Source of the DNA: Desulfobacteraceae bacterium
GTDB taxonomy: Bacteria > Desulfobacterota > Desulfobacteria > Desulfobacterales > SURF-7
DNA length: 64,000 nt
Assembly: GCA_003599865.1 (NCBI GenBank)
Contig: QZKS01000050.1
Location: 1-64,000, forward strand
Direction: 5' to 3'
Part shown: positions 1 through 64,000 of the stretch, in pieces
Layout of the letters: each line of letters starts with the position of its first letter
Numbering within the stretch: position 1 is the first letter of the stretch
Program-made: the position numbers and the translations under genes
The notes under the pieces: model-generated
The model's input: the letters and a program-made list of their open reading frames with translations, nothing else
What the model was told of the DNA's origin: nothing
Database searches by the model: none

Positions 1-483
1 AATAGTGAGCTTCTCGCCATCAAACCAGATCTTAGTTTGTCCACTTGCCGGTTTGCTATAAGTTTTCGTCTCGATGACATAGATACCCTTCCTGGAAATA
101 ATCACGTGATCCAGGTTGAAGTTGCCGTCACCAATTATATCATGAAATATTCTATGCCCTTTTTCCCTCAAGTCATCCAGGTACTGACCGACAGCTCTTT
201 CACCATCTCTGCCGAGTCTGATTGACCTTACCTCTTTTTTGACTTTGTAAAATTTGTAAGCAGCATAGATGACAAAGATAAGTGCAATAATTGTCATCGG
301 TATTGGGGAAGGTGGAGAATTAAGATAATAACGCAACCATTCATTTCCAGCGATTACAACCATGATAAGGCCAGCGATCATATAAGGAGCAGCATCTTCA
401 TTAAGAAGCTTGTGGATTCTTTCGTCGAGAGATTGCCCTACATATCTGAGGGGCTTGTCTTTGAGTGGGGATTTTTTGTTCAT
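1..483 (-). CDS. NERD-domain (nuclease-related) membrane protein, 3' end outside window
   Basis: The gene reads leftward from an ATG at 483 with a good ribosome site (AAGGA) and is cut by the window edge after about 160 codons. Residues 1-30 are polar; two hydrophobic segments follow (roughly residues 34-50 and 62-80), including MTIIALIFVIYAAYKFY. The next part fits a NERD domain: RLGRDGERAVGQYLD, then DHVIISRKGIYVIETKT, the conserved D...E-x-K core of this nuclease-like fold. NERD proteins are common on plasmids and islands; their substrates are mostly unknown. Membrane anchoring with the NERD domain in the cytoplasm is inferred. The family call is fairly secure; the function is not. Confidence 0.75.
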   Translation of the reverse strand, partial: MNKKSPLKDKPLRYVGQSLDERIHKLLNEDAAPYMIAGLIMVVIAGNEWLRYYLNSPPSPIPMTIIALIFVIYAAYKFYKVKKEVRSIRLGRDGERAVGQYLDDLREKGHRIFHDIIGDGNFNLDHVIISRKGIYVIETKTYSKPASGQTKIWFDGEKLTI

Positions 484-537
484 TTTTCCTTAATGTTTTT
501 ATAGCTCTGCTTGCAAATGAAAAAAATATCTCAAGCG

Positions 538-1104
538 CTATGCTTTTAAGTAAATACGAAAGCGAAATTGTATTACCAATATAGTGATAATAATAGAAAC
601 TATGTCTAAAACCACGATCGAATCAATTCTTACAAAAATCTGTCTATCAATAATATACGCCATTACCATTGATATCAATTGGACACCAATGAAAATACCA
701 CCAGCAGATAGCATTGTGGCACGAAAGCCATATTTTGATGCGATTTCACCATTTTTAGTATTATACAGAAAACTTTCCCATCCTAAGAAACAAAGTTTAT
801 CCTCAATATTATTTTTAATATAATTCCCTATTTCTCCCACCCTGCAATCATTGTGTGCCCATCCACATGCGAGAAATAGAACCAGAATAGGGTATAGTAA
901 TAGAGTAGTTCCATTTAAAGTTTTGAATGCCAAAATTGCACCCAGGAGGATAACAGAGAAAGAAACTATTTGATGTCGTATGCTCATGCGATGGATTATC
1001 TCAGCCCTTAACGCATTGTATTCAGCCAAAATCTGTTCTTGGCAGTTCTTATTACAATAAATGTCTTGGTATTTTGAAGAAATCGCTTCTTTTTTATCAC
1101 ACAT
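538..1104 (-). CDS. Hypothetical four-helix membrane protein
   Basis: 188 residues. A hydrophilic N-terminus with two cysteines (YCNKNCQEQ) precedes two hydrophobic segments at about residues 46-62 and 67-84 (second: LLLYPILVLFLACGWAHND). A soluble loop follows, then two more hydrophobic segments near the C-terminus (about 132-150 and 160-180). The motif GWAHNDCRVGEIGNYI after the second helix recalls a recurrent but unnamed family of small inner-membrane proteins from mobile and accessory regions. It is encoded in the same direction as the NERD protein with about 55 bases between them, so co-expression is possible. I cannot assign a function. Confidence 0.55.
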   Translation of the reverse strand: MCDKKEAISSKYQDIYCNKNCQEQILAEYNALRAEIIHRMSIRHQIVSFSVILLGAILAFKTLNGTTLLLYPILVLFLACGWAHNDCRVGEIGNYIKNNIEDKLCFLGWESFLYNTKNGEIASKYGFRATMLSAGGIFIGVQLISMVMAYIIDRQIFVRIDSIVVLDIVSIIITILVIQFRFRIYLKA

Positions 1105-1206
1105 ATCGATCTTATCCTATTATAGAAAATCCCGTATTATAACAACCGATAATCAAGTAAATTGAAAACTATTAATAACAAAGACGATAGCTGGCCAAAC
1201 AAGTAA

Positions 1207-1452
1207 TTAAGGTTTGCACACCTTACAAGGCCTGTAACCTTCGGCAATCGCCTCTTCTCTGGTTGTGAACTCAACTGTACACTTTTTACAATTGTAATAT
1301 CGACAGCTGGGTTGATGAAATATTCGACTTTGAGTGTTCCCATGATAGGTTACTGTTTGTCCGATGACCATACCAGTGGAAATTGATACTGCTAAGGCAA
1401 TAGTAATCAAAATCAGTAAGAGTTTCTTTTCTAACCTGCTATTGTGAATCAT
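1207..1452 (-). CDS. Exported or membrane-anchored Ada-type zinc-ribbon protein
   Basis: 81 residues from the ATG at 1452, chosen because it has a strong ribosome site (GGGGGAG) and starts a clean signal/anchor sequence; a longer reading from 1551 has no such support. Residues 8-30 are hydrophobic (LLLILITIALAVSISTGMVI). The rest matches the four-cysteine metal-binding domain of the Ada family: HQPSCRYYNCKKC and, at the C-terminus, GYRPCKVCKP. In Ada this domain binds zinc and accepts methyl groups, but stand-alone exported copies occur in Desulfobacterota and are usually unstudied. Zinc binding is well supported by the cysteines; the role outside the cytoplasm is unknown. Confidence 0.7.
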   Translation of the reverse strand: MIHNSRLEKKLLLILITIALAVSISTGMVIGQTVTYHGNTQSRIFHQPSCRYYNCKKCTVEFTTREEAIAEGYRPCKVCKP

Positions 1453-1677
1453 AGCGCTCCCCCTTAAAAGCCTGTTCAAATGTATTACTTTGGAATCTTT
1501 TGGGATATCATATAAATCACATCTCCCTATTTCGCAAGCAAAATAATCCATATTTTCTTTGTGTTAGATTGAATCGTAACCATTTTTAACACCCAACCAT
1601 TAAACGACGCCAATTAGCGTGATCATACCTGTAATCATAACCATTAACTTTTTACTCATCGAAAGGACCTGTACACC

Positions 1678-2298
1678 ATGCCAAACAAAAGACCACTCCA
1701 CGAAAAGATCCAAGAAAACGAACAAGAACAATGCCAAGTCAAAGGATGCTTCAAAAGCCGTCACCGTATTGAGGCCTTCTGTAAAAATCATGCATACCAG
1801 AGACGCTATTGGGGACACCCTGAAGCTCACAGGATCAGGAAAAGTGATTATTCCGTTGAGTCAGAACAGGTCCGTGAGATTATCATGCGAAACATCGACC
1901 ATCCAGGAATCAATCTCGGAATAGAGTTCTTTGAAAGATGGATGAAGCGTGCATCCCAGCGATCACCACATGTTCCCTGTCCAGAACTCATCAGCAGACT
2001 CCATGATGCCGGTGTGAGTTCCGTTGACCTCTTGATTGAGATGGCTGCCATATGGGTCTTGGGTTATCAGGATAGAGGCCTCGTGAAATCTGATTTGCAT
2101 CTGACATATCTGCTTGGAAGTAAGCTGATCCGCTTCGTCCCCTATCCTGTTAACTTAAAGGGTACTGTCCATCTGAAATGTGGACAATATATCAGAGATA
2201 ACATTGGTGTACTTTTGATGAACATTTTGAAGGCTTCAGAGAGAAAGGAGGTTAACAAAACTGATGTCCGGATTGTTATGAACAGAACGCTGGATTGA
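1678..2298 (+). CDS. Zinc-finger-like phage/island protein with CxxxxC...CxxH and WGHP motif
   Basis: 206 residues, ATG preceded by AAAGGACC. Near the N-terminus the segment CQVKGC...FCKNHAYQRR followed by YWGHPEA matches the small zinc-binding module of many phage and homing-endonuclease-associated proteins (C-x4-C...C-x2-H, YQRWRRHGDP-like). The remaining 150 residues (FFERWMKRASQRSP onward) are mostly helical and unassigned, without an HNH motif. The last 66 codons are repeated as a broken copy at 4443-4664. DNA or RNA binding is inferred from the zinc module. The next gene, 2475-2822, reads the same way and carries an HTH-like end, so the two may be a functional pair. Confidence 0.55.
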   Translation: MPNKRPLHEKIQENEQEQCQVKGCFKSRHRIEAFCKNHAYQRRYWGHPEAHRIRKSDYSVESEQVREIIMRNIDHPGINLGIEFFERWMKRASQRSPHVPCPELISRLHDAGVSSVDLLIEMAAIWVLGYQDRGLVKSDLHLTYLLGSKLIRFVPYPVNLKGTVHLKCGQYIRDNIGVLLMNILKASERKEVNKTDVRIVMNRTLD

Positions 2299-2474
2299 CC
2301 AGATAAGTCAGCACTATTCACCCTGTCGACCTAAGAGGGTCCCAATGGACTGTCATGTGCTCACAGGATGGCTGATGATGAATAGAATGCAAGCCAGCAA
2401 AAAAAACTGGACCTGCTGCCGTGACAGGTAGTGTCCTCATCAAACAAAAATCAACTTTAAAAAAGGAAAACAAA

Positions 2475-2822
2475 ATGTACGAACTGAATTTTATTGAGAC
2501 TATTGGAATGAGCATTAGTTTAACCGGTATTACTTTTACAGGTATCTGGATAGGAGGGTTGGCCTGGAAACAAATATGCAAGCTTCAACGCAAACAGGGA
2601 AAAAACATGTCTCCCAAATCAATAAAAATGGTCGAAATGGGTGGTCGTATTGTACCATCAGGAAACATCGGCATGAATACATTGTTCTCAGTTGATGGTG
2701 AACGCCACAGAGTCTGTGAATTGGCTGAAAGATTCGGTATTCATCCGAATACATACTGTTCTCGTGTCAATGAGAGTGGGATGTCTCCATTGGACGCTTT
2801 GGCTTACAGGGAGGTAGCTTGA
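2475..2822 (+). CDS. Small protein with N-terminal membrane segment and C-terminal HTH-like module
   Basis: 115 residues, started at the ATG at 2475 because of the AAAAAGGA ribosome site; a longer 133-residue reading lacks one. One hydrophobic segment lies at about residues 10-30 (IGMSISLTGITFTGIWIGGL). The C-terminus (CELAERFGIHPNTYCSRVNE then GMSPLDAL) looks like the helix-turn-helix-like module often found at the ends of phage homing endonucleases and related proteins (ELAKRFGI...SR...G...EAL). A membrane anchor joined to such a module is odd. No family name can be given; the role is unknown. Confidence 0.45.
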   Translation: MYELNFIETIGMSISLTGITFTGIWIGGLAWKQICKLQRKQGKNMSPKSIKMVEMGGRIVPSGNIGMNTLFSVDGERHRVCELAERFGIHPNTYCSRVNESGMSPLDALAYREVA

Positions 2823-3101
2823 GGAAATGGGCTCTCTCTCAGGAGACTTACGGGTCTTCTGGGAGGGTACCTTCTCACAAGGATCGGTGAGCTATCCAGT
2901 GTGGTCGTTCATAGCAATACAAAGGCCACTTAATCTGAACAATTAACGAATATGAAATAAAGATCGTAGTCGTGGTGATTACAGAATCTTATACAGAAAT
3001 TGTAGTTTAAGTAATTTCGAACACTAAAGTGTATCGTATTGTTTGAAGTTATAAAGAACACAATTCAGTGAAATGTGGGATAGATTAGCTTTACCGAGAA
3101 T

Positions 3102-4004
3102 TCAATTATGCTCCTTAAATTTAACTAAATTCTTCTTTAAAATCTGAAAGATATATTTTGTTGGTATAATTACTGTCAGTCCGGAGTTGGTTCCTATACT
3201 TAAACCTGTAGACCTAATAGCTGTCTTTGTGACCTTGTGTGCCACGCAGATCCCTATCACCGAGCAATCACTTGTAAGGTATACTGGGCCGCCACTGTTG
3301 CCTGGATTTACTTGAATATCTGCCAAATAAACATCAAACGACCTTGTATTTGGTTTAGACGAATTCTCATATGACGCCCATGGAGTAGCAATAAACCCGG
3401 AAGTCGTAACAAGAGATGATTCTTGGAGTGGATATCCAGATATGGCAATTGAAGTGCCATCTTTTGGTCTCTGGGTATTAAGAAGAAGAGGATTTCCTGA
3501 ATATTTTACTTCTCTACCCTTGGTAATGATTAGATTTTTTGACCAATCAATAAACTCCTTTGTGAAAGGGTTTGTTTTAAGCTTCAACAAGGCTATGTCA
3601 TGTTCGGCATCACTATCAATAACATCAAATTCTATCGATATGAATGTTCCAGACACTATGTTGTGGCGGGCATCTTCGAACGGTTGAATCGGAATATTAA
3701 TATACTCGACTTTCTTTTTTCCACTTATAGTATTGAGAACTTGATGCATCCCTTCTATTACGTGTAGTGCTGTAACAACGTGTCCATCATCGCTGACTAA
3801 AAATCCAGTTCCAGCAATATGTTTTATCTGATTTCCCCCCATTTTATTTTTCGTGTTTTTATCAAGGTAAGAAACCTTCACCATTAATTGGACAACTCCC
3901 TTTTTCACAATCTCAATTGATTCAGGCAGATCGGTACATTTGGCTTCTCCTCCTATGAGAATAGCACTTATTACCACTGTTATATATAAGAACAAATGCT
4001 TCAT
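3102..4004 (-). CDS. Secreted trypsin-like (S1, DegP-type fold) serine protease
   Basis: 300 residues. Residues 1-22 form a signal peptide (MKHLFLYITVVISAILIGGE), so the enzyme should be periplasmic or secreted. The three catalytic blocks are visible: His in VVTALHVIEGM, Asp in DAEHDIALLKL and Ser in VNPGNSGGPVYL. No PDZ domain follows, so it resembles the short trypsin-like proteases rather than full DegP/HtrA. The ATG at 4004 has a nearby AGGAGG-type site. It stands alone between two directional breaks and is flanked by the parent gene and its broken copy (1678-2298 and 4443-4664). The substrate is unknown; the catalytic assignment is strong. Confidence 0.85.
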   Translation of the reverse strand: MKHLFLYITVVISAILIGGEAKCTDLPESIEIVKKGVVQLMVKVSYLDKNTKNKMGGNQIKHIAGTGFLVSDDGHVVTALHVIEGMHQVLNTISGKKKVEYINIPIQPFEDARHNIVSGTFISIEFDVIDSDAEHDIALLKLKTNPFTKEFIDWSKNLIITKGREVKYSGNPLLLNTQRPKDGTSIAISGYPLQESSLVTTSGFIATPWASYENSSKPNTRSFDVYLADIQVNPGNSGGPVYLTSDCSVIGICVAHKVTKTAIRSTGLSIGTNSGLTVIIPTKYIFQILKKNLVKFKEHN

Positions 4005-4440
4005 CTTATTCCTCCTACCAAATATTAATAATAAATAGGCGTGTTGTAATCATTCTATTTTCCATACAAAATAAAAAATGTTTGAATATATAAGATTTTT
4101 TGTATTTCATAAAAACAGATTGTTAACAAGAAAAATATAGTCATTAACATGTTATCTTTTCATGCAATATACTGGACTTAAATAGGAATTTTATTGAAGT
4201 GATATCAAAAATAAGCATGGAAGGTCAATAATGCCAGTGCTTACATAACCTATTGGATTGAAGACATCAATTATTGCTATAAGAGCGTGACATAACCTAC
4301 AAGCCAGAATATCGATTCTTTGTAGCTTCAGGGCTTCAGAAAACTTGATAAGTCAACTTCAAATCACCCCTTAACATGAGCCTTCGCAGAGAACCAGTTT
4401 TCTTTCTTCACAGCAAACTTTCCCACTCTTCTCAGCAGAT
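4005..4440. other. AT-rich intergenic stretch without a recognisable gene
   Basis: The stretch separates the divergent protease gene from the broken gene copy at 4443. It is very AT-rich next to the protease start, which would suit a promoter for that gene, and I see no convincing reading frame, RNA gene or repeat. It may include degraded sequence belonging to the duplicated fragment. Confidence 0.4.
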
Positions 4441-4442
4441 AG

Positions 4443-4664
4443 TCGAGAGATCCGGTCCATCGTTACATTACCTATCTGCTTGGGAGTAAGCTGATCCGAT
4501 TCATTCCCTATCCTGTTAACTTAAAGGGCACTGTCCATCACAAATGTGGCCAGTATATTCGAGATAACATTGGTGTGCTTTTGATGAACATTCTGAGGTC
4601 TGTCGAGAAAAAGGAGGTTGTCAGGGATGAAGCCTCAAGGGTTATGGGGAGTGAGCTGGGGTGA
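4443..4664 (+). pseudogene. 5'-truncated duplicate of the 1678-2298 gene
   Basis: From about 4470 this sequence repeats the 3' end of the gene at 1678-2298 with only scattered substitutions: YLLGSKLIRFIPYPVNLKG, then CGQYIRDNIGVLLMNIL, closely matches residues 141-190 of that protein. After that the C-terminal tails diverge (here ending SELG). The frame is open only from 4443, directly after an in-frame TAG, and there is no start codon with a ribosome site, zinc module or middle region. It is a relic of a partial duplication, or the remnant of a second gene copy mostly deleted. The pair could serve as substrates for recombination deleting the protease gene between them. Confidence 0.8.
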
Positions 4665-4806
4665 TCTGAATACTGGGGAGTTTTTTATTTGAACTCATCA
4701 GTGCTTCCCACATATTTTCTCCTTGCGATAGGATTAAAAATTTAGTAGTTGAAATTGTTGTCTTCACAATATGTTATCATTATTGTCGTCCAAAAAGGAT
4801 TTTAAG

Positions 4807-7629
4807 ATGATAAAGGAACAACCAAAACATCCTAAGACCTTAGAATATTCAAATGCTGGCCTCTTTAAAGGTTTGAGTAGATTTGAAGAATTGGAAAAAC
4901 GGATAGCGGCTTTACAGACAAAAAAGGCTCGTGGAGATGCTTTTGAGGTGTTTGCTGAAGCTTACCTTGCCACTCAACCTCTTGTTAATGCTCAAACTGT
5001 ATGGCCATTCGAAGAGATTCCTCTTAAATTAAGGAAAGAATTGGCTCTTGATACCGGTATTGATATGGGAGTCGATGGCATTTTTCAGAATGTTTTGGGA
5101 GAGTATGAGGCGTACCAAGTAAAATTTCGTACTGGCAGAAAATCTCTTACTTGGAACGAACTGTCAACATTTATAGGCCTTACTGATAAATTAAAGCGGA
5201 GGGTATTATTCACAAATAGTGAGAGGCTTCCATCGGTATTGGAAGATCGGACTGGGTTTTATGTCGTTCGTTCGAGTGACCTTGAAAGGCTTACTCAAGA
5301 AGATTTTACAGTAATTGAATCTTGGCTGGGTGGTAAGTCCATCAGCAAAAAGAAGAAAAATCCGAAGCCCCATCAGAAAGAGGCAATAGCTGATATACTT
5401 AATGCATTTAAAAGTGAGGGTAGAGCCACTACATTGATGGCATGTGGAACAGGTAAGACTCTTGTGGCGCTATGGGTTGCCGAGCGTCTTGGTTATAAGA
5501 GTATTCTTGTATTGCTTCCATCCTTGGCTTTATTGAGGCAGACACTACATGAATGGTTTGAATCAACAACTTGGGAAAGAGTTTCCTATGTATGTGTCTG
5601 CTCTGATCCAACTGTTACAAGAAATCATGATGACATTATTATTCGACAGCTTGATTTGAACTTTCCGGTTACTACAGACAGCAAAGATGTAAAAACGTTT
5701 TTGGAACATGGCTTTGATGGAGTCAAAGTTATTTTCTCAACCTACCAGTCCTCGCAGGTCGTTGCCGCAGGGATGAACAAAGGTTTGCCATTCGAATTAG
5801 GGATCTTCGACGAAGCTCACAAAACAGCAGGAAGAGATGGTACTAAGCTTAGCTTTGCACTTAAAAATCATAATTTACCGATTAAAAAACGTTTATTTAT
5901 GACAGCAACCCCTCGACACTATAATATAAACAAGAAGGATAAAGAAGGTAACGCAAAACTCGTCTTTTCGATGGATGTACCCGAGTCTTATGGGAAAGTG
6001 GTACATAAATTATCTTTTGTTAAGGCTGCTCAGTTGGGGATCATATGTGATTATAAAATAATAATCTCTATTGTGGATTCTGATATGGTCACATCAGAGT
6101 TGTTAAAAAATGGAGAAGTGATAGTTGATGGTGACGTTATTAGAGCCAAATATGTCGCCAATCAAATTGCACTACAGAAGGCTGTTGAAAAATACGGGAT
6201 TAAGAAAGTGTTTACGTTTCACAATACTGTCAAGTCGGCGGAACTTTTCACAAACCCTGGGGGGGAAAGTATTATTAATCATCTCCCTGATTTTGAGGCG
6301 TTTCATGTTAGTGGAAAGATGAATACTGCAGTGCGTGAAAAATATATGAAAGGCTTCCGTTCCGCAAATAAGGGAATAATGTCGAATGCTCGGTGTTTGA
6401 TAGAGGGCGTTGATGTCCCTACAGTAGATATGGTCGGGTTTCTTTCGCCCAAAAAAAGCAAAGTTGATATCGTTCAGGCGACTGGACGTGCTATGCGATT
6501 GAGCGCAGATCAAAATAAAACCATGGGTTACATACTCGTTCCTTTGTTTGTTCAGCAGAGATCGGGTGAATCAATTGACGAAGCATTAGATAGGACGGAT
6601 TTTGGCGATATCTGGAATGTGCTACAAGCAATGAAAGAACAAGATGAAATTTTGGCTGAAACCATTCATAAAATGCGTGAAAAGCAAGGAAGTCTCGGGG
6701 GGTACGATGATGGTAAATTTAAGGAAAAAGTTGAATTTATTGGGCCTGAGTTAACGCTTAATGCCCTTCGTGAGAGTATAACCGCAAGATGCGTTAGGCA
6801 ATTATCTTCAAGTTGGGATGAGATGTATGGTCGGTTGGTAAGATATAAAGAAATCCATGGGCATACTATTATAGGCGGGAAAGATTTTGAAGATAAAAAA
6901 TTCGCGAAATGGGCAAGAACACAAAGGACGAATGCTGTTAGGGGGCTATTATCGCAGAAGAGATGGGAGCTGCTAAAAGCTATTAATTATGATTTCCAAT
7001 ATTATGATGCAAAATGGGAGTCGAGATTCAATATGCTAACCGAATACAAACAAACATTTGGTCACACAATGGTTCCCCGTAATCATCCGGAATTAGGTAT
7101 TTGGGTGAAAACGCAAAGAGAAAGAATGCGTAAATTGAAAACCTCTATAAAATCAACCCAAAGTATTTTAAGAGAAGAACAGGTTGCGCGGCTAAATAAT
7201 ATGGGCTTTGTATGGGAAGCATACAAAGATCAGTGGTGGGAAGGCTATAATGCAATAAAAAGATTCTATGACGACATGGGCGGACCTTTTCCAGTGGATA
7301 AGAAAAAATTCTATGAGGGGGTTAATATTTGGATGTTTTCACATATACAAAGACAACGGCGCTTTTACACAAAAGTAATGCCAGATGAAGAGATTCGACT
7401 CTTAGATGGAATAGGGTTTATCTGGGAACCACTCAAAGACGATTTGTGTAAAAATATTAGATATTTTAAATCTTTTGTGAAGCAATATGGTCATTGTAAG
7501 GTAAAACCCAATTCATTAATCGGTAAATTCTTAAAGGATCAAAGGCGGCTGATGGATATGGGAGAGTTGACTGAAGGAAGAGTTGAATTTTATTCAGAAA
7601 TTTGTCCTGATTGGTACCAACCAAATTGA
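4807..7629 (+). CDS. Mrr-type endonuclease / DEAD-like helicase with C-terminal helicase-associated repeats
   Basis: 940 residues from the ATG at 4807, chosen for its AAAAAGGA site; the upstream ATG at 4771 has none. Residues about 35-180 look like an Mrr/PD-(D/E)XK nuclease: D90 in GIDMGVDG and Q-V-K at 104-106, the Asp and Gln-x-Lys pattern of Mrr. The SF2 helicase follows: Walker A MACGTGKT near residue 205, DEAH in GIFDEAHKTAGR, motif III MTATPRH, and motif VI ATGRAMR. The last 300 residues contain about four helicase-associated repeats (W...Y...GH..V......LG.WV..QR...). Such nuclease-helicases are usually viewed as restriction or anti-mobile-element enzymes. It stands alone, without methylase or specificity subunit. 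Domain calls are firm; a defence role is inference. Confidence 0.85.
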   Translation: MIKEQPKHPKTLEYSNAGLFKGLSRFEELEKRIAALQTKKARGDAFEVFAEAYLATQPLVNAQTVWPFEEIPLKLRKELALDTGIDMGVDGIFQNVLGEYEAYQVKFRTGRKSLTWNELSTFIGLTDKLKRRVLFTNSERLPSVLEDRTGFYVVRSSDLERLTQEDFTVIESWLGGKSISKKKKNPKPHQKEAIADILNAFKSEGRATTLMACGTGKTLVALWVAERLGYKSILVLLPSLALLRQTLHEWFESTTWERVSYVCVCSDPTVTRNHDDIIIRQLDLNFPVTTDSKDVKTFLEHGFDGVKVIFSTYQSSQVVAAGMNKGLPFELGIFDEAHKTAGRDGTKLSFALKNHNLPIKKRLFMTATPRHYNINKKDKEGNAKLVFSMDVPESYGKVVHKLSFVKAAQLGIICDYKIIISIVDSDMVTSELLKNGEVIVDGDVIRAKYVANQIALQKAVEKYGIKKVFTFHNTVKSAELFTNPGGESIINHLPDFEAFHVSGKMNTAVREKYMKGFRSANKGIMSNARCLIEGVDVPTVDMVGFLSPKKSKVDIVQATGRAMRLSADQNKTMGYILVPLFVQQRSGESIDEALDRTDFGDIWNVLQAMKEQDEILAETIHKMREKQGSLGGYDDGKFKEKVEFIGPELTLNALRESITARCVRQLSSSWDEMYGRLVRYKEIHGHTIIGGKDFEDKKFAKWARTQRTNAVRGLLSQKRWELLKAINYDFQYYDAKWESRFNMLTEYKQTFGHTMVPRNHPELGIWVKTQRERMRKLKTSIKSTQSILREEQVARLNNMGFVWEAYKDQWWEGYNAIKRFYDDMGGPFPVDKKKFYEGVNIWMFSHIQRQRRFYTKVMPDEEIRLLDGIGFIWEPLKDDLCKNIRYFKSFVKQYGHCKVKPNSLIGKFLKDQRRLMDMGELTEGRVEFYSEICPDWYQPN

Positions 7630-7701
7630 TTAATCAATTAATGATTTTTCTATGCTACTTCACCAGGAAAAGTCCACTTTGATTTGAGCAGATGACTGAA
7701 A

Positions 7702-7893
7702 TCACAACCGCTCATGAAAATCCAACCGCATGACAACATCATCAAGAATCTTTTGTTCCCCGGTTTTGTCGCCATATGTACCGTACGTAATACCAGAAAG
7801 TTTATGACCATCAAATGTAGATACAAGATTAAGTAAAAAAAAGGTTCTTCGATTATGAACCTTAGCGATCTGTACTGCCGAATTTAGGATCAC
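7702..7893 (-). CDS. Possible small protein or gene remnant, unrecognised
   Basis: A 63-codon frame with a GTG start and no ribosome site. Its sequence (RRTFFLLNLVSTFDGHKLSG ... ILDDVVMRLDF) looks protein-like in composition, and it reads in the same direction as the P-loop gene upstream of it, 35 bases away. It could be the tail of a larger gene that has lost its 5' end. No family recognised; I would not rely on it. Confidence 0.25.
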   Translation of the reverse strand: MILNSAVQIAKVHNRRTFFLLNLVSTFDGHKLSGITYGTYGDKTGEQKILDDVVMRLDFHERL

Positions 7894-7928
7894 AAAGTTT
7901 TAACAATGTGAAGATGATCCCCTGGAAC

Positions 7929-8474
7929 TTATAGCGAACCAACTATCCTATCCATGATTATTGATAGAATGCGTTCGCGTGGCCAGCGAGAGCCATCTGG
8001 TTGGAATGTCTCTATCCTAAATTCGGTGTATTCGGAGCGGGCGTACGTCTCAAAAGAGAGTCTGTTCTTTTTTTTATAGCGGTCTATATCAATTAAATTA
8101 AACCTTTTGCGATTCATTTTGGAGCGGATTTTACGAGCCTCTATACAACATTTTTCTGATCCCCAAAGCACAACCGTTGAAATCCCAACGTGAGAGGCTG
8201 CTTCGAGTTGTTTATGACTGAACACGTGTATAGTTGGAAACGAGAGAACGGCACCACGTTGCTCTTTGGTGAGGCGTTCACGAACGGTGGAGGAAAGATA
8301 AGCAAAGTTGACCCTGCAGATGTCGTCATGCCATTCGGCAGGAAAGCCGTTCTTTTTGAAACCATTAGTATTGTCTATGTCAAAGTGCCGAAATAAATAT
8401 TCTTCAGATAGCCCCTGAGAAATATACGATTTCCCAACCCCAGACGGGCCGAGGATAATGATAATTGGCTTCAC
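7929..8474 (-). CDS. P-loop kinase-like protein
   Basis: 181 residues starting with GTG at 8474. The N-terminus KPIIIILGPSGVGKSYISQG is a Walker A motif of the nucleoside/shikimate/guanylate kinase type. DIDNTNGFKK follows at the position where such kinases place acidic substrate-binding residues, and an Arg/Lys-rich stretch (KIRSKMNRKRFN) could act as the lid. Length fits a small kinase. The start lies six bases from the end of a truncated Xre regulator, and the ribosome site is poor, so this gene may have been joined to that fragment by an insertion or deletion. Substrate unknown. Confidence 0.6.
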   Translation of the reverse strand: MKPIIIILGPSGVGKSYISQGLSEEYLFRHFDIDNTNGFKKNGFPAEWHDDICRVNFAYLSSTVRERLTKEQRGAVLSFPTIHVFSHKQLEAASHVGISTVVLWGSEKCCIEARKIRSKMNRKRFNLIDIDRYKKKNRLSFETYARSEYTEFRIETFQPDGSRWPRERILSIIMDRIVGSL

Positions 8475-8479
8475 GAACG

Positions 8480-8584
8480 TTATGCCACTCTTCCCTGGTC
8501 AGACGAAACTTTAGCCTTGCGTGCAAGCTCCGCCTTGCTCAGCATGATTTCTTCCCTGAATCTTTTCAGATTATTTAAGCCCAT
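8480..8584 (-). pseudogene. Truncated Xre-family HTH regulator
   Basis: A 34-codon frame with ATG at 8582-8584 and a GGAGA ribosome site. Its first 26 residues (MGLNNLKRFREEIMLSKAEL then ARKAKVS) match the start of a very common small Xre/Cro regulator of Desulfobacterota, which normally continues for about 60-70 residues through the recognition helix. Here it turns into SDQGRVA and stops. The recognition helix is missing, so it cannot work as a normal repressor. The break lies right before the P-loop gene, which marks the rearrangement point. Confidence 0.7.
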
Positions 8585-8718
8585 TTCTATCTCCACAAAA
8601 ACCGATTGAAATATAACTATCCAATATTTCTTGACAAAACGCAAACTATAAAATAGTCTCCGCCTAAAATCACATGAATAAACAAATCTTTACCAAAAAC
8701 CAATAAAGGGACTCAAAT

Positions 8719-8997
8719 ATGAATAAACTGGAACTTATTGATGCAGTAAAGAAAGAAACCGGAATATCAAAACCAGCAGCAGCGAAAATTGTCGAACTGT
8801 TTTTTAAAGAGATGACTGCGGCACTCGCTAAAGGTGACAGGGTTGAAATCCGGGGATTGTGTTCTTTCTTTGTAAAACAATATGGTTCATATACTGGTCG
8901 AAATCCTAAAACCGGTGAGAAAGTAACCATTGCTCCAAAAATGTTGCCGTTTTTCAAATGTGGGAAAGAATTGAAAGAGCGGGTGGATAAGGGGTAA
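8719..8997 (+). CDS. HU-family DNA-binding protein
   Basis: 92 residues, the usual HU length. MNKLELIDAVKKETGISKPA opens the dimerisation helices, RVEIRGLCSFFVKQY is the saddle strand, and GRNPKTGEKVTIAPKMLPFF is the HU/IHF arm signature. The protein bends and compacts DNA in the cytoplasm. The ATG has an AAAGGG site. It is divergent from the truncated Xre gene, an arrangement common in Desulfobacterota, and is followed five bases later by a holin-like gene, so the two are probably cotranscribed. Unlike the IHF-like fragment at 10790, this copy is complete. Confidence 0.9.
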   Translation: MNKLELIDAVKKETGISKPAAAKIVELFFKEMTAALAKGDRVEIRGLCSFFVKQYGSYTGRNPKTGEKVTIAPKMLPFFKCGKELKERVDKG

Positions 8998-9002
8998 AAG
9001 TT

Positions 9003-9392
9003 ATGCATGGTTTTATAATTCGATGGTTGATTCTGACCGTTTCAATAATGATAACCGCCTATTTGCTTGACGGGATATATGTGGCTGACTTTCCCTCCGC
9101 TTTCTGGGCAGCTGCTCTTCTTGGAATACTGAATGCTTTCTTTCGTCCCATTTTGTTTGTCCTGACGCTGCCCATAACGATTTTAACCTTGGGTCTTTTT
9201 ACCTTCATCGTTAATGCCATAATGCTAATGATGGTTTCCAGTATGGTGTCCGGTTTTCAGGTTGATGGATTATGGTCTGCTGTCTGGGGATCTCTTTTTA
9301 TCAGCATCGTTAGCTGGTTGCTGACGTCCTTCATTAGCGAAAAAGGGCGTGTTGAATATATTGATTTGAAGCGAGTCGGCAAGGATAGGTGA
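9003..9392 (+). CDS. Phage-holin-4-like (YvlD family) membrane protein
   Basis: 129 residues with four hydrophobic segments at roughly residues 5-22, 30-48, 53-78 and 88-108. The middle segment GILNAFFRPILFVLTLPITI is the family signature (NA.LRP.L..L..P......G), followed by LGLFTFIVNAIMLMM. The family is named after phage holins but is mostly found as small inner-membrane proteins of unknown role. It sits between HU and the AF1514-like gene with minimal spacing, which suggests one transcript. Confidence 0.8.
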   Translation: MHGFIIRWLILTVSIMITAYLLDGIYVADFPSAFWAAALLGILNAFFRPILFVLTLPITILTLGLFTFIVNAIMLMMVSSMVSGFQVDGLWSAVWGSLFISIVSWLLTSFISEKGRVEYIDLKRVGKDR

Positions 9393-9394
9393 GA

Positions 9395-9679
9395 ATGAGC
9401 CAGGAAAATATTATTGGCCAACAAATCAAAATACAAACTGACACCAATCTTGATTTTCAAGACGCCAAAGATATCGCTAAACAAAAAATGAAAGAATTCT
9501 CTGCTGATTCGATGTTGCTTTCTTGGTGTAATAATAAAACCGGAGAATATTACCCGACAATTAAATGTGGCAGCAGTGACAAACCAGCTTGGATTATCTG
9601 GGCGGAATCAAGGGGTGGTGATTATACAATTGATATTAACGATGGAGAGTGGCTTTTCGTTTTTTTGTCGTTAGGTTGA
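9395..9679 (+). CDS. AF1514-family small protein
   Basis: 94 residues from ATG 9395; a GTG two codons upstream is also possible. It matches the AF1514 family known from sulfate reducers and archaea: DAKDIAKQKMKEFSADSMLL, SWCNNKTGEYYP, KPAWIIWAESRGGDYTIDIN and DGEWLFVF, in that order. The function of the family is unknown. It overlaps closely with the upstream holin-like gene, so it probably belongs to the same transcript, and converges on the thermonuclease gene. Confidence 0.7.
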   Translation: MSQENIIGQQIKIQTDTNLDFQDAKDIAKQKMKEFSADSMLLSWCNNKTGEYYPTIKCGSSDKPAWIIWAESRGGDYTIDINDGEWLFVFLSLG

Positions 9680-9684
9680 TCGAT

Positions 9685-10197
9685 TCATTCCTTGTGTTTA
9701 TTGCTTTTCCTCCAATCCTTCGGTGATATCTGCATGGCTTTACAGAGTGACCAGATTCCTTTCATTGCATTCTTTGCCTCGATTTGAGCTTTTTCATAAG
9801 GTTCAATCTCAAGACCTCTGGGGTGTTTTCCCCGGTAAACTTCAGCCAGTCCTGCTTTCAAGAGTTCAAGGTTTACATTTTTACCGTCAACAAAAACAAC
9901 TGCCAGTTGCCTATTGTATTGATCCGTTCCGTAGCCTTTTATCTCAACGGTTTTATTTAAGACCATATCGGTAAGAAATTTCTTGGATTGCTGGCTGAAT
10001 GGTTGTCCTGATTCTCGTTTTCCTTTCTTGGTTTCCGGTGCATCAATCCCGACAAGACGAACTTTAATTTCAATGTTATGGTCGGTAGCTTTGAACGTAT
10101 CTCCATCATAAACACGAGTGACCTTAAATTCACCGGCAAATGCAATCAGCGGGATAATTAGGAAAAGCAGGATGTATGACAGGGTCTTATTAAGCAT
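9685..10197 (-). CDS. Secreted staphylococcal-type thermonuclease
   Basis: 170 residues. A signal peptide (about residues 1-21, ending IAFAGEF) directs export. The SNase fold signatures follow: VTRVYDGDTF with the calcium-binding Asp, VRLVGIDAPE with the catalytic Arg, and YNRQLAVVFVDGKNVN with the second catalytic Arg. It should cleave DNA and RNA outside the cytoplasm in a Ca2+-dependent way. Only two bases separate it from the recombinase-like gene upstream (10200-10658), so the two are probably one operon. Thermonucleases are frequent cargo of conjugative elements. Confidence 0.88.
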   Translation of the reverse strand: MLNKTLSYILLFLIIPLIAFAGEFKVTRVYDGDTFKATDHNIEIKVRLVGIDAPETKKGKRESGQPFSQQSKKFLTDMVLNKTVEIKGYGTDQYNRQLAVVFVDGKNVNLELLKAGLAEVYRGKHPRGLEIEPYEKAQIEAKNAMKGIWSLCKAMQISPKDWRKSNKHKE

Positions 10198-10199
10198 GA

Positions 10200-10658
10200 T
10201 TACTCATCCAAGTAACCCTGATACAACCTGTGAACAGTCTGGGCATGCCATCGTCCACGACCTCTAAATGTTGGGATATTATTCTTCTCAAGGTACTCAG
10301 CAATTTCCTGATAGGTTGCATCCTTTGCGCGCATTCTCAGAATAATCTTTTTGACCTGTTTGTGGTGTTCATTATTGGATTTCTTATGCTTTTTGATTTG
10401 ATACCCGGAATATTGCTCGTCCAATCCCGGAATTTGTACCTTGAGGTTACTGAGGTTATCGACAAACTTTGACATGGCTTCTGCGGTTTTTAACTCAGTG
10501 TCAACTTTCTTTTCTAAATTTTCAGATGCGATTTCCAGATATTTCATGAATGCCAGTGCAAGCGGTTGGAGTGCATTGGATGTATCGTTTTTTCTCCGGT
10601 CCTGGTTAGATCGTCTATCTTTACCTTTGGGGTACGATGGGGCTCTATATTGTTTCAT
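10200..10658 (-). CDS. Recombinase-domain-like protein
   Basis: 152 residues with a GAGGAAC ribosome site. The N-terminus is charged (KGKDRRSNQDRRK), the middle is a likely coiled coil, and the C-terminus (MRAKDATYQEIAEYLEKNNI, then PTFRGRGRWHAQTVHRLY) matches the helical recombinase motif of large serine recombinases (SY..IA..LN..GIPT..G..W....V..IL). No resolvase catalytic domain is present, so it is not an integrase by itself. It may be a DNA-binding accessory protein of the island. Cotranscribed with the thermonuclease. Confidence 0.6.
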   Translation of the reverse strand: MKQYRAPSYPKGKDRRSNQDRRKNDTSNALQPLALAFMKYLEIASENLEKKVDTELKTAEAMSKFVDNLSNLKVQIPGLDEQYSGYQIKKHKKSNNEHHKQVKKIILRMRAKDATYQEIAEYLEKNNIPTFRGRGRWHAQTVHRLYQGYLDE

Positions 10659-10722
10659 GTTCCTCTTGATTTATGATTATCTGCGAAATTGAATTTTAAA
10701 AGGACATAACATATCAATTTTC

Positions 10723-10751
10723 TTGACACAATGTTTAAATTTATGTTTATT
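10723..10751 (+). promoter_or_regulatory. Candidate sigma-70 promoter of the IHF-like fragment
   Basis: TTGACA at 10723-10728 is a perfect -35 box; TTTATT at 10746-10751, 17 bases further, is a moderate -10 match. It lies about 40 bases upstream of the truncated IHF-like gene. Seen by eye only. Confidence 0.45.
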
Positions 10752-10789
10752 AAATCGTCATTGAAACCCATTACCATCGGAGCTACAGT

Positions 10790-10987
10790 ATGACAGTTAC
10801 AAAAGCCACAATTGCAAGTGAAATACAAGATCAACTGGATATACAGAACAAACAATCATTCGATATTGTTGAAACCCTGCTTGAAATCATCAAGAAAACC
10901 TTATCATCAGGTGACGATGTCATGGTGTCAGGTTTCGGGAAATTCTCAGTCAAAGACAAGAAACAAAGAAAAGGCATTAGCTACTGA
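10790..10987 (+). pseudogene. Truncated IHF-alpha/HU-like gene
   Basis: 65 codons. The sequence MTVTKATIASEIQDQLDIQN through DDVMVSGFGKFSVKDKKQRKG follows IHF-alpha closely, then ends in ISY instead of continuing GRNPxTGE..., so the DNA-binding arm and last helix are lost. The sequence after the stop does not restore the arm in any frame, so this is a deletion junction at about 10978 rather than a simple frameshift. The product would lack the minor-groove-binding arm and is probably non-functional. The promoter upstream looks intact, so transcription may persist. Confidence 0.75.
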
Positions 10988-11148
10988 AGTTCATCTTTTA
11001 TCAATCCCCATTGATTTTGACCAACTGATAAAGGATGGCCTTGTTAAGAAAATCGTAAATTATTATTAGCACATGCAAGACTAAAAAATATGGGATAACT
11101 GATGAAAAGGGTAAAGATGATACCAACAGTGAAGATGAGGCAAACGAT

Positions 11149-11838
11149 ATGAAGATTATATGTATAGCAATTGGCGTATTAGCCTTCAATTTTTCAGTAA
11201 TATGTCAAGCGGACAATTCTAAACAAACAGGTGGATCTTCACCAAACACCACATATGAAGTTGATCATATCCGTAATGTCAACACGAGTGGAGGATCTAT
11301 ACGTGTTGTAGGCCATATAGTCATTCCATTGGGTCGCACAGAGCAAGAAGTTCATGCAACATTAAAGAAAGCAGCAATAGAAATTGGAACACGCGAGCAT
11401 GCTAAGGCCACACAAATTAGAGGCTATCGGCCACAGGATAAAGAAAGAACCGGCGTATTTACTGTTGGCCAAGCTCATTATGCTCCCAATGGGAGATGGG
11501 AAGATGCTGATACCAACGCTCCAATGATTGTGAAAGTCGAATTGAGCAAAGACTCTATATATTTTCAAAAAACGGAGCCCGCCAAAACTGGGAAAGGTTT
11601 TCTTTTAAAAGACCCGAAAGGTCGGCCAATCGATATTTCAAGATATCGTGACAGATGGGGGGATAATGACATAATCGCTAAACTCCCTTCGGGCACGCCG
11701 GTTTTTGTTATAGAGCGTCATGAGACAACTATTGCACCTGCGATGCTACTGATTCGAGTTCGTGTACGGGATGAAAAGAAAAATTTAGAGGGGTGGGTTT
11801 TTGGAGAAGACGTTGTCCCTAAAAAGGTGACAAAATAA
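11149..11838 (+). CDS. Secreted hypothetical protein with SH3-like C-terminus
   Basis: 229 residues. Residues 1-21 form a signal peptide (IGVLAFNFSVICQA). The segment SIRVVGHIVIPLGRTEQEVH and following residues suggest a mixed alpha/beta domain. The last 60 residues (IIAKLPSGTPVFVIERHE ... NLEGWVFGEDV) resemble an SH3-like domain of the kind in periplasmic wall-binding proteins. No enzyme motif is visible. The start has a GAGG site. It is the last gene before the comM break and stands alone. Function unknown. Confidence 0.5.
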   Translation: MKIICIAIGVLAFNFSVICQADNSKQTGGSSPNTTYEVDHIRNVNTSGGSIRVVGHIVIPLGRTEQEVHATLKKAAIEIGTREHAKATQIRGYRPQDKERTGVFTVGQAHYAPNGRWEDADTNAPMIVKVELSKDSIYFQKTEPAKTGKGFLLKDPKGRPIDISRYRDRWGDNDIIAKLPSGTPVFVIERHETTIAPAMLLIRVRVRDEKKNLEGWVFGEDVVPKKVTK

Positions 11839-12093
11839 ATACTCGTAAAAAAGATATAACGTTGCAAATGCAGTCGAAGCGAAAAACGCGGCTGATTTGA
11901 ATCAATAACAAACTTCTTATGGGAAAAATCTATTCGTGCCTTGAATCTCTGCTTTCAGTGCCATAGAGGTGTTTCCGAATGCCCTGATTACACCTTTCGG
12001 AGCTACTTTTAATATAGAAATATGATAAGATAGGGCGCGGAAAGCAGATGTAAATATATGTATTTTAATAGTATTTACTGATTAGGGTATATC

Positions 12094-12981
12094 GACCACA
12101 ACTTGCTGATGAACGGTCCTCCCGGCTCCGGCAAAACCATGCTTGCCAGGAGACTGCCGACCATCTTTCCGCCGATGCACTTTGACGAGGCTATTGAAAC
12201 CACCACGATCTATTCGGTCACCGGAGCCCTGGGGCCGGATCAATCGCTGATCACCGAAAGGCCGTTCCGGTCTCCCCATCATACCATATCCGATGCCGGA
12301 CTGATCGGCGGCGGACATACTCCCAAACCAGGAGAGGTCAGCCTGGCCCATAATGGCGTTCTGTTTCTGGACGAGCTTCCCGAATTCAAAAAACATGTTC
12401 TGGAAGTCTTGCGGCAGCCGCTGGAGGACCGGCAGGTAACCATCTCAAGGTCACTGACAACCATAACCTATCCTTCCAGCTTCGTGTTGATCGCGGCCAT
12501 GAATCCCTGTCCCTGCGGATTTTTTTCCGATACACGGCATGCCTGCACCTGCACCCATCAGCAGATTGCAAACTATCGCTCCAGAATTTCCGGGCCGCTG
12601 CTGGACCGAATCGATATCCAGATTGAGGTTCCGGCGGTTCCCTATAAAAACCTTCTCTACCAGAAACCGGCCGAATCCTCCGAACGTATCCGGGAGCGCG
12701 TGATCAAAGCAAGAGACATTCAAAAGACCCGGTACCAGCCATCCAAAATTTACAGCAACAGCCGGATGACCGGCAAATTGATCCGGGAACATTGCCGGAT
12801 TCAATCAGATTCGGAAAGGTTGCTCATGAAAGCAATTGACAAGCTGAAACTGTCTGCCCGGGCATACTACCGCATCCTGAAAATCTCCCGGACCATTGCC
12901 GACCTTGATGATCAGGCCGATATCTTGACCAATCATATTGCGGAAGCCATTCAGTATCGGAGTCTGGATCGAGGCGGCTGA
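12094..12981 (+). pseudogene. comM: comM (YifB, Mg-chelatase-like AAA ATPase), N-terminal half missing
   Basis: ComM is a hexameric helicase that promotes branch migration during natural transformation; the full protein is about 500 residues. Here the frame is recognisable only from [20 protein letters not shown], the Walker A motif, to the end, about 295 residues. Walker B ([11 protein letters not shown]), the [14 protein letters not shown] loop, the CPCGF...C.C cysteine motif, the [16 protein letters not shown] arginine-finger region and the C-terminal Mg_chelatase_C domain are all intact. The frame is closed by a TGA at 12079-12081 just upstream. A TTG at 12103 could start translation but would lose half of the protein. 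The break coincides with the base-composition change, so an insertion separated or deleted the N-terminal half. Confidence 0.85.
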
Positions 12982-13016
12982 TCAATTATGATAATCGTGG
13001 AAACCACAATTTTATA

Positions 13017-13046
13017 TTGACTTTCATCCTCTTCATGGCTTATTAA
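13017..13046 (+). promoter_or_regulatory. Candidate sigma-70 promoter of the corrinoid operon
   Basis: TTGACT at 13017-13022 and TATTAA at 13041-13046 are separated by 18 bases and lie directly before the riboswitch, as expected for the start of its transcript. Seen by eye only. Confidence 0.45.
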
Positions 13047-13055
13047 AAAATCCAT

Positions 13056-13208
13056 TCAGGTGTGCTTAACAGGAGCACAATAGGGAATCCGGTTGAAAGC
13101 CGGAACGGGCCCGCCGCTGTGATCGGGGACCAACGCCGCAATCAAGTCACTGTTATCTAATGGGAAGACGCGGTTAGTAGGATGATCCGAAAGTCAGAAG
13201 ACCTGCCT
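13056..13208 (+). promoter_or_regulatory. Cobalamin (AdoCbl-type) riboswitch
   Basis: The conserved boxes are present in order: GGTGTGC near the 5' end, TAGGGAATCCGGT with GAAA and GCCGGAAC, GCCCGCCGCTGT, GTCACTG, GGGAAGACG, and the B12-box tail GATGATCCGAAAGTCAGAAGA followed closely by CCTGCC. This is the consensus layout of the cobalamin riboswitch class. Binding of a cobamide should favour the terminator hairpin at 13275 and so switch off the uptake operon when corrinoid is plentiful. Confidence 0.95.
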
Positions 13209-13274
13209 GGATAAAATATGGCATACTCCGTGGACAAGAGGGTGCCGGCAAAGATTCATCGGAAAAAAAGGGAT

Positions 13275-13311
13275 ACCCTGGATCGTTTTGATATCGATCC
13301 GGGGTTTTTTT
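13275..13311 (+). terminator. Riboswitch-controlled intrinsic terminator
   Basis: An 11-base-pair stem (13275-13285 with 13295-13305, one G.T pair) with a 9-base loop is followed by seven T residues. It lies between the riboswitch and the btuB start and would end transcription before the coding region. This is a strong Rho-independent terminator shape and suggests transcriptional control. Confidence 0.85.
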
Positions 13312-13332
13312 ATTTTGACAGGACATTATCAC

Positions 13333-15375
13333 ATGATGAAGCGGAACATTTTATTGCGCAACGTAATCGTATTTTTCACCATGATTCCGGTCTTCTGTTC
13401 TGCCGGAACCGCATTATCGAAAGATCGGAAACAGGCCGTACAACTGGATACGGTTGTTGTTACGGCTGAAAAAATCGATGAGGACTATCAAACCGGGGAT
13501 GTGGATACCAGCCAGTCCACCGCTCAGCACAGTATTATCAAACGGGAATATTTTGACGGAAAAATGCAGACCCTGCCTGACGTGATTGAAAAGGAAGCCG
13601 GTGTCCAGATTCGCCAGACCGGCGGACTGGGCAGCCTGTCTACGGTCTCGCTCCGGGGGTCCGGCAGCGATCAGGTCATGATCTATCTGGATGGGACCCT
13701 GTTGAATGACGCCTCCGGAGGCGGTGTGGATTTGAGCAACATCTCCTTATCCGATGTGGAATCCATTGAGATCTATCGGGGAACCACGCCGATCCACTTT
13801 AACAATGCCTCCATCGGCGGCGCCATCAACATCAAAACCCTGAAATCCGGCGACGGTCTTCACGGTCATCTGAAAGCAGGATACGGCTCCTTCCAGACAC
13901 GAGAACTTTCAGGTCTGGCGACCTATAAACCGGAAGAATGGGACACCCTGTTACTGGTCAACCATCTGGCCGGAAAAAATAACTATACCATTGAAAACAA
14001 AAATGGAACCCCTCTCAATCCGAATGATGACCGAAAAGAGAAAAGAAACAACGCCGAATTCAGCCAGTACAATGTTCTGGCAAAATTCGGATACGATCTG
14101 ACCACAGACAACCGGATCGACATTGTCAACCAGGGGTTCTTAAAAGATCAAAATCTTCCGGCCTGGAATAACAGCGCCACCGCAGATGCCTCGCTCGACA
14201 CCAGACGAAATATCACTTCGGCAAAACTGACGCTCAATGATATCGGCGCCCTTCACCTGAACACCGCCACGGAATTTTCCTATCTGTATAAAGATGAGGA
14301 CTATCAGGATCGACATGGCAGTATCGGCCTCGGCAATCAGCATTTTGAGTATATCACAAGGCGCTATGGCGGCCAGTCCTATATAGAGTGGCCGACGGAT
14401 CATCACACCGCCATTCTGACCTTTGATCTGTACCAGGAAGCATATGACCCGGAAGACCTGCTCTCCGAAACCAACCTGAACAGCAGCACCCGAAACAGTT
14501 TTGGAATCGGCTTTCAGGACAACCTGATGCTGTTGACGGACAGGCTGATCATCAGCCCGGCCATCCGATATGTCTATATTGATGATGAACTGCAAAGCGG
14601 AACAGACCTGTATGGAGACCCCATGGAAGGTATTTCCCGGCAGGAAGGATACTGGAGCCCGCAAATCGGATTCAAATTCCAGCCGTCAGACTGGATTGCC
14701 CTGAAAAGCAACCTCAACAAATACTATCGGACACCATCCTTTTTCGAACTTTTTGGGGATCGGGGTTTTTTTATGGGCAATTCCGAACTAAAACCGGAAA
14801 CTGGGGTCAACTTTGACGCCGGTGTCGAGGCCGGCAAAACAATACAGAACCGTCTGCTCAATGGTTTTTCAACGGAAATCGTTTATTTTCAGAGCCATGT
14901 CGATGATCTGATCACACGGGTATACGATGCAAGAGGCATTGGAAAATCCGTAAATATATCCGGTGCCGCCATTCAGGGCATGGAGGTTACCGGAAAAATA
15001 AAGCTGTTTGAATATTTCCAATTGATCGGAAACGCCACGATACAGGATGCGGAAAATCAAAGCCGGATCAAGGGATTTGACGGCAAAAAACTTCCCGGAA
15101 TCTTTTCAAAACAATATCTGGGAAGGATGGAAACCAGCTACCGGAACGCGAAGCTTTTTGTGGAATACGTCGCCAATAAGGACATGTACTATGATGCGGC
15201 CAATCTCCTCAAGGCAAAAGACCAGGCATACGTGAATACCGGGATTTCCTGGCTGATTCAGGATTTTCTCATCAGCGTCGAAGCAAAAAACATCACGGAT
15301 AACCAGTATGAAGATTACAACGGCTACCCCATGCCCGGCGTGTCCTATTTCGGAAGTGTGAAATATACGTTTTAA
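13333..15375 (+). CDS. btuB: TonB-dependent corrinoid receptor (BtuB-type)
   Basis: 680 residues from ATG 13333 (site ACAGGA). A signal peptide of about 25 residues is followed by a TonB box (LDTVVVTA, residues 38-45), a plug domain (about 60-180: MQTLPDVIEKEAGVQIRQTG, VSLRGSGSDQVMIYLDG, SIEIYRGTTP, GGAINIKT) and a beta barrel to the terminal Phe of SVKYTF. These are hallmarks of TonB-dependent outer-membrane receptors. The riboswitch directly upstream and BtuFCD downstream identify the substrate as a corrinoid. It opens an operon that ends with its own TonB. A hairpin follows the gene before the propeller gene and may lower downstream expression. Confidence 0.92.
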   Translation: MMKRNILLRNVIVFFTMIPVFCSAGTALSKDRKQAVQLDTVVVTAEKIDEDYQTGDVDTSQSTAQHSIIKREYFDGKMQTLPDVIEKEAGVQIRQTGGLGSLSTVSLRGSGSDQVMIYLDGTLLNDASGGGVDLSNISLSDVESIEIYRGTTPIHFNNASIGGAINIKTLKSGDGLHGHLKAGYGSFQTRELSGLATYKPEEWDTLLLVNHLAGKNNYTIENKNGTPLNPNDDRKEKRNNAEFSQYNVLAKFGYDLTTDNRIDIVNQGFLKDQNLPAWNNSATADASLDTRRNITSAKLTLNDIGALHLNTATEFSYLYKDEDYQDRHGSIGLGNQHFEYITRRYGGQSYIEWPTDHHTAILTFDLYQEAYDPEDLLSETNLNSSTRNSFGIGFQDNLMLLTDRLIISPAIRYVYIDDELQSGTDLYGDPMEGISRQEGYWSPQIGFKFQPSDWIALKSNLNKYYRTPSFFELFGDRGFFMGNSELKPETGVNFDAGVEAGKTIQNRLLNGFSTEIVYFQSHVDDLITRVYDARGIGKSVNISGAAIQGMEVTGKIKLFEYFQLIGNATIQDAENQSRIKGFDGKKLPGIFSKQYLGRMETSYRNAKLFVEYVANKDMYYDAANLLKAKDQAYVNTGISWLIQDFLISVEAKNITDNQYEDYNGYPMPGVSYFGSVKYTF

Positions 15376-15382
15376 ATAAGCC

Positions 15383-15411
15383 AAAAGGAAGAAAAAATCT
15401 TCCCTTTTTTT
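15383..15411 (+). terminator. Hairpin with T-tract between btuB and the propeller gene
   Basis: GGAAGA (15387-15392) pairs with TCTTCC (15398-15403), the flanking A and T runs extend the stem past one bulged C, and a run of T follows. It looks like a weak intrinsic terminator or processing hairpin. Because the operon clearly continues, partial read-through would give more receptor than transporter. Confidence 0.55.
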
Positions 15412-15437
15412 AACTTCAGTATCACAAGGAGAGTTCA

Positions 15438-16745
15438 ATGAAAGCAAATTGGTGGAAAGCAACAAGGATGTTTTTTGGTTCTGTAGTTTTTGTAACGATT
15501 GCAGCACCATCACTGATTATATCGGCCTTCCCCGGACAGGCGGCTGCCGCCCAAACCGCCGTGGTGGTATCGGCAGCCGGTGATTATTCCAGCGGCGCCC
15601 ATTCCATTGTTTCTGTGGAACCAGTCGGCGGACCAAGAACCATTACGCAGGATCTGGTTCCTTCCGGTTCCGACATGACGGTTGTCGCCTACGGGGATCA
15701 CTTTTACCGGATGGAAAGAAGCAATGCCAACAATATTACCAAATTCCATATTGACCAGCCGGATACGCCGGTATGGCAATATTCCACCGAAGGCAGTGAA
15801 ACCGGAAGCAATCCGCATGATTTGGTTTTTGCCGGTGAATCAAAAGCATACCTCCTTCGATTCGGATCATCAACCATATGGATTGTCAATCCCGGGGCAG
15901 CCAATGAAGCAGACTTCAAAATCGGTGAAATCGATTTGGGCATTTATGCGGACGGAGACGGAAAGCCGGAAATGCACAGCGGTGTGATCCTCAACGGATT
16001 TTTGTATGTTTCCCTGCAGCGGGTTGATTTTTCCGGAGGCTGGGGAAACTATGTCTACAATACCCCATGGATTGCGGTCTTCCGGACAGCGGACGATACG
16101 GAAGTGGAAACCGGACAAGGGGATGGAACACGAAAGGGCATTCCGCTGCCCATGGAAAATCCCGGAGCGATCCAGTATCTGGCTTCCAACAACACCATTT
16201 ATGTTCAGGGCATCGGACAATATACAAACCAATACACCAGCGGCATTGCAACCATCAACCCAACTACTTATGAACCAACCCTGATCCTGGATGACGGCGA
16301 CGAGAACAACCACCCATACGGCGCCATTACGGGAATGGCGATCGTTTCTCCCACCAAAGGATATTTTGTCGGCTATGCCGCATGGGGCGACAACACGCTT
16401 TACGCATTTGATCCTTCCGATCCGAATCCGGCAGGAACGCCCGTACCCGGCCTTGCGAATCTGGGCATCGGCGGCATGGAAACCGGGACCTACACGGACG
16501 AAAACAATATGCTGTGGATTTGCACATCCACATATGATTCCGCCACATGGTCGCTGATCGACCCGAAAATCATTATCCTGAACACGGAAACCGATACGGT
16601 AGATGAGACCATCGAAACCAACCTGACGCCATTGCGGGTGGTGTTCACCGGTCAAAACCAAGCAGTACCCACCGCATCCGAATCAAACGATGACGACGAC
16701 AGCACCTGTTTTATCCAATCGGCCTTCAAAGGATTCACCAAATGA
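15438..16745 (+). CDS. Exported beta-propeller-like protein of the corrinoid operon (possible BtuG analogue)
   Basis: 435 residues with a Sec signal (about 1-37, ending AAAAQT) and a CAAGGAG-type ribosome site. The body shows at least five similar blade-like units, each with a small-hydrophobic strand, an aromatic turn and a strand ending in a Y/I-x-[VI]-[FN] pattern: PHDLVFAGESKAYLLRFGSS, MHSGVILNGFLYVSLQ, AIQYLASNNTIYVQGI, ITGMAIVSPTKGYFVGY and MLWICTSTYDSATWSLIDP. The C-terminus is an acidic linker followed by CFIQSAFKGF. It lies between btuB and btuF and overlaps the latter by four bases. In Bacteroides, BtuG is a surface beta-propeller that captures B12 on BtuB. The propeller fold and an equivalent role are inference; no lipobox is visible. 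Confidence 0.7.
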   Translation: MKANWWKATRMFFGSVVFVTIAAPSLIISAFPGQAAAAQTAVVVSAAGDYSSGAHSIVSVEPVGGPRTITQDLVPSGSDMTVVAYGDHFYRMERSNANNITKFHIDQPDTPVWQYSTEGSETGSNPHDLVFAGESKAYLLRFGSSTIWIVNPGAANEADFKIGEIDLGIYADGDGKPEMHSGVILNGFLYVSLQRVDFSGGWGNYVYNTPWIAVFRTADDTEVETGQGDGTRKGIPLPMENPGAIQYLASNNTIYVQGIGQYTNQYTSGIATINPTTYEPTLILDDGDENNHPYGAITGMAIVSPTKGYFVGYAAWGDNTLYAFDPSDPNPAGTPVPGLANLGIGGMETGTYTDENNMLWICTSTYDSATWSLIDPKIIILNTETDTVDETIETNLTPLRVVFTGQNQAVPTASESNDDDDSTCFIQSAFKGFTK

Positions 16746-18769
16746 AAAAAAACCGCACTGCCGGAATATTCTTCATCCTCCTGATTCTCCGGTTCTGCTT
16801 CTCCAATGACGCCTGCGCCCTTCCGGTGCAGGTTTCGGATGCGAATGGGCAAATCATCACCATCCAAAAGCCACCGGCCCGGGTGGTCTGCCTGGTTCCT
16901 TCGGTTACGGAAATTCTTTTTCACATCGGTGCCGGTAACGCAGTTTCCGGCATAACCTACCATGACAAAATTCCTCCGCGAACCTTGTCCAAACCGATTG
17001 TCGGTGGCTATTTTAATCCTTCCGTCCGTGCCATTGAAACTCTCCGGCCGGATATGATTATTCTTTCCGATATCCACACAAACGTAAGAGAACGGTTTTC
17101 CGGTTCAACCTGTGTACTGATCGAAATGAAAACCACCTCCCTGTCCGACAGCCTTGCGGATATCATGCTGCTGGGGAGGCTGTTTGACCGGGAAACCCGG
17201 GCAGAGGAACTCGTCACGGAGATCCGGCAGGAGCTGGAACAGATCTCCCTGAAAGTCGCCAAAATTCCGCAAGAAAACAGAAAGCGGGTGATCCGTTTGA
17301 TGGGACGAAATGAGGTGATGACGCCGGGAACCGACTCCTTTCAGAACGAGATGATTCGGGCTGCCGGTGGAATCACCCATGATTTCCATAAAAATGGAGA
17401 GGTCATTTCCGTTACAAAAGACGAATGGATGCGGTTCAATCCCCAGGTGATCTATGGGTGCGGCGGAGACAGGAAAACAGCCGAATTGTTTTTCACCCGG
17501 CCCGGCTGGAAGGATGTGGATGCTGTTAAAAATAATCGGATTTATTATTTCCCGTGCGACCTGACATGCCGGGCGGCAACCTATACCGGCTATTTTGTCT
17601 CATGGCTGGCTGCCAACATTTACGGGGATTTCTTTTCCCGAAAAGACAATCTTGTCCAAAAAGAGGAAACAATTGTCTCCCGATGGATTCAAATTGACCT
17701 GGACTACCTTAACAATGTCCGCATTCTCCAGAGCCGCATTTATGATTTTTTCCATAAAACCCTGGTCATTGATTTTAAAAAGCCCCTTTCCATCGTGTCT
17801 ACGCTGGAAGGGGAAAGGGCCGGTATCCGGACCGTGGGAAACCACTTCTCCCCGCCTCAGTACTGGGCGGCCACAGGACATATGGATGGACTGGAAGGAC
17901 ACCGGAAACGAATCTACAGTGCACTCGGCCGGGATGAAAAAAACACCAGCTTCCTCTTTACCGGCGCGGATATGGACAATCTTTCCCTACAACAGGAAAC
18001 ATTTAAAGAGATGACGGTTCACGCGCTGGTCACGGCAGGCGTGGAAGGTAATGCCATGCGTATGGCCAGGGATGAGGGGCTCTTTTATGAACCCGGAACC
18101 ATCAACATCATCATCATGACCAATATGCGCCTGACAGCCCGCGCCATGACCCGGGCGATCATCACGGCCACCGAAGCCAAAACCGCTGCTCTGCTGGACA
18201 TGGATATCCGGAGCAGCTATGCTTCCGGAGCTTACCGGGCAACCGGCACCGGAACGGACAACGTCATGGTTGTGGAAGGAACCGGTATTCAAATTGACAA
18301 TGCCGGCGGCCACACAAAACTGGGGGAGCTGATCGCCCGGGCGGTGTATGCCGGTGTTCAGGAAGCTGTTGATAAACAAAACCGGATGAGCGCCAAACGG
18401 AACATCTTTCAACGGCTCAAGGAACGTGATATAAGCGTGTACGGTCTGATCGGAACGGAAACATGCGACTGCGGCCGCGACCGGAACGATTTTTCCGGTG
18501 CGGTTGAGGAACTGCTTCTCGACCCGCAATATGCCGGTTTTATGGAATCCGCACTGGCATTGAGCGATGACCATGACAAAGGACTGATCACGGATTTGAC
18601 GTTATTCCGACAATGGGGACAGCTCATTGCAGAACAAATCGCAGGCCGGGAGATTCAGGAAGTCAAAAACTTGACCATGCAGGAGAACCTGTCACCTGTA
18701 ATGAAAATCGCATTCGATTCGCTGCTGACCGGCATTTATTATCGGGAACAGGAAGTACAAGCGGAATGA
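16742..18769 (+). CDS. Exported fusion of corrinoid-binding protein (BtuF) and adenosylcobinamide amidohydrolase (CbiZ)
   Basis: 675 residues. A Sec signal (about 1-26) leads into a BtuF-like binding fold at about 40-305: PARVVCLVPSVTEILFHIGA, GGYFNPSVRAIETLRPDMII, and GWKDVDAVKNNRIYYFP. A CbiZ domain follows at about 330-560: LVTAGVEGNAMRMARDEG, INIIIMTNMRLTARAMTRAI, TEAKTAALLDMDIRSSYASG, ATGTGTDNVMVVEGTG and AGGHTKLGELIARAVYAGV. About 110 residues at the end are unassigned. CbiZ cleaves the amide bond between the corrin ring side chain and the aminopropanol/nucleotide loop, giving cobyrate. CbiZ is normally cytoplasmic; the signal peptide places this one outside the membrane, joined to the receptor that feeds BtuCD. 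It overlaps both neighbours by four bases. Confidence 0.88.
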   Translation: MKKNRTAGIFFILLILRFCFSNDACALPVQVSDANGQIITIQKPPARVVCLVPSVTEILFHIGAGNAVSGITYHDKIPPRTLSKPIVGGYFNPSVRAIETLRPDMIILSDIHTNVRERFSGSTCVLIEMKTTSLSDSLADIMLLGRLFDRETRAEELVTEIRQELEQISLKVAKIPQENRKRVIRLMGRNEVMTPGTDSFQNEMIRAAGGITHDFHKNGEVISVTKDEWMRFNPQVIYGCGGDRKTAELFFTRPGWKDVDAVKNNRIYYFPCDLTCRAATYTGYFVSWLAANIYGDFFSRKDNLVQKEETIVSRWIQIDLDYLNNVRILQSRIYDFFHKTLVIDFKKPLSIVSTLEGERAGIRTVGNHFSPPQYWAATGHMDGLEGHRKRIYSALGRDEKNTSFLFTGADMDNLSLQQETFKEMTVHALVTAGVEGNAMRMARDEGLFYEPGTINIIIMTNMRLTARAMTRAIITATEAKTAALLDMDIRSSYASGAYRATGTGTDNVMVVEGTGIQIDNAGGHTKLGELIARAVYAGVQEAVDKQNRMSAKRNIFQRLKERDISVYGLIGTETCDCGRDRNDFSGAVEELLLDPQYAGFMESALALSDDHDKGLITDLTLFRQWGQLIAEQIAGREIQEVKNLTMQENLSPVMKIAFDSLLTGIYYREQEVQAE

Positions 18770-19620
18770 AACAGGTCACGCAAACCCTCATACTCTTATG
18801 CAGCCTGCTGCCGGCTGTTGTCCTGGGGAAACCCCTTTCCCCTCCGCAACGGATTGTCTCTTTGGGTCCCATCATCACGGAAATGATTTATCTGATTGGG
18901 GCGGATCAGCAGCTGATTGCCAATACCAGCTACTGCATCAAGCCGGATGACGCAGCGAACAAGGAAAAAATCGGGTCCATGATCCAGATGAATGTTGAAA
19001 AAATCATCAGCCTGAAACCGGATCTTGTACTGGCAAGCCCGCTTTCCAAAGAAAAGCAGCTTGAAATGCTGAAAAATTTAGGGGTGCACGTACAGCGCAT
19101 TGACAATCCCAAAACCTTTTCCGACATGTGCCGCATGACCATGACCATGGGTGAGCTTCTGGGTAAGGTGGAAAATGCCCGGATGGTTGTTGAACGTGCC
19201 CAAAAAGAGGTGGATGCGGTTTTGGCCGTAACCCGGAACCTGCCGAAAAAAAGGGTGTTCATGCAGATCGGCGTCAAACCGCTGCACTCGGCAACCCAAG
19301 ACACCTTTCTCAATGAATATATCGAGTATGCAGGGGGGATCAATATCACCTCCCGGGAAAAGACCGGCGTATACAGCCGGGAAAAAGTATTGCAGGAAAA
19401 CCCGGATGTGATTCTCATTACCACCATGGGATCATCCGAGTCCGCCGGAGAGCACGAAAAGGAAATATGGATGCGGTATCCAACCCTGAAAGCCGCAAGA
19501 AATCAGGAAATTCACATCCTGGACTCCTATCTGGTCTGCAGTCCTACTGCCGGAACATTTGCAAAAGGTCTTCAGGAAATTGCCAAAATACTGCATCCTG
19601 AAATCGACGGTTTACCATGA
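18766..19620 (+). CDS. btuF: Periplasmic corrinoid-binding protein (second BtuF)
   Basis: 284 residues starting at the ATG that overlaps the previous stop by four bases. A signal peptide of about 21 residues (LLCSLLPAVVLG) is followed by a helical-backbone binding fold: PQRIVSLGPIITEMIYLIGA, EKIISLKPDLVLA, RIDNPKTFSDMCR and AGGINITSREKTGVYSREKV. It has the single-domain length of BtuF and no CbiZ part. It delivers corrinoid to BtuC. The presence of two binding proteins for one permease suggests that they differ in corrinoid preference, for example intact cobamides against cleaved products. Confidence 0.85.
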   Translation: MKQVTQTLILLCSLLPAVVLGKPLSPPQRIVSLGPIITEMIYLIGADQQLIANTSYCIKPDDAANKEKIGSMIQMNVEKIISLKPDLVLASPLSKEKQLEMLKNLGVHVQRIDNPKTFSDMCRMTMTMGELLGKVENARMVVERAQKEVDAVLAVTRNLPKKRVFMQIGVKPLHSATQDTFLNEYIEYAGGINITSREKTGVYSREKVLQENPDVILITTMGSSESAGEHEKEIWMRYPTLKAARNQEIHILDSYLVCSPTAGTFAKGLQEIAKILHPEIDGLP

Positions 19621-20627
19621 AAAACGGAAAACGGAAAAACTGGTTTTCAATGCTGCTGATCCTGGTCATCCTTTTGCTCCTTTCGTGTATTTTCGCTCTT
19701 TGTACCGGCAGTGCCGGAATCCCCATCCGGAATATACCGGAAATCCTGATCAACGGAAGCGGCACCGTGGAGCACAGTATTCTTTTCCATATCCGGCTTC
19801 CGAGACTGATGCTGGCCCTTTCCATCGGAGGGGCATTGAGTCTTGCCGGCGTCATTCTCCAGGGAATGTTCCGGAACCCTCTTGTAGAGCCATATACACT
19901 CGGTATTTCCGGCGGTGCGTCCCTGGGAGTATGCCTGAACATCCTGTTCAAATGGTATGCACTGATCGGTGTTATCGCCTACCCGCTTTCCGGTTTTCTG
20001 GGAGCCATTCTGGTGATCGTGATTGTCTACAGCATCAGCATGAAAAAGGGAGATCTGAAAACCAACAGTATGCTTCTCATCGGTGTCATGATCAGTTTTG
20101 TTTCCTCTTCGCTGGTCATGCTTCTCATGGCAATCTCCCATAGCGAGGATCTTCAAAGCATTATTTTCTGGATCATGGGTTCTCTGGACGAACCCAACAT
20201 GATACTGGTCAAAATGGCCGTCGCAGGCTCCATTACCGGGCTCCTTCTCTCCTACTGTTTCTGCCTGGACCTGAATGCCCTTGCTCTGGGGGAGGAGGAA
20301 GCGATTCATCTCGGCGTGCAAACGGAACGGTCCAAGCGGTATCTGTTTATCATCGCATCCATCCTGACCGGTCTGAGCGTATCCGTGGCCGGCATCATCA
20401 TGTTTGTGGGATTGATTGTTCCTCATTTCATGCGGATGACCGTGGGGTCGGACCACCGGATACTCCTGATCGGTTCCTTTCTGGCCGGGGCATCCTTCCT
20501 GACGGTCTGTGATGTCATCTCCCGCACCATTGTCGCCCCTTTGGAGCTGCCTGTGGGGGTCATCACCGGTATCATCGGCGGTGTTGTATTCATTTATGTT
20601 CTCAGCCGCAGGCAGGTTTCATTATGA
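19617..20627 (+). CDS. btuC: ABC transporter permease BtuC
   Basis: 336 residues with about nine to ten hydrophobic helices, in the FecCD/BtuC family. Signatures are RLPRLMLALSIGGALSLAGV, QGMFRNPLVEPYTLGISGGA, and AGIIMFVGLIVPHFMRMTVG, the cytoplasmic coupling loop that contacts BtuD. It forms a dimeric channel for corrinoids across the inner membrane. The start overlaps the previous stop by four bases and its own end overlaps btuD by four, so expression is translationally coupled. Confidence 0.93.
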   Translation: MKNGKRKNWFSMLLILVILLLLSCIFALCTGSAGIPIRNIPEILINGSGTVEHSILFHIRLPRLMLALSIGGALSLAGVILQGMFRNPLVEPYTLGISGGASLGVCLNILFKWYALIGVIAYPLSGFLGAILVIVIVYSISMKKGDLKTNSMLLIGVMISFVSSSLVMLLMAISHSEDLQSIIFWIMGSLDEPNMILVKMAVAGSITGLLLSYCFCLDLNALALGEEEAIHLGVQTERSKRYLFIIASILTGLSVSVAGIIMFVGLIVPHFMRMTVGSDHRILLIGSFLAGASFLTVCDVISRTIVAPLELPVGVITGIIGGVVFIYVLSRRQVSL

Positions 20628-21439
20628 CGGAAACCATCCTTGAAATACAAAACCTGTCCTGCGGATATGGTGAAAAAACCATTCTCCGTGATATCAGCCT
20701 GAACGTCATTACCGGTGAAATTCTCAGCATTATCGGTCCCAACGGATCCGGCAAGACCACCCTGCTTAAATCCGTTACCCATATTATCCAACCGGCAAAA
20801 GGAAAAATCCTGTTTCAGGGAAAAGAAATTCAATCCATTCCCCGGAATGAATTTGCCAGGAAAGTGGCGGTTGTCGGGCAGGCTGTTGAGCCGGCCAGGA
20901 TGACCGTAAAAGAATATGTTCTGCTCGGCAGGCTGCCCTATTTCCGGAGATACCAGTTTATGGAAACCGGAAATGACAGGCGCCTGGCACAACACTATAT
21001 GGAACTGACCCATACCGATTCATTACAAAATCAATTGATGACGGAGATCAGCGGCGGTGAAAGACAACTGGCCTCCATTGCCCGTGCCCTTGTCCAGGAG
21101 CCGACGCTTCTGCTCCTGGATGAGCCGACGTCACACCTGGATATCACCCATCAGGCCCAGATCCTCAGTCTGATTCGCCGCTTGAATCAGGATTTGCGGC
21201 TTACGGTGCTGATGGTCGTTCATGATCTCAATCTGGCCAGTGAGTATTCCGACAGGCTGATTCTCCTGAATAAACAAAACGGCCGGATCTACCGGACCGG
21301 AACACCCGAAGAAGTACTCACGGAACCGGCGATCCGGGAGATCTATAACACACCGGTACTGATTGAAAAAAATCCCCTGTCGGGAAAACCCTGTATCTTT
21401 CTTTCACCGGAAAATTGCCATAAAAGGGAGTTGATATGA
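20624..21439 (+). CDS. btuD: ABC transporter ATPase BtuD
   Basis: 271 residues with all nucleotide-binding motifs: Walker A GPNGSGKTT, Q-loop region VVGQAVEP, signature ISGGERQLASIARAL, Walker B LLLLDEPTSHLDI and the switch His in VVHDLNLASEY. It powers BtuC. The N-terminal LEIQNLSCGYGEKTILRDIS is typical for siderophore/B12 importers. Four-base overlaps on both sides keep it in the operon. Confidence 0.93.
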   Translation: MTETILEIQNLSCGYGEKTILRDISLNVITGEILSIIGPNGSGKTTLLKSVTHIIQPAKGKILFQGKEIQSIPRNEFARKVAVVGQAVEPARMTVKEYVLLGRLPYFRRYQFMETGNDRRLAQHYMELTHTDSLQNQLMTEISGGERQLASIARALVQEPTLLLLDEPTSHLDITHQAQILSLIRRLNQDLRLTVLMVVHDLNLASEYSDRLILLNKQNGRIYRTGTPEEVLTEPAIREIYNTPVLIEKNPLSGKPCIFLSPENCHKRELI

Positions 21440-22065
21440 TTGAATTTTTTAACAACGGCGGCCCCGTGATGTATCCGCTTCTTGCCTGTTCCATCATCAC
21501 CTTGACCGTGATAATTGAACGGACCATTTTCTGGATCAAGGTCGGCATGCATTATCATCAGGGTATCATTGATGAAATTTTGACCCTGAGCCAGACAGCT
21601 GACTGGGGGGCCATTCGGGAAAAAACCGCCGGATCGAAAAACTATATTGTCCGGACACTGATCAGCGGCATCCTCCACCGGGATTACTCGATGATTAAAG
21701 CCATGGAATCCGCCGCTTCGGATGAAATCCGTAAAATGAAAACGTATATGGGGATACTGGATACCATGATCACCGTAGCGCCTTTGCTGGGAATTTTTGG
21801 AACGGTGATCGGCATCATCGCGTCTTTTGATATGCTCGGAGCAGGCATTGATCACCCGGAAGCGGTAACCGGGGGTATTGCCCAGGCGCTGATTACGACA
21901 GCCGCCGGTCTCGGGATTGCAATTCTCACGGTATTTCCTTATAATTACTTTACATTAAAAACAGAACAGGCGGCCCTTCTGATTGAAAAATATGCAACCA
22001 GCCTTGAGATTGTATACGAAAAACTGGGCCGTGAATCGGAAAAACAGAGGGGCGCAAACAGATGA
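21436..22065 (+). CDS. exbB: ExbB-type proton channel subunit
   Basis: 209 residues of the MotA/TolQ/ExbB family with three hydrophobic helices. Residues 10-30 form the first; LDTMITVAPLLGIFGTVIGI is the conserved second helix; GGIAQALITTAAGLGIAILT is the third. With ExbD it forms the proton-driven motor that energises TonB. Being the seventh gene of this operon, it is dedicated to corrinoid uptake rather than shared. Overlaps exbD by four bases. Confidence 0.92.
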   Translation: MIEFFNNGGPVMYPLLACSIITLTVIIERTIFWIKVGMHYHQGIIDEILTLSQTADWGAIREKTAGSKNYIVRTLISGILHRDYSMIKAMESAASDEIRKMKTYMGILDTMITVAPLLGIFGTVIGIIASFDMLGAGIDHPEAVTGGIAQALITTAAGLGIAILTVFPYNYFTLKTEQAALLIEKYATSLEIVYEKLGRESEKQRGANR

Positions 22066-22469
22066 AACTCAACCTGCAAACCGGCAAAAAAGTTCGCATT
22101 GAGATGCTTCCCCTGATCGATATTGTTTTTCTCCTGCTGGTGTTTTTCATCTATGCCATGCTTTCCATGGCCGTGCACCGCGGCCTTTCCATCAACCTTC
22201 CCTCATCTTCGGCCGCTGAAATTGAAAAAAAACTGGTATTGTCCGTAACCGTAACCGCAGACGGTTCCGTCTGGATTGACAAAACCAGGATTCCCCTGGA
22301 AAACCTGGCACAACAGTTACGAAAACAGGCAAAGGGACATATCGACCCCGGTGTTCTTCTTTTTGCGGACCGCTCCCTTTCCTACCAGAAACTGTTTCAG
22401 GTGCTCGACAGAATTCAGCAGGCAGGGTTTGAAAAGATCTCTCTCCAGGCAGAGGCAGAGAGCCGATGA
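22062..22469 (+). CDS. exbD: ExbD-type motor subunit
   Basis: 135 residues. After about 20 cytoplasmic residues comes one membrane helix, MLPLIDIVFLLLVFFIYAML, with the essential Asp of PLIDIVF that carries protons. The periplasmic part (VLLFADRSLSYQKLFQVLDR) has the ExbD/TolR fold. It pairs with the ExbB encoded just before it. Confidence 0.92.
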   Translation: MKLNLQTGKKVRIEMLPLIDIVFLLLVFFIYAMLSMAVHRGLSINLPSSSAAEIEKKLVLSVTVTADGSVWIDKTRIPLENLAQQLRKQAKGHIDPGVLLFADRSLSYQKLFQVLDRIQQAGFEKISLQAEAESR

Positions 22470-23113
22470 GCCGGCTTATCTTTGCCGCCGTCTTGTCTTT
22501 TCTGCTGCATGGTCTGCTGTTCACCATTTCTGTTGACCGGCTCCAGGAAAAGCAGAGGATCAGACCCGGAACCCGAACCGTTGCTGTGGCGCTGTCTTAT
22601 AAAAAGCCGGACAACACGCCTGTCGCACCAAAAACCCATCCGATTCAACAACCGCCCCCGGCAAAACCAAAGCAGAAAACCCCGAAACCGCGAGCGGTGG
22701 AAAAAACCGTATTGACGCCCATTCCACCGGAGCCGGAAGCCGAACCGGAAGAATCCTTGTCCCAAGAAGATGAACAGCCGGTCCGGGAAGCTCTATCGGA
22801 CGATTCACCGGGCAAGGATGTCTCGACAGCCCATATGCGGAAAGAAGCAACCCCGCTCTATAAAGACAACCCCCCGCCGGCCTATCCCAGGGTTGCGCGT
22901 CGAAGAGGTCATCAGGGGATTGTCATTCTGGAGGTCCTGGTCAGCCGGGAAGGAAAAGTAAAGGATCTGGCAGTGTATCAATCCAGCGGTTATGCGTCAT
23001 TGGATGATGCGGCAAAATCGTCCGTATGGCACTGGCTCTTTGTGCCCGGCATGCAGGGAGATCAGCCGGTGGAAATGTGGGTCAAACTTCCGGTACGGTT
23101 TCAGCTGAAATAA
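22466..23113 (+). CDS. tonB: TonB energy transducer
   Basis: 215 residues. One N-terminal membrane helix (LIFAAVLSFLLHGLLFTI) is followed by a proline- and lysine-rich spacer (residues about 45-105: PPPAKPKQKTPKPR and PIPPEPEAEPEE) and a C-terminal TonB domain: PPPAYPRVARRRGHQGIVIL, SSGYASLDDAAKSSVWHW and the final VKLPVRFQLK. It should reach across the periplasm and open the BtuB receptor. It ends the operon and converges, five bases apart, on the thioesterase gene. Confidence 0.92.
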   Translation: MSRLIFAAVLSFLLHGLLFTISVDRLQEKQRIRPGTRTVAVALSYKKPDNTPVAPKTHPIQQPPPAKPKQKTPKPRAVEKTVLTPIPPEPEAEPEESLSQEDEQPVREALSDDSPGKDVSTAHMRKEATPLYKDNPPPAYPRVARRRGHQGIVILEVLVSREGKVKDLAVYQSSGYASLDDAAKSSVWHWLFVPGMQGDQPVEMWVKLPVRFQLK

Positions 23114-23117
23114 TGTC

Positions 23118-23588
23118 TTATCCGATGATATAGGTTCCGGTACCGGCCGCAATCAGGCAATCCTTGTCGTTATGAAACTGCATTCTCACCACCGACACCT
23201 TATTCCCGGTCCGCATGACACTTCCGGTAGCCAGGAAATACTCCCCCTCACCGGGACGCAGATAATCAATCCGCAGATCAATGGTCCCGATCTTGAGAAG
23301 CCGCCTGCTGATCTCATCCGTTGTCCGGCCCTCCATCTGCTTGATGACTCCGGCCATGGCGACAATACCGCCGGTAACATCCAGCACAGATGAGATTACG
23401 CCCCCGTGAAGAATTCTTTTTACCGGATTTCCGATCAGCGTTTCTTTCATGTCAATCCGGACACAGATATTCTCCAGGTCCAATGATGCGACCTGCAAAC
23501 CGATCACCTTGTTGAACGGGATGTTTTCTTCAAAGAAAATACGCAGCGAATGCAGCATTTCCGCTGCTTTTTCATCGGAAATGTCCAT
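23118..23588 (-). CDS. PaaI/YbgC-like hotdog thioesterase
   Basis: 156 residues. The hotdog-fold signature is RILHGGVISSVLDVTGGIVA, where the HGG loop and Asp form the acyl-CoA thioesterase site; DLRIDYLRPGEGEYFLATGS and KVSVVRMQFHNDKDCLIAAG complete the sheet. It likely hydrolyses acyl- or aroyl-CoA. The physiological substrate cannot be told from sequence. It is transcribed against the tonB operon and is probably monocistronic. Confidence 0.8.
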   Translation of the reverse strand: MDISDEKAAEMLHSLRIFFEENIPFNKVIGLQVASLDLENICVRIDMKETLIGNPVKRILHGGVISSVLDVTGGIVAMAGVIKQMEGRTTDEISRRLLKIGTIDLRIDYLRPGEGEYFLATGSVMRTGNKVSVVRMQFHNDKDCLIAAGTGTYIIG

Positions 23589-23726
23589 GAAAAAGTTCCT
23601 GTTTCCTTCAAAAAAAAGTTGAAATTTTATACAATATATTGCATGAAAGACAGACGATCAATACTATATATATCCATATGGCTTTATGCAAATCAAAATA
23701 TCCCGAATGTTCATAAAGGATTGATT

Positions 23727-23879
23727 ATGTCGGAAGAACAGATATTGAAAGACATTGAAGAAATGATGCAGGTGGTTCAAAAGGAAAAAGAAGAAATGAT
23801 CAAAATGCTGGCCATGCTGGAAGCGGAAAATCAGGAAAATCCGTTTCCGGATCAGATATCCAAATCCGTCAGCAAGTAA
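23727..23879 (+). CDS. Small coiled-coil protein, 50 residues
   Basis: ATG 23727 has an AAAGGA site seven bases upstream. The product is highly charged and helical: EEQILKDIEEMMQVVQKEKE, EEMIKMLAMLEAENQENP, with heptad spacing that suggests a coiled coil. Its last 11 bases overlap the 3' end of the convergent MocR gene. No family is recognised; the good ribosome site is the main support. Confidence 0.55.
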   Translation: MSEEQILKDIEEMMQVVQKEKEEMIKMLAMLEAENQENPFPDQISKSVSK

Positions 23880-25302
23880 TGCTTTTAATGATTTGCCCCA
23901 GGATTGCGATACCCTCTTCCACCGGTTCCAGAAAAGGATATCCGCAATTGATCCTGAGGTAGCTCTTATACCGATCCGATGCGGAGCAGGCAATACCCGG
24001 AAGAACGGCAATATTGTTTTCCATGGCTTTTTCAAAAACCGTCAAGCCGTCAATTCCTCCGGGAAGGCCGACCCATAAAAATGCACCGCCCTCCGGGATA
24101 GCGAGTCGGGTGTTATGCGGAAAATGTTTCTGGATCGAACTCGCCATACTGAGGACCTGCCGATTCAGTGCCTTCCGGAGTGACCGCAGATGGCGATCAT
24201 ACCCGCCGCTTTCCAAAAATTTTGACATCACATACTGATCCAGATTGGATGAAGATATGGAAATAACGGATTTGAGTTTTTGAACCCGCTCTCGAAGTGG
24301 TTCATCCGCCAGAATCCAGCCGATCCGCAATCCAGGTGCAAGGGTTTTGGAAAATGAAGAACAGCTCATCACAAGTCCCTTGGCATCATATTTTTTCATG
24401 GTGCCGGGTCTTTTTTTCCCAAAATAGAGCTCGGCATAAATATCGTCTTCAATGATGGGGATGTTTTCCCGGTTCAGCATTTCGACAATCCTTTTTTTCG
24501 AGGAATCCGGCATCAGCGCGCCCAATGGATTCTGAAAATTGGGCATAAAAAGACAGGCTTTGATATCATTTTTCGCAATCACCTTATCAAGCTCATCCGG
24601 ATCAACGCCGTATCGTGGATCTGTCGGGACCTCAAGAACGTAAACCCCCAGCTCTTCCAGCAGGCGAAGTATGGTAAAAAAAGTGGGTGTTTCAATGGCA
24701 ATCGTATCCCCGGGCCGGACAACCGCCTGGAGTGAAAGCGCCAGGGCTTCCATGCATCCGTTGGTAATAACGACATCATCTGCATCAATTTTTCCAAAAA
24801 TCCCGACGGTCCGCATGGCGATTTGACGCCTGAGTTCAAATATTCCCCTGCCGGGCGCATAGGCCATCAGGGTTTTCATTTCATTGGCCGAAATTCCTTT
24901 GACAATTCTTGAGAAATGCTTGTAGGGAAACAGTTCCGGGGAGATAATCGCTCCTCCCAGCGGTAAAATTTCAGGATTGCCGATCGCGTTATGAATCGAT
25001 TGCGCCACAGAGGACAAATCCACTTTTCTGGGTTCGGCGTCCCTCCGGATAAACACCGGTTTTCTCAATACCGGTTGCGGCGGGCTCACATAATATCCGG
25101 ACTTGGGCCTGGCCTCAATCAACCCGACAGCCTCCAGCTCAATAAACGCTTTATATACCGTACTGATACTTAAATTCAGATGATGATGAAATTCTCTTAT
25201 GGAAGGAAGCTTGTCTCCCGATCGATACGTTCCGTTTTTAATCTTTGTCTCCAGTTCTTTGGCAAGGGATTCATACCGAAACAACTGCTTTTGGTTTTCC
25301 AT
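23869..25302 (-). CDS. MocR-type regulator (GntR HTH plus aminotransferase domain)
   Basis: 477 residues. Residues about 10-75 form a GntR winged helix (YESLAKELETKIKNGTYRSG, LPSIREFHHHLNLSISTVYK). Residues 110-470 form a fold-type I aminotransferase: DDVVITNGCMEALALSLQAV, NFQNPLGALMPDSSKK, IIEDDIYAELYF and the PLP lysine in SCSSFSKTLAPGLRIGWI. MocR proteins sense PLP or an amino compound and regulate a neighbouring gene. The divergent neighbour is the chemoreceptor at 25426, but the target is not evident. Alternative: a plain aminotransferase, unlikely because of the HTH. Confidence 0.88.
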   Translation of the reverse strand: MENQKQLFRYESLAKELETKIKNGTYRSGDKLPSIREFHHHLNLSISTVYKAFIELEAVGLIEARPKSGYYVSPPQPVLRKPVFIRRDAEPRKVDLSSVAQSIHNAIGNPEILPLGGAIISPELFPYKHFSRIVKGISANEMKTLMAYAPGRGIFELRRQIAMRTVGIFGKIDADDVVITNGCMEALALSLQAVVRPGDTIAIETPTFFTILRLLEELGVYVLEVPTDPRYGVDPDELDKVIAKNDIKACLFMPNFQNPLGALMPDSSKKRIVEMLNRENIPIIEDDIYAELYFGKKRPGTMKKYDAKGLVMSCSSFSKTLAPGLRIGWILADEPLRERVQKLKSVISISSSNLDQYVMSKFLESGGYDRHLRSLRKALNRQVLSMASSIQKHFPHNTRLAIPEGGAFLWVGLPGGIDGLTVFEKAMENNIAVLPGIACSASDRYKSYLRINCGYPFLEPVEEGIAILGQIIKSITC

Positions 25303-25425
25303 TGATCCTCCTCTCTATAATTTCCCTTTGCAATAGCAATCATTCATGATAAATTACGGTAATTCTCTGAATCAATATAAAAATCATCTGAAAAACAATC
25401 CCGCTGAAAACGAGGCTGCCTATTT

Positions 25426-26916
25426 ATGGATATCATACCTTTAAATGATCGGGAACAAACGATTCGAGTCAAACGCCAGCTCATGGCAGACCTTTTTTTC
25501 GGCATCTGCCTGGTGGTTGTCTGGGTGGCCATGAACGCCAACCTGGTCTTCATGACAAAGATGCAGTTTGCCTTCTGGGTGATTATGCTGGGAGGCGGAC
25601 AACTTGTTTTTTATATCATCATCCGGCTGGGGTGGAACAAAGGATTCAAGGATCCCAGCCTGACCATGCCCCAGATCTCAATCGCCCTGATCTGGATGAC
25701 CTATTTTATTTATTTTGTACATGAGATTCGAGGCGCCTGTCTCATTTTTTATCTGCTGGTGGTTCTTTTTGGAGCATTTCAGTTTAATCGAAGGGAATTC
25801 ATCATCGTATCCCTGATCGCTGCAGGAGGCTATGGTCTGGTTATCCTGATGGAGACACTGTATCCGCCGCCCGAATTCAATATACATATGAATCTGGTCC
25901 AACTGGTAATCCTGATTGCCGCATTGTCATGGCTTTCTTTCATCGGATCGTATCTCAATGATATGCGTGAAAAAATCAAAAGTCGGGGATCGGAATTAAA
26001 AAAAAGCAAGAACCGGCTGGAAGACGCGATTCTGGAAATCCGTAAAAATGCTGAAATCCTGAACAACTCCTCTGTCAGCCTTTCCGGTATTTCAAACCTG
26101 ATGTCCACGGGAGCGCATGACATGTCATCCAAATCCGGGAAAGTACTTGCCGCTTTCGAATCCTTCAATGACAATGCCGCAGCGGTGGCATCCTCCATGG
26201 AACAGTTAACGACCAATGCAAATACGGTTGCCGCAGCGGTTGAAGAGATGACGGGTACCATTAATGAAATTGCGGAAAACACCAATGAAGCACATAAGAT
26301 TGCACTGCAGGCCGTATCCTATTCAGACAAAACATTAACAAAGGTGGATAAACTGGGGCAGGATGCAAAGAAAATTGGAAAGGTCACGGAAGCAATCAAG
26401 GACATCTCGGAACAGACCAACCTGCTCGCGCTGAATGCCACGATCGAAGCTGCCAGGGCAGGTGAAGCGGGAAAGGGTTTTTCCGTTGTTGCGAATGAAA
26501 TCAAAGAACTGGCAAAGCAGACCGCAGAAGCAACCCATGAAATCAAAAAGCAGATTGAAGATATTCAGGCAGCCACCGCCGAAACCGTTACGGATATCCG
26601 TCAGATTTCAAGTATTGTGAATGAAATAAATGATTTTGTTTCCACCATCGCATCGGCGATAGAAGAGCAGTCGACCACCACCAAAGAGATCGCAGGCAAC
26701 ATCGCGCAGTCATCGTTTGGTATTTCCGAGATCAATAAAACCATTGCACAAAGTTCTGAAACCGCCGGGGAGATGTCCAAAGAACTCTCCGCGGTCAACC
26801 AGGCAGCCGGAGAGATTGCAAACAGCAGTTCCCAGACCAATCATAACGCAGATGAATTGATGAAACTTTCCAATCAGCTGAAAGAACTGGTTTTAAAATT
26901 CACCTCTTCATCATGA
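25426..26916 (+). CDS. Methyl-accepting chemotaxis protein with multi-helix membrane sensor
   Basis: 496 residues. The first 185 residues hold about six hydrophobic helices with short loops (for example [55 protein letters not shown]) and no periplasmic ligand domain or clear HAMP. The rest is a coiled signalling domain with the conserved hairpin tip [20 protein letters not shown] and [17 protein letters not shown]. It should drive a CheA/CheW complex, plausibly the one at 39641. The signal is probably membrane- or lipid-derived or transmitted by the helices. No C-terminal CheR-binding pentapeptide. Confidence 0.9.
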
Positions 26917-26983
26917 TACGGTGTCATATTCAAGCCGCCATATGGGCTGGAGTCAGGAAACAGATTCATCCGGCAGTATGCTA

Positions 26984-27478
26984 TCAATCGACAGCAGATG
27001 TTTCTTTCAGCCGAGTGATGTCCGGATATTCCTTCTGGATCTTTTGCAATATCTTCTTTTGCAGGGCAAGTTTTTTCATGAGCGCATCTTTTTCCGAAAT
27101 CAGATGATGCAGGTCCAGGGCTCTTTCCACTGTGTTGCGGAAATCTGCGATATTCCATGGTTTGACAATAAATTTATAGATCCCGGCTTCATTCACGGCC
27201 CGCATTGCCGTTTCTGTTTCCGCAAAACCGGTCAGCATGATGGTTATGATGTTTGGGTACTCTTTCTTGACAATTTTTAAAAACTCGATTCCGGAAATGC
27301 CTCCCATACGCTGGTCACTGATGATCAGATCAACCGGATGCCGGATCAGCATATCCAGGCCCTCTTCCCCGCTGCCCGCTGTAATCACTTGATAATCATA
27401 TTTTTCTAGCGTGTTGGCGGCAAGATCGAGAATCGCCTGTTCATCATCAACCACAAGAATACAGCGTCTGCTCATCAC
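26984..27478 (-). CDS. Single-domain response regulator with C-terminal coiled coil
   Basis: 164 residues, start supported by GGGAGG. A receiver domain occupies residues 1-122: acidic pair in ILVVDDEQAILDLA, phospho-acceptor Asp in DLIISDQRMGGISG, Thr/Ser in TIMLTGFAETE and Lys in YKFIVKPWN. The last 40 residues are charged helices (EKDALMKKLALQKKILQKIQ). No output domain follows. It is a close architectural match of the next upstream gene (27534-28031), so the pair probably arose by duplication. Partner kinase unknown. Confidence 0.85.
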   Translation of the reverse strand: MMSRRCILVVDDEQAILDLAANTLEKYDYQVITAGSGEEGLDMLIRHPVDLIISDQRMGGISGIEFLKIVKKEYPNIITIMLTGFAETETAMRAVNEAGIYKFIVKPWNIADFRNTVERALDLHHLISEKDALMKKLALQKKILQKIQKEYPDITRLKETSAVD

Positions 27479-27533
27479 AACCTCCCTTCCGGTTCTTCAC
27501 GCCTGGAAACCGGACAAAACAAATTCACTGTCA

Positions 27534-28031
27534 TCAGGCATTTTCCTCGGCAATCTGATGAATGATCCTTTCAACACCTGGAAATTTCTTGGTAATTCTT
27601 CGGATAACCGCATCATTTTCCCTGATTTCTTCCAACAAACGCCTCTTTTCCAAAACCATTCTTTTGAATTCAATCCCTCGGGAAACATTGATTCTCAGTT
27701 CAAAAGAATTCCATGGTTTCAGGATAAACCGATAAACACCGGCTTCATTGATCGCTCTTATGGTTGTATCCAGGTCAATCTGTTCCGCCAGCATGATCGT
27801 AACCACATCAGGGAACTCTCTTTTGACCGTTGTTAAAAATTCAAGACAGTCCATATCCGGCATGGCCTGATCTGCCAGCACAATATCAACCGGGCCGTTT
27901 TGCAATTGGGCAAACCCCTCTTGCCCGTTTTTCATTACGATAATGTCATAGCTGATCGTCCCCAGTGCATTTTCAATGACCTTCAGCACATTCTCCTGGT
28001 TATCGACAACCAGAACAGTTGCTTTTTCCAT
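27534..28031 (-). CDS. Single-domain response regulator with C-terminal coiled coil (paralogue)
   Basis: 165 residues from ATG 28031 (site AGGAG). The receiver has Asp in DIVLADQAMPDMDC, the conserved Lys in YRFILKPWN, and the same KPWN...ELRINVSRGIE helix as its neighbour. In the N-terminal acidic pocket the usual DD is VVDNQEN, with Asn replacing one acidic residue, so Mg2+ binding and phosphorylation may be weaker. The tail (EKRRLLEEIRENDAVIRRIT) is coiled-coil-like. It is probably cotranscribed with 26984-27478. Confidence 0.83.
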   Translation of the reverse strand: MEKATVLVVDNQENVLKVIENALGTISYDIIVMKNGQEGFAQLQNGPVDIVLADQAMPDMDCLEFLTTVKREFPDVVTIMLAEQIDLDTTIRAINEAGVYRFILKPWNSFELRINVSRGIEFKRMVLEKRRLLEEIRENDAVIRRITKKFPGVERIIHQIAEENA

Positions 28032-28040
28032 CTTCCACAA

Positions 28041-28346
28041 CTCCTGAACAACCTGTTTGTTTTATTGAGAAACCAACATTTCATACCACATCGGAACCGG
28101 ACCGGAACCAAATGGTATGCTTTCTTTTGACTTCCTGAATATCAGAACGCTTTCTGCAGATTTTCGGTTGAAAAACCCTCGTTTTTTAGGATGGCAGAGA
28201 ATTATAAAAAATTAATCTCTGAAACTCAAGCAAAGAATTTTGCCATGCAAATTTCCATGAAATCAATACCAGGGATTGACAGAATCCCTGGCATCAAGTA
28301 AAAATGCCGGTAACAAATTTACGCTGACATTCTGATTCTTAGTCGT
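28041..28346. other. Divergent intergenic region with a perfect 9-bp inverted repeat
   Basis: Between the divergent response-regulator and acyltransferase genes. CCAGGGATT (28269-28277) and AATCCCTGG (28283-28291) form a perfect inverted repeat with a 5-base spacer. No T-tract follows, so an operator or RNA hairpin is as likely as a terminator. Otherwise nothing recognised. Confidence 0.45.
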
Positions 28347-29078
28347 ATGAAAAATCGTTTCATCTCAATCTGTTTTCTTTCTTTTATCGCGGTTTCCTCT
28401 GTCTTCTTTTTTCTCATTGCCTTGACAATATGGCTTCTCACCGTAAAATTCGACCCGCGCCTCACCCTGCTGCACCAGCTTACCTGCTTCTGGGGTGCAT
28501 TATATCTCTGGATCATGCCGGCATGGTCTGTCACCATATCCGGGCAGGAGAATTACCGAAAAGGCACAACATATATGATTGTCTCAAACCACCAGTCCCA
28601 GTTGGATATCCTGGTTGCCTTCAGCCTGTTTTTCCATTTTAAATGGGTATCCAAAGCCGAGGTGTTTAATATCCCCCTGATCGGATGGAACATGTATCTG
28701 AACAACTATATCAAGCTGAAACGAGGTGATAAGGAAAGCACCGCCGGAATGATGGCGGATTGTGAAAAAATGATCGACCAGGGCAACTCGATTTATTTCT
28801 TCCCGGAAGGTACCAGATCCAAAGACGGAACCGTAAAAACTTTTAAAAAGGGCGCCTTTGTTCTGGCAAAAAAAAAGAAATTACCTATTCTTCCCATTGC
28901 GATCATCGGCACTACCAATGCCCTTCCAAAGCATAGTCTGAATTTTCACGGCTTTCATAAAATTCAAATTCATGTCATGGAAGAAATAGCGAATGAACAC
29001 TTTTCAACGCTGCCGGAAGATGAAATCGCACAAGTGGTCCGCGAAAAAATTGCCGGATATGTCATGACACATCAATAG
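28347..29078 (+). CDS. plsC: 1-acyl-sn-glycerol-3-phosphate acyltransferase (PlsC family)
   Basis: 243 residues. An N-terminal membrane helix (ISICFLSFIAVSSVFFFLIA) is followed by the acyltransferase motifs: I, NHQSQLDIL (HX4D); II near KWVSKAEVFNIPLIGW; III, FFPEGTRSKDG; IV, LPILPIAIIG. It transfers an acyl chain to lysophosphatidate in phospholipid synthesis at the inner membrane. The length is normal for PlsC. The ribosome site is weak. Other members of the superfamily use other lyso-lipids, so the exact acceptor is not certain. Confidence 0.85.
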   Translation: MKNRFISICFLSFIAVSSVFFFLIALTIWLLTVKFDPRLTLLHQLTCFWGALYLWIMPAWSVTISGQENYRKGTTYMIVSNHQSQLDILVAFSLFFHFKWVSKAEVFNIPLIGWNMYLNNYIKLKRGDKESTAGMMADCEKMIDQGNSIYFFPEGTRSKDGTVKTFKKGAFVLAKKKKLPILPIAIIGTTNALPKHSLNFHGFHKIQIHVMEEIANEHFSTLPEDEIAQVVREKIAGYVMTHQ

Positions 29079-29112
29079 AAATCAGGTACCTTCCGAATCC
29101 TGATTTTACACT

Positions 29113-29158
29113 AAAGGTCCGGCGGAAGAACCACGCTATCCCAACCGCCGAACCTTTT
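29113..29158. terminator. Bidirectional terminator hairpin between convergent genes
   Basis: AAAGGTCCGGCGG (29113-29125) pairs with CCGCCGAACCTTT (29145-29157) with one mismatch (a G.T pair on the minus strand); T runs flank it on the rightward side and A runs on the other. It lies between plsC and the convergent small gene. Confidence 0.65.
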
Positions 29159-29171
29159 CCGTTCCTGAAGA

Positions 29172-29513
29172 TCAGGCTTTTTTGTAGATCCCTTTGCTGA
29201 CACTCTTGATCAGATTTCGATTTTTTGCCTTATAGATAATATTCGCAATTTTTTTATCATCGAATCCGGTTTTTTCTTTTATCTGCGATGTATTCACACC
29301 TTGTCTGCTTCCGGCTATAATCTGAACAACCATATCAAAGGCCGTTTCCTGATTTGCCGCTTTTTTTTCAGCTCCCGCCTTTTTGGTGGTTTTTTTCTCC
29401 GAACTCCCCCGGGATGTAGAATTTTCAACTGCCTTGATTGCCTTATCCAGCCTGCTGTTGATTGCCTTGATACCCTTCACGACAAGTTGTAGATCGATTT
29501 TCAATCTTTTCAT
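29172..29513 (-). CDS. Small basic protein with winged-helix-like C-terminus
   Basis: 113 residues from ATG 29513, which has an AAGGAGGGG site. The N-terminus is helical (LQLVVKGIKAINSRLDKAIK), the middle is a lysine/alanine-rich linker (EKKTTKKAGAEKKAANQ) and the C-terminus (VQIIAGSRQGVNTSQIKEKT, then IIYKAKNRNLIKSVSKGIY) looks like a winged-helix fold for DNA binding. Nucleoid or regulatory DNA binding is inferred from the basic linker and fold. No named family. Confidence 0.65.
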   Translation of the reverse strand: MKRLKIDLQLVVKGIKAINSRLDKAIKAVENSTSRGSSEKKTTKKAGAEKKAANQETAFDMVVQIIAGSRQGVNTSQIKEKTGFDDKKIANIIYKAKNRNLIKSVSKGIYKKA

Positions 29514-29775
29514 AACCTCAGTCCCCTCCTTTTTCAGTTGGCTACCATGATCCGGAAATATCTCGTTCACTTCCTATATGTAAAGCGCTAAGCATCCCAC
29601 TTGTACTCCGACTATGTTGAAAACGAGGACTTCATCAATTCAGGACTTCTGTTGTCAATATAAGGTATTTTCAGACTGATCATACATCATTTCGTAAAAA
29701 TAAAAAAGGATTAATAATCAAGAAAATCGAATATTGTAAACCGCTTAAAAACATCCATTCCGTCTTTGAAAAAGA

Positions 29776-30225
29776 TCAGGAAATATCACCGGATCGGATC
29801 AGAAGCAAAGGCCTGTCGACGGCATGAAGTACTCCGATTGCCACACTACCGTAAAATACGCGGGAAAGACCGCTCCGCCCATGGCTCGCCATCGCGATCA
29901 GGTCAATATTTTCATTCCGTGAAATATCAATAATCGTACTGACAACCGATCCGATCATGGATTGTTTATCCGTTTTGATGCCGGCCTCCCGGAACCCGCC
30001 TTCTATACCGGAAAGATACACCAATGCATCTTCCACCTTCCGATTGCTCTCCTCCTGGCTCTCTGTAATCAGAATTCCTTTATAGCCGTCACTGATAATC
30101 ACCGGCGGAACAACCTGAAGAAAAATGACCTCCGCGTCATTCAGACTGGCCAGATTTTTTACATGAGGAAGAATTTTCTCTGCGCGGACAGATCCATCCA
30201 AAGGCACGAGTATTTTTTGATACAT
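29776..30225 (-). CDS. Universal stress protein (UspA family)
   Basis: 149 residues with a consensus ribosome site (AAGGAGG). MYQKILVPLDGSVRAEKILP is the family N-terminus with the ATP-contacting Asp; LIAMASHGRSGLSRVFYGSV is the ATP-binding loop and AVDRPLLLIR the last strand. Cytoplasmic nucleotide-binding stress protein; its specific role is not evident. It is single and divergent from the lipoprotein gene. Confidence 0.9.
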   Translation of the reverse strand: MYQKILVPLDGSVRAEKILPHVKNLASLNDAEVIFLQVVPPVIISDGYKGILITESQEESNRKVEDALVYLSGIEGGFREAGIKTDKQSMIGSVVSTIIDISRNENIDLIAMASHGRSGLSRVFYGSVAIGVLHAVDRPLLLIRSGDIS

Positions 30226-30652
30226 CCTTCACCTCCTTCCTGGGCGGCAGAAGAGTTCTTGTCCAACCGCCCCATAACAACAGGATCATTCATCCTGTCA
30301 GGTCCTGAAATCAGCGACACCGCAACGGGTGAGGGCTTCCGGAAGAGATCATCCTGTTCTCCATCCGGCAGGTATGGTTTACTATTCTTTGTCATATCAA
30401 CGGCAAAATAATTTACAGTTTATCGGCAACTCACCATTGTGTCAAGAATTTAAAGATGTTATAAGGAAACAATTTCATACTGTTCTTGCCGATAAAAATC
30501 ATTGCTTCCAACAGGATCTTTACTGTGCGGAAGTTTTACAAAAGCTCTTTCCAGTGAAAGGGGGTGGAAAAGACACGCTTCAATCGTTTGACCGATAATT
30601 TTATAAAATGTTTAAAAATCAATAACTTTAAATCACAGACAGGAGGGAAAAA
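30226..30652. other. Divergent intergenic region without a convincing gene
   Basis: Carries the upstream regions of uspA (leftward) and the lipoprotein gene (rightward). Short open frames occur on both strands but lack ribosome sites or family resemblance. Nothing further recognised. Confidence 0.4.
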
Positions 30653-30988
30653 ATGAATAAAATTCTGGTTCTGATTTGTTGTATGGGACTTCTTTCGGTA
30701 TACAGCTGCGGCGGCGACAGTGCCACACCCGAAGATTTTGGCAAGAATCACGTCAAAAAAGTATTCAGCGGTATTTCGTGCAATTTGGATAATCTGAATT
30801 TCACCGTTACGGAAGAGGGAGACGACAAGGCCACTGTAGTGATTGAAGGAGATATCAAATACAAAGAATCCCTTGCTCTTGTCAAAAAAGACAATCAGTG
30901 GATGCCGGCCGCAGATGCCGCCAAATTATCTGCAAAAGAAAAAGCGGCTCCGAAAAAAGCCGACCCTGAAAAAAAAGCCGCGCATTAG
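30653..30988 (+). CDS. Small lipoprotein with Lys/Ala-rich tail
   Basis: 111 residues with a strong CAGGAGGG site. Signal II sequence MNKILVLICCMGLLSVYSC with a lipobox ending in Cys19 (VYSC). The mature part is a small domain (SGISCNLDNLNFTVTEEGDD ... VVIEGDIKYKESLALVKKDN) like DUF4878-type lipoproteins, ending in a PKKADPEKKAAH tail. Lipid anchoring is clear; function unknown. Confidence 0.75.
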   Translation: MNKILVLICCMGLLSVYSCGGDSATPEDFGKNHVKKVFSGISCNLDNLNFTVTEEGDDKATVVIEGDIKYKESLALVKKDNQWMPAADAAKLSAKEKAAPKKADPEKKAAH

Positions 30989-31033
30989 CCGACAGGAAAT
31001 AACCGATACCGATTCGGACACGATGATCATCAT

Positions 31034-31071
31034 AAAGCCGATTTGCCGATACAGAACCGCAAATCGGCTTT
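31034..31071 (+). terminator. Perfect 13-bp inverted repeat, likely terminator
   Basis: AAAGCCGATTTGC (31034-31046) and GCAAATCGGCTTT (31059-31071) are perfectly complementary, with a 12-base loop. The stem ends in TTT but has no longer T run. It follows the lipoprotein gene and probably terminates it. Confidence 0.6.
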
Positions 31072-31249
31072 AATGTCCGTGCCGATGTCTCTGCCCATTG
31101 AAAAACAATTCAAACTCGTTATTGATCGAATGACAACAAATGATATATGGTACATTTTTACCTTCATCCGTATCGGCATTCATGGATGAATATCGATTCC
31201 CAAGAAGGGTCTCGGCGGATGTATTACTGGAAAAATTTTTATACGGATC

Positions 31250-32482
31250 ATGAAACCTCGGAACCATCATATCGAATTACTGGCACCTGCCGGCAATTTT
31301 GAAAAACTTGAAATTGCAATACACTATGGGGCGGATGCCGTATATCTTGCCGGTAAGGAATTTTCATTACGCAATTTTTCAGGAAACTTTACCCTGGATG
31401 AAATGGAAAAAGCGATTGCCTTCTCCCGCAAGGCCAATGTCAAGGTGTATGTGGCCTGTAATATTTATGCCCGAAACCAGGATCAAAAAGGGATTGACCA
31501 ATATCTGAAAAATCTCGGCAGACTCAATCCGGACGCCTTGATTTTCGCTGATCCGGGCGTATACCTGTCCGCCGGGAGGTTGATTCCCGATATTCCGCTT
31601 CATTTGAGCACCCAGGCAAATACAACAAATTATCAAGCGGTTAAATTCTGGGAAGCACTCGGTGTAAAGCGGGTCAATGTTGCCAGAGAGCTGTCTCTTG
31701 CGGAGATTGAAGAGATCTCCCGGCAAACATCCGCAGAAATCGAAGCCTTTGTCCACGGAGCCATGTGCATCTCCTATTCCGGCAGGTGTCTTCTCAGTTC
31801 CTTTCTGACCAAGAGGGACAGCAATCAGGGAATGTGCAGCCATCCCTGCCGCTGGAGCTATTCGGTAGTGGAGGAATTGAGGCCCGGAGAATATATGCCC
31901 ATTGCGGAAGATGACAGGGGTTCCTATATTTTCAACTCAAAAGATCTCTGCATGATCGAACATATCCCTTCGATGATACAGGCCGGAATCACTTCCCTTA
32001 AAATTGAAGGCCGCATGAAAACCATCAATTACCTTGCGTCTGCCGTCAAGGTATATCGGGAAGCCATCGACAGCTATTGTTCCGACCCGGAGAACTACCA
32101 TGTGAAGCCGGAATGGATGGAACAGCTTGTTGCCGTGAGCCATCGGGATTATTGTACCGGTTTTTATTTTCATGATCCGGATCAGGTGATTCCCGGTTAC
32201 AACGATTCCAATCCGATCCCGGGCCACCTGTTTATGGGAAAAATTCTGGAAGATACCACACAAGGCCTTACATTGACCCAGGTACGAAATAAAATCTTTT
32301 TAAAAGACTCCGTTGAAATTCTGACCGGTCAAGGTCCGCTTCAATGGGATGAAATTCAGGAAATTATCGATCTCTCCGGGGAAACAGTCGGTTTTTCTCA
32401 GCCGGGGTCCATCGTGAAGATACGACTTACAAATAGCTATCAAAAAAATGACCTGATCAGAAAAACGGGAAAAGAATCATGA
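31250..32482 (+). CDS. Peptidase U32 family protein (TrhP/YegQ-like tRNA hydroxylation type)
   Basis: 410 residues. IELLAPAGNFEKLEIAIHYG and GADAVYLAGKEFSLRNFSGN open the U32 TIM barrel. The family signature EAFVHGAMCISYSGRCLLSS with the later cysteines GMCSHPCRW is intact; these cysteines bind an iron-sulfur cluster in characterised members. U32 proteins such as TrhP and RlhA hydroxylate RNA bases using prephenate-derived chemistry, and UbiU/V act in anaerobic ubiquinone synthesis. The length and C-terminal domain (GHLFMGKILE ... GQPLQW-like) favour TrhP. It overlaps cobO by four bases although no functional link with cobamides is known. Confidence 0.8.
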   Translation: MKPRNHHIELLAPAGNFEKLEIAIHYGADAVYLAGKEFSLRNFSGNFTLDEMEKAIAFSRKANVKVYVACNIYARNQDQKGIDQYLKNLGRLNPDALIFADPGVYLSAGRLIPDIPLHLSTQANTTNYQAVKFWEALGVKRVNVARELSLAEIEEISRQTSAEIEAFVHGAMCISYSGRCLLSSFLTKRDSNQGMCSHPCRWSYSVVEELRPGEYMPIAEDDRGSYIFNSKDLCMIEHIPSMIQAGITSLKIEGRMKTINYLASAVKVYREAIDSYCSDPENYHVKPEWMEQLVAVSHRDYCTGFYFHDPDQVIPGYNDSNPIPGHLFMGKILEDTTQGLTLTQVRNKIFLKDSVEILTGQGPLQWDEIQEIIDLSGETVGFSQPGSIVKIRLTNSYQKNDLIRKTGKES

Positions 32483-32994
32483 AGGGATACATTCAGGTTT
32501 ATACCGGGAATGGAAAGGGAAAAACAACCTGCGCCATCGGGCTTTCCGTCCGGGCAGCAGGTGCAGGCCTTAGGGTTTTCATCGCCCAGTTCATCAAGTC
32601 CGGCGATTACAGTGAAGTCAAAGCCCTGAAAAGATTTTCCGACCTCATCACACTGAAACAGTTCGGCACCGGACGGTTTATCAAAGGAAAACCTTCTGCC
32701 GAAGATATCCGGTCTGCACAGGAAGGACTCAGAATGATCCGTCAGGAGATATCATCCGGCCAATATGATATGATTGTTCTGGAAGAAGCAAATGTCGCCG
32801 TAACCTGTGGTATCATCCGGTTGGAAGATCTTCTGGATATCATGGCACACAAACCGGATAACCTGGAACTGGTAATCACCGGCCGCAATGCAGATCCGAA
32901 AATTATTGAAAAAGCCGATCTGGTCACCGAAATGAAAGAAATCAAGCATTACTATAACAACGGGGTTCAAGCCAGAATTGGAATCGAAAAATAA
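32479..32994 (+). CDS. cobO: Cob(I)yrinic acid a,c-diamide adenosyltransferase
   Basis: 171 residues. GYIQVYTGNGKGKTTCAIGL is the CobO/BtuR P-loop; FIAQFIKSGDYSEVKAL, MIVLEEANVAVTCGII and NLELVITGRNADPKIIEKAD complete the family pattern. It attaches the 5'-deoxyadenosyl group to Co(I) corrinoids and can act on scavenged cobyrate or cobinamide. Start overlaps the U32 stop by four bases; its end overlaps cobQ by 17 bases. Confidence 0.92.
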   Translation: MKGYIQVYTGNGKGKTTCAIGLSVRAAGAGLRVFIAQFIKSGDYSEVKALKRFSDLITLKQFGTGRFIKGKPSAEDIRSAQEGLRMIRQEISSGQYDMIVLEEANVAVTCGIIRLEDLLDIMAHKPDNLELVITGRNADPKIIEKADLVTEMKEIKHYYNNGVQARIGIEK

Positions 32995-34474
32995 CAACCG
33001 CGCCAAAACGCTTGCCGTATTCGGGACCGGATCGGATGTGGGAAAAAGTATTATCACGGCCGCTCTCTGCCGTTTCCTTTGGGAACAGAAAATAAAGGTC
33101 GCTCCCTTTAAAGCACAGAACATGTCCAACAACTCGGGCGTGACGCCGGAAGGCCTGGAAATGGGCCGGGCCCAGATCGTTCAGGCCGAAGCCTCCGGGA
33201 TTCCGCCGCATGTGGACATGAATCCGATTCTGCTGAAACCCACAAGCGAAGTCGGCTCCCAGGTGATCCTCCTGGGAAAACCCCTGGAAAACCATACGGC
33301 TGCCGAATATCACCGAAAAAAGAACCACCTGTTTGCATCTGCCTGCGCAGCCCTTGACCGGCTGCGGTCCACCCATGAGGTGATTGTCCTGGAAGGAGCC
33401 GGATCATGCGCAGAAATCAACCTGATGGAGAACGATATCGTAAACTTTAACATGGCTGAATATTCGGACGCTCCTGTGATCCTGGTTGCCGATATTCATC
33501 GGGGCGGTGTTTTTGCCCAGATCGTCGGCACCCTTGCATGCCTTCCCCAAAAGGAAAAAGATCGGATTGCCGGGGTGATCATCAACCGGTTTCGGGGCGA
33601 TATCTCTCTTTTTGGCGACGGCATACAATGGCTGGAAAATAAAACCGGAAAACCCATTCTAGGCGTTCTGCCTTGGTATGATCATATCCGGATTGAAGAA
33701 GAAGATTCGGTTGTTCTCGAGAAGCTGACTGCGTCACCTGACCGATCCCAAGGCACTTTGATGATCGCGGTTATCCGGCTTCCGCACATTTCCAATTTTA
33801 CGGACTTCCATCCCCTGACCGACCTGAAAGGCGCCTCACTTCAATTTATGGATAAACCAGCAGACCTGTCATTGTTCGGGGCGGTGATCCTGCCCGGCTC
33901 CAAAAACACCCGATCCGATCTGCACTGGCTGCAACAGACAGGATGGGCGGATCAGATCATCCGATATGCCGATAGGGGCGGTCATCTCCTTGGAATTTGC
34001 GGCGGATATCAGATGCTGGGACAGATGGTTCATGATCCGGACGGACTGGAAGGATCTTCCGGGTCCGGCAGAGGGCTTGGCCTGCTGCCGGTTGAAACCA
34101 CGCTGTCCGCCCCGAAAATAACGACACTGACATCATTTTCCTGGGACGGTCAGACCGGGAACGGTTATGAAATCCACATGGGAAAAACCATCCGGCACGG
34201 CGCCGAAGCGTTGTTTCAGGTGCACTCCCGGAACCGGGTACCGTGCAATCATGATGAAGGATGTGTCGGGAAAAATGCACGGATTATGGGAACCTATATC
34301 CATGGCCTTTTTGAACCACCGGAAATCACCCGAAAGTGGCTGGAAACAATCGGATATGGCCACATCCCTGTAGACCGTGAGGGCGGTCTTGCTGCAAGAG
34401 AAAAGGAATATAAACTGTTGTCAAAACATTTTCAGACCCATATTAATACGCAGTTGATTATGGATCTTATTTGA
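32978..34474 (+). CDS. cobQ: Cobyric acid synthase
   Basis: 498 residues starting with TTG inside the end of cobO. The N-terminal synthetase part has the P-loop FGTGSDVGKSIITAALCRFL and APFKAQNMSNNSGVTPEGLE; the C-terminal glutaminase has Cys in LLGICGGYQMLG and His in GTYIHGLFEPPE. It amidates the b, d, e and g side chains of adenosylcobyrinic diamide to cobyric acid. Because no corrin-ring genes are here, it may serve imported early intermediates, or ring synthesis lies elsewhere. Confidence 0.93.
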   Translation: MESKNNNRAKTLAVFGTGSDVGKSIITAALCRFLWEQKIKVAPFKAQNMSNNSGVTPEGLEMGRAQIVQAEASGIPPHVDMNPILLKPTSEVGSQVILLGKPLENHTAAEYHRKKNHLFASACAALDRLRSTHEVIVLEGAGSCAEINLMENDIVNFNMAEYSDAPVILVADIHRGGVFAQIVGTLACLPQKEKDRIAGVIINRFRGDISLFGDGIQWLENKTGKPILGVLPWYDHIRIEEEDSVVLEKLTASPDRSQGTLMIAVIRLPHISNFTDFHPLTDLKGASLQFMDKPADLSLFGAVILPGSKNTRSDLHWLQQTGWADQIIRYADRGGHLLGICGGYQMLGQMVHDPDGLEGSSGSGRGLGLLPVETTLSAPKITTLTSFSWDGQTGNGYEIHMGKTIRHGAEALFQVHSRNRVPCNHDEGCVGKNARIMGTYIHGLFEPPEITRKWLETIGYGHIPVDREGGLAAREKEYKLLSKHFQTHINTQLIMDLI

Positions 34475-34505
34475 ATACGGGATCTGCAAAAAAGGATTGA
34501 CCGGT

Positions 34506-35027
34506 ATGACGGAAAAAATTTTGGTGATCGGGGGATGCCGCAGCGGAAAAAGCAGCCATGCACTCTCGCTGGCGGAACAGATTCCGGGAGAGAAACGATT
34601 TATTGCCACCTGTATCCCGTTTGATGAGGAAATGAAAGAAAGGGTTTCCCATCACCAACAAGATAGAAGCCCTGACTGGATAACGATTGAGGCGCCCATA
34701 GACCTGCCCGGAGCGATTTTGAAACATTCGGCATTATCCGGGGTGGTCCTGGCAGATTGCCTGACGCTCTGGATCAGCAACCTTCTCATGAACAACATCA
34801 GCGGGCAGGAACTGGTTCCGGAGATCAACCGGCTTACCCATGCGATTCATCATGCGGCAAGTACCGTCATCCTGGTTTCCAATGAAGTAGGCACGGGAAT
34901 TGTTCCGGAAAACGCGCTGGCGCGCCTGTTCAGAGACGCCGCCGGACTGACCAATCAACGGGTGGCTTCGGCTGTGAACAAGGTAGTCTGGATGGTTGCC
35001 GGCATACCGGTTGTCATCAAAGGATAG
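34506..35027 (+). CDS. cobU: Adenosylcobinamide kinase / guanylyltransferase
   Basis: 173 residues from ATG 34506 with an AAAGGA site. P-loop ILVIGGCRSGKSSHALSLAE, guanylylation region FIATCIPFDEEMKERVSHHQ, and VILVSNEVGTGIVPENALAR followed by the AAGLTNQRVA tail. It phosphorylates adenosylcobinamide and converts it to GDP-cobinamide, the salvage entry point for cobinamide. Sits between cobQ and cobS, ten bases before cobS. Confidence 0.93.
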   Translation: MTEKILVIGGCRSGKSSHALSLAEQIPGEKRFIATCIPFDEEMKERVSHHQQDRSPDWITIEAPIDLPGAILKHSALSGVVLADCLTLWISNLLMNNISGQELVPEINRLTHAIHHAASTVILVSNEVGTGIVPENALARLFRDAAGLTNQRVASAVNKVVWMVAGIPVVIKG

Positions 35028-35036
35028 AACAGATCC

Positions 35037-35762
35037 ATGAAGCCATTGATTTCCGCAATCCAGTTTTTAACGATTCTTCCCATCGGGAAAAAAGGAACCT
35101 TTGTCCCGGACAGGATGCTGCCCTTTTTTCCGATTGTCGGCCTCCTGATCGGTCTGCTCCTGTGCATGTTTGATCTGTTTGCCAAACAGTTCTGGCCGCT
35201 CCCCGCTGTTGCGGTGCTGGATACGGTCTTTCTGATTATCATTACCGGAGCTCTTCATCTGGACGGCATTTGCGATACGGCAGATGGTTTATATGGAGGT
35301 GCGGGCGATCCTAATAGATCTCTTCACATTATGAAGGACAGCAGTGCAGGGGCCATCGGAGTGGTTGCCGTGATTTGCGTATTTGCCGTAAAATCAGCTG
35401 GCATTTTCAGCATGGATGACCATCGCATGCTTCTGCTGCTGATCGTTCCGGCATATGCCCGGGGAGCGACCCTGTTTGGATTTGCATGGCTGCCCTACGG
35501 AAGACCCGAAGGCGGAACCGGCCATGATTTTTTTCATAAAAAAATCACCGTTTCCACATTCGGGGGGCTGTTGATTCCTTTTTTTCTTTCTTTTTTTCTG
35601 GGGTGGGGATGGCTTGTTTTCAACATCTGTTTTCTTGCGGGTGTTGCCGCCATCTTGTTTTTTTATCAAAAACGCCTGGGATGCATCACCGGAGACATGC
35701 TTGGCGCAATGACCGAAGCCATAGAGGCATTCCTGTTTTTAATCGGTGCCATACACCTGTAA
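35037..35762 (+). CDS. cobS: Adenosylcobinamide-GDP ribazoletransferase
   Basis: 241 residues, an integral membrane protein with about six helices. PLISAIQFLTILPIGKKG opens the family; LHLDGICDTADGLYGGAGDP and RSLHIMKDSSAGAIGVVA carry its conserved Asp and His residues. It joins GDP-cobinamide with alpha-ribazole in the inner membrane, finishing cobamide assembly. Confidence 0.93.
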   Translation: MKPLISAIQFLTILPIGKKGTFVPDRMLPFFPIVGLLIGLLLCMFDLFAKQFWPLPAVAVLDTVFLIIITGALHLDGICDTADGLYGGAGDPNRSLHIMKDSSAGAIGVVAVICVFAVKSAGIFSMDDHRMLLLLIVPAYARGATLFGFAWLPYGRPEGGTGHDFFHKKITVSTFGGLLIPFFLSFFLGWGWLVFNICFLAGVAAILFFYQKRLGCITGDMLGAMTEAIEAFLFLIGAIHL

Positions 35763-35778
35763 TGCGCGGAGAAATGAT

Positions 35779-36861
35779 ATGATCACCGGTCACGGTGGAA
35801 ACATCTATAAACTGGCAAAACAAAACGGCTGCCGGCCGGAAGATATCATCGACATGAGCAGCAACCTCAATCCCCTCGGTCCGCCCCCGGGTTTGCTGGA
35901 ATTTCTGCAACAAAACATATCCGTGATCCGGGCATTGCCGGATGCCGGAGCCGATTGTCTGATTGAAAAATTTGCCGCCATCCATGAGATTGACAAAGGT
36001 CAGGTTCTGGCCGGACACGGAACCACCGAATTCATCTATTCCATGACAACATCATTGCAGATCAAAAACGCCCTGATTCTGGGACCGACCTATTCCGACT
36101 ATCAGGATTCCTGCCTCCGGAATGAAACCCGTTATGCGTTTCTCATGGCAGAGGAATCAACCGGTTTCTCCCATGATCCGGACCGGATCGCGGAACAGGT
36201 GAAAAACAAGGACATGGTGTTTATCTGCAACCCCAACAATCCGACCGGAACCTCTATCCCGACCCGGTCAATACACCGGATCTGCGCAGCCAACCCGGAT
36301 ACGATCTTTGTGATTGATGAATCCTATTACCCCTTTATAGATGATGAAAAAATTTCAGGCATGCTCCGGACAAACCTGAAAAACGTAATCGTGCTGACCT
36401 CCATGTCCAAGATTTTCAGCATCCCCGGACTGCGAACCGGTTTTTTAAAGGCTTCTCCGGAGATTGCAAGCCGATGCCGGCAATACCAGGTTCCCTGGAA
36501 TGTGAACAGTCTTGCCCAGACAGCCGTCGACTATATCCTTTCCCATTTCCGGGAAATGAATGCATTTGTTCAAAAAACAAGGGATTTCATCCAAACAGAG
36601 CAGGATCATTTTATCGGCCGGTTTCAACATGTCTCCGCCCTCTCCTTTTTCCCCAGCCGGGTTCCCTATATCCTGATCCGGCTGAACAACGGATTGAAGG
36701 CCGATGCCGTCTGCGAAACCCTGGCAAAGGACAATATCCTCATTCGGAACTGCGCCAATTTTGACGGTCTCACAGATCAATATATCCGTGTGGCATTGAA
36801 GAGCAGGCCTGCCAACCGGATGCTGGCAGATAAACTGATCCAACTGGTGAACCGTATATGA
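35779..36861 (+). CDS. cobD: Threonine-phosphate decarboxylase-like aminotransferase (CobD/CobC type)
   Basis: 360 residues from ATG 35779 (site GGAGAAA). Fold-type I PLP enzyme: HGGNIYKLAKQNGCRPEDII then DMSSNLNPLGPP is the typical CobD N-terminus, HGTTEFIYSMTTSLQIKNAL and FICNPNNPTGTSIPTRSI follow, and the PLP lysine lies in VLTSMSKIFSIPGLRTGF. It would make (R)-1-amino-2-propanol phosphate for the aminopropanol arm. The histidinol-phosphate aminotransferase alternative is unlikely because of cbiB and cobS neighbours. Overlaps cbiB by four bases. Confidence 0.88.
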   Translation: MITGHGGNIYKLAKQNGCRPEDIIDMSSNLNPLGPPPGLLEFLQQNISVIRALPDAGADCLIEKFAAIHEIDKGQVLAGHGTTEFIYSMTTSLQIKNALILGPTYSDYQDSCLRNETRYAFLMAEESTGFSHDPDRIAEQVKNKDMVFICNPNNPTGTSIPTRSIHRICAANPDTIFVIDESYYPFIDDEKISGMLRTNLKNVIVLTSMSKIFSIPGLRTGFLKASPEIASRCRQYQVPWNVNSLAQTAVDYILSHFREMNAFVQKTRDFIQTEQDHFIGRFQHVSALSFFPSRVPYILIRLNNGLKADAVCETLAKDNILIRNCANFDGLTDQYIRVALKSRPANRMLADKLIQLVNRI

Positions 36862-37826
36862 CTGATTTTCTATGTATTTGGATTCTTCCGGCGGCATTTG
36901 CCCTGGACCTGATTCTGGGGGACCCGGCATTTCTTCCCCATCCCATAAGGTGGATGGGAAGTGCAATTGCCTATTGGGAGCCGCGGTTCCGGACCCTGCC
37001 GGTGAATGCAGGAGTATCGGGGTCGCTCTTTTCAATTTTTCTCATTCTCTCCACGTTCTTTATCTGTTTCCTTCTGGTTGCCTTGTTCCGTTGGATGGAT
37101 CCGGTTCTCGGATTTCTGGTGGAAACCATTCTGGTTTACTATTGTATCTCAGCCGGATCCCTGAAAGACGCCGCCATGGAAGTATATCAGGCGCTTCACA
37201 GGAGGGATCTTGAAACGGCAAGATCCAAACTTTCCATGATTGTCGGAAGGGACGTCACCAACCTGGATCAACAGGGAATTACCCGGGCGGCAGTGGAAAC
37301 CGTTGCGGAAAACCTGGTGGACGGGGTACTCTCCCCTTTATTCTTTGCGGCAATCGGAGGAGCACCCCTGGCCATGGCCTATAAAATGGTCAACACCCTG
37401 GATTCCATGATCGGATATAAAAATGAGAAATACATCGATTTCGGAAAAACGTCCGCCCGAATCGATGATGTCGGTAACTTTATTCCTGCCCGTGCATCCG
37501 TACCCCTCATTGCCGCTTCCTCACAAATGCTATGGAAACAAGGCAGATCCGCCTTCCGGACGGCTGTACGGGAAGGACGAAACCACACCAGCCCCAATGC
37601 CGGATATCCCGAGGCGGCTTTTGCCGGCTCTTTTCAGATCAAACTGGGCGGGCCCAACATCTACCATGGAAAGTTGGTTTCAAAACCTTACATTGGAACA
37701 AATTTCGGGCAGACAAACCCTGATCATATCCAAAAGGCATGCCGGCTGATGATGGTTTCATCCTGTGTCGGTCTTCTGATCTTCTGGCTGATCGGCATTT
37801 CCATACGATATTGCGGTTCAATATGA
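36858..37826 (+). CDS. cbiB: Adenosylcobinamide-phosphate synthase
   Basis: 322 residues, membrane protein. ALDLILGDPAFLPHPIRWMG is the family signature, followed by TNLDQQGITRAAVETVAENL, VDGVLSPLFFAAIGGAPLAM and KMVNTLDSMIGYKNEKYIDF. It couples cobyric acid with aminopropanol phosphate. This step repairs the product of CbiZ (cobyrate), linking the amidohydrolase in the uptake operon to this cluster. Four-base overlap with the next gene. Confidence 0.93.
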   Translation: MTDFLCIWILPAAFALDLILGDPAFLPHPIRWMGSAIAYWEPRFRTLPVNAGVSGSLFSIFLILSTFFICFLLVALFRWMDPVLGFLVETILVYYCISAGSLKDAAMEVYQALHRRDLETARSKLSMIVGRDVTNLDQQGITRAAVETVAENLVDGVLSPLFFAAIGGAPLAMAYKMVNTLDSMIGYKNEKYIDFGKTSARIDDVGNFIPARASVPLIAASSQMLWKQGRSAFRTAVREGRNHTSPNAGYPEAAFAGSFQIKLGGPNIYHGKLVSKPYIGTNFGQTNPDHIQKACRLMMVSSCVGLLIFWLIGISIRYCGSI

Positions 37827-38644
37827 TCCCGTCGTTTCCCCGATCCTATAAAAATCGCTTCCCTTTTCGAATGGGAACAACCTCTTTTATCTATCCGGAT
37901 CACTATGCCCGGAATGTACAATTACTCGGACCTTTTTTTGATGAAATCGAATTGCTTTTTTTTGAAAGCCGATTTGAAGACAGCCTGCCTTCCCGAAACG
38001 CTGTACAGGAACTGAAAGATCTGTCGCAACAGCATGGCGTCTCTTACAATATCCATCTTCCGGTGGATGTTACCCTGGGTGATGACAGCATGACCAAACG
38101 AATGCATGCGGTAGACACCATCAACCGGTTTATCGATCGCACGCAACCGCTTTCTCCGTCCACCAGTACGCTTCACCTGGTCAAACCCGAATCCATACAA
38201 AACAAAACCGATATCCGGAACTGGCAGGATGCGTTATACTGGAGCCTTGGAAAAGTGGCCGGCAAGGAATTCAACGGAAAAAACCTCTCCATTGAGAACC
38301 TTTTATATCCCATGGACCTGATTGATCCAATCATCCGTGAATTTCATCTGTCGGTCTGCCTGGATATCGGGCACCTGATCCTTTCGGGTCAGGACATGGA
38401 AAAGCCCTTTGAAACATGGAAAGATGCCATCTCCATTGTTCATCTCCATGGTGCGGCCGGAGGAAAGGACCACTTATGCCTTGATCAGCCGGCATCCGGG
38501 CAGATGAAACAGGTCATCTCCAAACTTCGTGACTTTACCGGGACCGTATCTCTTGAAGTCTTTTCTTTTTCAAAGCTGCACAGCTCAATGGCAATATTGG
38601 AAAGGATGTGGGACAACCGCAGCACCGACTGCGTCAGCAGGTAA
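37823..38644 (+). CDS. cbiR: CbiR-like cobamide-remodelling hydrolase (AP-endonuclease-2 TIM barrel)
   Basis: 273 residues from the ATG that overlaps the cbiB stop. The fold is a xylose-isomerase/AP-endonuclease-2 TIM barrel: FRMGTTSFIYPDHYARNVQ, FFDEIELLFFES, VSYNIHLPVD, STSTLHLVKPE, NLSIENLL, FHLSVCLDIGHLIL, ISIVHLHGAA and GTVSLEVFSF. The His/Glu/Asp residues at strand ends form a metal site. CbiR of Akkermansia muciniphila, from this superfamily, cleaves the phosphoribosyl bond in the nucleotide loop of cobamides to start remodelling; its homologues lie in cobamide operons. Position and fold support the name, but the sequence match to Akkermansia CbiR was not computed. Confidence 0.7.
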   Translation: MIPSFPRSYKNRFPFRMGTTSFIYPDHYARNVQLLGPFFDEIELLFFESRFEDSLPSRNAVQELKDLSQQHGVSYNIHLPVDVTLGDDSMTKRMHAVDTINRFIDRTQPLSPSTSTLHLVKPESIQNKTDIRNWQDALYWSLGKVAGKEFNGKNLSIENLLYPMDLIDPIIREFHLSVCLDIGHLILSGQDMEKPFETWKDAISIVHLHGAAGGKDHLCLDQPASGQMKQVISKLRDFTGTVSLEVFSFSKLHSSMAILERMWDNRSTDCVSR

Positions 38645-38671
38645 ATGCAGGAGAATCAAAGGAATCATGCG

Positions 38672-39460
38672 ATGAAGCTTGTTGCAGACAATCTGAACAT
38701 CATCAACCCGGTCATCCGGAATGCATTGGAAACACTGGATCCGGAACCCATCCGGGAAATGGTAACTCGGTGTGAAATCGCCGGTGCTGATGCAATTGAT
38801 ATCAATACCGGACCGCTTTCCCGGGCGCCGATAGAGAAAATGACCTTTCTGGTGGAGACCGTCCAATCGGTTTCGACACTCCCGATTCTGATTGACACAA
38901 CCAATCCAAAAGCCATGGAAGCCGGATTACAGGCAAACAAAAACATCTCTATTATCAATGGCTTTTCTCTTGAGCCGCAAAAACTGAAAACCATTCTCCC
39001 TCTTGCAAAAAAATACAAGAGCGATATAATAGGGTATCTTTTGTACCCGGACAGCAGTGTCCCCCAAGATGCTTCCGAACGTTTTGATCTTGCCATTCAG
39101 ATTCACAAAGCCATTCATGATCATGGTATTGAAGACCATCAATTGATCATCGACCCCATTATTGTTCCGTTATCCTGGCAGGATGGAATCAGGCAAGCAC
39201 CTGAAATTGTAAATTTTATTCGCATTCTTCCCGATCTTCTCGGATTTCCGGTCAAAACGATCGCCGGCTTATCCAATTTAACCTCAGGATACGGGAACAT
39301 GAAAAAAAAATTACGGATGGAAAGCGCCTATCTCCCGATGCTTGCCGCAGCAGGACTCGATATGGCGTTGTTAAATATGTTTCACAGGGAAACGATAGAA
39401 GTTGCCAAAGCCTGCGTCCCCCTGATCCGCCCCGGAGTTTTTTCATGGGAGGAATTGTGA
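38672..39460 (+). CDS. Pterin-binding methyltransferase-like protein (AcsE/MtgA family)
   Basis: 262 residues from ATG 38672 (site AAAGGA). Residues NLNIINPVIRNALE, GADAIDINTGP, LPILIDTTNPKAMEAGL, ISIINGFSLE, HQLIIDPIIVPLSWQDG and KTIAGLSNLTSG follow methyltetrahydrofolate:corrinoid methyltransferases, which are single TIM barrels of this length. It would transfer a methyl group between tetrahydrofolate and a corrinoid protein. No corrinoid-binding partner domain is encoded nearby. The location after cbiR suggests either a corrinoid consumer or an undescribed part of remodelling. Confidence 0.7.
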   Translation: MKLVADNLNIINPVIRNALETLDPEPIREMVTRCEIAGADAIDINTGPLSRAPIEKMTFLVETVQSVSTLPILIDTTNPKAMEAGLQANKNISIINGFSLEPQKLKTILPLAKKYKSDIIGYLLYPDSSVPQDASERFDLAIQIHKAIHDHGIEDHQLIIDPIIVPLSWQDGIRQAPEIVNFIRILPDLLGFPVKTIAGLSNLTSGYGNMKKKLRMESAYLPMLAAAGLDMALLNMFHRETIEVAKACVPLIRPGVFSWEEL

Positions 39461-39525
39461 TCAATACCAAAAGCGGATCGATGCAAAGAAAGATATTTTC
39501 CGATATTCCGACCATCCGAGAACGT

Positions 39526-39554
39526 TTGACTTGCTTTAATTTATTCGATATGTT
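39526..39554 (+). promoter_or_regulatory. Candidate sigma-70 promoter of the chemotaxis cluster
   Basis: TTGACT (39526-39531) and TATGTT (39549-39554) are 17 bases apart, about 87 bases upstream of cheA. Seen by eye only. Confidence 0.4.
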
Positions 39555-39640
39555 TTTACCAAATTCAGCCAGCATATTCTTAATGTAATCAATTGCTTCA
39601 ATTTTCCGGTACCCACACCTGATCGAGCGGGAGGATAGAC

Positions 39641-42600
39641 ATGATTTTCGAAGATGATGAAACCCTGCAGATGTATATTGAAGAATCGCTGGATCATCTA
39701 TCCAATATTGAAAACGATCTGCTTTTAATTGAAGAGGCGGGCGCCGATATTAATGAAGAACTTGTGAATAATGTTTTTCGTGCCGCCCACTCCATCAAGG
39801 GCGGAGCCGGTTTTATGGGGCTTTCCAACATCAAGGAACTATCCCATAAAATTGAAAATGTACTGGGCCTGATCCGCAGCCGGGAAATTGTCCCCACACC
39901 GGAAACAATCAATACCCTGCTGAAGGCATTTGATACCCTGAAAGATATGATCCATGATGTTGAACACAGCAACGGCATGGACACCTCGGAACATATTGTC
40001 GCCCTGGTCGGTCTCACGGCTGCATCCTTGCCGGATGATGAAAAAGAAAGTGTCGCCGGAATCCTGAATATATCCATTGAAGGAAAAGCAAATTTATTAA
40101 CCGCCCCGCAATTTGATATCGATCAGGCAAAAAAGGAAGGGATGACCATCTATCTGGTGGAATATGACCTGATCCACGATATTCACCGAAAAAAGAAAAC
40201 ACCGCTGGATGTGATTTCATCACTGATCAACAGCGGGAAAATGATCCAATCCAAAATCGATATCGATGCGGTCGGAACACTTAACCAGGAAATCCCGACA
40301 CGAATTCCGTTTTACATTCTTTTTGCTTCCATTATTGAACCGGAAATCATCACCGCCCTTTTTGATGTCGAAGAAAAATACGTTCATGTCGTCACCGAGT
40401 CCATGTGCTCCCCTGCCCATGAAGGTGCTTTACCGGAACCGGACCTTTTCGATATCCTTTCCGAAGAGTCCCCGGAAACTCCGGATATCCCCGAACCGGA
40501 ATCGATTCCCTTTGATGAACCCATCGAATCCGCGCAGACAATTGAGCCGGTCTCCATACCGGACCCGGTCAAGGAAGATACGGCCGAAACCATATCGACG
40601 CTGTCCAAACCCGCTACCTCACAAACATCCCTGCGGGTAAATGTTGATCTTCTGGACGACCTGATGACCCTTGCCGGAGAATTGGTATTGAGCCGGAATC
40701 AACTGCTTCAGGGTATTAGCTTAAAGGACAAGCGGACCCTTGAAATCGCCGGTCAGAGAATCGATATGGTGACATCAGAGCTTCAGGAAGCAATCATGAA
40801 GACCAGGATGCAGTCGATTTCCAATGTCTTTAACAAATTTCCACGGGTTGTCCGGGATCTGGCGCGGGATCTGGGGAAAGAGATCGCGCTTTCCATTGAA
40901 GGCAAAGATGTTGAATTGGATAAAACCATTATCGAAGCGATCAGTGATCCCCTGACACACCTTGTCCGGAACGCTGTTGATCATGGGATTGAATCACCGG
41001 AAGTACGCCGCAGCCTCGGCAAAGATCCCACCGGAATCATCAAATTGAAGGCATTCCATGAAGCCGGGCAGGTCAACATTGAAATTACGGATGATGGAAA
41101 AGGCATTGACGGAAACCAGCTGGTCACCTCCGCCCTGAAAAAGAATCTGATCAACGATCAGGAGGCCAATCTCCTGTCGGACAAAGAAAAGATTGCATTG
41201 ATATTTCTACCGGGGTTTTCCACCGCACACCAGGTCACCGATATCTCCGGCAGAGGTGTTGGAATGGATGTGGTCAAAACCAACCTGGATAAGCTGGGAG
41301 GAATCGTTGATATTGAATCCGCCGTCCACAAGGGAACGGTCATCCGCATCAAGCTGCCCCTGACCCTGGCAATTATTCCCAGCCAGATCATCTCTGTCGG
41401 GAATGAACGGTATGCCATTCCCCAGGTCAACCTGAATGAACTCCTTCGGATCCCTGCCGTACAGGTTAAAGACCGGATCGAAAAAGTCGGTAACGCAGAG
41501 GTGGTCCGTTTGAGAGGCAGCCTGCTTCCTCTTCTGAATCTTTCCAAGGTTCTGGAAATCGACAATTTTTACGTTCATCCTTCAGACGGCTCCAAATCTT
41601 CCGATCGACGGGAAAACATTGCAGATCGAAGGTCAAAATACAGCCCGCCCATAGATCCGCCCGAATCCGAACTGCCGGAAACACAACCGGATACTCCGGA
41701 TGAAACAGGCTATACCCCCCGACAGATAGCGGAAAGAAGAAGAAGTATCAACAGCGCCATCAATATCGCCGTTGTTTCCGCCGGGCCCTTTAAGTATGGG
41801 CTGGTAGTCAACTATCTTCGCGATTCCGAAGAGATCGTTGTAAAACCCCTGGGACGTCACCTGAAAGGATGCCAGGGTTATGCGGGCGCAACCATTATGG
41901 GTGATGGGAAGGTCGCATTGATTCTCGATGTTGCCGGCCTTGCGCAGATGGCAAAACTGGCTTCCATTGAAAAACTCGACAGCGCAGGCAGAATGCCGGA
42001 AGATCCGACCCAGGCACAGCAGGACAAAGGAGATGCAACCTCTCTCCTTCTCTTCAGAAACGGAATTGATGAGCAATGTGCCGTACCGCTGGCGATGGTG
42101 GAACGAATTGAAAGAATAAAAGTAGCCAATATTGAAACCGTCGGAGGCAAAAAGGTGATTCAGTACCGCGGCGGCAGTCTGCCCCTCTTCTCCCTGGATC
42201 AGGTGGCGGACATGAAATCGCTCCCGGAATCCAGCCAGCTGGAAGTGATCGTTTTTACGCTTGCGGGAAGAGAGGTCGGCCTCATGGTAACCCCGCCTGT
42301 CGACGCAGTCGATGTCGTTGTTGAGCTGGACAAAACCACCCTGAGGCAAACCGGTATCATGGGTTCCGCCATCATCGGGAACCACACCACACTGATGGTG
42401 GACATGTATGAACTGGTTCGGGCCATCAATCCCGGATGGTTTGAAGGCAAAGCAAACAGACTGAAGCCATCCAATCAACACCCTTTGGTTCTTTTTGCCG
42501 AAGATTCCGATTTTTTTCGCAATCAGGTAAAAGGATTTCTGGAAGATGCCGGGTATCGTGTTCTGGAAGCAAAAGATGGGCTGGCTGCATGGGATCTTCT

Positions 42601-42847
42601 GGAACAGAATGCGGATTCGGTCAGCATTATTTTAACGGATCTGGAAATGCCGGGTATGGACGGCTTTGAACTGGCTGCAAAAATTAAAGGGGATGAGCGT
42701 TTTTCCCATTTAAAAATTATTGCACTTACATCTCTGGCAGATGATGAGGATATTGAAAAGGGTACCCGTATTGGAATTGATGACTACCAGATTAAACTGG
42801 ATCGTGAAAAACTGATTGAAGCCGTAAAACTCCGTCTGGGGAAATGA
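39641..42847 (+). CDS. cheA: Chemotaxis histidine kinase CheA with extra CheW domain and receiver
   Basis: 1068 residues, start with GGGAGG. Order: P1/Hpt (1-110, phospho-His in RAAHSIKGGAGFMGL); a P2-like domain (about 160-265); Pro/Glu/Ser-rich linker; P3 dimerisation (SLRVNVDLLDDLMTLAGELV); P4 ATPase (N-box HLVRNAVDHGIE, G-boxes DDGKGIDG and GRGVGMDVV); P5 with first half AIIPSQIISVGNERYAIPQV and second half VVNYLRDSEEIVVKPL separated by a charged insertion of about 60 residues; a second complete CheW-like domain (about 785-925); and a C-terminal receiver (950-1068: FAEDSDFF, Asp in ILTDLEMPGMDG). Extra CheW and receiver domains are typical for delta-group CheA. It heads a cheA-W-B-R operon. 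Confidence 0.92.
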   Translation: MIFEDDETLQMYIEESLDHLSNIENDLLLIEEAGADINEELVNNVFRAAHSIKGGAGFMGLSNIKELSHKIENVLGLIRSREIVPTPETINTLLKAFDTLKDMIHDVEHSNGMDTSEHIVALVGLTAASLPDDEKESVAGILNISIEGKANLLTAPQFDIDQAKKEGMTIYLVEYDLIHDIHRKKKTPLDVISSLINSGKMIQSKIDIDAVGTLNQEIPTRIPFYILFASIIEPEIITALFDVEEKYVHVVTESMCSPAHEGALPEPDLFDILSEESPETPDIPEPESIPFDEPIESAQTIEPVSIPDPVKEDTAETISTLSKPATSQTSLRVNVDLLDDLMTLAGELVLSRNQLLQGISLKDKRTLEIAGQRIDMVTSELQEAIMKTRMQSISNVFNKFPRVVRDLARDLGKEIALSIEGKDVELDKTIIEAISDPLTHLVRNAVDHGIESPEVRRSLGKDPTGIIKLKAFHEAGQVNIEITDDGKGIDGNQLVTSALKKNLINDQEANLLSDKEKIALIFLPGFSTAHQVTDISGRGVGMDVVKTNLDKLGGIVDIESAVHKGTVIRIKLPLTLAIIPSQIISVGNERYAIPQVNLNELLRIPAVQVKDRIEKVGNAEVVRLRGSLLPLLNLSKVLEIDNFYVHPSDGSKSSDRRENIADRRSKYSPPIDPPESELPETQPDTPDETGYTPRQIAERRRSINSAINIAVVSAGPFKYGLVVNYLRDSEEIVVKPLGRHLKGCQGYAGATIMGDGKVALILDVAGLAQMAKLASIEKLDSAGRMPEDPTQAQQDKGDATSLLLFRNGIDEQCAVPLAMVERIERIKVANIETVGGKKVIQYRGGSLPLFSLDQVADMKSLPESSQLEVIVFTLAGREVGLMVTPPVDAVDVVVELDKTTLRQTGIMGSAIIGNHTTLMVDMYELVRAINPGWFEGKANRLKPSNQHPLVLFAEDSDFFRNQVKGFLEDAGYRVLEAKDGLAAWDLLEQNADSVSIILTDLEMPGMDGFELAAKIKGDERFSHLKIIALTSLADDEDIEKGTRIGIDDYQIKLDREKLIEAVKLRLGK

Positions 42848-42867
42848 ACACATGCAAGGAGCAGATA

Positions 42868-43323
42868 ATGCAGGGAAAAACAGGTGAAGGAAAAAAGAAT
42901 ACGGTTCTGGAACTTGCGACCTTTTTCATTGGTGACGCACTTTGTGGAATTGACATATTGAATATTCAAGAAATCAATCGACACATGGAATCCACATGGG
43001 TCCCGCAAGCTCCGGACTATGTCATCGGCGTATTGAACCTGAGAGGAAGAATCGTAACCGTGATTGATCTTGGTAAAAAACTGGGTCTTTCCCCCATTCA
43101 AAAAAGCAAAGACAGCCGGAATATTATCATCGACTCCAAAGATGAACACATCGGTTTCATGGTGGATCGAATCAGTGATGTGCTGCCGGCCGAATCCAAT
43201 AAGATTGAACCGGCGCCTGCCAATATCGGCGGTGTTCAAGGCGGTTTTTTTAAAGGTGTTTTCAAAACAGAAACCAGTCTGATCGGGGTACTGGATATTG
43301 AAGAAGTACTGAAAGACAAATGA
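42868..43323 (+). CDS. cheW: Chemotaxis coupling protein CheW
   Basis: 151 residues from ATG 42868, chosen for its AAGGAG site six bases upstream; another ATG at 42844 overlaps the cheA stop but lacks one. The CheW fold is clear: LATFFIGDALCGIDILNIQE, WVPQAPDYVIGVLNLRGRI, VTVIDLGKKLGL and GFMVDRISDVLPAESNKIEP. It links receptors such as the one at 25426 to CheA. Confidence 0.9.
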   Translation: MQGKTGEGKKNTVLELATFFIGDALCGIDILNIQEINRHMESTWVPQAPDYVIGVLNLRGRIVTVIDLGKKLGLSPIQKSKDSRNIIIDSKDEHIGFMVDRISDVLPAESNKIEPAPANIGGVQGGFFKGVFKTETSLIGVLDIEEVLKDK

Positions 43324-43643
43324 CCATGTTCGATGACCTGGTTATCAACAAGATAAGATGGAACCCTTTATGATTCCATTGATATCCGGAAATGACCACG
43401 TTCTCGATTCCCTGAATTTCCGTCACCCGTGGAAACAGGCGGATTGAGTATCTCATACATTCAAAACATTTACGCCCTGTTTTTTCAACATTTTTCATAA
43501 CTGCAAAAAGAATCGTATATAATGGACCATAGAGAAGTATGCATAACCATAAAACATAAAACCGCTGAAACCATATTCCATTCCCGGAATCGTTCCGTAT
43601 ATGGAATCATTCAAGGATCGAATCACACAGGATCTGAAATAAA
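43324..43643. other. Intergenic region inside the chemotaxis cluster
   Basis: About 320 bases between cheW and cheB with no recognisable gene. Short complementary runs such as ATTCCAT...ATGGAAT near 43577-43606 could fold, but no terminator T-tract is present. It may hold a separate promoter for cheB. Confidence 0.4.
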
Positions 43644-44786
43644 ATGAACGAATCGAACGTATTAAGAATTATGGTGGTAGATGATACCATTGTATATCGA
43701 AAAATTGTTACAGATATCCTGTCCGAATTTTCTGAGGTTGAGGTTGTCGGCACGGCAAGCAACGGCAAGCTCGCACTCAACAAAATTCCGATGCTGAAAC
43801 CGGACCTGATCACCCTTGATATTGAAATGCCGGAAATGAATGGTCTTGATGTGCTGGCGCACGTACAAAAAAAGTGGCCGGAAATCGGTGTTGTCATGTT
43901 AAGCACATCGACACGGGAAGGCGGAGAACTGACCATCCAGGCTCTGGAGCTTGGCGCCTTTGATTTTATCCCAAAGCCTTTATCCGGGACCATGGCGGAT
44001 AACAGGGAAAAAATCAAAACGCTTCTTGCGCCCATTCTCAAAGCGTTTAAGAGGCATCGGGAAATTAAAAATATTCTCAGCGGAAAAGCAACTCCGGCAG
44101 CAGTCAAAACAAAAATCTCTTCTCAAGCCTCGGTAAAAGCGGCCCCCGATGATACGATCGCCGGACGGATGAACAGAATCACCCGGCAAATCAGTCCGAA
44201 ATCTGAAATCGTTGCCATCGGCATTTCCACCGGAGGCCCCAATGCCCTGTCAAAAATGATGCCGTTACTGCCTCCGGATATTGGTGTGCCGATCCTCATT
44301 GTTCAGCATATGCCTCCCATCTTCACCGAATCACTTGCCAAAAGCCTGGACGCAAAATGTGCATTAACTGTCGCGGAAGCCCGTGATGGACAGGTTGTGG
44401 CAAAGAATACGGCACTCATTGCCCCTGGCGGCAAACACATGAAAATTGCCGCCAGTGCCGATGGAATGAACCGGATTATACGAATCACGGATGATCCGCC
44501 GGAGAACAGCTGTAAACCATCTGTTGACTATCTGTTTCGATCGGTTGCGGAACATTATGTCGGAAGAGCCACCGGTGTCATTATGACCGGTATGGGATCA
44601 GATGGAAGTAAAGGAGCCAGATTCCTGAAAAACAGCGGCTCATTGATTATAGCACAGGATGAAGACTCCTGTACTGTTTTTGGAATGCCCAAAGAAGTCA
44701 TTGAAGCGGATCTTGCCGATGTGGTTGTTTCATTGGATTCAATGGCACAGGAAATTGTCAACTCCGTCATCAAAAGGACCCGATAG
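43644..44786 (+). CDS. cheB: Chemotaxis methylesterase/deamidase CheB
   Basis: 380 residues. Receiver domain 1-120 (MVVDDTIVYRKIVTDIL, Asp in DLITLDIEMPEMNG, Lys in FDFIPKPLSG), linker with SQASVKAAPDD, and the methylesterase domain 195-375: catalytic Ser in AIGISTGGPNALSKMMP, His in PILIVQHMPPIFTESLA and Asp in IMTGMGSDGSKGA. It removes receptor methyl groups when phosphorylated by CheA. Confidence 0.93.
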   Translation: MNESNVLRIMVVDDTIVYRKIVTDILSEFSEVEVVGTASNGKLALNKIPMLKPDLITLDIEMPEMNGLDVLAHVQKKWPEIGVVMLSTSTREGGELTIQALELGAFDFIPKPLSGTMADNREKIKTLLAPILKAFKRHREIKNILSGKATPAAVKTKISSQASVKAAPDDTIAGRMNRITRQISPKSEIVAIGISTGGPNALSKMMPLLPPDIGVPILIVQHMPPIFTESLAKSLDAKCALTVAEARDGQVVAKNTALIAPGGKHMKIAASADGMNRIIRITDDPPENSCKPSVDYLFRSVAEHYVGRATGVIMTGMGSDGSKGARFLKNSGSLIIAQDEDSCTVFGMPKEVIEADLADVVVSLDSMAQEIVNSVIKRTR

Positions 44787-44797
44787 GCAATCAACGG

Positions 44798-45637
44798 ATG
44801 TATAAAATAACGCCTGAAGAATATAAAGTATTCGCAAAATATATCCTGGATATTTCCGGAATCATGCTTGGCGCCGGTAAAGAATATCTTATTGAAACCA
44901 GGCTGAATCCGATTCTCATGGAGTTGGGATGCCGATCCTTTGCAGAACTTTATCATCGGGTACGGACCGATCAGACCCAGGCCATTGAAAAAAAAATAAT
45001 TGATGCCATCTCGACCAATGAAACCTATTTTTTTCGGGACAAAACCCCATTTGAGCTGATTCAGCATAAAATCATTCCCGATCTGATCGACAGCCGGAGC
45101 AAATCCGCCAGACCGGGAACGCCCATCAAAATCCGAATCTGGAGTGCGGCCAGTTCAACCGGCCAGGAAATCTACAGCATTGCCATTGTATTGAAAGAAT
45201 TGTATCTGGATCCGTCGAAATATGACATCAAGCTGATCGGCACCGATATCTCCAATGCCGCTATCACGCAGGCCAGTTACGGGAAATATAATAAATTCGA
45301 AATGGCAAGAGGGCTGCCCCCGGAAAAAATCCGTAAATACTTTAAACAGGAAGGAGATGGCTGGCGAATACAGGATGAGCTGCGTGCAATGGCCGTTTTT
45401 AAAAAAATCAATCTGATGCAGCCGTTGATCGGAATGGGTAAATTTGATATCATTTTCTGCCGCAATGTGGCAATCTATTTCAACCCTCCGGAACGTACCA
45501 GATTGTATGAAAAACTAGCCGGGGTTCTGGAGCGGGACGGATATCTGCTGATTGGTGCAACCGAGTCGCTTACCAATGATACCAAATTGTTTGAACCCAA
45601 AAAATATTTGCGTACTGTTTTTTATCAGTTGAGGTAA
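44798..45637 (+). CDS. cheR: Chemotaxis methyltransferase CheR
   Basis: 279 residues. N-terminal helical domain (EYKVFAKYILDISGIMLGAG), then the SAM domain: TNETYFFRDKTPFELIQHKI, IWSAASSTGQEIYSIAIVLK, IKLIGTDISNAAITQASYGK and FDIIFCRNVAIYFNPPERTR. It methylates chemoreceptor glutamates. Ends one base before the HEAT-repeat gene. Confidence 0.93.
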   Translation: MYKITPEEYKVFAKYILDISGIMLGAGKEYLIETRLNPILMELGCRSFAELYHRVRTDQTQAIEKKIIDAISTNETYFFRDKTPFELIQHKIIPDLIDSRSKSARPGTPIKIRIWSAASSTGQEIYSIAIVLKELYLDPSKYDIKLIGTDISNAAITQASYGKYNKFEMARGLPPEKIRKYFKQEGDGWRIQDELRAMAVFKKINLMQPLIGMGKFDIIFCRNVAIYFNPPERTRLYEKLAGVLERDGYLLIGATESLTNDTKLFEPKKYLRTVFYQLR

Positions 45638-45638
45638 C

Positions 45639-47309
45639 ATGACCACTACCAAAGAAAAAGATTTTATCAAAGAAATCATTTTTTGTATTCGGCAGTCTGA
45701 TATTGTCAAAGCCAAAGCGCTTGTGCAATTTTTCGCCGAGGTGAATCCGAAAACACAAAACCGGGTACTCTATGAACTCAGCAAATCCCCGGATGAGATT
45801 GCATTTCCTGTCCTGGATTATCTATGTGAAATCAAAAGCAACCAAAACCATATCAACGAAAAGATATATGACCTTCTGCTGGAAATATCCTATGGAAATC
45901 CCAAACTGATTGCCCAATACATTCATCGTGAACACCCCGGTCAGGAAACCTATATTAAAATTGCCGGTGACCTGAAAATGAGGGAAGCCATACCGGTCCT
46001 GTCTGAAGTACTGAACACCAGCCGCTCTGAAAAAATACGGGAAGAAGCGATTCGATCACTGGGAGCCATTGGAGCGGAAGAATGTGTATCTGCTGTGAGC
46101 GCACTTCTTCATTCCGATGATGTGGTTTTTAAGGTGGCGGCAATTTCAGCTCTGTCTGAAATCGGAACGCCGTCTGCCATCGAACAGTTATCAGGAGCTG
46201 TCTCCGGAGACAAAAGGACGGATGCATTCATTATCAACGCCCTTGCCGATATCCAGAGCAAATTATCCATGGAAAAGCTTTGTGAAATGCTGACGTCAAA
46301 ATTTTCCAGTATCAGAAGCATGTCCATCGAAAGTCTGACAAAAATCGGCCCCAAATCCGTGCCCAGCCTTATTGAAAATCTGACGGCAAGTGATACGGAT
46401 GCACAGGTGCATACGCTGACCGTTCTTGGTAAAATCGGCGACAAAACCGCCGCACCGGCAATACAGAAATTGCTGTTCGATCATCCGGACAACTCCAATG
46501 TCCGATTCGGGGCTTATGAGGCGCTTGGGCAGATCCGGTCGTTAAAAACCGCTATCAGCCTGGCAAACGGATTGAATGATCCTGATGAACAGGTGAGACT
46601 GGCAGCAGCCAAGGCCATTGACAATAATCTGACCCATGTTCTGACAGCCGGGCTGAAAAATTTGATCAAAACAGGAGATCAGGATGCCAAAAAGATTGTT
46701 GCCATCTTTATCGACGCTGAAGCGGATTGTGTGTTTCAGGAACTCGTCGACTGGGATGTGTTTCCGGAATTGGCATCCGACTATCTGGCAGCAAAAGCCA
46801 ATCCGGCAACGCGTGATCATTACCTGAAAATCTTAACAGCCGCCGGAAAAACGGAAATGGCCGACAAAATAAATGCATCGGTTTCCACGGACAACAAAAA
46901 GAAACGAAAACAAATCACGGCTATTGACGACTCCATCATGATGCTCAAATTGTATTCCAAAAAACTTCACGAAATGGGATACGCGCCATCTGTTTTCCAA
47001 TTGCCGGTCAAGGCGCTCCAGGAGATCAACAAACAAAAGCCGGATCTTGTTCTGACCGATCTGAACATGCCTGAACTGGACGGTCTTCAACTGACAAAAG
47101 AGATCCGGCGAAAATACAGTCAAACGGAATTACCGATTATCATGATCACGACCCAAAGTGATTTTGTGGGAGGCACGGAAAAAACAACCGGCAAACCGAT
47201 TAATGACAGGATGATCAAACAACTGGGTGTCAACCGGATTTTACACAAGCCGTTTACGGAAAAAGATCTTGCCGCCGCTATTGCAAAAGCCCTTGCCCGG
47301 GAAGGATAA
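45639..47309 (+). CDS. HEAT-repeat protein with C-terminal receiver domain
   Basis: 556 residues with a GAGG site inside the end of cheR. Residues about 60-390 consist of HEAT/PBS-lyase-type repeats of roughly 31 residues (REEAIRSLGAIGAEECVSAV, KVAAISALSEIGTPSAIEQL, RSMSIESLTKIGPKSVPSLI, RFGAYEALGQIRSLKTAISL). Residues 430-556 form a receiver: ITAIDDSIMMLKLYSKKL, phospho-Asp in LVLTDLNMPELDG, Lys in RILHKPFTEKD. HEAT repeats are protein-binding scaffolds. Its place as the last gene of the che operon suggests a CheA-phosphorylated scaffold, perhaps a phosphate sink or array/motor adaptor; this is inference. Confidence 0.85.
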   Translation: MTTTKEKDFIKEIIFCIRQSDIVKAKALVQFFAEVNPKTQNRVLYELSKSPDEIAFPVLDYLCEIKSNQNHINEKIYDLLLEISYGNPKLIAQYIHREHPGQETYIKIAGDLKMREAIPVLSEVLNTSRSEKIREEAIRSLGAIGAEECVSAVSALLHSDDVVFKVAAISALSEIGTPSAIEQLSGAVSGDKRTDAFIINALADIQSKLSMEKLCEMLTSKFSSIRSMSIESLTKIGPKSVPSLIENLTASDTDAQVHTLTVLGKIGDKTAAPAIQKLLFDHPDNSNVRFGAYEALGQIRSLKTAISLANGLNDPDEQVRLAAAKAIDNNLTHVLTAGLKNLIKTGDQDAKKIVAIFIDAEADCVFQELVDWDVFPELASDYLAAKANPATRDHYLKILTAAGKTEMADKINASVSTDNKKKRKQITAIDDSIMMLKLYSKKLHEMGYAPSVFQLPVKALQEINKQKPDLVLTDLNMPELDGLQLTKEIRRKYSQTELPIIMITTQSDFVGGTEKTTGKPINDRMIKQLGVNRILHKPFTEKDLAAAIAKALAREG

Positions 47310-47352
47310 CACATCCGGAAAACGCATCCGCTATCAAAAAAAGTCTATGTGA

Positions 47353-47601
47353 TCATCCGGACGATGAAATTTCACGAAGCGCCTGTTCCAGTTTTTCGTT
47401 AAGCGCCGTCATGGCCAAGGCAGCTTCCTCCAATATTTCAGATACCTTGACCAGATCTTCCTGCGCGGCCTTTCCTTTCCAGTCCCGATAGGTTTTGGCA
47501 TGATCGACATTGTGTTTGATCCAATGCTGCAGGAGTTTTTCCATTTTTTCCGTAAACGGCATTTCTTCTTCGTGATGATGATGGTGGTGGTGATGGTTCA
47601 T
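47353..47601 (-). CDS. Small protein with natural octa-histidine N-terminus
   Basis: 82 residues from ATG 47601, which has a perfect GGAGG site; an ATG four codons upstream overlaps that site and is less likely. Eight consecutive His codons follow MN. The rest is helical: MPFTEKMEKLLQHWIKHNVD, AKTYRDWKGKAA, DLVKVSEILEEAALAMTALN. Similar His-rich small proteins (HHHH...LLEHWIKHNEDHA...YR.W) recur in Desulfobacterota without a known role. Binding of Ni, Co or Zn by the His tract is chemically likely, and the extra H-N-x-D-H-A pattern could add ligands. It stands alone and leftward, after the che cluster. Confidence 0.75.
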   Translation of the reverse strand: MNHHHHHHHHEEEMPFTEKMEKLLQHWIKHNVDHAKTYRDWKGKAAQEDLVKVSEILEEAALAMTALNEKLEQALREISSSG

Positions 47602-47613
47602 GTTATCCTCCAT

Positions 47614-48158
47614 AGGATAAAAAGAATGACCCGGAGGGCCTTTTATTGATAATATCCTTCCGGCATGGTTTTGTTTCTGTCACAATGCCTTGATTTAAAA
47701 AGCGATGCCGACTCCGCCCCCGGAGAATAGGTCCGATCGATTTACTGCTCCAATGAATTCCGGAAATATAGCGCTGGTTCTGCCGTTCGTCAAGAAACGA
47801 AAATCTTCATATAAAACAAATTACTTGGACATGTCCGCAACGAAATTTTCCAACCAGAGCAACTGTCCTTAATGTAAGGAAAAAATGTCTCATGAAACAG
47901 GACTTGTGCATGACGGCATGTTGCCCCCTGCATGAAAACCTGCGGGTCTGTTACACAACCTTTTGTATTTATTTTTCAAAAAAAGAATGAATGCTTCCTG
48001 TTCATCATTGGCGCACAAATTGCTTTTCATAGCAGGCTAAATCTGTTGTCGTTTTTCTGAAAATTCCACTTCGACCGATATCCTCTGTTCTCACGCTGTA
48101 TCGATATTTCATTTGTTGTTCCGGCAAACTACAACATTGAACATAAGGTAAATACCAT
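47614..48158. other. Long divergent intergenic region
   Basis: About 545 bases between the divergent His-rich gene and the subtilase gene. No frame with a ribosome site, RNA gene or strong hairpin was found. TCCTTA-ATG-TAAGGA near 47866-47880 is a small palindrome. It probably holds both promoters and perhaps a regulator site. Confidence 0.4.
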
Positions 48159-49418
48159 ATGAAGATTCGCTTTCTCATGCTTCTTTTTTCCATTGTCATC
48201 AGCCTGCTCACCATATGGAAACCGGCTGCGGCAATCTCCGGGACAACTCCCAACGACAGTCTTTTTTCACAGCAGTGGGGTCTGAACAACATCAATACGG
48301 TTGGTGCGGATATCAATATACTGGAGGCCTGGGATATTGAGCCGGGTGATCCGAATGTCATTGTTGCGATTATCGATATGGGATTTGATCTCACCCACAC
48401 TGATTTGCAAAACAACATCTGGAAAAACCCCGGGGAAATCCCGGAGAATGGAATCGATGATGACCAGAATGGATATATTGACGATATTATCGGCTGGGAT
48501 TTTGTGAATCAGTCGGAAGGCTATGAGGATGATGGCAACGATTACAAGGATGAAGACAATGATCCGACCCTTTCCCAATCCTCTCACGGAAATGAGGTTT
48601 TTGGCGTGATTGGCGCCACAATGAACAATGCCATCGGCATCGCCGGGGTCACCGGGAGGTGTAAAATGATGCTGATCCGGGCCGGCTACATCAATACCCA
48701 GGGCAAAGCGGTTCTCAGCGGTGCAGCCATTATAAAAGGGATTATCTACGCAACGGATAACGGAGCCAGTGTGATCAACATCAGTTCGGGAAGCAATAAA
48801 TACAGCAATAGTTACCATGATGTGCTGAAATACGCCATCGATCATGGCGTGGTGATTACCTGCAGCGCCGGCAACGAAGGATCAAACACACCGGTTTATC
48901 CGGCAGCCTATAATCTTGATGGATTGATTTCCGTCGGCGCCTCCACCGATGAAGACCAGCCGGCACGATTTTCAAACCGGGGAGACTGGGTGGATGTATC
49001 TGCGCCCGGCCAGCATATTGTTTCAACAATGAACAATGATCGATACGGCCAAATCCATGGCACATCATTTTCCGCACCAATAGTGGCCGGTATCGCCGCA
49101 CTGCTGGTTTCACACTATCCGGACTGGACGCCCGCACAGATTCATGACCGGATCATGGCAACGGTCGACGTTCTTGAATCCCTGAAGGATGCCAATGCAA
49201 CATCCGGCCGTGTGAATGCATACCGTGCTCTTCTCAATACGGATATCAATGATGCCGGAAATACCGGGGGCGGCAATAATGCAACGAATGACGCAGAACA
49301 ACCGGCGCCTGGCGTTTCCGCAAATGATGACGGTGGTGGTGGTGGTGGTGGATGCTTTCTATCCATAACCCGTGAATCAGCAATTGATCGTATTTTGCCA
49401 AAAGGAGTTTTTGAATGA
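48159..49418 (+). CDS. Secreted subtilisin-like (S8) protease with Gly-rich Cys tail
   Basis: 419 residues, signal peptide about 1-24 (ending KPAAA). The catalytic triad is complete: Asp in VIVAIIDMGFDLTHTDL, His in SQSSHGNEVFGVIGA and Ser in IHGTSFSAPIVAGIAALLVS; the oxyanion Asn lies in VVITCSAGNEGSNTP. An Asp-rich insertion (NGIDDDQNGYIDDIIGWDF, EDDGNDYKDEDNDP) suggests calcium binding. The C-terminus is a linker of seven Gly followed by CFLSI and 18 more residues, similar in style to the propeller protein at 15438. Its stop overlaps the next start by four bases, so both are coupled. Confidence 0.88.
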   Translation: MKIRFLMLLFSIVISLLTIWKPAAAISGTTPNDSLFSQQWGLNNINTVGADINILEAWDIEPGDPNVIVAIIDMGFDLTHTDLQNNIWKNPGEIPENGIDDDQNGYIDDIIGWDFVNQSEGYEDDGNDYKDEDNDPTLSQSSHGNEVFGVIGATMNNAIGIAGVTGRCKMMLIRAGYINTQGKAVLSGAAIIKGIIYATDNGASVINISSGSNKYSNSYHDVLKYAIDHGVVITCSAGNEGSNTPVYPAAYNLDGLISVGASTDEDQPARFSNRGDWVDVSAPGQHIVSTMNNDRYGQIHGTSFSAPIVAGIAALLVSHYPDWTPAQIHDRIMATVDVLESLKDANATSGRVNAYRALLNTDINDAGNTGGGNNATNDAEQPAPGVSANDDGGGGGGGCFLSITRESAIDRILPKGVFE

Positions 49419-51697
49419 AGATCTCTGTTTTTTGTAAAATGTTGATACTGACCGGCCTGTTTCAATATGCCCTGCTCCCACAGACCGGGTACGCAACTGT
49501 AATTACGAATGATCTGAAGCTCTGGGCAAAAAATGCTTCTTACAAACAAACGGATTCCGGAAGTCGCGAAACCTTAAGCCATATCGGCATCCTGTATTTT
49601 GATAACCAGACCAGGCAGCCGAATATGAATATCCTCCAAAAGGGCATTCCTCTTCTTTTGACCCATGATTTGAAAAAAATTGGGGCCATTAAGGTTGTGT
49701 CCAGAGAAAAAACGGAAGCCCTCATGAAAGAAACCCGGTCAAACCCATCCGATCTCAACAAGGTTGATACGATGATTTATCTGGGAGGTCTGCTGCAGAC
49801 AGAGTATATCATTACCGGACAGATTCAGGAACAGGCTGCGGAAACATATGCATTGATCGCCGGTATTTTCCATGTTCCTTCCAAAACTATGATAGACCGG
49901 GTCACCTCTCAGGGAAAACTGTTTTCAGAGCTTCGACTTATGGAAAAAGAGTTGCTGTTCAAGATCGTCCATTCCCTGAAATTATCCGTGAACCCTCAGG
50001 AAAAAGAAAGGATAGACCGGTCCATAACCAAGAATGTCCGAGCATTACAGTATTACCTTGAAGCTGTGGAGAAAAGTGATCAGGAACAATATGCTGCGGC
50101 AAATGAGTTGTATGGCAAAGCCCTGAACGAAGACCCGGGGTGCATCCTTGCCTTTTCCGCTGCTCAGGAGCTGTTCAATCTCGGGCTTTTGCAGGCCGGT
50201 GCCGACCGGATAACCGGGGAGGTGGAGGCCTATTCTGAAGAAGAATCCCTTTCCGGAAAACCGGTTGTTGAAAATGGTGGTGCCAGGCATGATACGCGGA
50301 ATCCGGAAGACACCGAACCGGAAACAGACCTGTTTTTCAGCAAGGTCGTGGATGAACCGACTGTCGAAATTGACGAAGATGCGGATATCCCCCTGTCCAT
50401 CCTGCATATACGAACCGATGCCACATGGGATATGGCGGTTGACCCGGATAGCCTGCAAACGGCACTCGATCATACATCACAGGATCCTGTTCTTCGCGGG
50501 CAGACCGACCAAAAAAATACCATCCCGGGATGGTTCCGTCCGGAAGGAACAAGCTTTGGTTTTCCAGGACACTGGAGTGGCGAACCCTACGGTATCGAAT
50601 CGATTTATGGCAATGAAAATGTCAATATGGGGCTTCAGACCATGGGGCAGGATGGGTATGCCGGTACCCCGAGACTTTTCTTGAACCAGACAACAATGGA
50701 AAAAATCAACAACAATGGATTCCTGGCGTACGCGATCCAGGTTGAAGAAGATCGCTTGAACCGAAAAATCATTGAAATGCATGATAACCGGATGATCCAG
50801 AGTGCATTGTATATTGCCGAAAAATACAAGGGCATCCGGGACCGTGATGCCTGGCTGATGCAGAAGGCTGATGCCCAGGCAGGAAGGGTTCTCAAGGATA
50901 TCAACGGCAACTGGGTAAGGGTCCAGCAATATGTTCTGCGGCCGGATGCTGAAACCGTTCAGCTGCTGAACGTGTCATTAAGAAACGGAAACCATAACCT
51001 GTCCGGCCTGTCCACGATCAACTGGACAACAAGCTTTTCAGAACCTTATACCGGGGATCTGAGGAATCTTCCCTGGAGCAACTGGCTGAAGGCACAGGAG
51101 ATGATTGCAGACGGGCAATCCATCCGATATGTTGCCGGTTCGTCGGAAAACAGACCACCTCTTCTGGAAGGCATGTCGGTGACATTCACCAACCCTGGTA
51201 ATGAATCCCTGAGCAATCAGAGAACATTTGCCGAAGGCTATATGGATCATTTATCCGACGGCTACAAACAAAAGATCACAGGAGAATCGCTTCAAATTAA
51301 AACCGCCGCAACAAACACTATTTATCAAATGGCTGTAAACGGTTCTCCCGGTACCGGTGAATTTGCCGTCACTGCCGATTCTTCGGCAACAAGCGGTTTC
51401 AGCTATCTGCTGGGCGGCACTGCAAGCAGAATGGATGTCGGCTTCTCTGTCCTGGGTGATGGAGATAGCATTGACAACAGGGGTGAGATGCCGGGATACA
51501 GAAACACAATTGCATTCACCGATATCTGGGATTCCCTTCGGGTCAATGAATCCGGAGCAACCTATATCGGGAACAATAACCTTGAGATTCAAATCGATTC
51601 TCAAATGCGTTTTTATGAAAAACCCATCGACAGCATCTATATTCCCTTGTCCAGAATGGTATGGAAAGCCGAGCCGACTCCCATTAATACACCCTGA
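49415..51697 (+). CDS. Large exported CsgG/FlgO-like protein of unknown function
   Basis: 760 residues, signal peptide 1-27 (ending TGYA). Residues about 50-190 resemble the CsgG/FlgO/TolB-N type domain: LSHIGILYFDNQTRQPNMNI, PLLLTHDLKKIGAIKVVSRE, YLGGLLQTEYIITGQIQ. A TPR-like pair of helices follows (ALQYYLEAVEKSDQEQYAAA, LYGKALNEDPGCILAF). The remaining 500 residues are unassigned, with GYAGTPRLFLNQTTMEK, INGNWVRVQQYVLRP and STINWTTSFSEPYTG as notable segments. No lipobox, so probably soluble in the periplasm or outside. Coupled to the subtilase upstream. I do not recognise the C-terminal region. Confidence 0.6.
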   Translation: MKISVFCKMLILTGLFQYALLPQTGYATVITNDLKLWAKNASYKQTDSGSRETLSHIGILYFDNQTRQPNMNILQKGIPLLLTHDLKKIGAIKVVSREKTEALMKETRSNPSDLNKVDTMIYLGGLLQTEYIITGQIQEQAAETYALIAGIFHVPSKTMIDRVTSQGKLFSELRLMEKELLFKIVHSLKLSVNPQEKERIDRSITKNVRALQYYLEAVEKSDQEQYAAANELYGKALNEDPGCILAFSAAQELFNLGLLQAGADRITGEVEAYSEEESLSGKPVVENGGARHDTRNPEDTEPETDLFFSKVVDEPTVEIDEDADIPLSILHIRTDATWDMAVDPDSLQTALDHTSQDPVLRGQTDQKNTIPGWFRPEGTSFGFPGHWSGEPYGIESIYGNENVNMGLQTMGQDGYAGTPRLFLNQTTMEKINNNGFLAYAIQVEEDRLNRKIIEMHDNRMIQSALYIAEKYKGIRDRDAWLMQKADAQAGRVLKDINGNWVRVQQYVLRPDAETVQLLNVSLRNGNHNLSGLSTINWTTSFSEPYTGDLRNLPWSNWLKAQEMIADGQSIRYVAGSSENRPPLLEGMSVTFTNPGNESLSNQRTFAEGYMDHLSDGYKQKITGESLQIKTAATNTIYQMAVNGSPGTGEFAVTADSSATSGFSYLLGGTASRMDVGFSVLGDGDSIDNRGEMPGYRNTIAFTDIWDSLRVNESGATYIGNNNLEIQIDSQMRFYEKPIDSIYIPLSRMVWKAEPTPINTP

Positions 51698-51704
51698 AAA
51701 GCAA

Positions 51705-51743
51705 ACCGACATCTTCATGACGGTTAACCGTGGGGATGTCGGT
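51705..51743. repeat. Nested palindrome after the CsgG-like gene
   Basis: ACCGACATC (51705-51713) and GATGTCGGT (51735-51743) are perfectly complementary and enclose the 12-base palindrome ACGGTTAACCGT. Without a T-tract it may be a Rho-assisted terminator, an mRNA-stabilising hairpin, or a binding site. It divides the operon before the barrel gene. Confidence 0.55.
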
Positions 51744-51948
51744 AAAAAGTTCGGTTACGATTTGATTTCCGTTCCAAAATATACTATACTTGCCGTCACA
51801 TATCAAAACGTTGATGCACGCTTTCTCATTTTAATATAAACCGTTCCTCAAAAATTTCCTTTTGGACAATCCTTCCGATACCACCTGCAACAGAGGTTGT
51901 GCCGGATAATTGTCTCTATCTGTTTTCTGCAACATTAAGGATGTTTCC

Positions 51949-53256
51949 ATGATCGGATTCACATGGCGGCAAACCGGATGGTTGATCGCAATGGTATTTG
52001 CCCTCTTTTTAGGTCGGCTGGATACTGCCTGGCCGGAAATGAATTCACAAGCAGGGTTCCCGGGTCAATCCGGCGAACGGCTCAAGTTAATTACCGATAT
52101 CGAGGCTTCGTATGCCTACTCGGATATAAAAGATTCCGATTCATTATCCGGAGGAGTCATGGATGTCCTGATTGCCGGAAGCTGGAAAATGAAAGAAAAC
52201 CGGTTTTTGATCCTGAAATATGATGGCGGGTATGAAAAAAAACTGGATTTCTATTCGGATGATTATGGGCAGCGGCAACGGACCGAATTCCAGGAGCATA
52301 CGCTGACGCCCATGCTGCGACTGGGAGTCGGGCATGCCACCGGTATATCCGTGATTCCGTCTTTGTTTTACACGGCAACGCTGAACAAAGACAACTCGTC
52401 AACCGGATGGAACGATGGACTGTACAATTATTACGATGCGGGCGCCGGAATTGATTTTGAATTTGGAAAAACCGGATTCGGCAGCGGCAATGGGCTGCTG
52501 ACCTTCGGGTTTCAGTACTACAAAAGACATTATCCGAATTTCGTGTCCCTTCTTGACCTGGCGACGGAGAACGAGGACCTTGGTCGGATTTCCGCTCTGG
52601 ATACGGAGAAGGACGAAAAAGACTATGCCGGCATTCTGGCTATGGTGGAATACCTCTGGGTATCCGGCAGCGGCTTTTCCTGGAATGCGGAATATACCGT
52701 CTTGTACAAAAAACTGGATGACAAAAAAGTAGTGGATCTGAACGGCAGCTTGACCGATACGGAGCAGATGGACCACGTCCATACCCTGAAATTTCAAGGA
52801 ACCGTCCAATTACGGAATAACCTGCAGGCCGGATTGACCTTGGGCGCCAATCTCAACAAAAGCAATCAAAATTTCTGGGATGGCATGGAAAGCTTTACAT
52901 ACGTGGATGATGTTGCCACCAAAAACTATTTTGACCATTATGCGTATGGATTGCAGCCGGAAATCTCTTATGACTTTTACCCAGCTCCGTTGATGTGCAC
53001 AACATACTACCTGTTTCACAAAACGAATTACCTTCATCGAAAAGCGAAAACAGCAGCAGGAGATTATCAAAATCAAAAACAGAGGGATACGGAAAAAACA
53101 TTTTTTATGGAACTTGCCTATATCGTTTCCGATCAATGGCGGATTCATGCGAACTGGACCAATACAAGAAGCAAATCCAATAACCATGATGAACGATATT
53201 ATTTATACGACTATACCCTGAATGTATATTCCATCGGTCTTTCATTTCACTACTAA
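51949..53256 (+). CDS. Outer-membrane beta-barrel protein
   Basis: 435 residues from ATG 51949 (AAGGA site). An N-terminal signal (about 1-30) is followed by many alternating strands with aromatic girdles: LKLITDIEASYAYSDIKDSD, NRFLILKYDGGYEKKLDFYS, LLTFGFQYYKRHYPNF, GILAMVEYLWVSGSGFSWNA, TLKFQGTVQLRNNLQAGLTL, and the terminal LNVYSIGLSFHY ending in an aromatic residue, as needed by the BAM complex. Around 16-20 strands are plausible. No TonB box or plug, so a pore, an anchoring barrel or a secretion partner. No named family recognised. Confidence 0.75.
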   Translation: MIGFTWRQTGWLIAMVFALFLGRLDTAWPEMNSQAGFPGQSGERLKLITDIEASYAYSDIKDSDSLSGGVMDVLIAGSWKMKENRFLILKYDGGYEKKLDFYSDDYGQRQRTEFQEHTLTPMLRLGVGHATGISVIPSLFYTATLNKDNSSTGWNDGLYNYYDAGAGIDFEFGKTGFGSGNGLLTFGFQYYKRHYPNFVSLLDLATENEDLGRISALDTEKDEKDYAGILAMVEYLWVSGSGFSWNAEYTVLYKKLDDKKVVDLNGSLTDTEQMDHVHTLKFQGTVQLRNNLQAGLTLGANLNKSNQNFWDGMESFTYVDDVATKNYFDHYAYGLQPEISYDFYPAPLMCTTYYLFHKTNYLHRKAKTAAGDYQNQKQRDTEKTFFMELAYIVSDQWRIHANWTNTRSKSNNHDERYYLYDYTLNVYSIGLSFHY

Positions 53257-53265
53257 GGAATGTTT

Positions 53266-53823
53266 ATGCAAATAAAATTTCTGTTATATATGGTCCTCCC
53301 GATAGCGGCGCTGATACTCGGCAGCTGTTCCGACGACGCTCCGAATCAAAAAATAATATCCAGAATCAACAATTATGAACTCACCCTGGATGAATTTCAG
53401 AACCAGCTTGCACAGGAGCTGGAACTGGACGAAGATTTTAAACTCACCAATGAAACCAGAATGCAGTTTCTGGAAGAATTGATCCGAAAAGAACTTCTCA
53501 TTCAGGAAGCCAAAAGACAAAAACTGGATCAGCAAAAGCAATTTGTTGAGACCATTGAGCGCTATTGGGAATCTACCCTAATCCGGAATCTGATTGACCT
53601 GAAAAGTGAGGAGATTCATAACAAGGTGGTTGTTTCTGAAGAAGAAATTCAATTCCGTTATGAAACAATGAAAAAGAAAAACCCCTCCCTTCCGACTTAT
53701 GATCTGATGCGCAAAGAGCTTGAAACAAAAATAAAAGAAGAGAAAAAAAGCGGGCTATTACAAGAATGGCTTACCGGTCTGCGGGAAAGGGCCGATATTA
53801 AAATTGATTCTTCGCTGTTATAG
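53266..53823 (+). CDS. SurA/PrsA-like lipoprotein without PPIase domain
   Basis: 185 residues from ATG 53266 (AAGGA). Lipobox LILGSC places Cys at about residue 21. NQKIISRINNYELTLDEFQN, ELDEDFKLTNETRMQFLEEL and IRKELLIQEAKRQKLDQQKQ match the N-terminal chaperone domain of SurA/PrsA; a final helix near MRKELETKIKEEKKSGLLQ would complete it. The parvulin PPIase domain is missing. It may be a dedicated chaperone for the barrel encoded nine bases upstream. Confidence 0.78.
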   Translation: MQIKFLLYMVLPIAALILGSCSDDAPNQKIISRINNYELTLDEFQNQLAQELELDEDFKLTNETRMQFLEELIRKELLIQEAKRQKLDQQKQFVETIERYWESTLIRNLIDLKSEEIHNKVVVSEEEIQFRYETMKKKNPSLPTYDLMRKELETKIKEEKKSGLLQEWLTGLRERADIKIDSSLL

Positions 53824-53945
53824 CCTCATTGATATGCGCTGGTGCTGAAAAGCAAAAACGACTGCGGCCAATTGGGTCCGGACAATGGGATTGCTCTATG
53901 AAATGATTTGACATTCAGATGAATAACAAGGAGAAACATCCACTC

Positions 53946-54503
53946 ATGGAAACTGCACCATATCAAAGGAAAAAATATCTTATCAAGAAAGATTTTCAAA
54001 TTCAATTTATCATCAAGTTCTGCCTGATTGTTCTCGCCGGTGTGATCTTATCCACAGCACTCCTTTTTTTCTTCTCTCAGGGAACACTCACATCCTCCTT
54101 TGATCATTCCAGGCTGGTGATCCGGAAAACCGGCATCGCCATACTCCCGGCCGTTATCTACACAAACCTGATCACACTGGGCGTCGTCAGCGTAATCATG
54201 ATTTTTGTGACGCTCTATATTTCACACAAGATTGCAGGACCGATGTTCCGTTTTGAAAAAGAAATACAAATCATCGCACAAGGTGATTTATCCAGCGTAA
54301 TTGCATTGCGGAAAAAAGACCAGGTGAAAGAAATGGCCGACAGCTTGAATCAAATGACCGGAAGCCTTAACCATAAAATTTCAGATATCCGTCTTGAAAT
54401 CATCAATCTGGAATCCATCATCCAGGAACATCCGGTTCCGAATCCGGTTTCTGCCGGGATACGGGCACTCAAGCAGAAAATCGAAACCAATTTCAAGCTG
54501 TAA
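53946..54503 (+). CDS. Two-helix membrane protein with HAMP-like domain
   Basis: 185 residues from ATG 53946 (AAGGAG, somewhat long spacing). Two membrane helices (FIIKFCLIVLAGVILSTALL; LITLGVVSVIMIFVTLYISH) are followed by a HAMP-like segment: KIAGPMFRFEKEIQIIAQGD then LRKKDQVKEMADSLNQMTG, and a coiled-coil end. No kinase, cyclase or MCP domain follows. It may be a membrane sensor that signals by protein contact. It shares one base with the next gene. Confidence 0.75.
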   Translation: METAPYQRKKYLIKKDFQIQFIIKFCLIVLAGVILSTALLFFFSQGTLTSSFDHSRLVIRKTGIAILPAVIYTNLITLGVVSVIMIFVTLYISHKIAGPMFRFEKEIQIIAQGDLSSVIALRKKDQVKEMADSLNQMTGSLNHKISDIRLEIINLESIIQEHPVPNPVSAGIRALKQKIETNFKL

Positions 54504-55099
54504 TGGGTCCTTTTCCTATGCCGGCAAGGATAATGCATCATAAAAAATCCTTTTTTTTCTCTCTCCTTGTTTACCTCTATTCTTCCGGAATTGCATTCCC
54601 GGAAACCGTTCAACAGCCTCCATGGATCATACTGGAAACCAAACACACCATCCTTCGATTCCTGAAAGCAGAAGATCTTGACACCCTCAACAACAGCATC
54701 GATTATCAAAAAACATCCTGGGGATTCAGACAACTTTTTTCCGTCAAAACATCAGAATCGATCCATGGAGAGATCTCCCTAAAATTAGACAGCCTGTATG
54801 AGCAGGTTCAGAAAATTCTGGATATGAGAAAAAAATCTCCAAAGGTCTTCATCCATCTTTATCCCAACCGGGAAGAACTCGACCAGGCGTATTACAGATT
54901 ACATCAATCAAAAAACAATATTCGTGCATGGTATGTTTTTGATCATAACACGATATATATCAATGCCGATGATGTTCATGAAGGAATACTTGCCCATGAG
55001 ATGGCGCACGCCATCATTGACCACTTTCTCCTGGTTCGTCCTCCTGCCGCCAGTGCGGAGATCCTTGCACGATATGTGGATGCGCACCTCCATAAATGA
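54503..55099 (+). CDS. Putative exported HExxH metallopeptidase-like protein
   Basis: 198 residues. The first 33 residues look like a signal peptide (SFFFSLLVYLYSSGIAFPET); an internal start at 54533 would give a shorter signal. The zinc-binding helix is HEMAHAIIDHFLLVRPPAAS followed by AEILARYVDAHL, where the Glu of AEI could be the third ligand as in gluzincins. TKHTILRFLKAEDLDTLNNS and VFIHLYPNREELDQAYY precede it. Proteolytic activity is inferred from the motif. It closes the cluster that starts with the barrel gene. Confidence 0.65.
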   Translation: MGPFPMPARIMHHKKSFFFSLLVYLYSSGIAFPETVQQPPWIILETKHTILRFLKAEDLDTLNNSIDYQKTSWGFRQLFSVKTSESIHGEISLKLDSLYEQVQKILDMRKKSPKVFIHLYPNREELDQAYYRLHQSKNNIRAWYVFDHNTIYINADDVHEGILAHEMAHAIIDHFLLVRPPAASAEILARYVDAHLHK

Positions 55100-55186
55100 T
55101 CCTTTCCATGACCATGTCGGAACGGTGCGACTTGAATTAAATTCGTTAATAAAGACAAACCATTAGTAAATTTCCGATATTTTTTA

Positions 55187-55217
55187 TTGACACCGCATCT
55201 GTTTTATGGATTATATT
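55187..55217 (+). promoter_or_regulatory. Candidate sigma-70 promoter for the oadG-oadB pair
   Basis: TTGACA at 55187-55192 is a perfect -35 box; TATATT at 55212-55217 is a good -10 box, with a 19-base spacer that is slightly long. It lies about 130 bases upstream of oadG. Seen by eye only. Confidence 0.45.
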
Positions 55218-55349
55218 TCGAGCTTATAGCAATAAAAGGGTGTTGAAACAAACAGTTCCTGCAGAGGATTCCAACCATTCAGGAGACTCGGCATACAGAC
55301 TCCAAGCACCTGAAAATCAAATTGAAGCTTATCCATAAGGGAGGTTCAG

Positions 55350-55763
55350 TTGAACGGTTTTGAAGCGATAAATCAAGCTAACGGATGGTCCATCGCCTTT
55401 CTCGGAGCGGGGATTGTTTTTTCCGGTCTAGTGGTACTTTCTACCGCCATCTCCCAATTAAAAAAAATCATTGCTTTCCTGGAAAGCAAGCTGATGAACG
55501 GAAACGTCATCCCCCCTTCAACCCGGCCAAAATTATCTAAAAAAATCATCCGACTTCCTGCAGTCTGGCCCAACGATATCAGGGAAGCGGCAAAATTATA
55601 CACACCTCTTTTCGAACAGCTGGGAAGCTCCTTTCAGCTTGCCGACCTTTACAGGCTTTCAGGTGAACACAACTACCCGCATCCGCACCTGACGATCAAA
55701 CATATGAGGGAGGCTGAGATCATTATACCGACAGGCGACGGCAGCTTTTCCGTTACACAATAA
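55350..55763 (+). CDS. OadG-like gamma subunit of a sodium-pumping decarboxylase
   Basis: 137 residues, TTG start with a GGGAGG site. One N-terminal membrane helix (SIAFLGAGIVFSGLVVLSTA) and a charged cytoplasmic part fit the gamma subunit, which joins the biotin-bearing alpha subunit to the membrane part. The C-terminal part (AVWPNDIREAAKLYTPLFEQ ... YPHPHLTIKHMREAEIII) is longer than usual and looks like a small helical domain rather than the His/Pro-rich Zn tail. It is followed 27 bases later by the beta subunit. Confidence 0.7.
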   Translation: MNGFEAINQANGWSIAFLGAGIVFSGLVVLSTAISQLKKIIAFLESKLMNGNVIPPSTRPKLSKKIIRLPAVWPNDIREAAKLYTPLFEQLGSSFQLADLYRLSGEHNYPHPHLTIKHMREAEIIIPTGDGSFSVTQ

Positions 55764-55790
55764 CGAAACTCAACCAACAAGGATTATCAT

Positions 55791-56918
55791 ATGCTGGATC
55801 TTTTAACGAATTTCTTGGTCAATACCGGATACTATCTGATGACATACGGAAATTTACTGATGATCATCATCGGATGTATCTTTCTTTATCTCGCTGTTGT
55901 GAAAGAGTTTGAACCGCTCCTGCTGGTGCCGATCGGTTTTGGGATTGTCATCGGGAATATCCCTTTTTTCAAAGGGTTTGGGATAGGGATATATGAGGAT
56001 AACAGTGTCTTTCACTATCTGTATTTCGGAGTAACCACCGGTGTCTACCCGTCACTGGTATTTCTGGGCCTTGGAGCCATGACTGATTTTTCCTCTCTGA
56101 TAGCCTATCCGAAACTGATGCTTCTGGGGGCTGCCGCCCAGATGGGTATTTTTTTCACACTGCTGGGCGCATTGTTCATAGGCTTCCTTCCCAAGGAGGC
56201 CGCATCCATTGCAATCATCGGCGGTGCCGATGGCCCGACATCCATATTCCTGACCGCCAAGCTTGCACCGCACCTTATCGGACCGATCGCCATTGCCGCA
56301 TACTCTTATATGGCACTGATCCCGGTAATCCAGCCACCCATCATGCGGCTTCTGACAACCCGGAAAGAGCGGTTGATTCACATGCCGGAACAGCGGGAAG
56401 TATCCAGAACCGAACTGCTGGTATTTCCCGTTGTGGCATCCATCATCTGTTGCCTTCTCGCGCCGACAGCCCTGTCGCTCCTGGGCTTGCTGTTCCTCGG
56501 CAATTTTCTGAAAGTATGCGGCGTTACCGAACGTCTTGCCCAGACTGCCAGAAACGCAATTATCGACACCGCGACAATCCTCCTTGGGTTCACTGTCGGT
56601 ATGAGCACCCAGGCGGATGTATTCCTGAACAGCAAATCCCTCGGAATTTTCTTTCTGGGGTCCGTCGCCTTCAGCATTGCCACCGGTTCCGGTATTATTT
56701 TCGCCAAGATATTGAATCTTTTCATGAAAGAAAAAATTAATCCGCTTCTTGGGGCGGCCGGCGTATCCGCTGTTCCGGGATCGGCCCGTGAAGTTCAACT
56801 GATGGGGCAGCGCGAAGATCCGAAAAATTTCCTCCTGATGCCGGCCATGGCGTGCAACGCATCCGGGGTAATCGGATCCGCAATAGCCGCCGGTGTATTG
56901 TGGAGTTTTATGAATTAG
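55791..56918 (+). CDS. Sodium-ion-translocating decarboxylase beta subunit (OadB/GcdB)
   Basis: 375 residues with about nine to eleven helices and an AAGGA site. PLLLVPIGFGIVIGNIP, LIFLGLGAMTDFSSLI-like segment near 95, IAIIGGADGPTSIFLTAKLA with the sodium-binding Asp, and the C-terminal AAGVSAVPGSAREVQLMGQ and MPAMACNASGVIGSAIAAG are family signatures. It couples decarboxylation of a carboxybiotin to Na+ export. No alpha (carboxyltransferase/biotin) subunit is in the window; it may be shared from elsewhere. Confidence 0.9.
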   Translation: MLDLLTNFLVNTGYYLMTYGNLLMIIIGCIFLYLAVVKEFEPLLLVPIGFGIVIGNIPFFKGFGIGIYEDNSVFHYLYFGVTTGVYPSLVFLGLGAMTDFSSLIAYPKLMLLGAAAQMGIFFTLLGALFIGFLPKEAASIAIIGGADGPTSIFLTAKLAPHLIGPIAIAAYSYMALIPVIQPPIMRLLTTRKERLIHMPEQREVSRTELLVFPVVASIICCLLAPTALSLLGLLFLGNFLKVCGVTERLAQTARNAIIDTATILLGFTVGMSTQADVFLNSKSLGIFFLGSVAFSIATGSGIIFAKILNLFMKEKINPLLGAAGVSAVPGSAREVQLMGQREDPKNFLLMPAMACNASGVIGSAIAAGVLWSFMN

Positions 56919-56957
56919 GGGCCTCGATATATCCGATTTCGAGCATACGATCCGATT

Positions 56958-57260
56958 CTATTCCAGAGAAGGTGTTTTCAGCTCATAGGCCTCATATAAT
57001 GTGGAACCTTCCTGATGAATCTCCATCATGGCTTCAAAGGTCTTCCGCGCCGAGCTGTCCTTCCATTCCTGCCACTCTTCCAGGCTCTGCCAGGTACTGA
57101 TCACCAGTAGTGTTTGAGGATTGGAAACCGACACAAGGGTATGACCCGAGACATACCCTTTTCGATTCATGGCACCGGCCCGGAATTCATTCAGCAGAGC
57201 ATTCACTTCTTTTGCTCTGCCTTTCTTGAACTTTCTTTTAATCAATACTTTGACGAGCAT
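56958..57260 (-). CDS. Antibiotic-biosynthesis-monooxygenase-like (ABM) domain protein
   Basis: 100 residues, one dimeric alpha/beta-barrel: MLVKVLIKRKFKKGRAKEVN, GYVSGHTLVSVSNPQTLLVI, STWQSLEEWQEWKDSSARKT. Members include small quinol monooxygenases, haem-degrading proteins and uncharacterised proteins. The name does not prove antibiotic synthesis. It follows the deacetylase gene in the leftward series, 21 bases apart. Confidence 0.8.
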   Translation of the reverse strand: MLVKVLIKRKFKKGRAKEVNALLNEFRAGAMNRKGYVSGHTLVSVSNPQTLLVISTWQSLEEWQEWKDSSARKTFEAMMEIHQEGSTLYEAYELKTPSLE

Positions 57261-57281
57261 ACCATCCTCCTTATTCTGTCA

Positions 57282-58271
57282 TTACTCACCGATGATTGCA
57301 ACGATGGAAGAGGCTTTCACAAACTGTACTTTTGCTTTAATCTCAGGAAGTTCCTCTTTGAGAACGCGATAGGTTGTTGTATGAGGATGGCCGATTCCGA
57401 TGGCTTCCCCCTGTCTTTGTGCAAGAATAACCAGTCTCCGGATCTGCTTTCGAATGGCATCCGGATCAGCAGAATGGTCCAGAAAGACATCCCGTTCACC
57501 GAACGGGATTTTCAATAAACGGGCTGAAGGTTTGCACAATGAATCTCTGCCGGTCCTGCTGTCGATAAAAAAAAGATCCCGTTTTTTTAATATCGAAAAA
57601 ATTTGATACATCTTGGTTGAAAGGGTTGTCATTCTTGAGCCCATATGGTTGTTAACGCCCATGATATAGGGAACGGAATCCAGATCTTTTTTCAGTTGAT
57701 CAATGAGTGCATCCGGCGACATGGATGCAAGGAGAACGCCTGGACCGGGATCCACCCTGGGATATTCAAACGGTTCCAGAGGAAGATGAAGCATGATTTC
57801 ATATTTTTTTTCTCTGGCGATTTTTGCAATTTTTTCTCTCTGCGGACTGAATGGCAGGATCGAATATGTAATCTCAATGCCCAGTTCACTAAATTTTCGG
57901 GCAATAATGCTGTCATACCCAAAATCATCAATAATAATGGCAACTCTGGGCAAACCGCCCGGGGGAGGTTTCCGGACAATCCGATCGGGAGGAATCGTCC
58001 TGTCATGTTCCGTGTAGACCTCATATGTGGGAACCGCTGCTTTTTGTTTCGGCTTTTTTAATTCTGTCGATTCCAGATGGTCTGCTTGGCGGAACGCTGA
58101 TAATGGAAAATACTTCCGTATAAAATAACCGGCCGCCACAACCAGGAGAAGCAGCAGAAAGATTCCTGCCACGGACTTCAACAGGTTAATAGTGATATTG
58201 ATTTCGGTTTTTTTGGTTTTGGGCAGCTTCGGTCTGTCTTTTTTTTTCCCAACCGCTCTTTTTTTCGTCAT
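57282..58271 (-). CDS. Divergent polysaccharide deacetylase family protein
   Basis: 329 residues. A basic N-terminus and one membrane helix (about 33-52: SVAGIFLLLLLVVAAGYFI) precede the divergent deacetylase domain: VAIIIDDFGYDSIIARKFSE, TYSILPFSPQREKIAKIARE, EIMLHLPLEPFEYPRVDPGP, GVNNHMGSRMTTLSTKMY, FFIDSRTGRDSLCKPSARLL and AIGIGHPHTTTYRVLKEELP. The Asp-Asp and two His residues are the expected metal ligands. It likely acts on cell-wall sugars. It follows ctpA and envC, the usual order in this group. Confidence 0.85.
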   Translation of the reverse strand: MTKKRAVGKKKDRPKLPKTKKTEINITINLLKSVAGIFLLLLLVVAAGYFIRKYFPLSAFRQADHLESTELKKPKQKAAVPTYEVYTEHDRTIPPDRIVRKPPPGGLPRVAIIIDDFGYDSIIARKFSELGIEITYSILPFSPQREKIAKIAREKKYEIMLHLPLEPFEYPRVDPGPGVLLASMSPDALIDQLKKDLDSVPYIMGVNNHMGSRMTTLSTKMYQIFSILKKRDLFFIDSRTGRDSLCKPSARLLKIPFGERDVFLDHSADPDAIRKQIRRLVILAQRQGEAIGIGHPHTTTYRVLKEELPEIKAKVQFVKASSIVAIIGE

Positions 58272-58332
58272 GTAATCGCAAACTGCTATTTATAACTCAT
58301 TAATTTTATAAAGCATTATTTTCCGATTTGAT

Positions 58333-59694
58333 TTATTTTTGCATGCCGCTAAAAATATGGTAACTGATTAATACATCCAGCGCACGAACCACCTGATTGT
58401 CGGACATCAATCTTTTCAGATTCAAAGAAGCATATTCCGTATCTTCAAGCGTGGAATCCATGTCGGAATCTTTTTCATCATCCGGCTCATCCTGTTTCTT
58501 CACTCTTCCGTCAGGCTCCGCCTTGAGATGGTTTTTTAAATCTTTTTCTTTTAAGTAGGGGATGGCTTCCTCTTCTTTTATTTTCAGCGTCTCATATTCC
58601 AGAATAATGTCGGGTTCTATTCCTTTGGCTTGAATGGAACGGCCGGATGGAGTGTAGTATCTTGCAATGGTGAATTTTAAGCCTGACCCATCGCGAAGAG
58701 AACGAACTGTTTGAACAGAGCCCTTACCAAACGAGGTCGTCCCGATCACCAGCGAACGTTTATGATCCTGAAGGGCGCCTGCCACAATCTCCGCAGCACT
58801 GGCACTTCCGCCGTTGATCAACACAACAATCGGATACGTTCTTTTTGTTTCGTTCTCATGAGCGCTATAAACCTGATTGTGTTTTTCAAGCCTTCCTTTG
58901 ATGGATAAAATGACGCCATCCTCAAGAAAAAGATCCGTCACACCGATCGCTTCCGGCAAAAGACCACCAGGATTGTCACGAAGATCGATTATAAGCCCCT
59001 TTACATTCGGTTCCTCGGATTCCATGCGCTTCAATGTATCTTCCAGATCACCTGTTGTTTTTTCCGTGAAATTATAAATACGAATATATCCATAACCGGG
59101 CTTCAGCAAAATATACCGGACACTTTCAATCGGAATGACATTTCTGGTCACGTCAAAATCGATTGGCTTCAGTTCATTCTTCCTGACAATCGTCAGTTTG
59201 ACGCTGCTACCGATCGGTCCTTTGATCGCCTTAACCGCCTCGCTGACGGTCATATCTTTCGTGGGTTTGTCATCAACCTTGAAAATAATATCGCCGGCCT
59301 TTATTCCTGCCTTATGAGCAGGGGTTCCCTCGATCGGTGACACGACCGTCAAAAGCCCTTTATCCATATTGATGACAATGCCGACTCCGCTGAATTCGCC
59401 CTTGGTATCATCCTGCAAAAGTTCATAGTCTTCCGGAAGAAGATATGTCGAGTGAGGATCCAGGCCATGAACCATGCCCTGGATCGCCTTCTGTACCAGA
59501 TCTTTTGTATCCACCGGTTCGACATAATTTTTTTCAAGCTGTTCGATTACGTCGGAAAAAATTTTCAGGCTTTTATACGTATCATCGGTATTGGCAAATA
59601 CGCTATCATCCTTCCCGGCACCCAGGATAATAAGGATAACGATGACGGCAATCCACAGGGCGGGATGAAAATGTTGTCTACTGTTTATGGTCAT
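58333..59694 (-). CDS. ctpA: Carboxyl-terminal processing protease (S41)
   Basis: 453 residues with a signal/anchor (about 12-32). PDZ domain: TVVSPIEGTPAHKAGIKAGD IIFKVDD. Catalytic Ser in NGGSASAAEIVAGALQD and Lys in TSFGKGSVQTVRSL; the barrel strand YILLKPGYGYIRIYNF and LRDNPGGLLPEAIGVTDLFL support S41 family A. The C-terminal 60 residues are Asp/Glu/Lys-rich. It is a periplasmic protease that often controls peptidoglycan hydrolases, which fits its place after envC. Confidence 0.92.
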   Translation of the reverse strand: MTINSRQHFHPALWIAVIVILIILGAGKDDSVFANTDDTYKSLKIFSDVIEQLEKNYVEPVDTKDLVQKAIQGMVHGLDPHSTYLLPEDYELLQDDTKGEFSGVGIVINMDKGLLTVVSPIEGTPAHKAGIKAGDIIFKVDDKPTKDMTVSEAVKAIKGPIGSSVKLTIVRKNELKPIDFDVTRNVIPIESVRYILLKPGYGYIRIYNFTEKTTGDLEDTLKRMESEEPNVKGLIIDLRDNPGGLLPEAIGVTDLFLEDGVILSIKGRLEKHNQVYSAHENETKRTYPIVVLINGGSASAAEIVAGALQDHKRSLVIGTTSFGKGSVQTVRSLRDGSGLKFTIARYYTPSGRSIQAKGIEPDIILEYETLKIKEEEAIPYLKEKDLKNHLKAEPDGRVKKQDEPDDEKDSDMDSTLEDTEYASLNLKRLMSDNQVVRALDVLISYHIFSGMQK

Positions 59695-59705
59695 TCAAAA
59701 CTCCT

Positions 59706-61142
59706 TTAACTGTCACGTAACCAATTAAGCGGGTTCATCGGTTCGCCACGATGACGGACCTCAAAATATAAATTTGATCCGGTCATGGATGCGGTATCAC
59801 CGACAGTTGCGATAACTTCCTCTGATTCCACATAATCGCCTTTTGATTTAAAAAGCTCCTCTGCATGGGCATACAATGTATAATAATGGTCTCCATGATC
59901 AATGATAATCATATTCCCATAGTTTTTAAACCATCCGGAATATAAAACGATTCCGCTATGGACAGCCTGGATCGGTTCACCGCGGTCCGCCTTAATTTCA
60001 ATTCCGCTGCGATAGTTAACAACCTTATATTTTCCTTTTTTATATGGTCCAAAAAAGGATATAATCTTACCCCTGACCGGCATTTTGAGCAAGCCCTTAA
60101 ATGAATTAAAGTGATCCTTTGGTTTATCAGCGGTAACGCCGGGCTCCACATGAAGAGATAAAATAGTTTGATCAAGGGCAATTGCCGCCTGCTTTAAAGA
60201 GTCTACTGCCGCCAACTCAAGCGTTTTTTTGTTTTGAATATCTTGCAGCAGATTCTTTTTTATAGCTCCTTTCTTGGACATCATCTGCGTTTCTTTCCGG
60301 AGATCCGATTCCAGCGATACTTTTTCATTTTTCTGATGATCCAGTTCTCTTAAAACAGCAACCAGTTTTTCCTTATTTGCTTTGTGACGGGCAAGCACCT
60401 CATCATCATATTCCAGGATACGCTCCATAGCAAATTTGCGATAAATCAAATCATAAACCGACTCGGCGGATGCCAGGATATGTAACGGTCCAATAAGATT
60501 AAGTTTATATAATGCCGCAATCCGTTTTGCAATATACTCTTCCGTTTCGCGGATCTGCTGTTGTAATATCAAGGATTCCCGGGTGATTTTCGTGGTTTTC
60601 TCATCCAGCCTGGCAATGTCGGACCGTATCTTTCGAATTTGACTGTTTAAGCGATTCAAGGCCAATTCCAGGTCATCCAGTCCGTTGATAATCGATTTCT
60701 CTTCCTCGCTGAAATTCTGAATCCGGACTTCATGCTGCTGTATCTCAATGTCGATATCTTTTGATTTTTCCTTTACTTCTTCGATTATGTTCTCGCTATC
60801 TTGCGACAATGCCGGAGGTTGAACAATTCGAATATATATTTCTCGATTCCGAATATATCCCACTTTTTCCTGAACGGAAATCTTCACCCATTCATCATGG
60901 TATGACAGAACCTGAACTTCATCACCCTTATGCAGGATTTGAATCACACGCTGATTGCGGTCCGGCCCCTGTCTGACATTCAAGCTGGATGATACAACGA
61001 CACCCTTTCCCGGTGAAGGATTCTCCGCATATGCTGCCGACAGATCAAACAGCGTCCAAAAGCAGTATGCAACGATCAGTATTTTAAAAATTGCTTGAGT
61101 GAAAGATAACATCCCAGCCATCCGGAAAACATACTGCCGCAT
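59706..61142 (-). CDS. envC: EnvC-like murein hydrolase activator with SH3 domain
   Basis: 478 residues; ATG 61142 has an AGGA site seven bases away and overlaps ftsX. After a signal segment (FKILIVAYCFWTLFDLSAAY) comes an SH3-type domain (about 45-105: SSLNVRQGPDRNQRVIQILH), a long coiled coil (115-320) and a C-terminal LytM/M23 domain (375-478: AVHSGIVLYSGWFKNYGNMI, YYTLYAHAEELFKSKGDYVE, NLYFEVRHRGEPMNPLNWL). The first zinc motif HxGxD reads RSGIE here, so two metal ligands are gone, as in E. coli EnvC, which activates amidases instead of cutting. ftsE and ftsX upstream complete the FtsEX-EnvC module. The added SH3 domain differs from E. coli. Confidence 0.87.
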   Translation of the reverse strand: MRQYVFRMAGMLSFTQAIFKILIVAYCFWTLFDLSAAYAENPSPGKGVVVSSSLNVRQGPDRNQRVIQILHKGDEVQVLSYHDEWVKISVQEKVGYIRNREIYIRIVQPPALSQDSENIIEEVKEKSKDIDIEIQQHEVRIQNFSEEEKSIINGLDDLELALNRLNSQIRKIRSDIARLDEKTTKITRESLILQQQIRETEEYIAKRIAALYKLNLIGPLHILASAESVYDLIYRKFAMERILEYDDEVLARHKANKEKLVAVLRELDHQKNEKVSLESDLRKETQMMSKKGAIKKNLLQDIQNKKTLELAAVDSLKQAAIALDQTILSLHVEPGVTADKPKDHFNSFKGLLKMPVRGKIISFFGPYKKGKYKVVNYRSGIEIKADRGEPIQAVHSGIVLYSGWFKNYGNMIIIDHGDHYYTLYAHAEELFKSKGDYVESEEVIATVGDTASMTGSNLYFEVRHRGEPMNPLNWLRDS

Positions 61143-61969
61143 AAAATTCCTATCGATGTGGATACCGGAAGAAATCTCATCGTAAAAAATCCTGATGAAA
61201 TCCCAGGATCGACATTGGATGTGATAACAAAATAAATAATAAAAAGGATCAGAATTCCGGCCAACCCGCCAATAGCCCCTTGTATCATTCCCTCGATATA
61301 AAAGGGTGCTTTGATAAATCCATCGGTGGCACCGACAAGACGCATGATTTCAAACTCCTCACGTCTTGAAAAAAAAAGCAGCCGGATGGTATTGGCCACA
61401 ATAAACACGGATGCCATAAAAAACACAATACACATGGCGGTACCGGCAAATTTAAAAAGATTGAAAATTCCGGACACCCGGCTCAGCCATCTTTGCCCGT
61501 ATTCAACTCCTGCAACCTGAGGAAACAGTTCGATCTGGGCAGCCAGAATTTCAACCTTGCCCCAATTTTGAGTGGATGGAATCATCCGGACCTCAAATAC
61601 ATCGGGCAGCGGATTTTCTTTTAAATTTTCAAAAAGAGACACCTGACGTTTCATCTGCTGTTTCAATTTTTCCAGCGCTTCTTCTTTGGGAATAAAGAGA
61701 ACCGATGAAACCCCGTACAGGGATAAAATTTTTTGCTTGAGTTCCGGGAGCTGTATTTTCTCAACATCCTTGTTCAAATAAGCCATTATTTTGACGCCTT
61801 TTTTCCATGACATCATAATTTCGTTGATATTGGTATAAAAAAGGCCGAATGCGCTGACAATCAGAATAGACAGAGCAATGGTAACGATAGTAACGATATG
61901 GAGAAACCGATTGCTGATCATATCCTGAAAAGCTCGTTTTATAAAAAAAAGAGACAAACCTGTTTTCAT
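61076..61969 (-). CDS. ftsX: Cell-division ABC permease FtsX
   Basis: 297 residues. One N-terminal helix (HIVTIVTIALSILIVSAFGL), a periplasmic loop of about 120 residues (SLYGVSSVLFIPKEEALEKL) and three C-terminal helices, with the FtsX cytoplasmic segment RLLFFSRREEFEIMRLVGAT. It transmits FtsE ATPase motion to the periplasmic EnvC partner. Four-base overlap with ftsE; overlaps the start of envC by 67 bases. Confidence 0.92.
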   Translation of the reverse strand: MKTGLSLFFIKRAFQDMISNRFLHIVTIVTIALSILIVSAFGLFYTNINEIMMSWKKGVKIMAYLNKDVEKIQLPELKQKILSLYGVSSVLFIPKEEALEKLKQQMKRQVSLFENLKENPLPDVFEVRMIPSTQNWGKVEILAAQIELFPQVAGVEYGQRWLSRVSGIFNLFKFAGTAMCIVFFMASVFIVANTIRLLFFSRREEFEIMRLVGATDGFIKAPFYIEGMIQGAIGGLAGILILFIIYFVITSNVDPGISSGFFTMRFLPVSTSIGILCGSMFSGWLGCYLSLKQFLKY

Positions 61970-62691
61970 AATGTGATGGTCTTTTTCTTATCCGTCTGTG
62001 GTTCAGGCATTGGAGGCTCCATCAGGCAACCATCTTTCAGATAAATCACCCTGCCGCCGGTGTTATGTATGATCTCTTTATCATGTGTCGCAATTATGAC
62101 GGTAGCCCCACGATCATGAACCCCCTTGAGCAGGCTCATGATTACATCTGCGGATTCGGAGTCAAGGCTTCCGGTTGGTTCATCTGCCAGAATAATTTTG
62201 GGATCACCGACAACCGCTCTGGCAACAGCAATTCTTTGCTGCTCCCCCCCGGAAAGACTTGGCGGAAAAGCATTGATCCTTTCTTCCATCCCGACAGTAC
62301 GTAAAACACTGCCCACTTTTTTCTGAATGAAACGAGTCTTCTCTCCCTTGACTTCCAGTACCAGTGCAATATTTTCATACACGGTTTTTGTCGGTATCAG
62401 CTTGTAATCCTGAAAAATGATGCCGAATTGTCTTCTGACCAGCGGAATCCGGTTTTTTGAGATTCTCGACAAGTTCATTCCATCAATCAAAATCTGTCCT
62501 TCCGTCAAGGCCTCCCCAAAGTACAGAAGTCTGAGCAGGGTGGATTTTCCGGCACCGCTGGGGCCGGTCACCAGAAGTAACTCATTTTGTTCAACATCCA
62601 AAGTGATATCGGCCAGTGCGTTCTTTTTACCATACCGCTTATGTACATGAAACATTCGTATGATGGCGTTTTCTGCTTTATTCTCCGTCAT
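61966..62691 (-). CDS. ftsE: Cell-division ATP-binding protein FtsE
   Basis: 241 residues. Walker A LLVTGPSGAGKSTLLRLLYF, FtsE-typical VRRQFGIIFQDYKLIPTKTV, signature LSGGEQQRIAVARAVV, Walker B IILADEPTGSLD and switch IIATHDKEIIHN. Works with FtsX at the septum. Its ATG overlaps the stop of the uncertain frame upstream (62688-63092). Confidence 0.93.
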   Translation of the reverse strand: MTENKAENAIIRMFHVHKRYGKKNALADITLDVEQNELLLVTGPSGAGKSTLLRLLYFGEALTEGQILIDGMNLSRISKNRIPLVRRQFGIIFQDYKLIPTKTVYENIALVLEVKGEKTRFIQKKVGSVLRTVGMEERINAFPPSLSGGEQQRIAVARAVVGDPKIILADEPTGSLDSESADVIMSLLKGVHDRGATVIIATHDKEIIHNTGGRVIYLKDGCLMEPPMPEPQTDKKKTITL

Positions 62692-63092
62692 TCAATCAAT
62701 ACCTGTCTCACTGCATTGTTTTGATTTACCCGGGATGGGTTGACATAATTGAAGAGTGTTATCAACTCAACATCTGCAATTTTCAGGCCGAAAAAACCCT
62801 GAACCTTTTTATCTCGCGGCCGACCATAAAAACATGACTGATGGAAATGAGCAATTGTGGGAAACGCTTGAACCATCAGCCTCCGATACAGACAGGGCTC
62901 CTGTGTATCAACATTATTAGTTGTAATTCTATAATGTTGTAAGAAAGAATTCAATAGTTTTTCTTGCCTCAGCGGGTTTTGAATTGACCTGTCCACGATA
63001 AACTGATACTGCACTCCTGGATGTAAGGAGTGCTGCCAACAGTTTTCCTTATCCATTGCCTCCACTGGGTCCCTGACAAAGGCTTCTTCCAA
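62688..63092 (-). CDS. Uncertain 134-codon frame upstream of ftsE
   Basis: The frame begins with TTG inside a plus-strand terminator hairpin and ends in a four-base overlap with ftsE; an ATG at 63056 is an alternative start. Its product ([40 protein letters not shown]) resembles no family I know, and its ribosome site is weak. The overlap pattern favours a gene; the position over the pyrE leader favours a chance frame or an antisense transcript. Confidence 0.3.
63011..63033 (+). ncRNA. Leader hairpin upstream of pyrE
   Basis: GCACTCCT (63011-63018) pairs perfectly with AGGAGTGC (63026-63033) around a 7-base loop. Together with the terminator at 63058 it suggests a structured leader or small RNA of about 100 nucleotides on the plus strand. 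No known riboswitch consensus was recognised. Confidence 0.45.
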
Positions 63093-63109
63093 TTCAGTGG
63101 GGGCTTTTT
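63058..63109 (+). terminator. Strong intrinsic terminator/attenuator before pyrE
   Basis: GCCTCCACTG (63058-63067) pairs with CAGTGGGGGC (63095-63104) over ten base pairs with one G.T, and five T residues follow. It sits 94 bases upstream of the pyrE start, in the same direction. Either it attenuates pyrE or it ends a small RNA. Confidence 0.7.
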
Positions 63110-63202
63110 ATCGAATCATTGCATGAATTGCAACATTTTCTTTCAAATATAAGGTATTATAAAAGATTATCGCTTATCAAGTGCTTCCGGAGACAATTGG
63201 GA

Positions 63203-63766
63203 ATGAAAAATGAACTGATTGAAATGTTATGTAAAAAATCATTTAAATACAGCCGGACCCCTGTTTTCAAACTGGTTTCCGGTGAAATGAGTTGTTTTTA
63301 TGTCAATTGTAAACCGACGATTTTACATCCCAGAGGAATGTTTCTGACAGGACACCTGGTTTTCGAGGAGATAAAAGAATTGGGATTAGCCGGTATCGGC
63401 GGACTGACATTTGGTGCAGATCCCATAGCGATTGCCACCGCTTTTGTATCGGAAATCAAAAACAAACCGGTCAATGCTTTTTCCATTCGAAAGGAACAGA
63501 AAGATCACGGCATTATCAAATGGGTGGAAGGAGATTTACAACCGGGAGACAAAATCGCGATATTGGAGGACGTCGTCACTACCGGCGGTTCTACCATTAA
63601 AGCGATTGAACGGGCCCGATCGGAAGGGCTTGATGTGGTCAAGGTCGTTACCCTGATCGATCGACAGGAAGGCGGTATTGACAAAATCAGCGAGCATGTC
63701 AAGGATATCTCATCCATCATTACAAGAGATGAACTGATTGACGCATTTACAAAGCAATCCATGTAA
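63203..63766 (+). CDS. pyrE: Orotate phosphoribosyltransferase
   Basis: 187 residues from ATG 63203 (GGAGA site); a longer frame from 63119 is unlikely. [20 protein letters not shown] carries the flexible catalytic loop with its Lys, and [20 protein letters not shown] is the PRPP-binding motif. [16 protein letters not shown] and [17 protein letters not shown] complete the type I PRTase. It makes orotidine monophosphate in pyrimidine synthesis. Confidence 0.92.
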
Positions 63767-63819
63767 ACGAGGCACTTCCGGACATTTTTTGAAATGTCAA
63801 AAAAGACCATGATTATGCA

Positions 63820-64000
63820 TTATTCCGGCATATAAGTCGCACACGCATTTTCCGATTCCCATACCGCAACCCGAGATACATATATTGCTTCCCCTTTTAA
63901 GCAATCCTGAAGTTTTGTCGCAATATAATAGGCAATATTTTCCGATGAAGGGTTCCCGCCTGCTAAAAAATCAAGTTCGTTCAAATATTTATGATCAAGA
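63820..64000 (-). CDS. queD: 6-carboxytetrahydropterin synthase, C-terminal part
   Basis: The window holds the last 59 codons, reading leftward from the right edge to TAA at 63820-63822: LDHKYLNELDFLAGGNPSSE, NIAYYIATKLQDCLKG, RVAVWESENACATYMPE. These match the C-terminus of QueD/6-pyruvoyl-tetrahydropterin synthase, including the NPS-EN helix and the E-x4-A-x-Y end near the active site. It acts early in queuosine (preQ0) synthesis. The N-terminal zinc site lies outside the window. Confidence 0.85.
   Translation of the reverse strand, partial: LDHKYLNELDFLAGGNPSSENIAYYIATKLQDCLKGEAIYVSRVAVWESENACATYMPE

Follow-up and report, generated by a model that had tools for sequence, protein, structure and literature searches.

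Where does a CbiZ amidohydrolase act when it is built into a binding protein that carries an export signal? The question is raised by a single open frame of 675 amino acids, free of internal stop codons, at positions 16742–18769 on the plus strand of the window, the whole 64,000-nucleotide stretch of a Desulfobacteraceae contig analysed here; all features given below lie on the same strand. The N-terminus, MKKNRTAGIFFILLILRFCFSNDACA followed by LPV, reads by inspection as a cleavable signal peptide (residues 1–26, 16742–16819), with the predicted cleavage between ACA and LPV; the N-termini of homologues are signal-like too. A BtuF-type binding domain follows at residues 48–271 (16883–17554), matching Peripla_BP_2 in Pfam (PF01497, E = 3.3e-23) and both BtuF and haem-binding proteins in fold. 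Residues 345–539 (17774–18358) match CbiZ (PF01955, E = 1.9e-54, 185 bits against a cut-off of 27) over positions 2–191 of the 191 in the profile, and this is the sole CbiZ of the host genome. AlphaFold models the whole protein with confidence (pLDDT 87.8, pTM 0.85), the weak part being mainly the loop 436–451; a fold search with the whole model listed only the binding-protein half. The frame, the Pfam matches and the leader thus bear out the first-pass annotation, which had placed a signal peptide, a corrinoid-binding domain and CbiZ in one protein. Sequence comparison makes it likely, in our judgement, that the protein is exported, binds scavenged corrinoids and, as an amidohydrolase, trims them before they cross the inner membrane, in a step coupled to their import.

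The gene lies in an operon that runs in the order riboswitch, btuB, btuG-like, btuF/cbiZ fusion, btuF, btuC, btuD, exbB, exbD-like and tonB. The leading element is a cobalamin riboswitch (RF00174) at 13041–13224 (Rfam 112.7 bits, E = 2e-27). Such a riboswitch was present on the operon strand in 17/17 related loci scanned, and in L136, L139 and L165 it lies before the fusion gene itself, at most a few hundred bases away. The btuB-type TonB-dependent receptor (13333–15375; Pfam Plug and barrel), listed as a frame from TTG 13288 with its likely start at ATG 13333, has TIGR01779 (TonB-B12) among its matches, under the cut-off. Next comes a secreted BtuG-like protein, probably a beta-propeller (15438–16745), for which no Pfam or NCBIfam match was found; its family profile gives a weak match to surface-layer propeller structures of BtuG type, and its gene adjoins the fusion in part of the relatives. 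Downstream of the fusion stand a partner BtuF without CbiZ (18766–19620; Pfam PF01497), the btuC permease (19617–20627; Pfam FecCD, E = 6.4e-91), the btuD ATPase (20624–21439; Pfam ABC_tran), an exbB-like proton channel (21436–22065; Pfam MotA_ExbB), an exbD-like open frame of 135 amino acids assigned by inspection (22062–22469) and tonB (22466–23113; Pfam TonB_C). The partner, which the first-pass annotation had reported as a second BtuF, is real; its true start is probably ATG 18766, which overlaps the stop codon of the fusion. From 15438 onward the coordinates of neighbouring genes overlap by four bases, and on both flanks of the fusion these overlaps were read directly as ATGA. Together, the operon and the riboswitch point to a corrinoid as the ligand of the fusion's BtuF domain.

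The architecture is not a product of chance, because it recurs in other genomes, both in the genus and across the phylum. Three other genomes of the host's genus encode a fusion that is 71% identical, and across the phylum identity is about 37–53%. The first-pass annotation had proposed a domain search, and this was run on a sample of 395 genomes of Desulfobacterota: CbiZ is present in 81, and in 53 of these it occurs as the fusion, 51 being recognised by an open-frame length of at least 600 and 2, truncated by a contig end or frame, by matches to BtuF and CbiZ. All three parts of the protein are common to the 43 aligned fusion sequences, and among the best 80 loci in named genomes the fusion was found in 80/80. 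Named carriers include Desulfosarcina alkanivorans, D. widdelii, Desulfonema magnum, Desulfospira joergensenii and Desulfogranum marinum. Locus L164 belongs to a metagenome-assembled genome titled Nitrospirae and locus L126 to one titled Bacteroidales, and either genome may be a case of misbinning. Any of btuB, btuF, btuC or exbB lies nearby in 49 of the 63 loci with enough flank. In the literature that we searched we found no description of an exported CbiZ or of a BtuF-CbiZ fusion, although an earlier mention may exist. The arrangement, of which the first-pass annotation knew no described example, is not unique but widespread in Desulfobacterota.

The window also contains genes that could rebuild a trimmed corrinoid. 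These are the cobA adenosyltransferase (32479–32994; NCBIfam), the cobU kinase/guanylyltransferase (34497–35027; NCBIfam, over the cut-off), cobS (35037–35762; NCBIfam, under the cut-off), a cobD threonine-phosphate decarboxylase-like gene (35746–36861; TIGR01140, 272 bits against 291) and cbiB (36858–37826; Pfam E = 8.6e-105, TIGR00380 over the cut-off), and CobT was found near them in the host. Neither CbiC nor CbiD was found in the host genome, so that by its gene content the host is a corrinoid salvager without corrin-ring synthesis. In known pathways cobyrate, the substrate of CbiB, is rebuilt through this enzyme. The CbiB at 36858, to which the first-pass annotation had assigned the rebuilding of the cut product, is real, could perform this role, and tracks the fusion strongly across the 395 genomes, being present in 51/53 with the fusion and 199/342 others. 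Thirty-six of the 53 make the corrin ring themselves, so need CbiB anyway; among genomes without CbiC, it occurs in 16/17 with the fusion versus 44/180 without (p = 1.5e-8, a value that is too small, as the species are related and not independent). This excess in ring-less genomes is as expected if the fusion supplies cobyrate.

Next to cbiB lies cbiR (37739–38644), encoding a cobamide-remodelling phosphodiesterase (NF041277, 259 bits against a cut-off of 105) that is matched from residue 43, its true start probably lying downstream. A CbiR this strong in the same genome, adjoining cbiB, would fit a scheme in which the fusion cuts only cobinamide or damaged corrinoids, complete cobamides being remodelled in the host by cytoplasmic CbiR. 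We regard this as unlikely, for CobU, which is present here, already salvages cobinamide in known systems, and CbiR is found in only 2/53 fusion genomes, most of which would then be without a known way to remodel complete cobamides. Even so restricted, the fusion would still trim corrinoids in the periplasm, though from a narrower range of substrates. Since only 2 of the 66 genomes with CbiR also carry the fusion, the distribution suggests that the two are usually alternatives and that the host is an exception.

The preferred reading, in which the fusion trims corrinoids more generally, depends on a CbiZ domain that cuts. Thirty-one positions are at least 90% conserved both in fused and in other CbiZ. 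When the model of the CbiZ domain was compared with the PDB, it showed the fold of DmpA, NylC, BapA, ThnT and the ornithine acetyltransferase ArgJ (Z 12–14.4), the next unrelated fold scoring 9.3. Most proteins of this type cleave amides with a serine or threonine nucleophile that is freed by self-cleavage, though the shared fold alone shows no function. The residue of interest is Thr453 (codon 18098–18100), which is threonine in 75/75 aligned CbiZ sequences and lies within Gly452-Thr453-Ile454-Asn455, directly after the poorly modelled loop. In alignments of CbiZ with S58 and ArgJ made by hhalign, with scores that were not significant and close to those of reversed controls, Thr453 fell on the nucleophile in 6/8; with leaderless CbiZ alone the threonine did not fall on it. 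No sequence link of CbiZ to solved structures was found. Thr453 is therefore best described as a candidate nucleophile, a lead and not a proof, and from the modelled fold and the conserved core we infer that the CbiZ domain of the fusion would cut the amide bond to the aminopropanol arm. Corrinoids in the periplasm may lack the adenosyl ligand after which CbiZ is named.

Behind the CbiZ domain lies a tail (residues 546–675, 18377–18766) that appears, through L063, to be a degenerate CobZ/PgpA-like domain. Fusion tails searched alone gave no relevant Pfam or NCBIfam match; the tail is homologous (P = 4e-9) to the C-terminal domain of L063, which is a CbiZ protein with a PgpA/CobZ-like end, and residues 340–620 of the fusion match NF038002 (CbiS) at a low score of 85 bits against a cut-off of 250. 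By inspection against L063, its DE, KP and DD motifs are absent from the fusion tails. We rejected an active CobZ/PgpA phosphatase here, as the homology to L063 is real but the CobZ-type motifs are gone, and read the tail as a probable decayed CobZ domain from a CbiS-like ancestor. In the comparison with CbiS, L063 is a possible intermediate.

The loss of these motifs shows that domains in this protein can decay, and the loop before Thr453 is poorly modelled; the exported CbiZ might likewise have ceased to cut and now be a second module for binding corrinoids, either to raise affinity or to keep a periplasmic store of them. This seems quite improbable to us, as fused and other forms alike retain the conserved core, Thr453 included, and CbiB tracks the fusion in genomes that do not produce the ring.

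The location of the CbiZ domain was assessed across the family. Leaders were called with a simple hydropathy script and visual inspection, and 110/110 homologues with a usable start have a strongly hydrophobic, signal-like leader, with a lipobox in 5. A hydropathy scan of these 110 found no clear second membrane segment, the top internal 19-residue mean being 1.74 and only four proteins reaching 1.6 or more. In three loci (L166, L123 and L114) the fusion continues through the sequence of the partner BtuF, giving a triple fusion BtuF-CbiZ-BtuF in which no membrane segment was found after the leader; in L114 the 5' end is cut and the leader incomplete. Inspection also revealed stand-alone CbiZ proteins with signal peptides (L037, L177, L179, L180 and L181), which are encoded beside btuB-type genes and mostly also btuF, btuC or btuD-type genes; L055, of the same clade, has no clear leader in the frame read. 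In a CbiZ tree that left out L181 and whose bootstrap was not fully settled, the fused forms group together (99/98), as do the stand-alone forms (100/99), and the 16 leaderless CbiZ included stand apart (100/96), while the union of the fused and stand-alone exported groups is weakly supported (88/54). The universal leaders, the lack of a clear internal membrane segment, the triple fusions and the stand-alone forms with signal peptides strongly support export of the CbiZ domain, which by these sequences almost certainly lies outside the inner membrane, as the first-pass annotation had proposed. A cytoplasmic CbiZ half, with the leader unused or the protein anchored in the membrane and CbiZ inside, would agree with the described CbiZ systems, which are treated as cytoplasmic, but is scarcely credible given the scan, the three proteins with CbiZ held between two BtuF domains, the lipobox forms and the stand-alone forms with leaders. 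CbiR, the riboswitch, the degenerate CobZ-like tail and the triple fusions go beyond what had first been annotated at this locus.

Two glutamates of BtuF mediate its docking to BtuC (PMC3741162). With the docking positions taken from E. coli BtuF and checked against the PDB, the glutamates are present in 40/41 and 40/41 of the partner-type BtuF sequences and in 26/113 and 69/113 of the fusion family; the fusion in the window has Arg and Asp at these positions. Within the triple fusions, both glutamates are present in the C-terminal BtuF, and the N-terminal BtuF does not have the pair. Because the docking glutamates are kept in the partner and mostly lost in the fusion, capture and cutting are probably the work of the fusion, and delivery that of the partner BtuF. 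The first-pass annotation had reserved the second BtuF for uncut corrinoids. That role can be kept, but not as a separate route only: the partner more likely also delivers the product of the fusion, because the host genome has only one convincing BtuC-type permease and the family of the partner retains the docking residues. Among the 63 loci with enough flank, our search placed a partner BtuF within 4.5 kb of the fusion in only 19, and given this scarcity such delivery may not occur everywhere.

We therefore picture the following sequence of events, each step conditional on the evidence named. Low B12 would relieve the riboswitch, as expected of its RNA family, and corrinoids would enter the periplasm via BtuB/TonB, as the operon suggests. 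The N-terminal BtuF domain would capture them and the attached CbiZ would cut the amide to the aminopropanol arm to yield cobyrate, as its fold and core suggest; conservation of the docking glutamates implies that the partner BtuF would hand this product to BtuCD. CobA, CbiB, CobU, CobS and CobT, whose genes are present, would then turn it back into a cobamide carrying the lower ligand that the cell prefers. An exported cutter could not destroy the finished cobamide of the cell, and would thus need less selectivity than a cytoplasmic CbiZ. The best reading of what is new is a known enzyme, CbiZ, put to a new use, periplasmic remodelling coupled to import. More tentatively, we propose a specific form of this, in which a secreted CbiZ amidase that cleaves itself between Gly452 and Thr453 is covalently linked to a binding protein of its own, cutting is kept spatially apart from the finished cofactor of the cell and BtuCD receives no more than the stripped ring, in an arrangement that is widespread and apparently undescribed.

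Each part has a known counterpart. With the CbiZ amidohydrolases of Methanosarcina mazei and Rhodobacter sphaeroides, which act on adenosylcobinamide or pseudocobalamin, the fusion shares the Pfam family at a high score, the conserved core seen in other members and a link to corrinoid transport genes; it differs in being exported and fused behind a BtuF domain. Fused CbiZ forms a clade apart from the sampled leaderless CbiZ of the phylum; the M. mazei and R. sphaeroides enzymes lie outside this comparison. The Peripla_BP_2 domain, its fold and the leader are common to the fusion and periplasmic cobalamin-binding BtuF, whereas the fusion carries CbiZ and its BtuC-docking glutamates are mostly lost. 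Like the bifunctional CbiZ-CobZ protein CbiS of Methanopyrus kandleri, it has CbiZ followed by a CobZ-related tail, but it falls far under the NF038002 cut-off, its tail is without phosphatase motifs, and a BtuF domain and leader are added. The N-terminal-nucleophile amidases of S58/P1 type (DmpA, NylC, BapA, ThnT and ArgJ) share the predicted fold of the CbiZ domain without significant sequence similarity, profile scores being not clearly above reversed controls. The CbiR phosphodiesterase of Akkermansia (PMC7733943), also present in the window, likewise starts cobamide remodelling but belongs to an unrelated family and cuts the phosphoribosyl bond.

Known remodelling enzymes are thought to share their space with the finished cobamide and to spare it by selectivity; CbiZ of R. 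sphaeroides cuts pseudocobalamin and not cobalamin (PMC7733943). If our reading is true, an exported CbiZ would solve this selectivity problem by location, and a broader substrate range is predicted. The fold result offers a concrete candidate catalytic residue for the whole CbiZ family. Genome surveys in which every CbiZ is scored as cytoplasmic remodelling would misplace the step in much of the phylum. Environmental cobamides would be stripped of the lower ligand while still outside the inner membrane, and this would bear on who uses which form of B12 in anoxic communities.

The host genome is negative for corrinoid ring synthesis and encodes both a second remodelling enzyme, CbiR (window 37739-38644), whose frame as listed overlaps the end of cbiB, and a cobyric acid synthase (CbiP/CobQ; 32978-34474); CbiP is retained without the upstream enzymes.

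The BtuG-like secreted protein encoded at 15438-16745 has family members at loci L091 (6396-7769), L109 (5822-7882) and L161 (3256-4617) of other genomes, and the order btuB, BtuG-like gene, fusion is found in part of the related loci. BtuG-type surface-layer propellers of Bacteroides match the family profile weakly (E 0.05-0.4). Two types of C-terminus alternate within the family, a short Cys-Phe-Ile motif (for example STCFIQSAF or STCFIDTAVFG) versus a hydrophobic segment with a basic end, and from their sequences it looks as if two types of anchoring have been exchanged.

The fusion itself also varies among related loci. In L163 (7593-9914) and L088 (6680-9001), DUF2149 and a hydrophobic segment are joined N-terminally to BtuF-CbiZ, apparently giving a membrane-tethered form. 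Some loci carry two BtuF-CbiZ fusions at short distance, as in L110 (1-1773 and 7968-9989) and L050 (4248-6284 and 10997-13012).

The leaderless CbiZ proteins of the phylum (about 390 aa; L002, L071, L075 and similar loci) have a conserved C-terminal domain of 140-150 aa, which carries no Pfam name and is possibly a distant relative of the fusion's tail. The CbiZ of locus L063 (2866-4041) has no clear leader and a PgpA/CobZ-like C-terminal domain, and is placed on the exported side of the CbiZ tree; its architecture is a possible picture of the ancestor.
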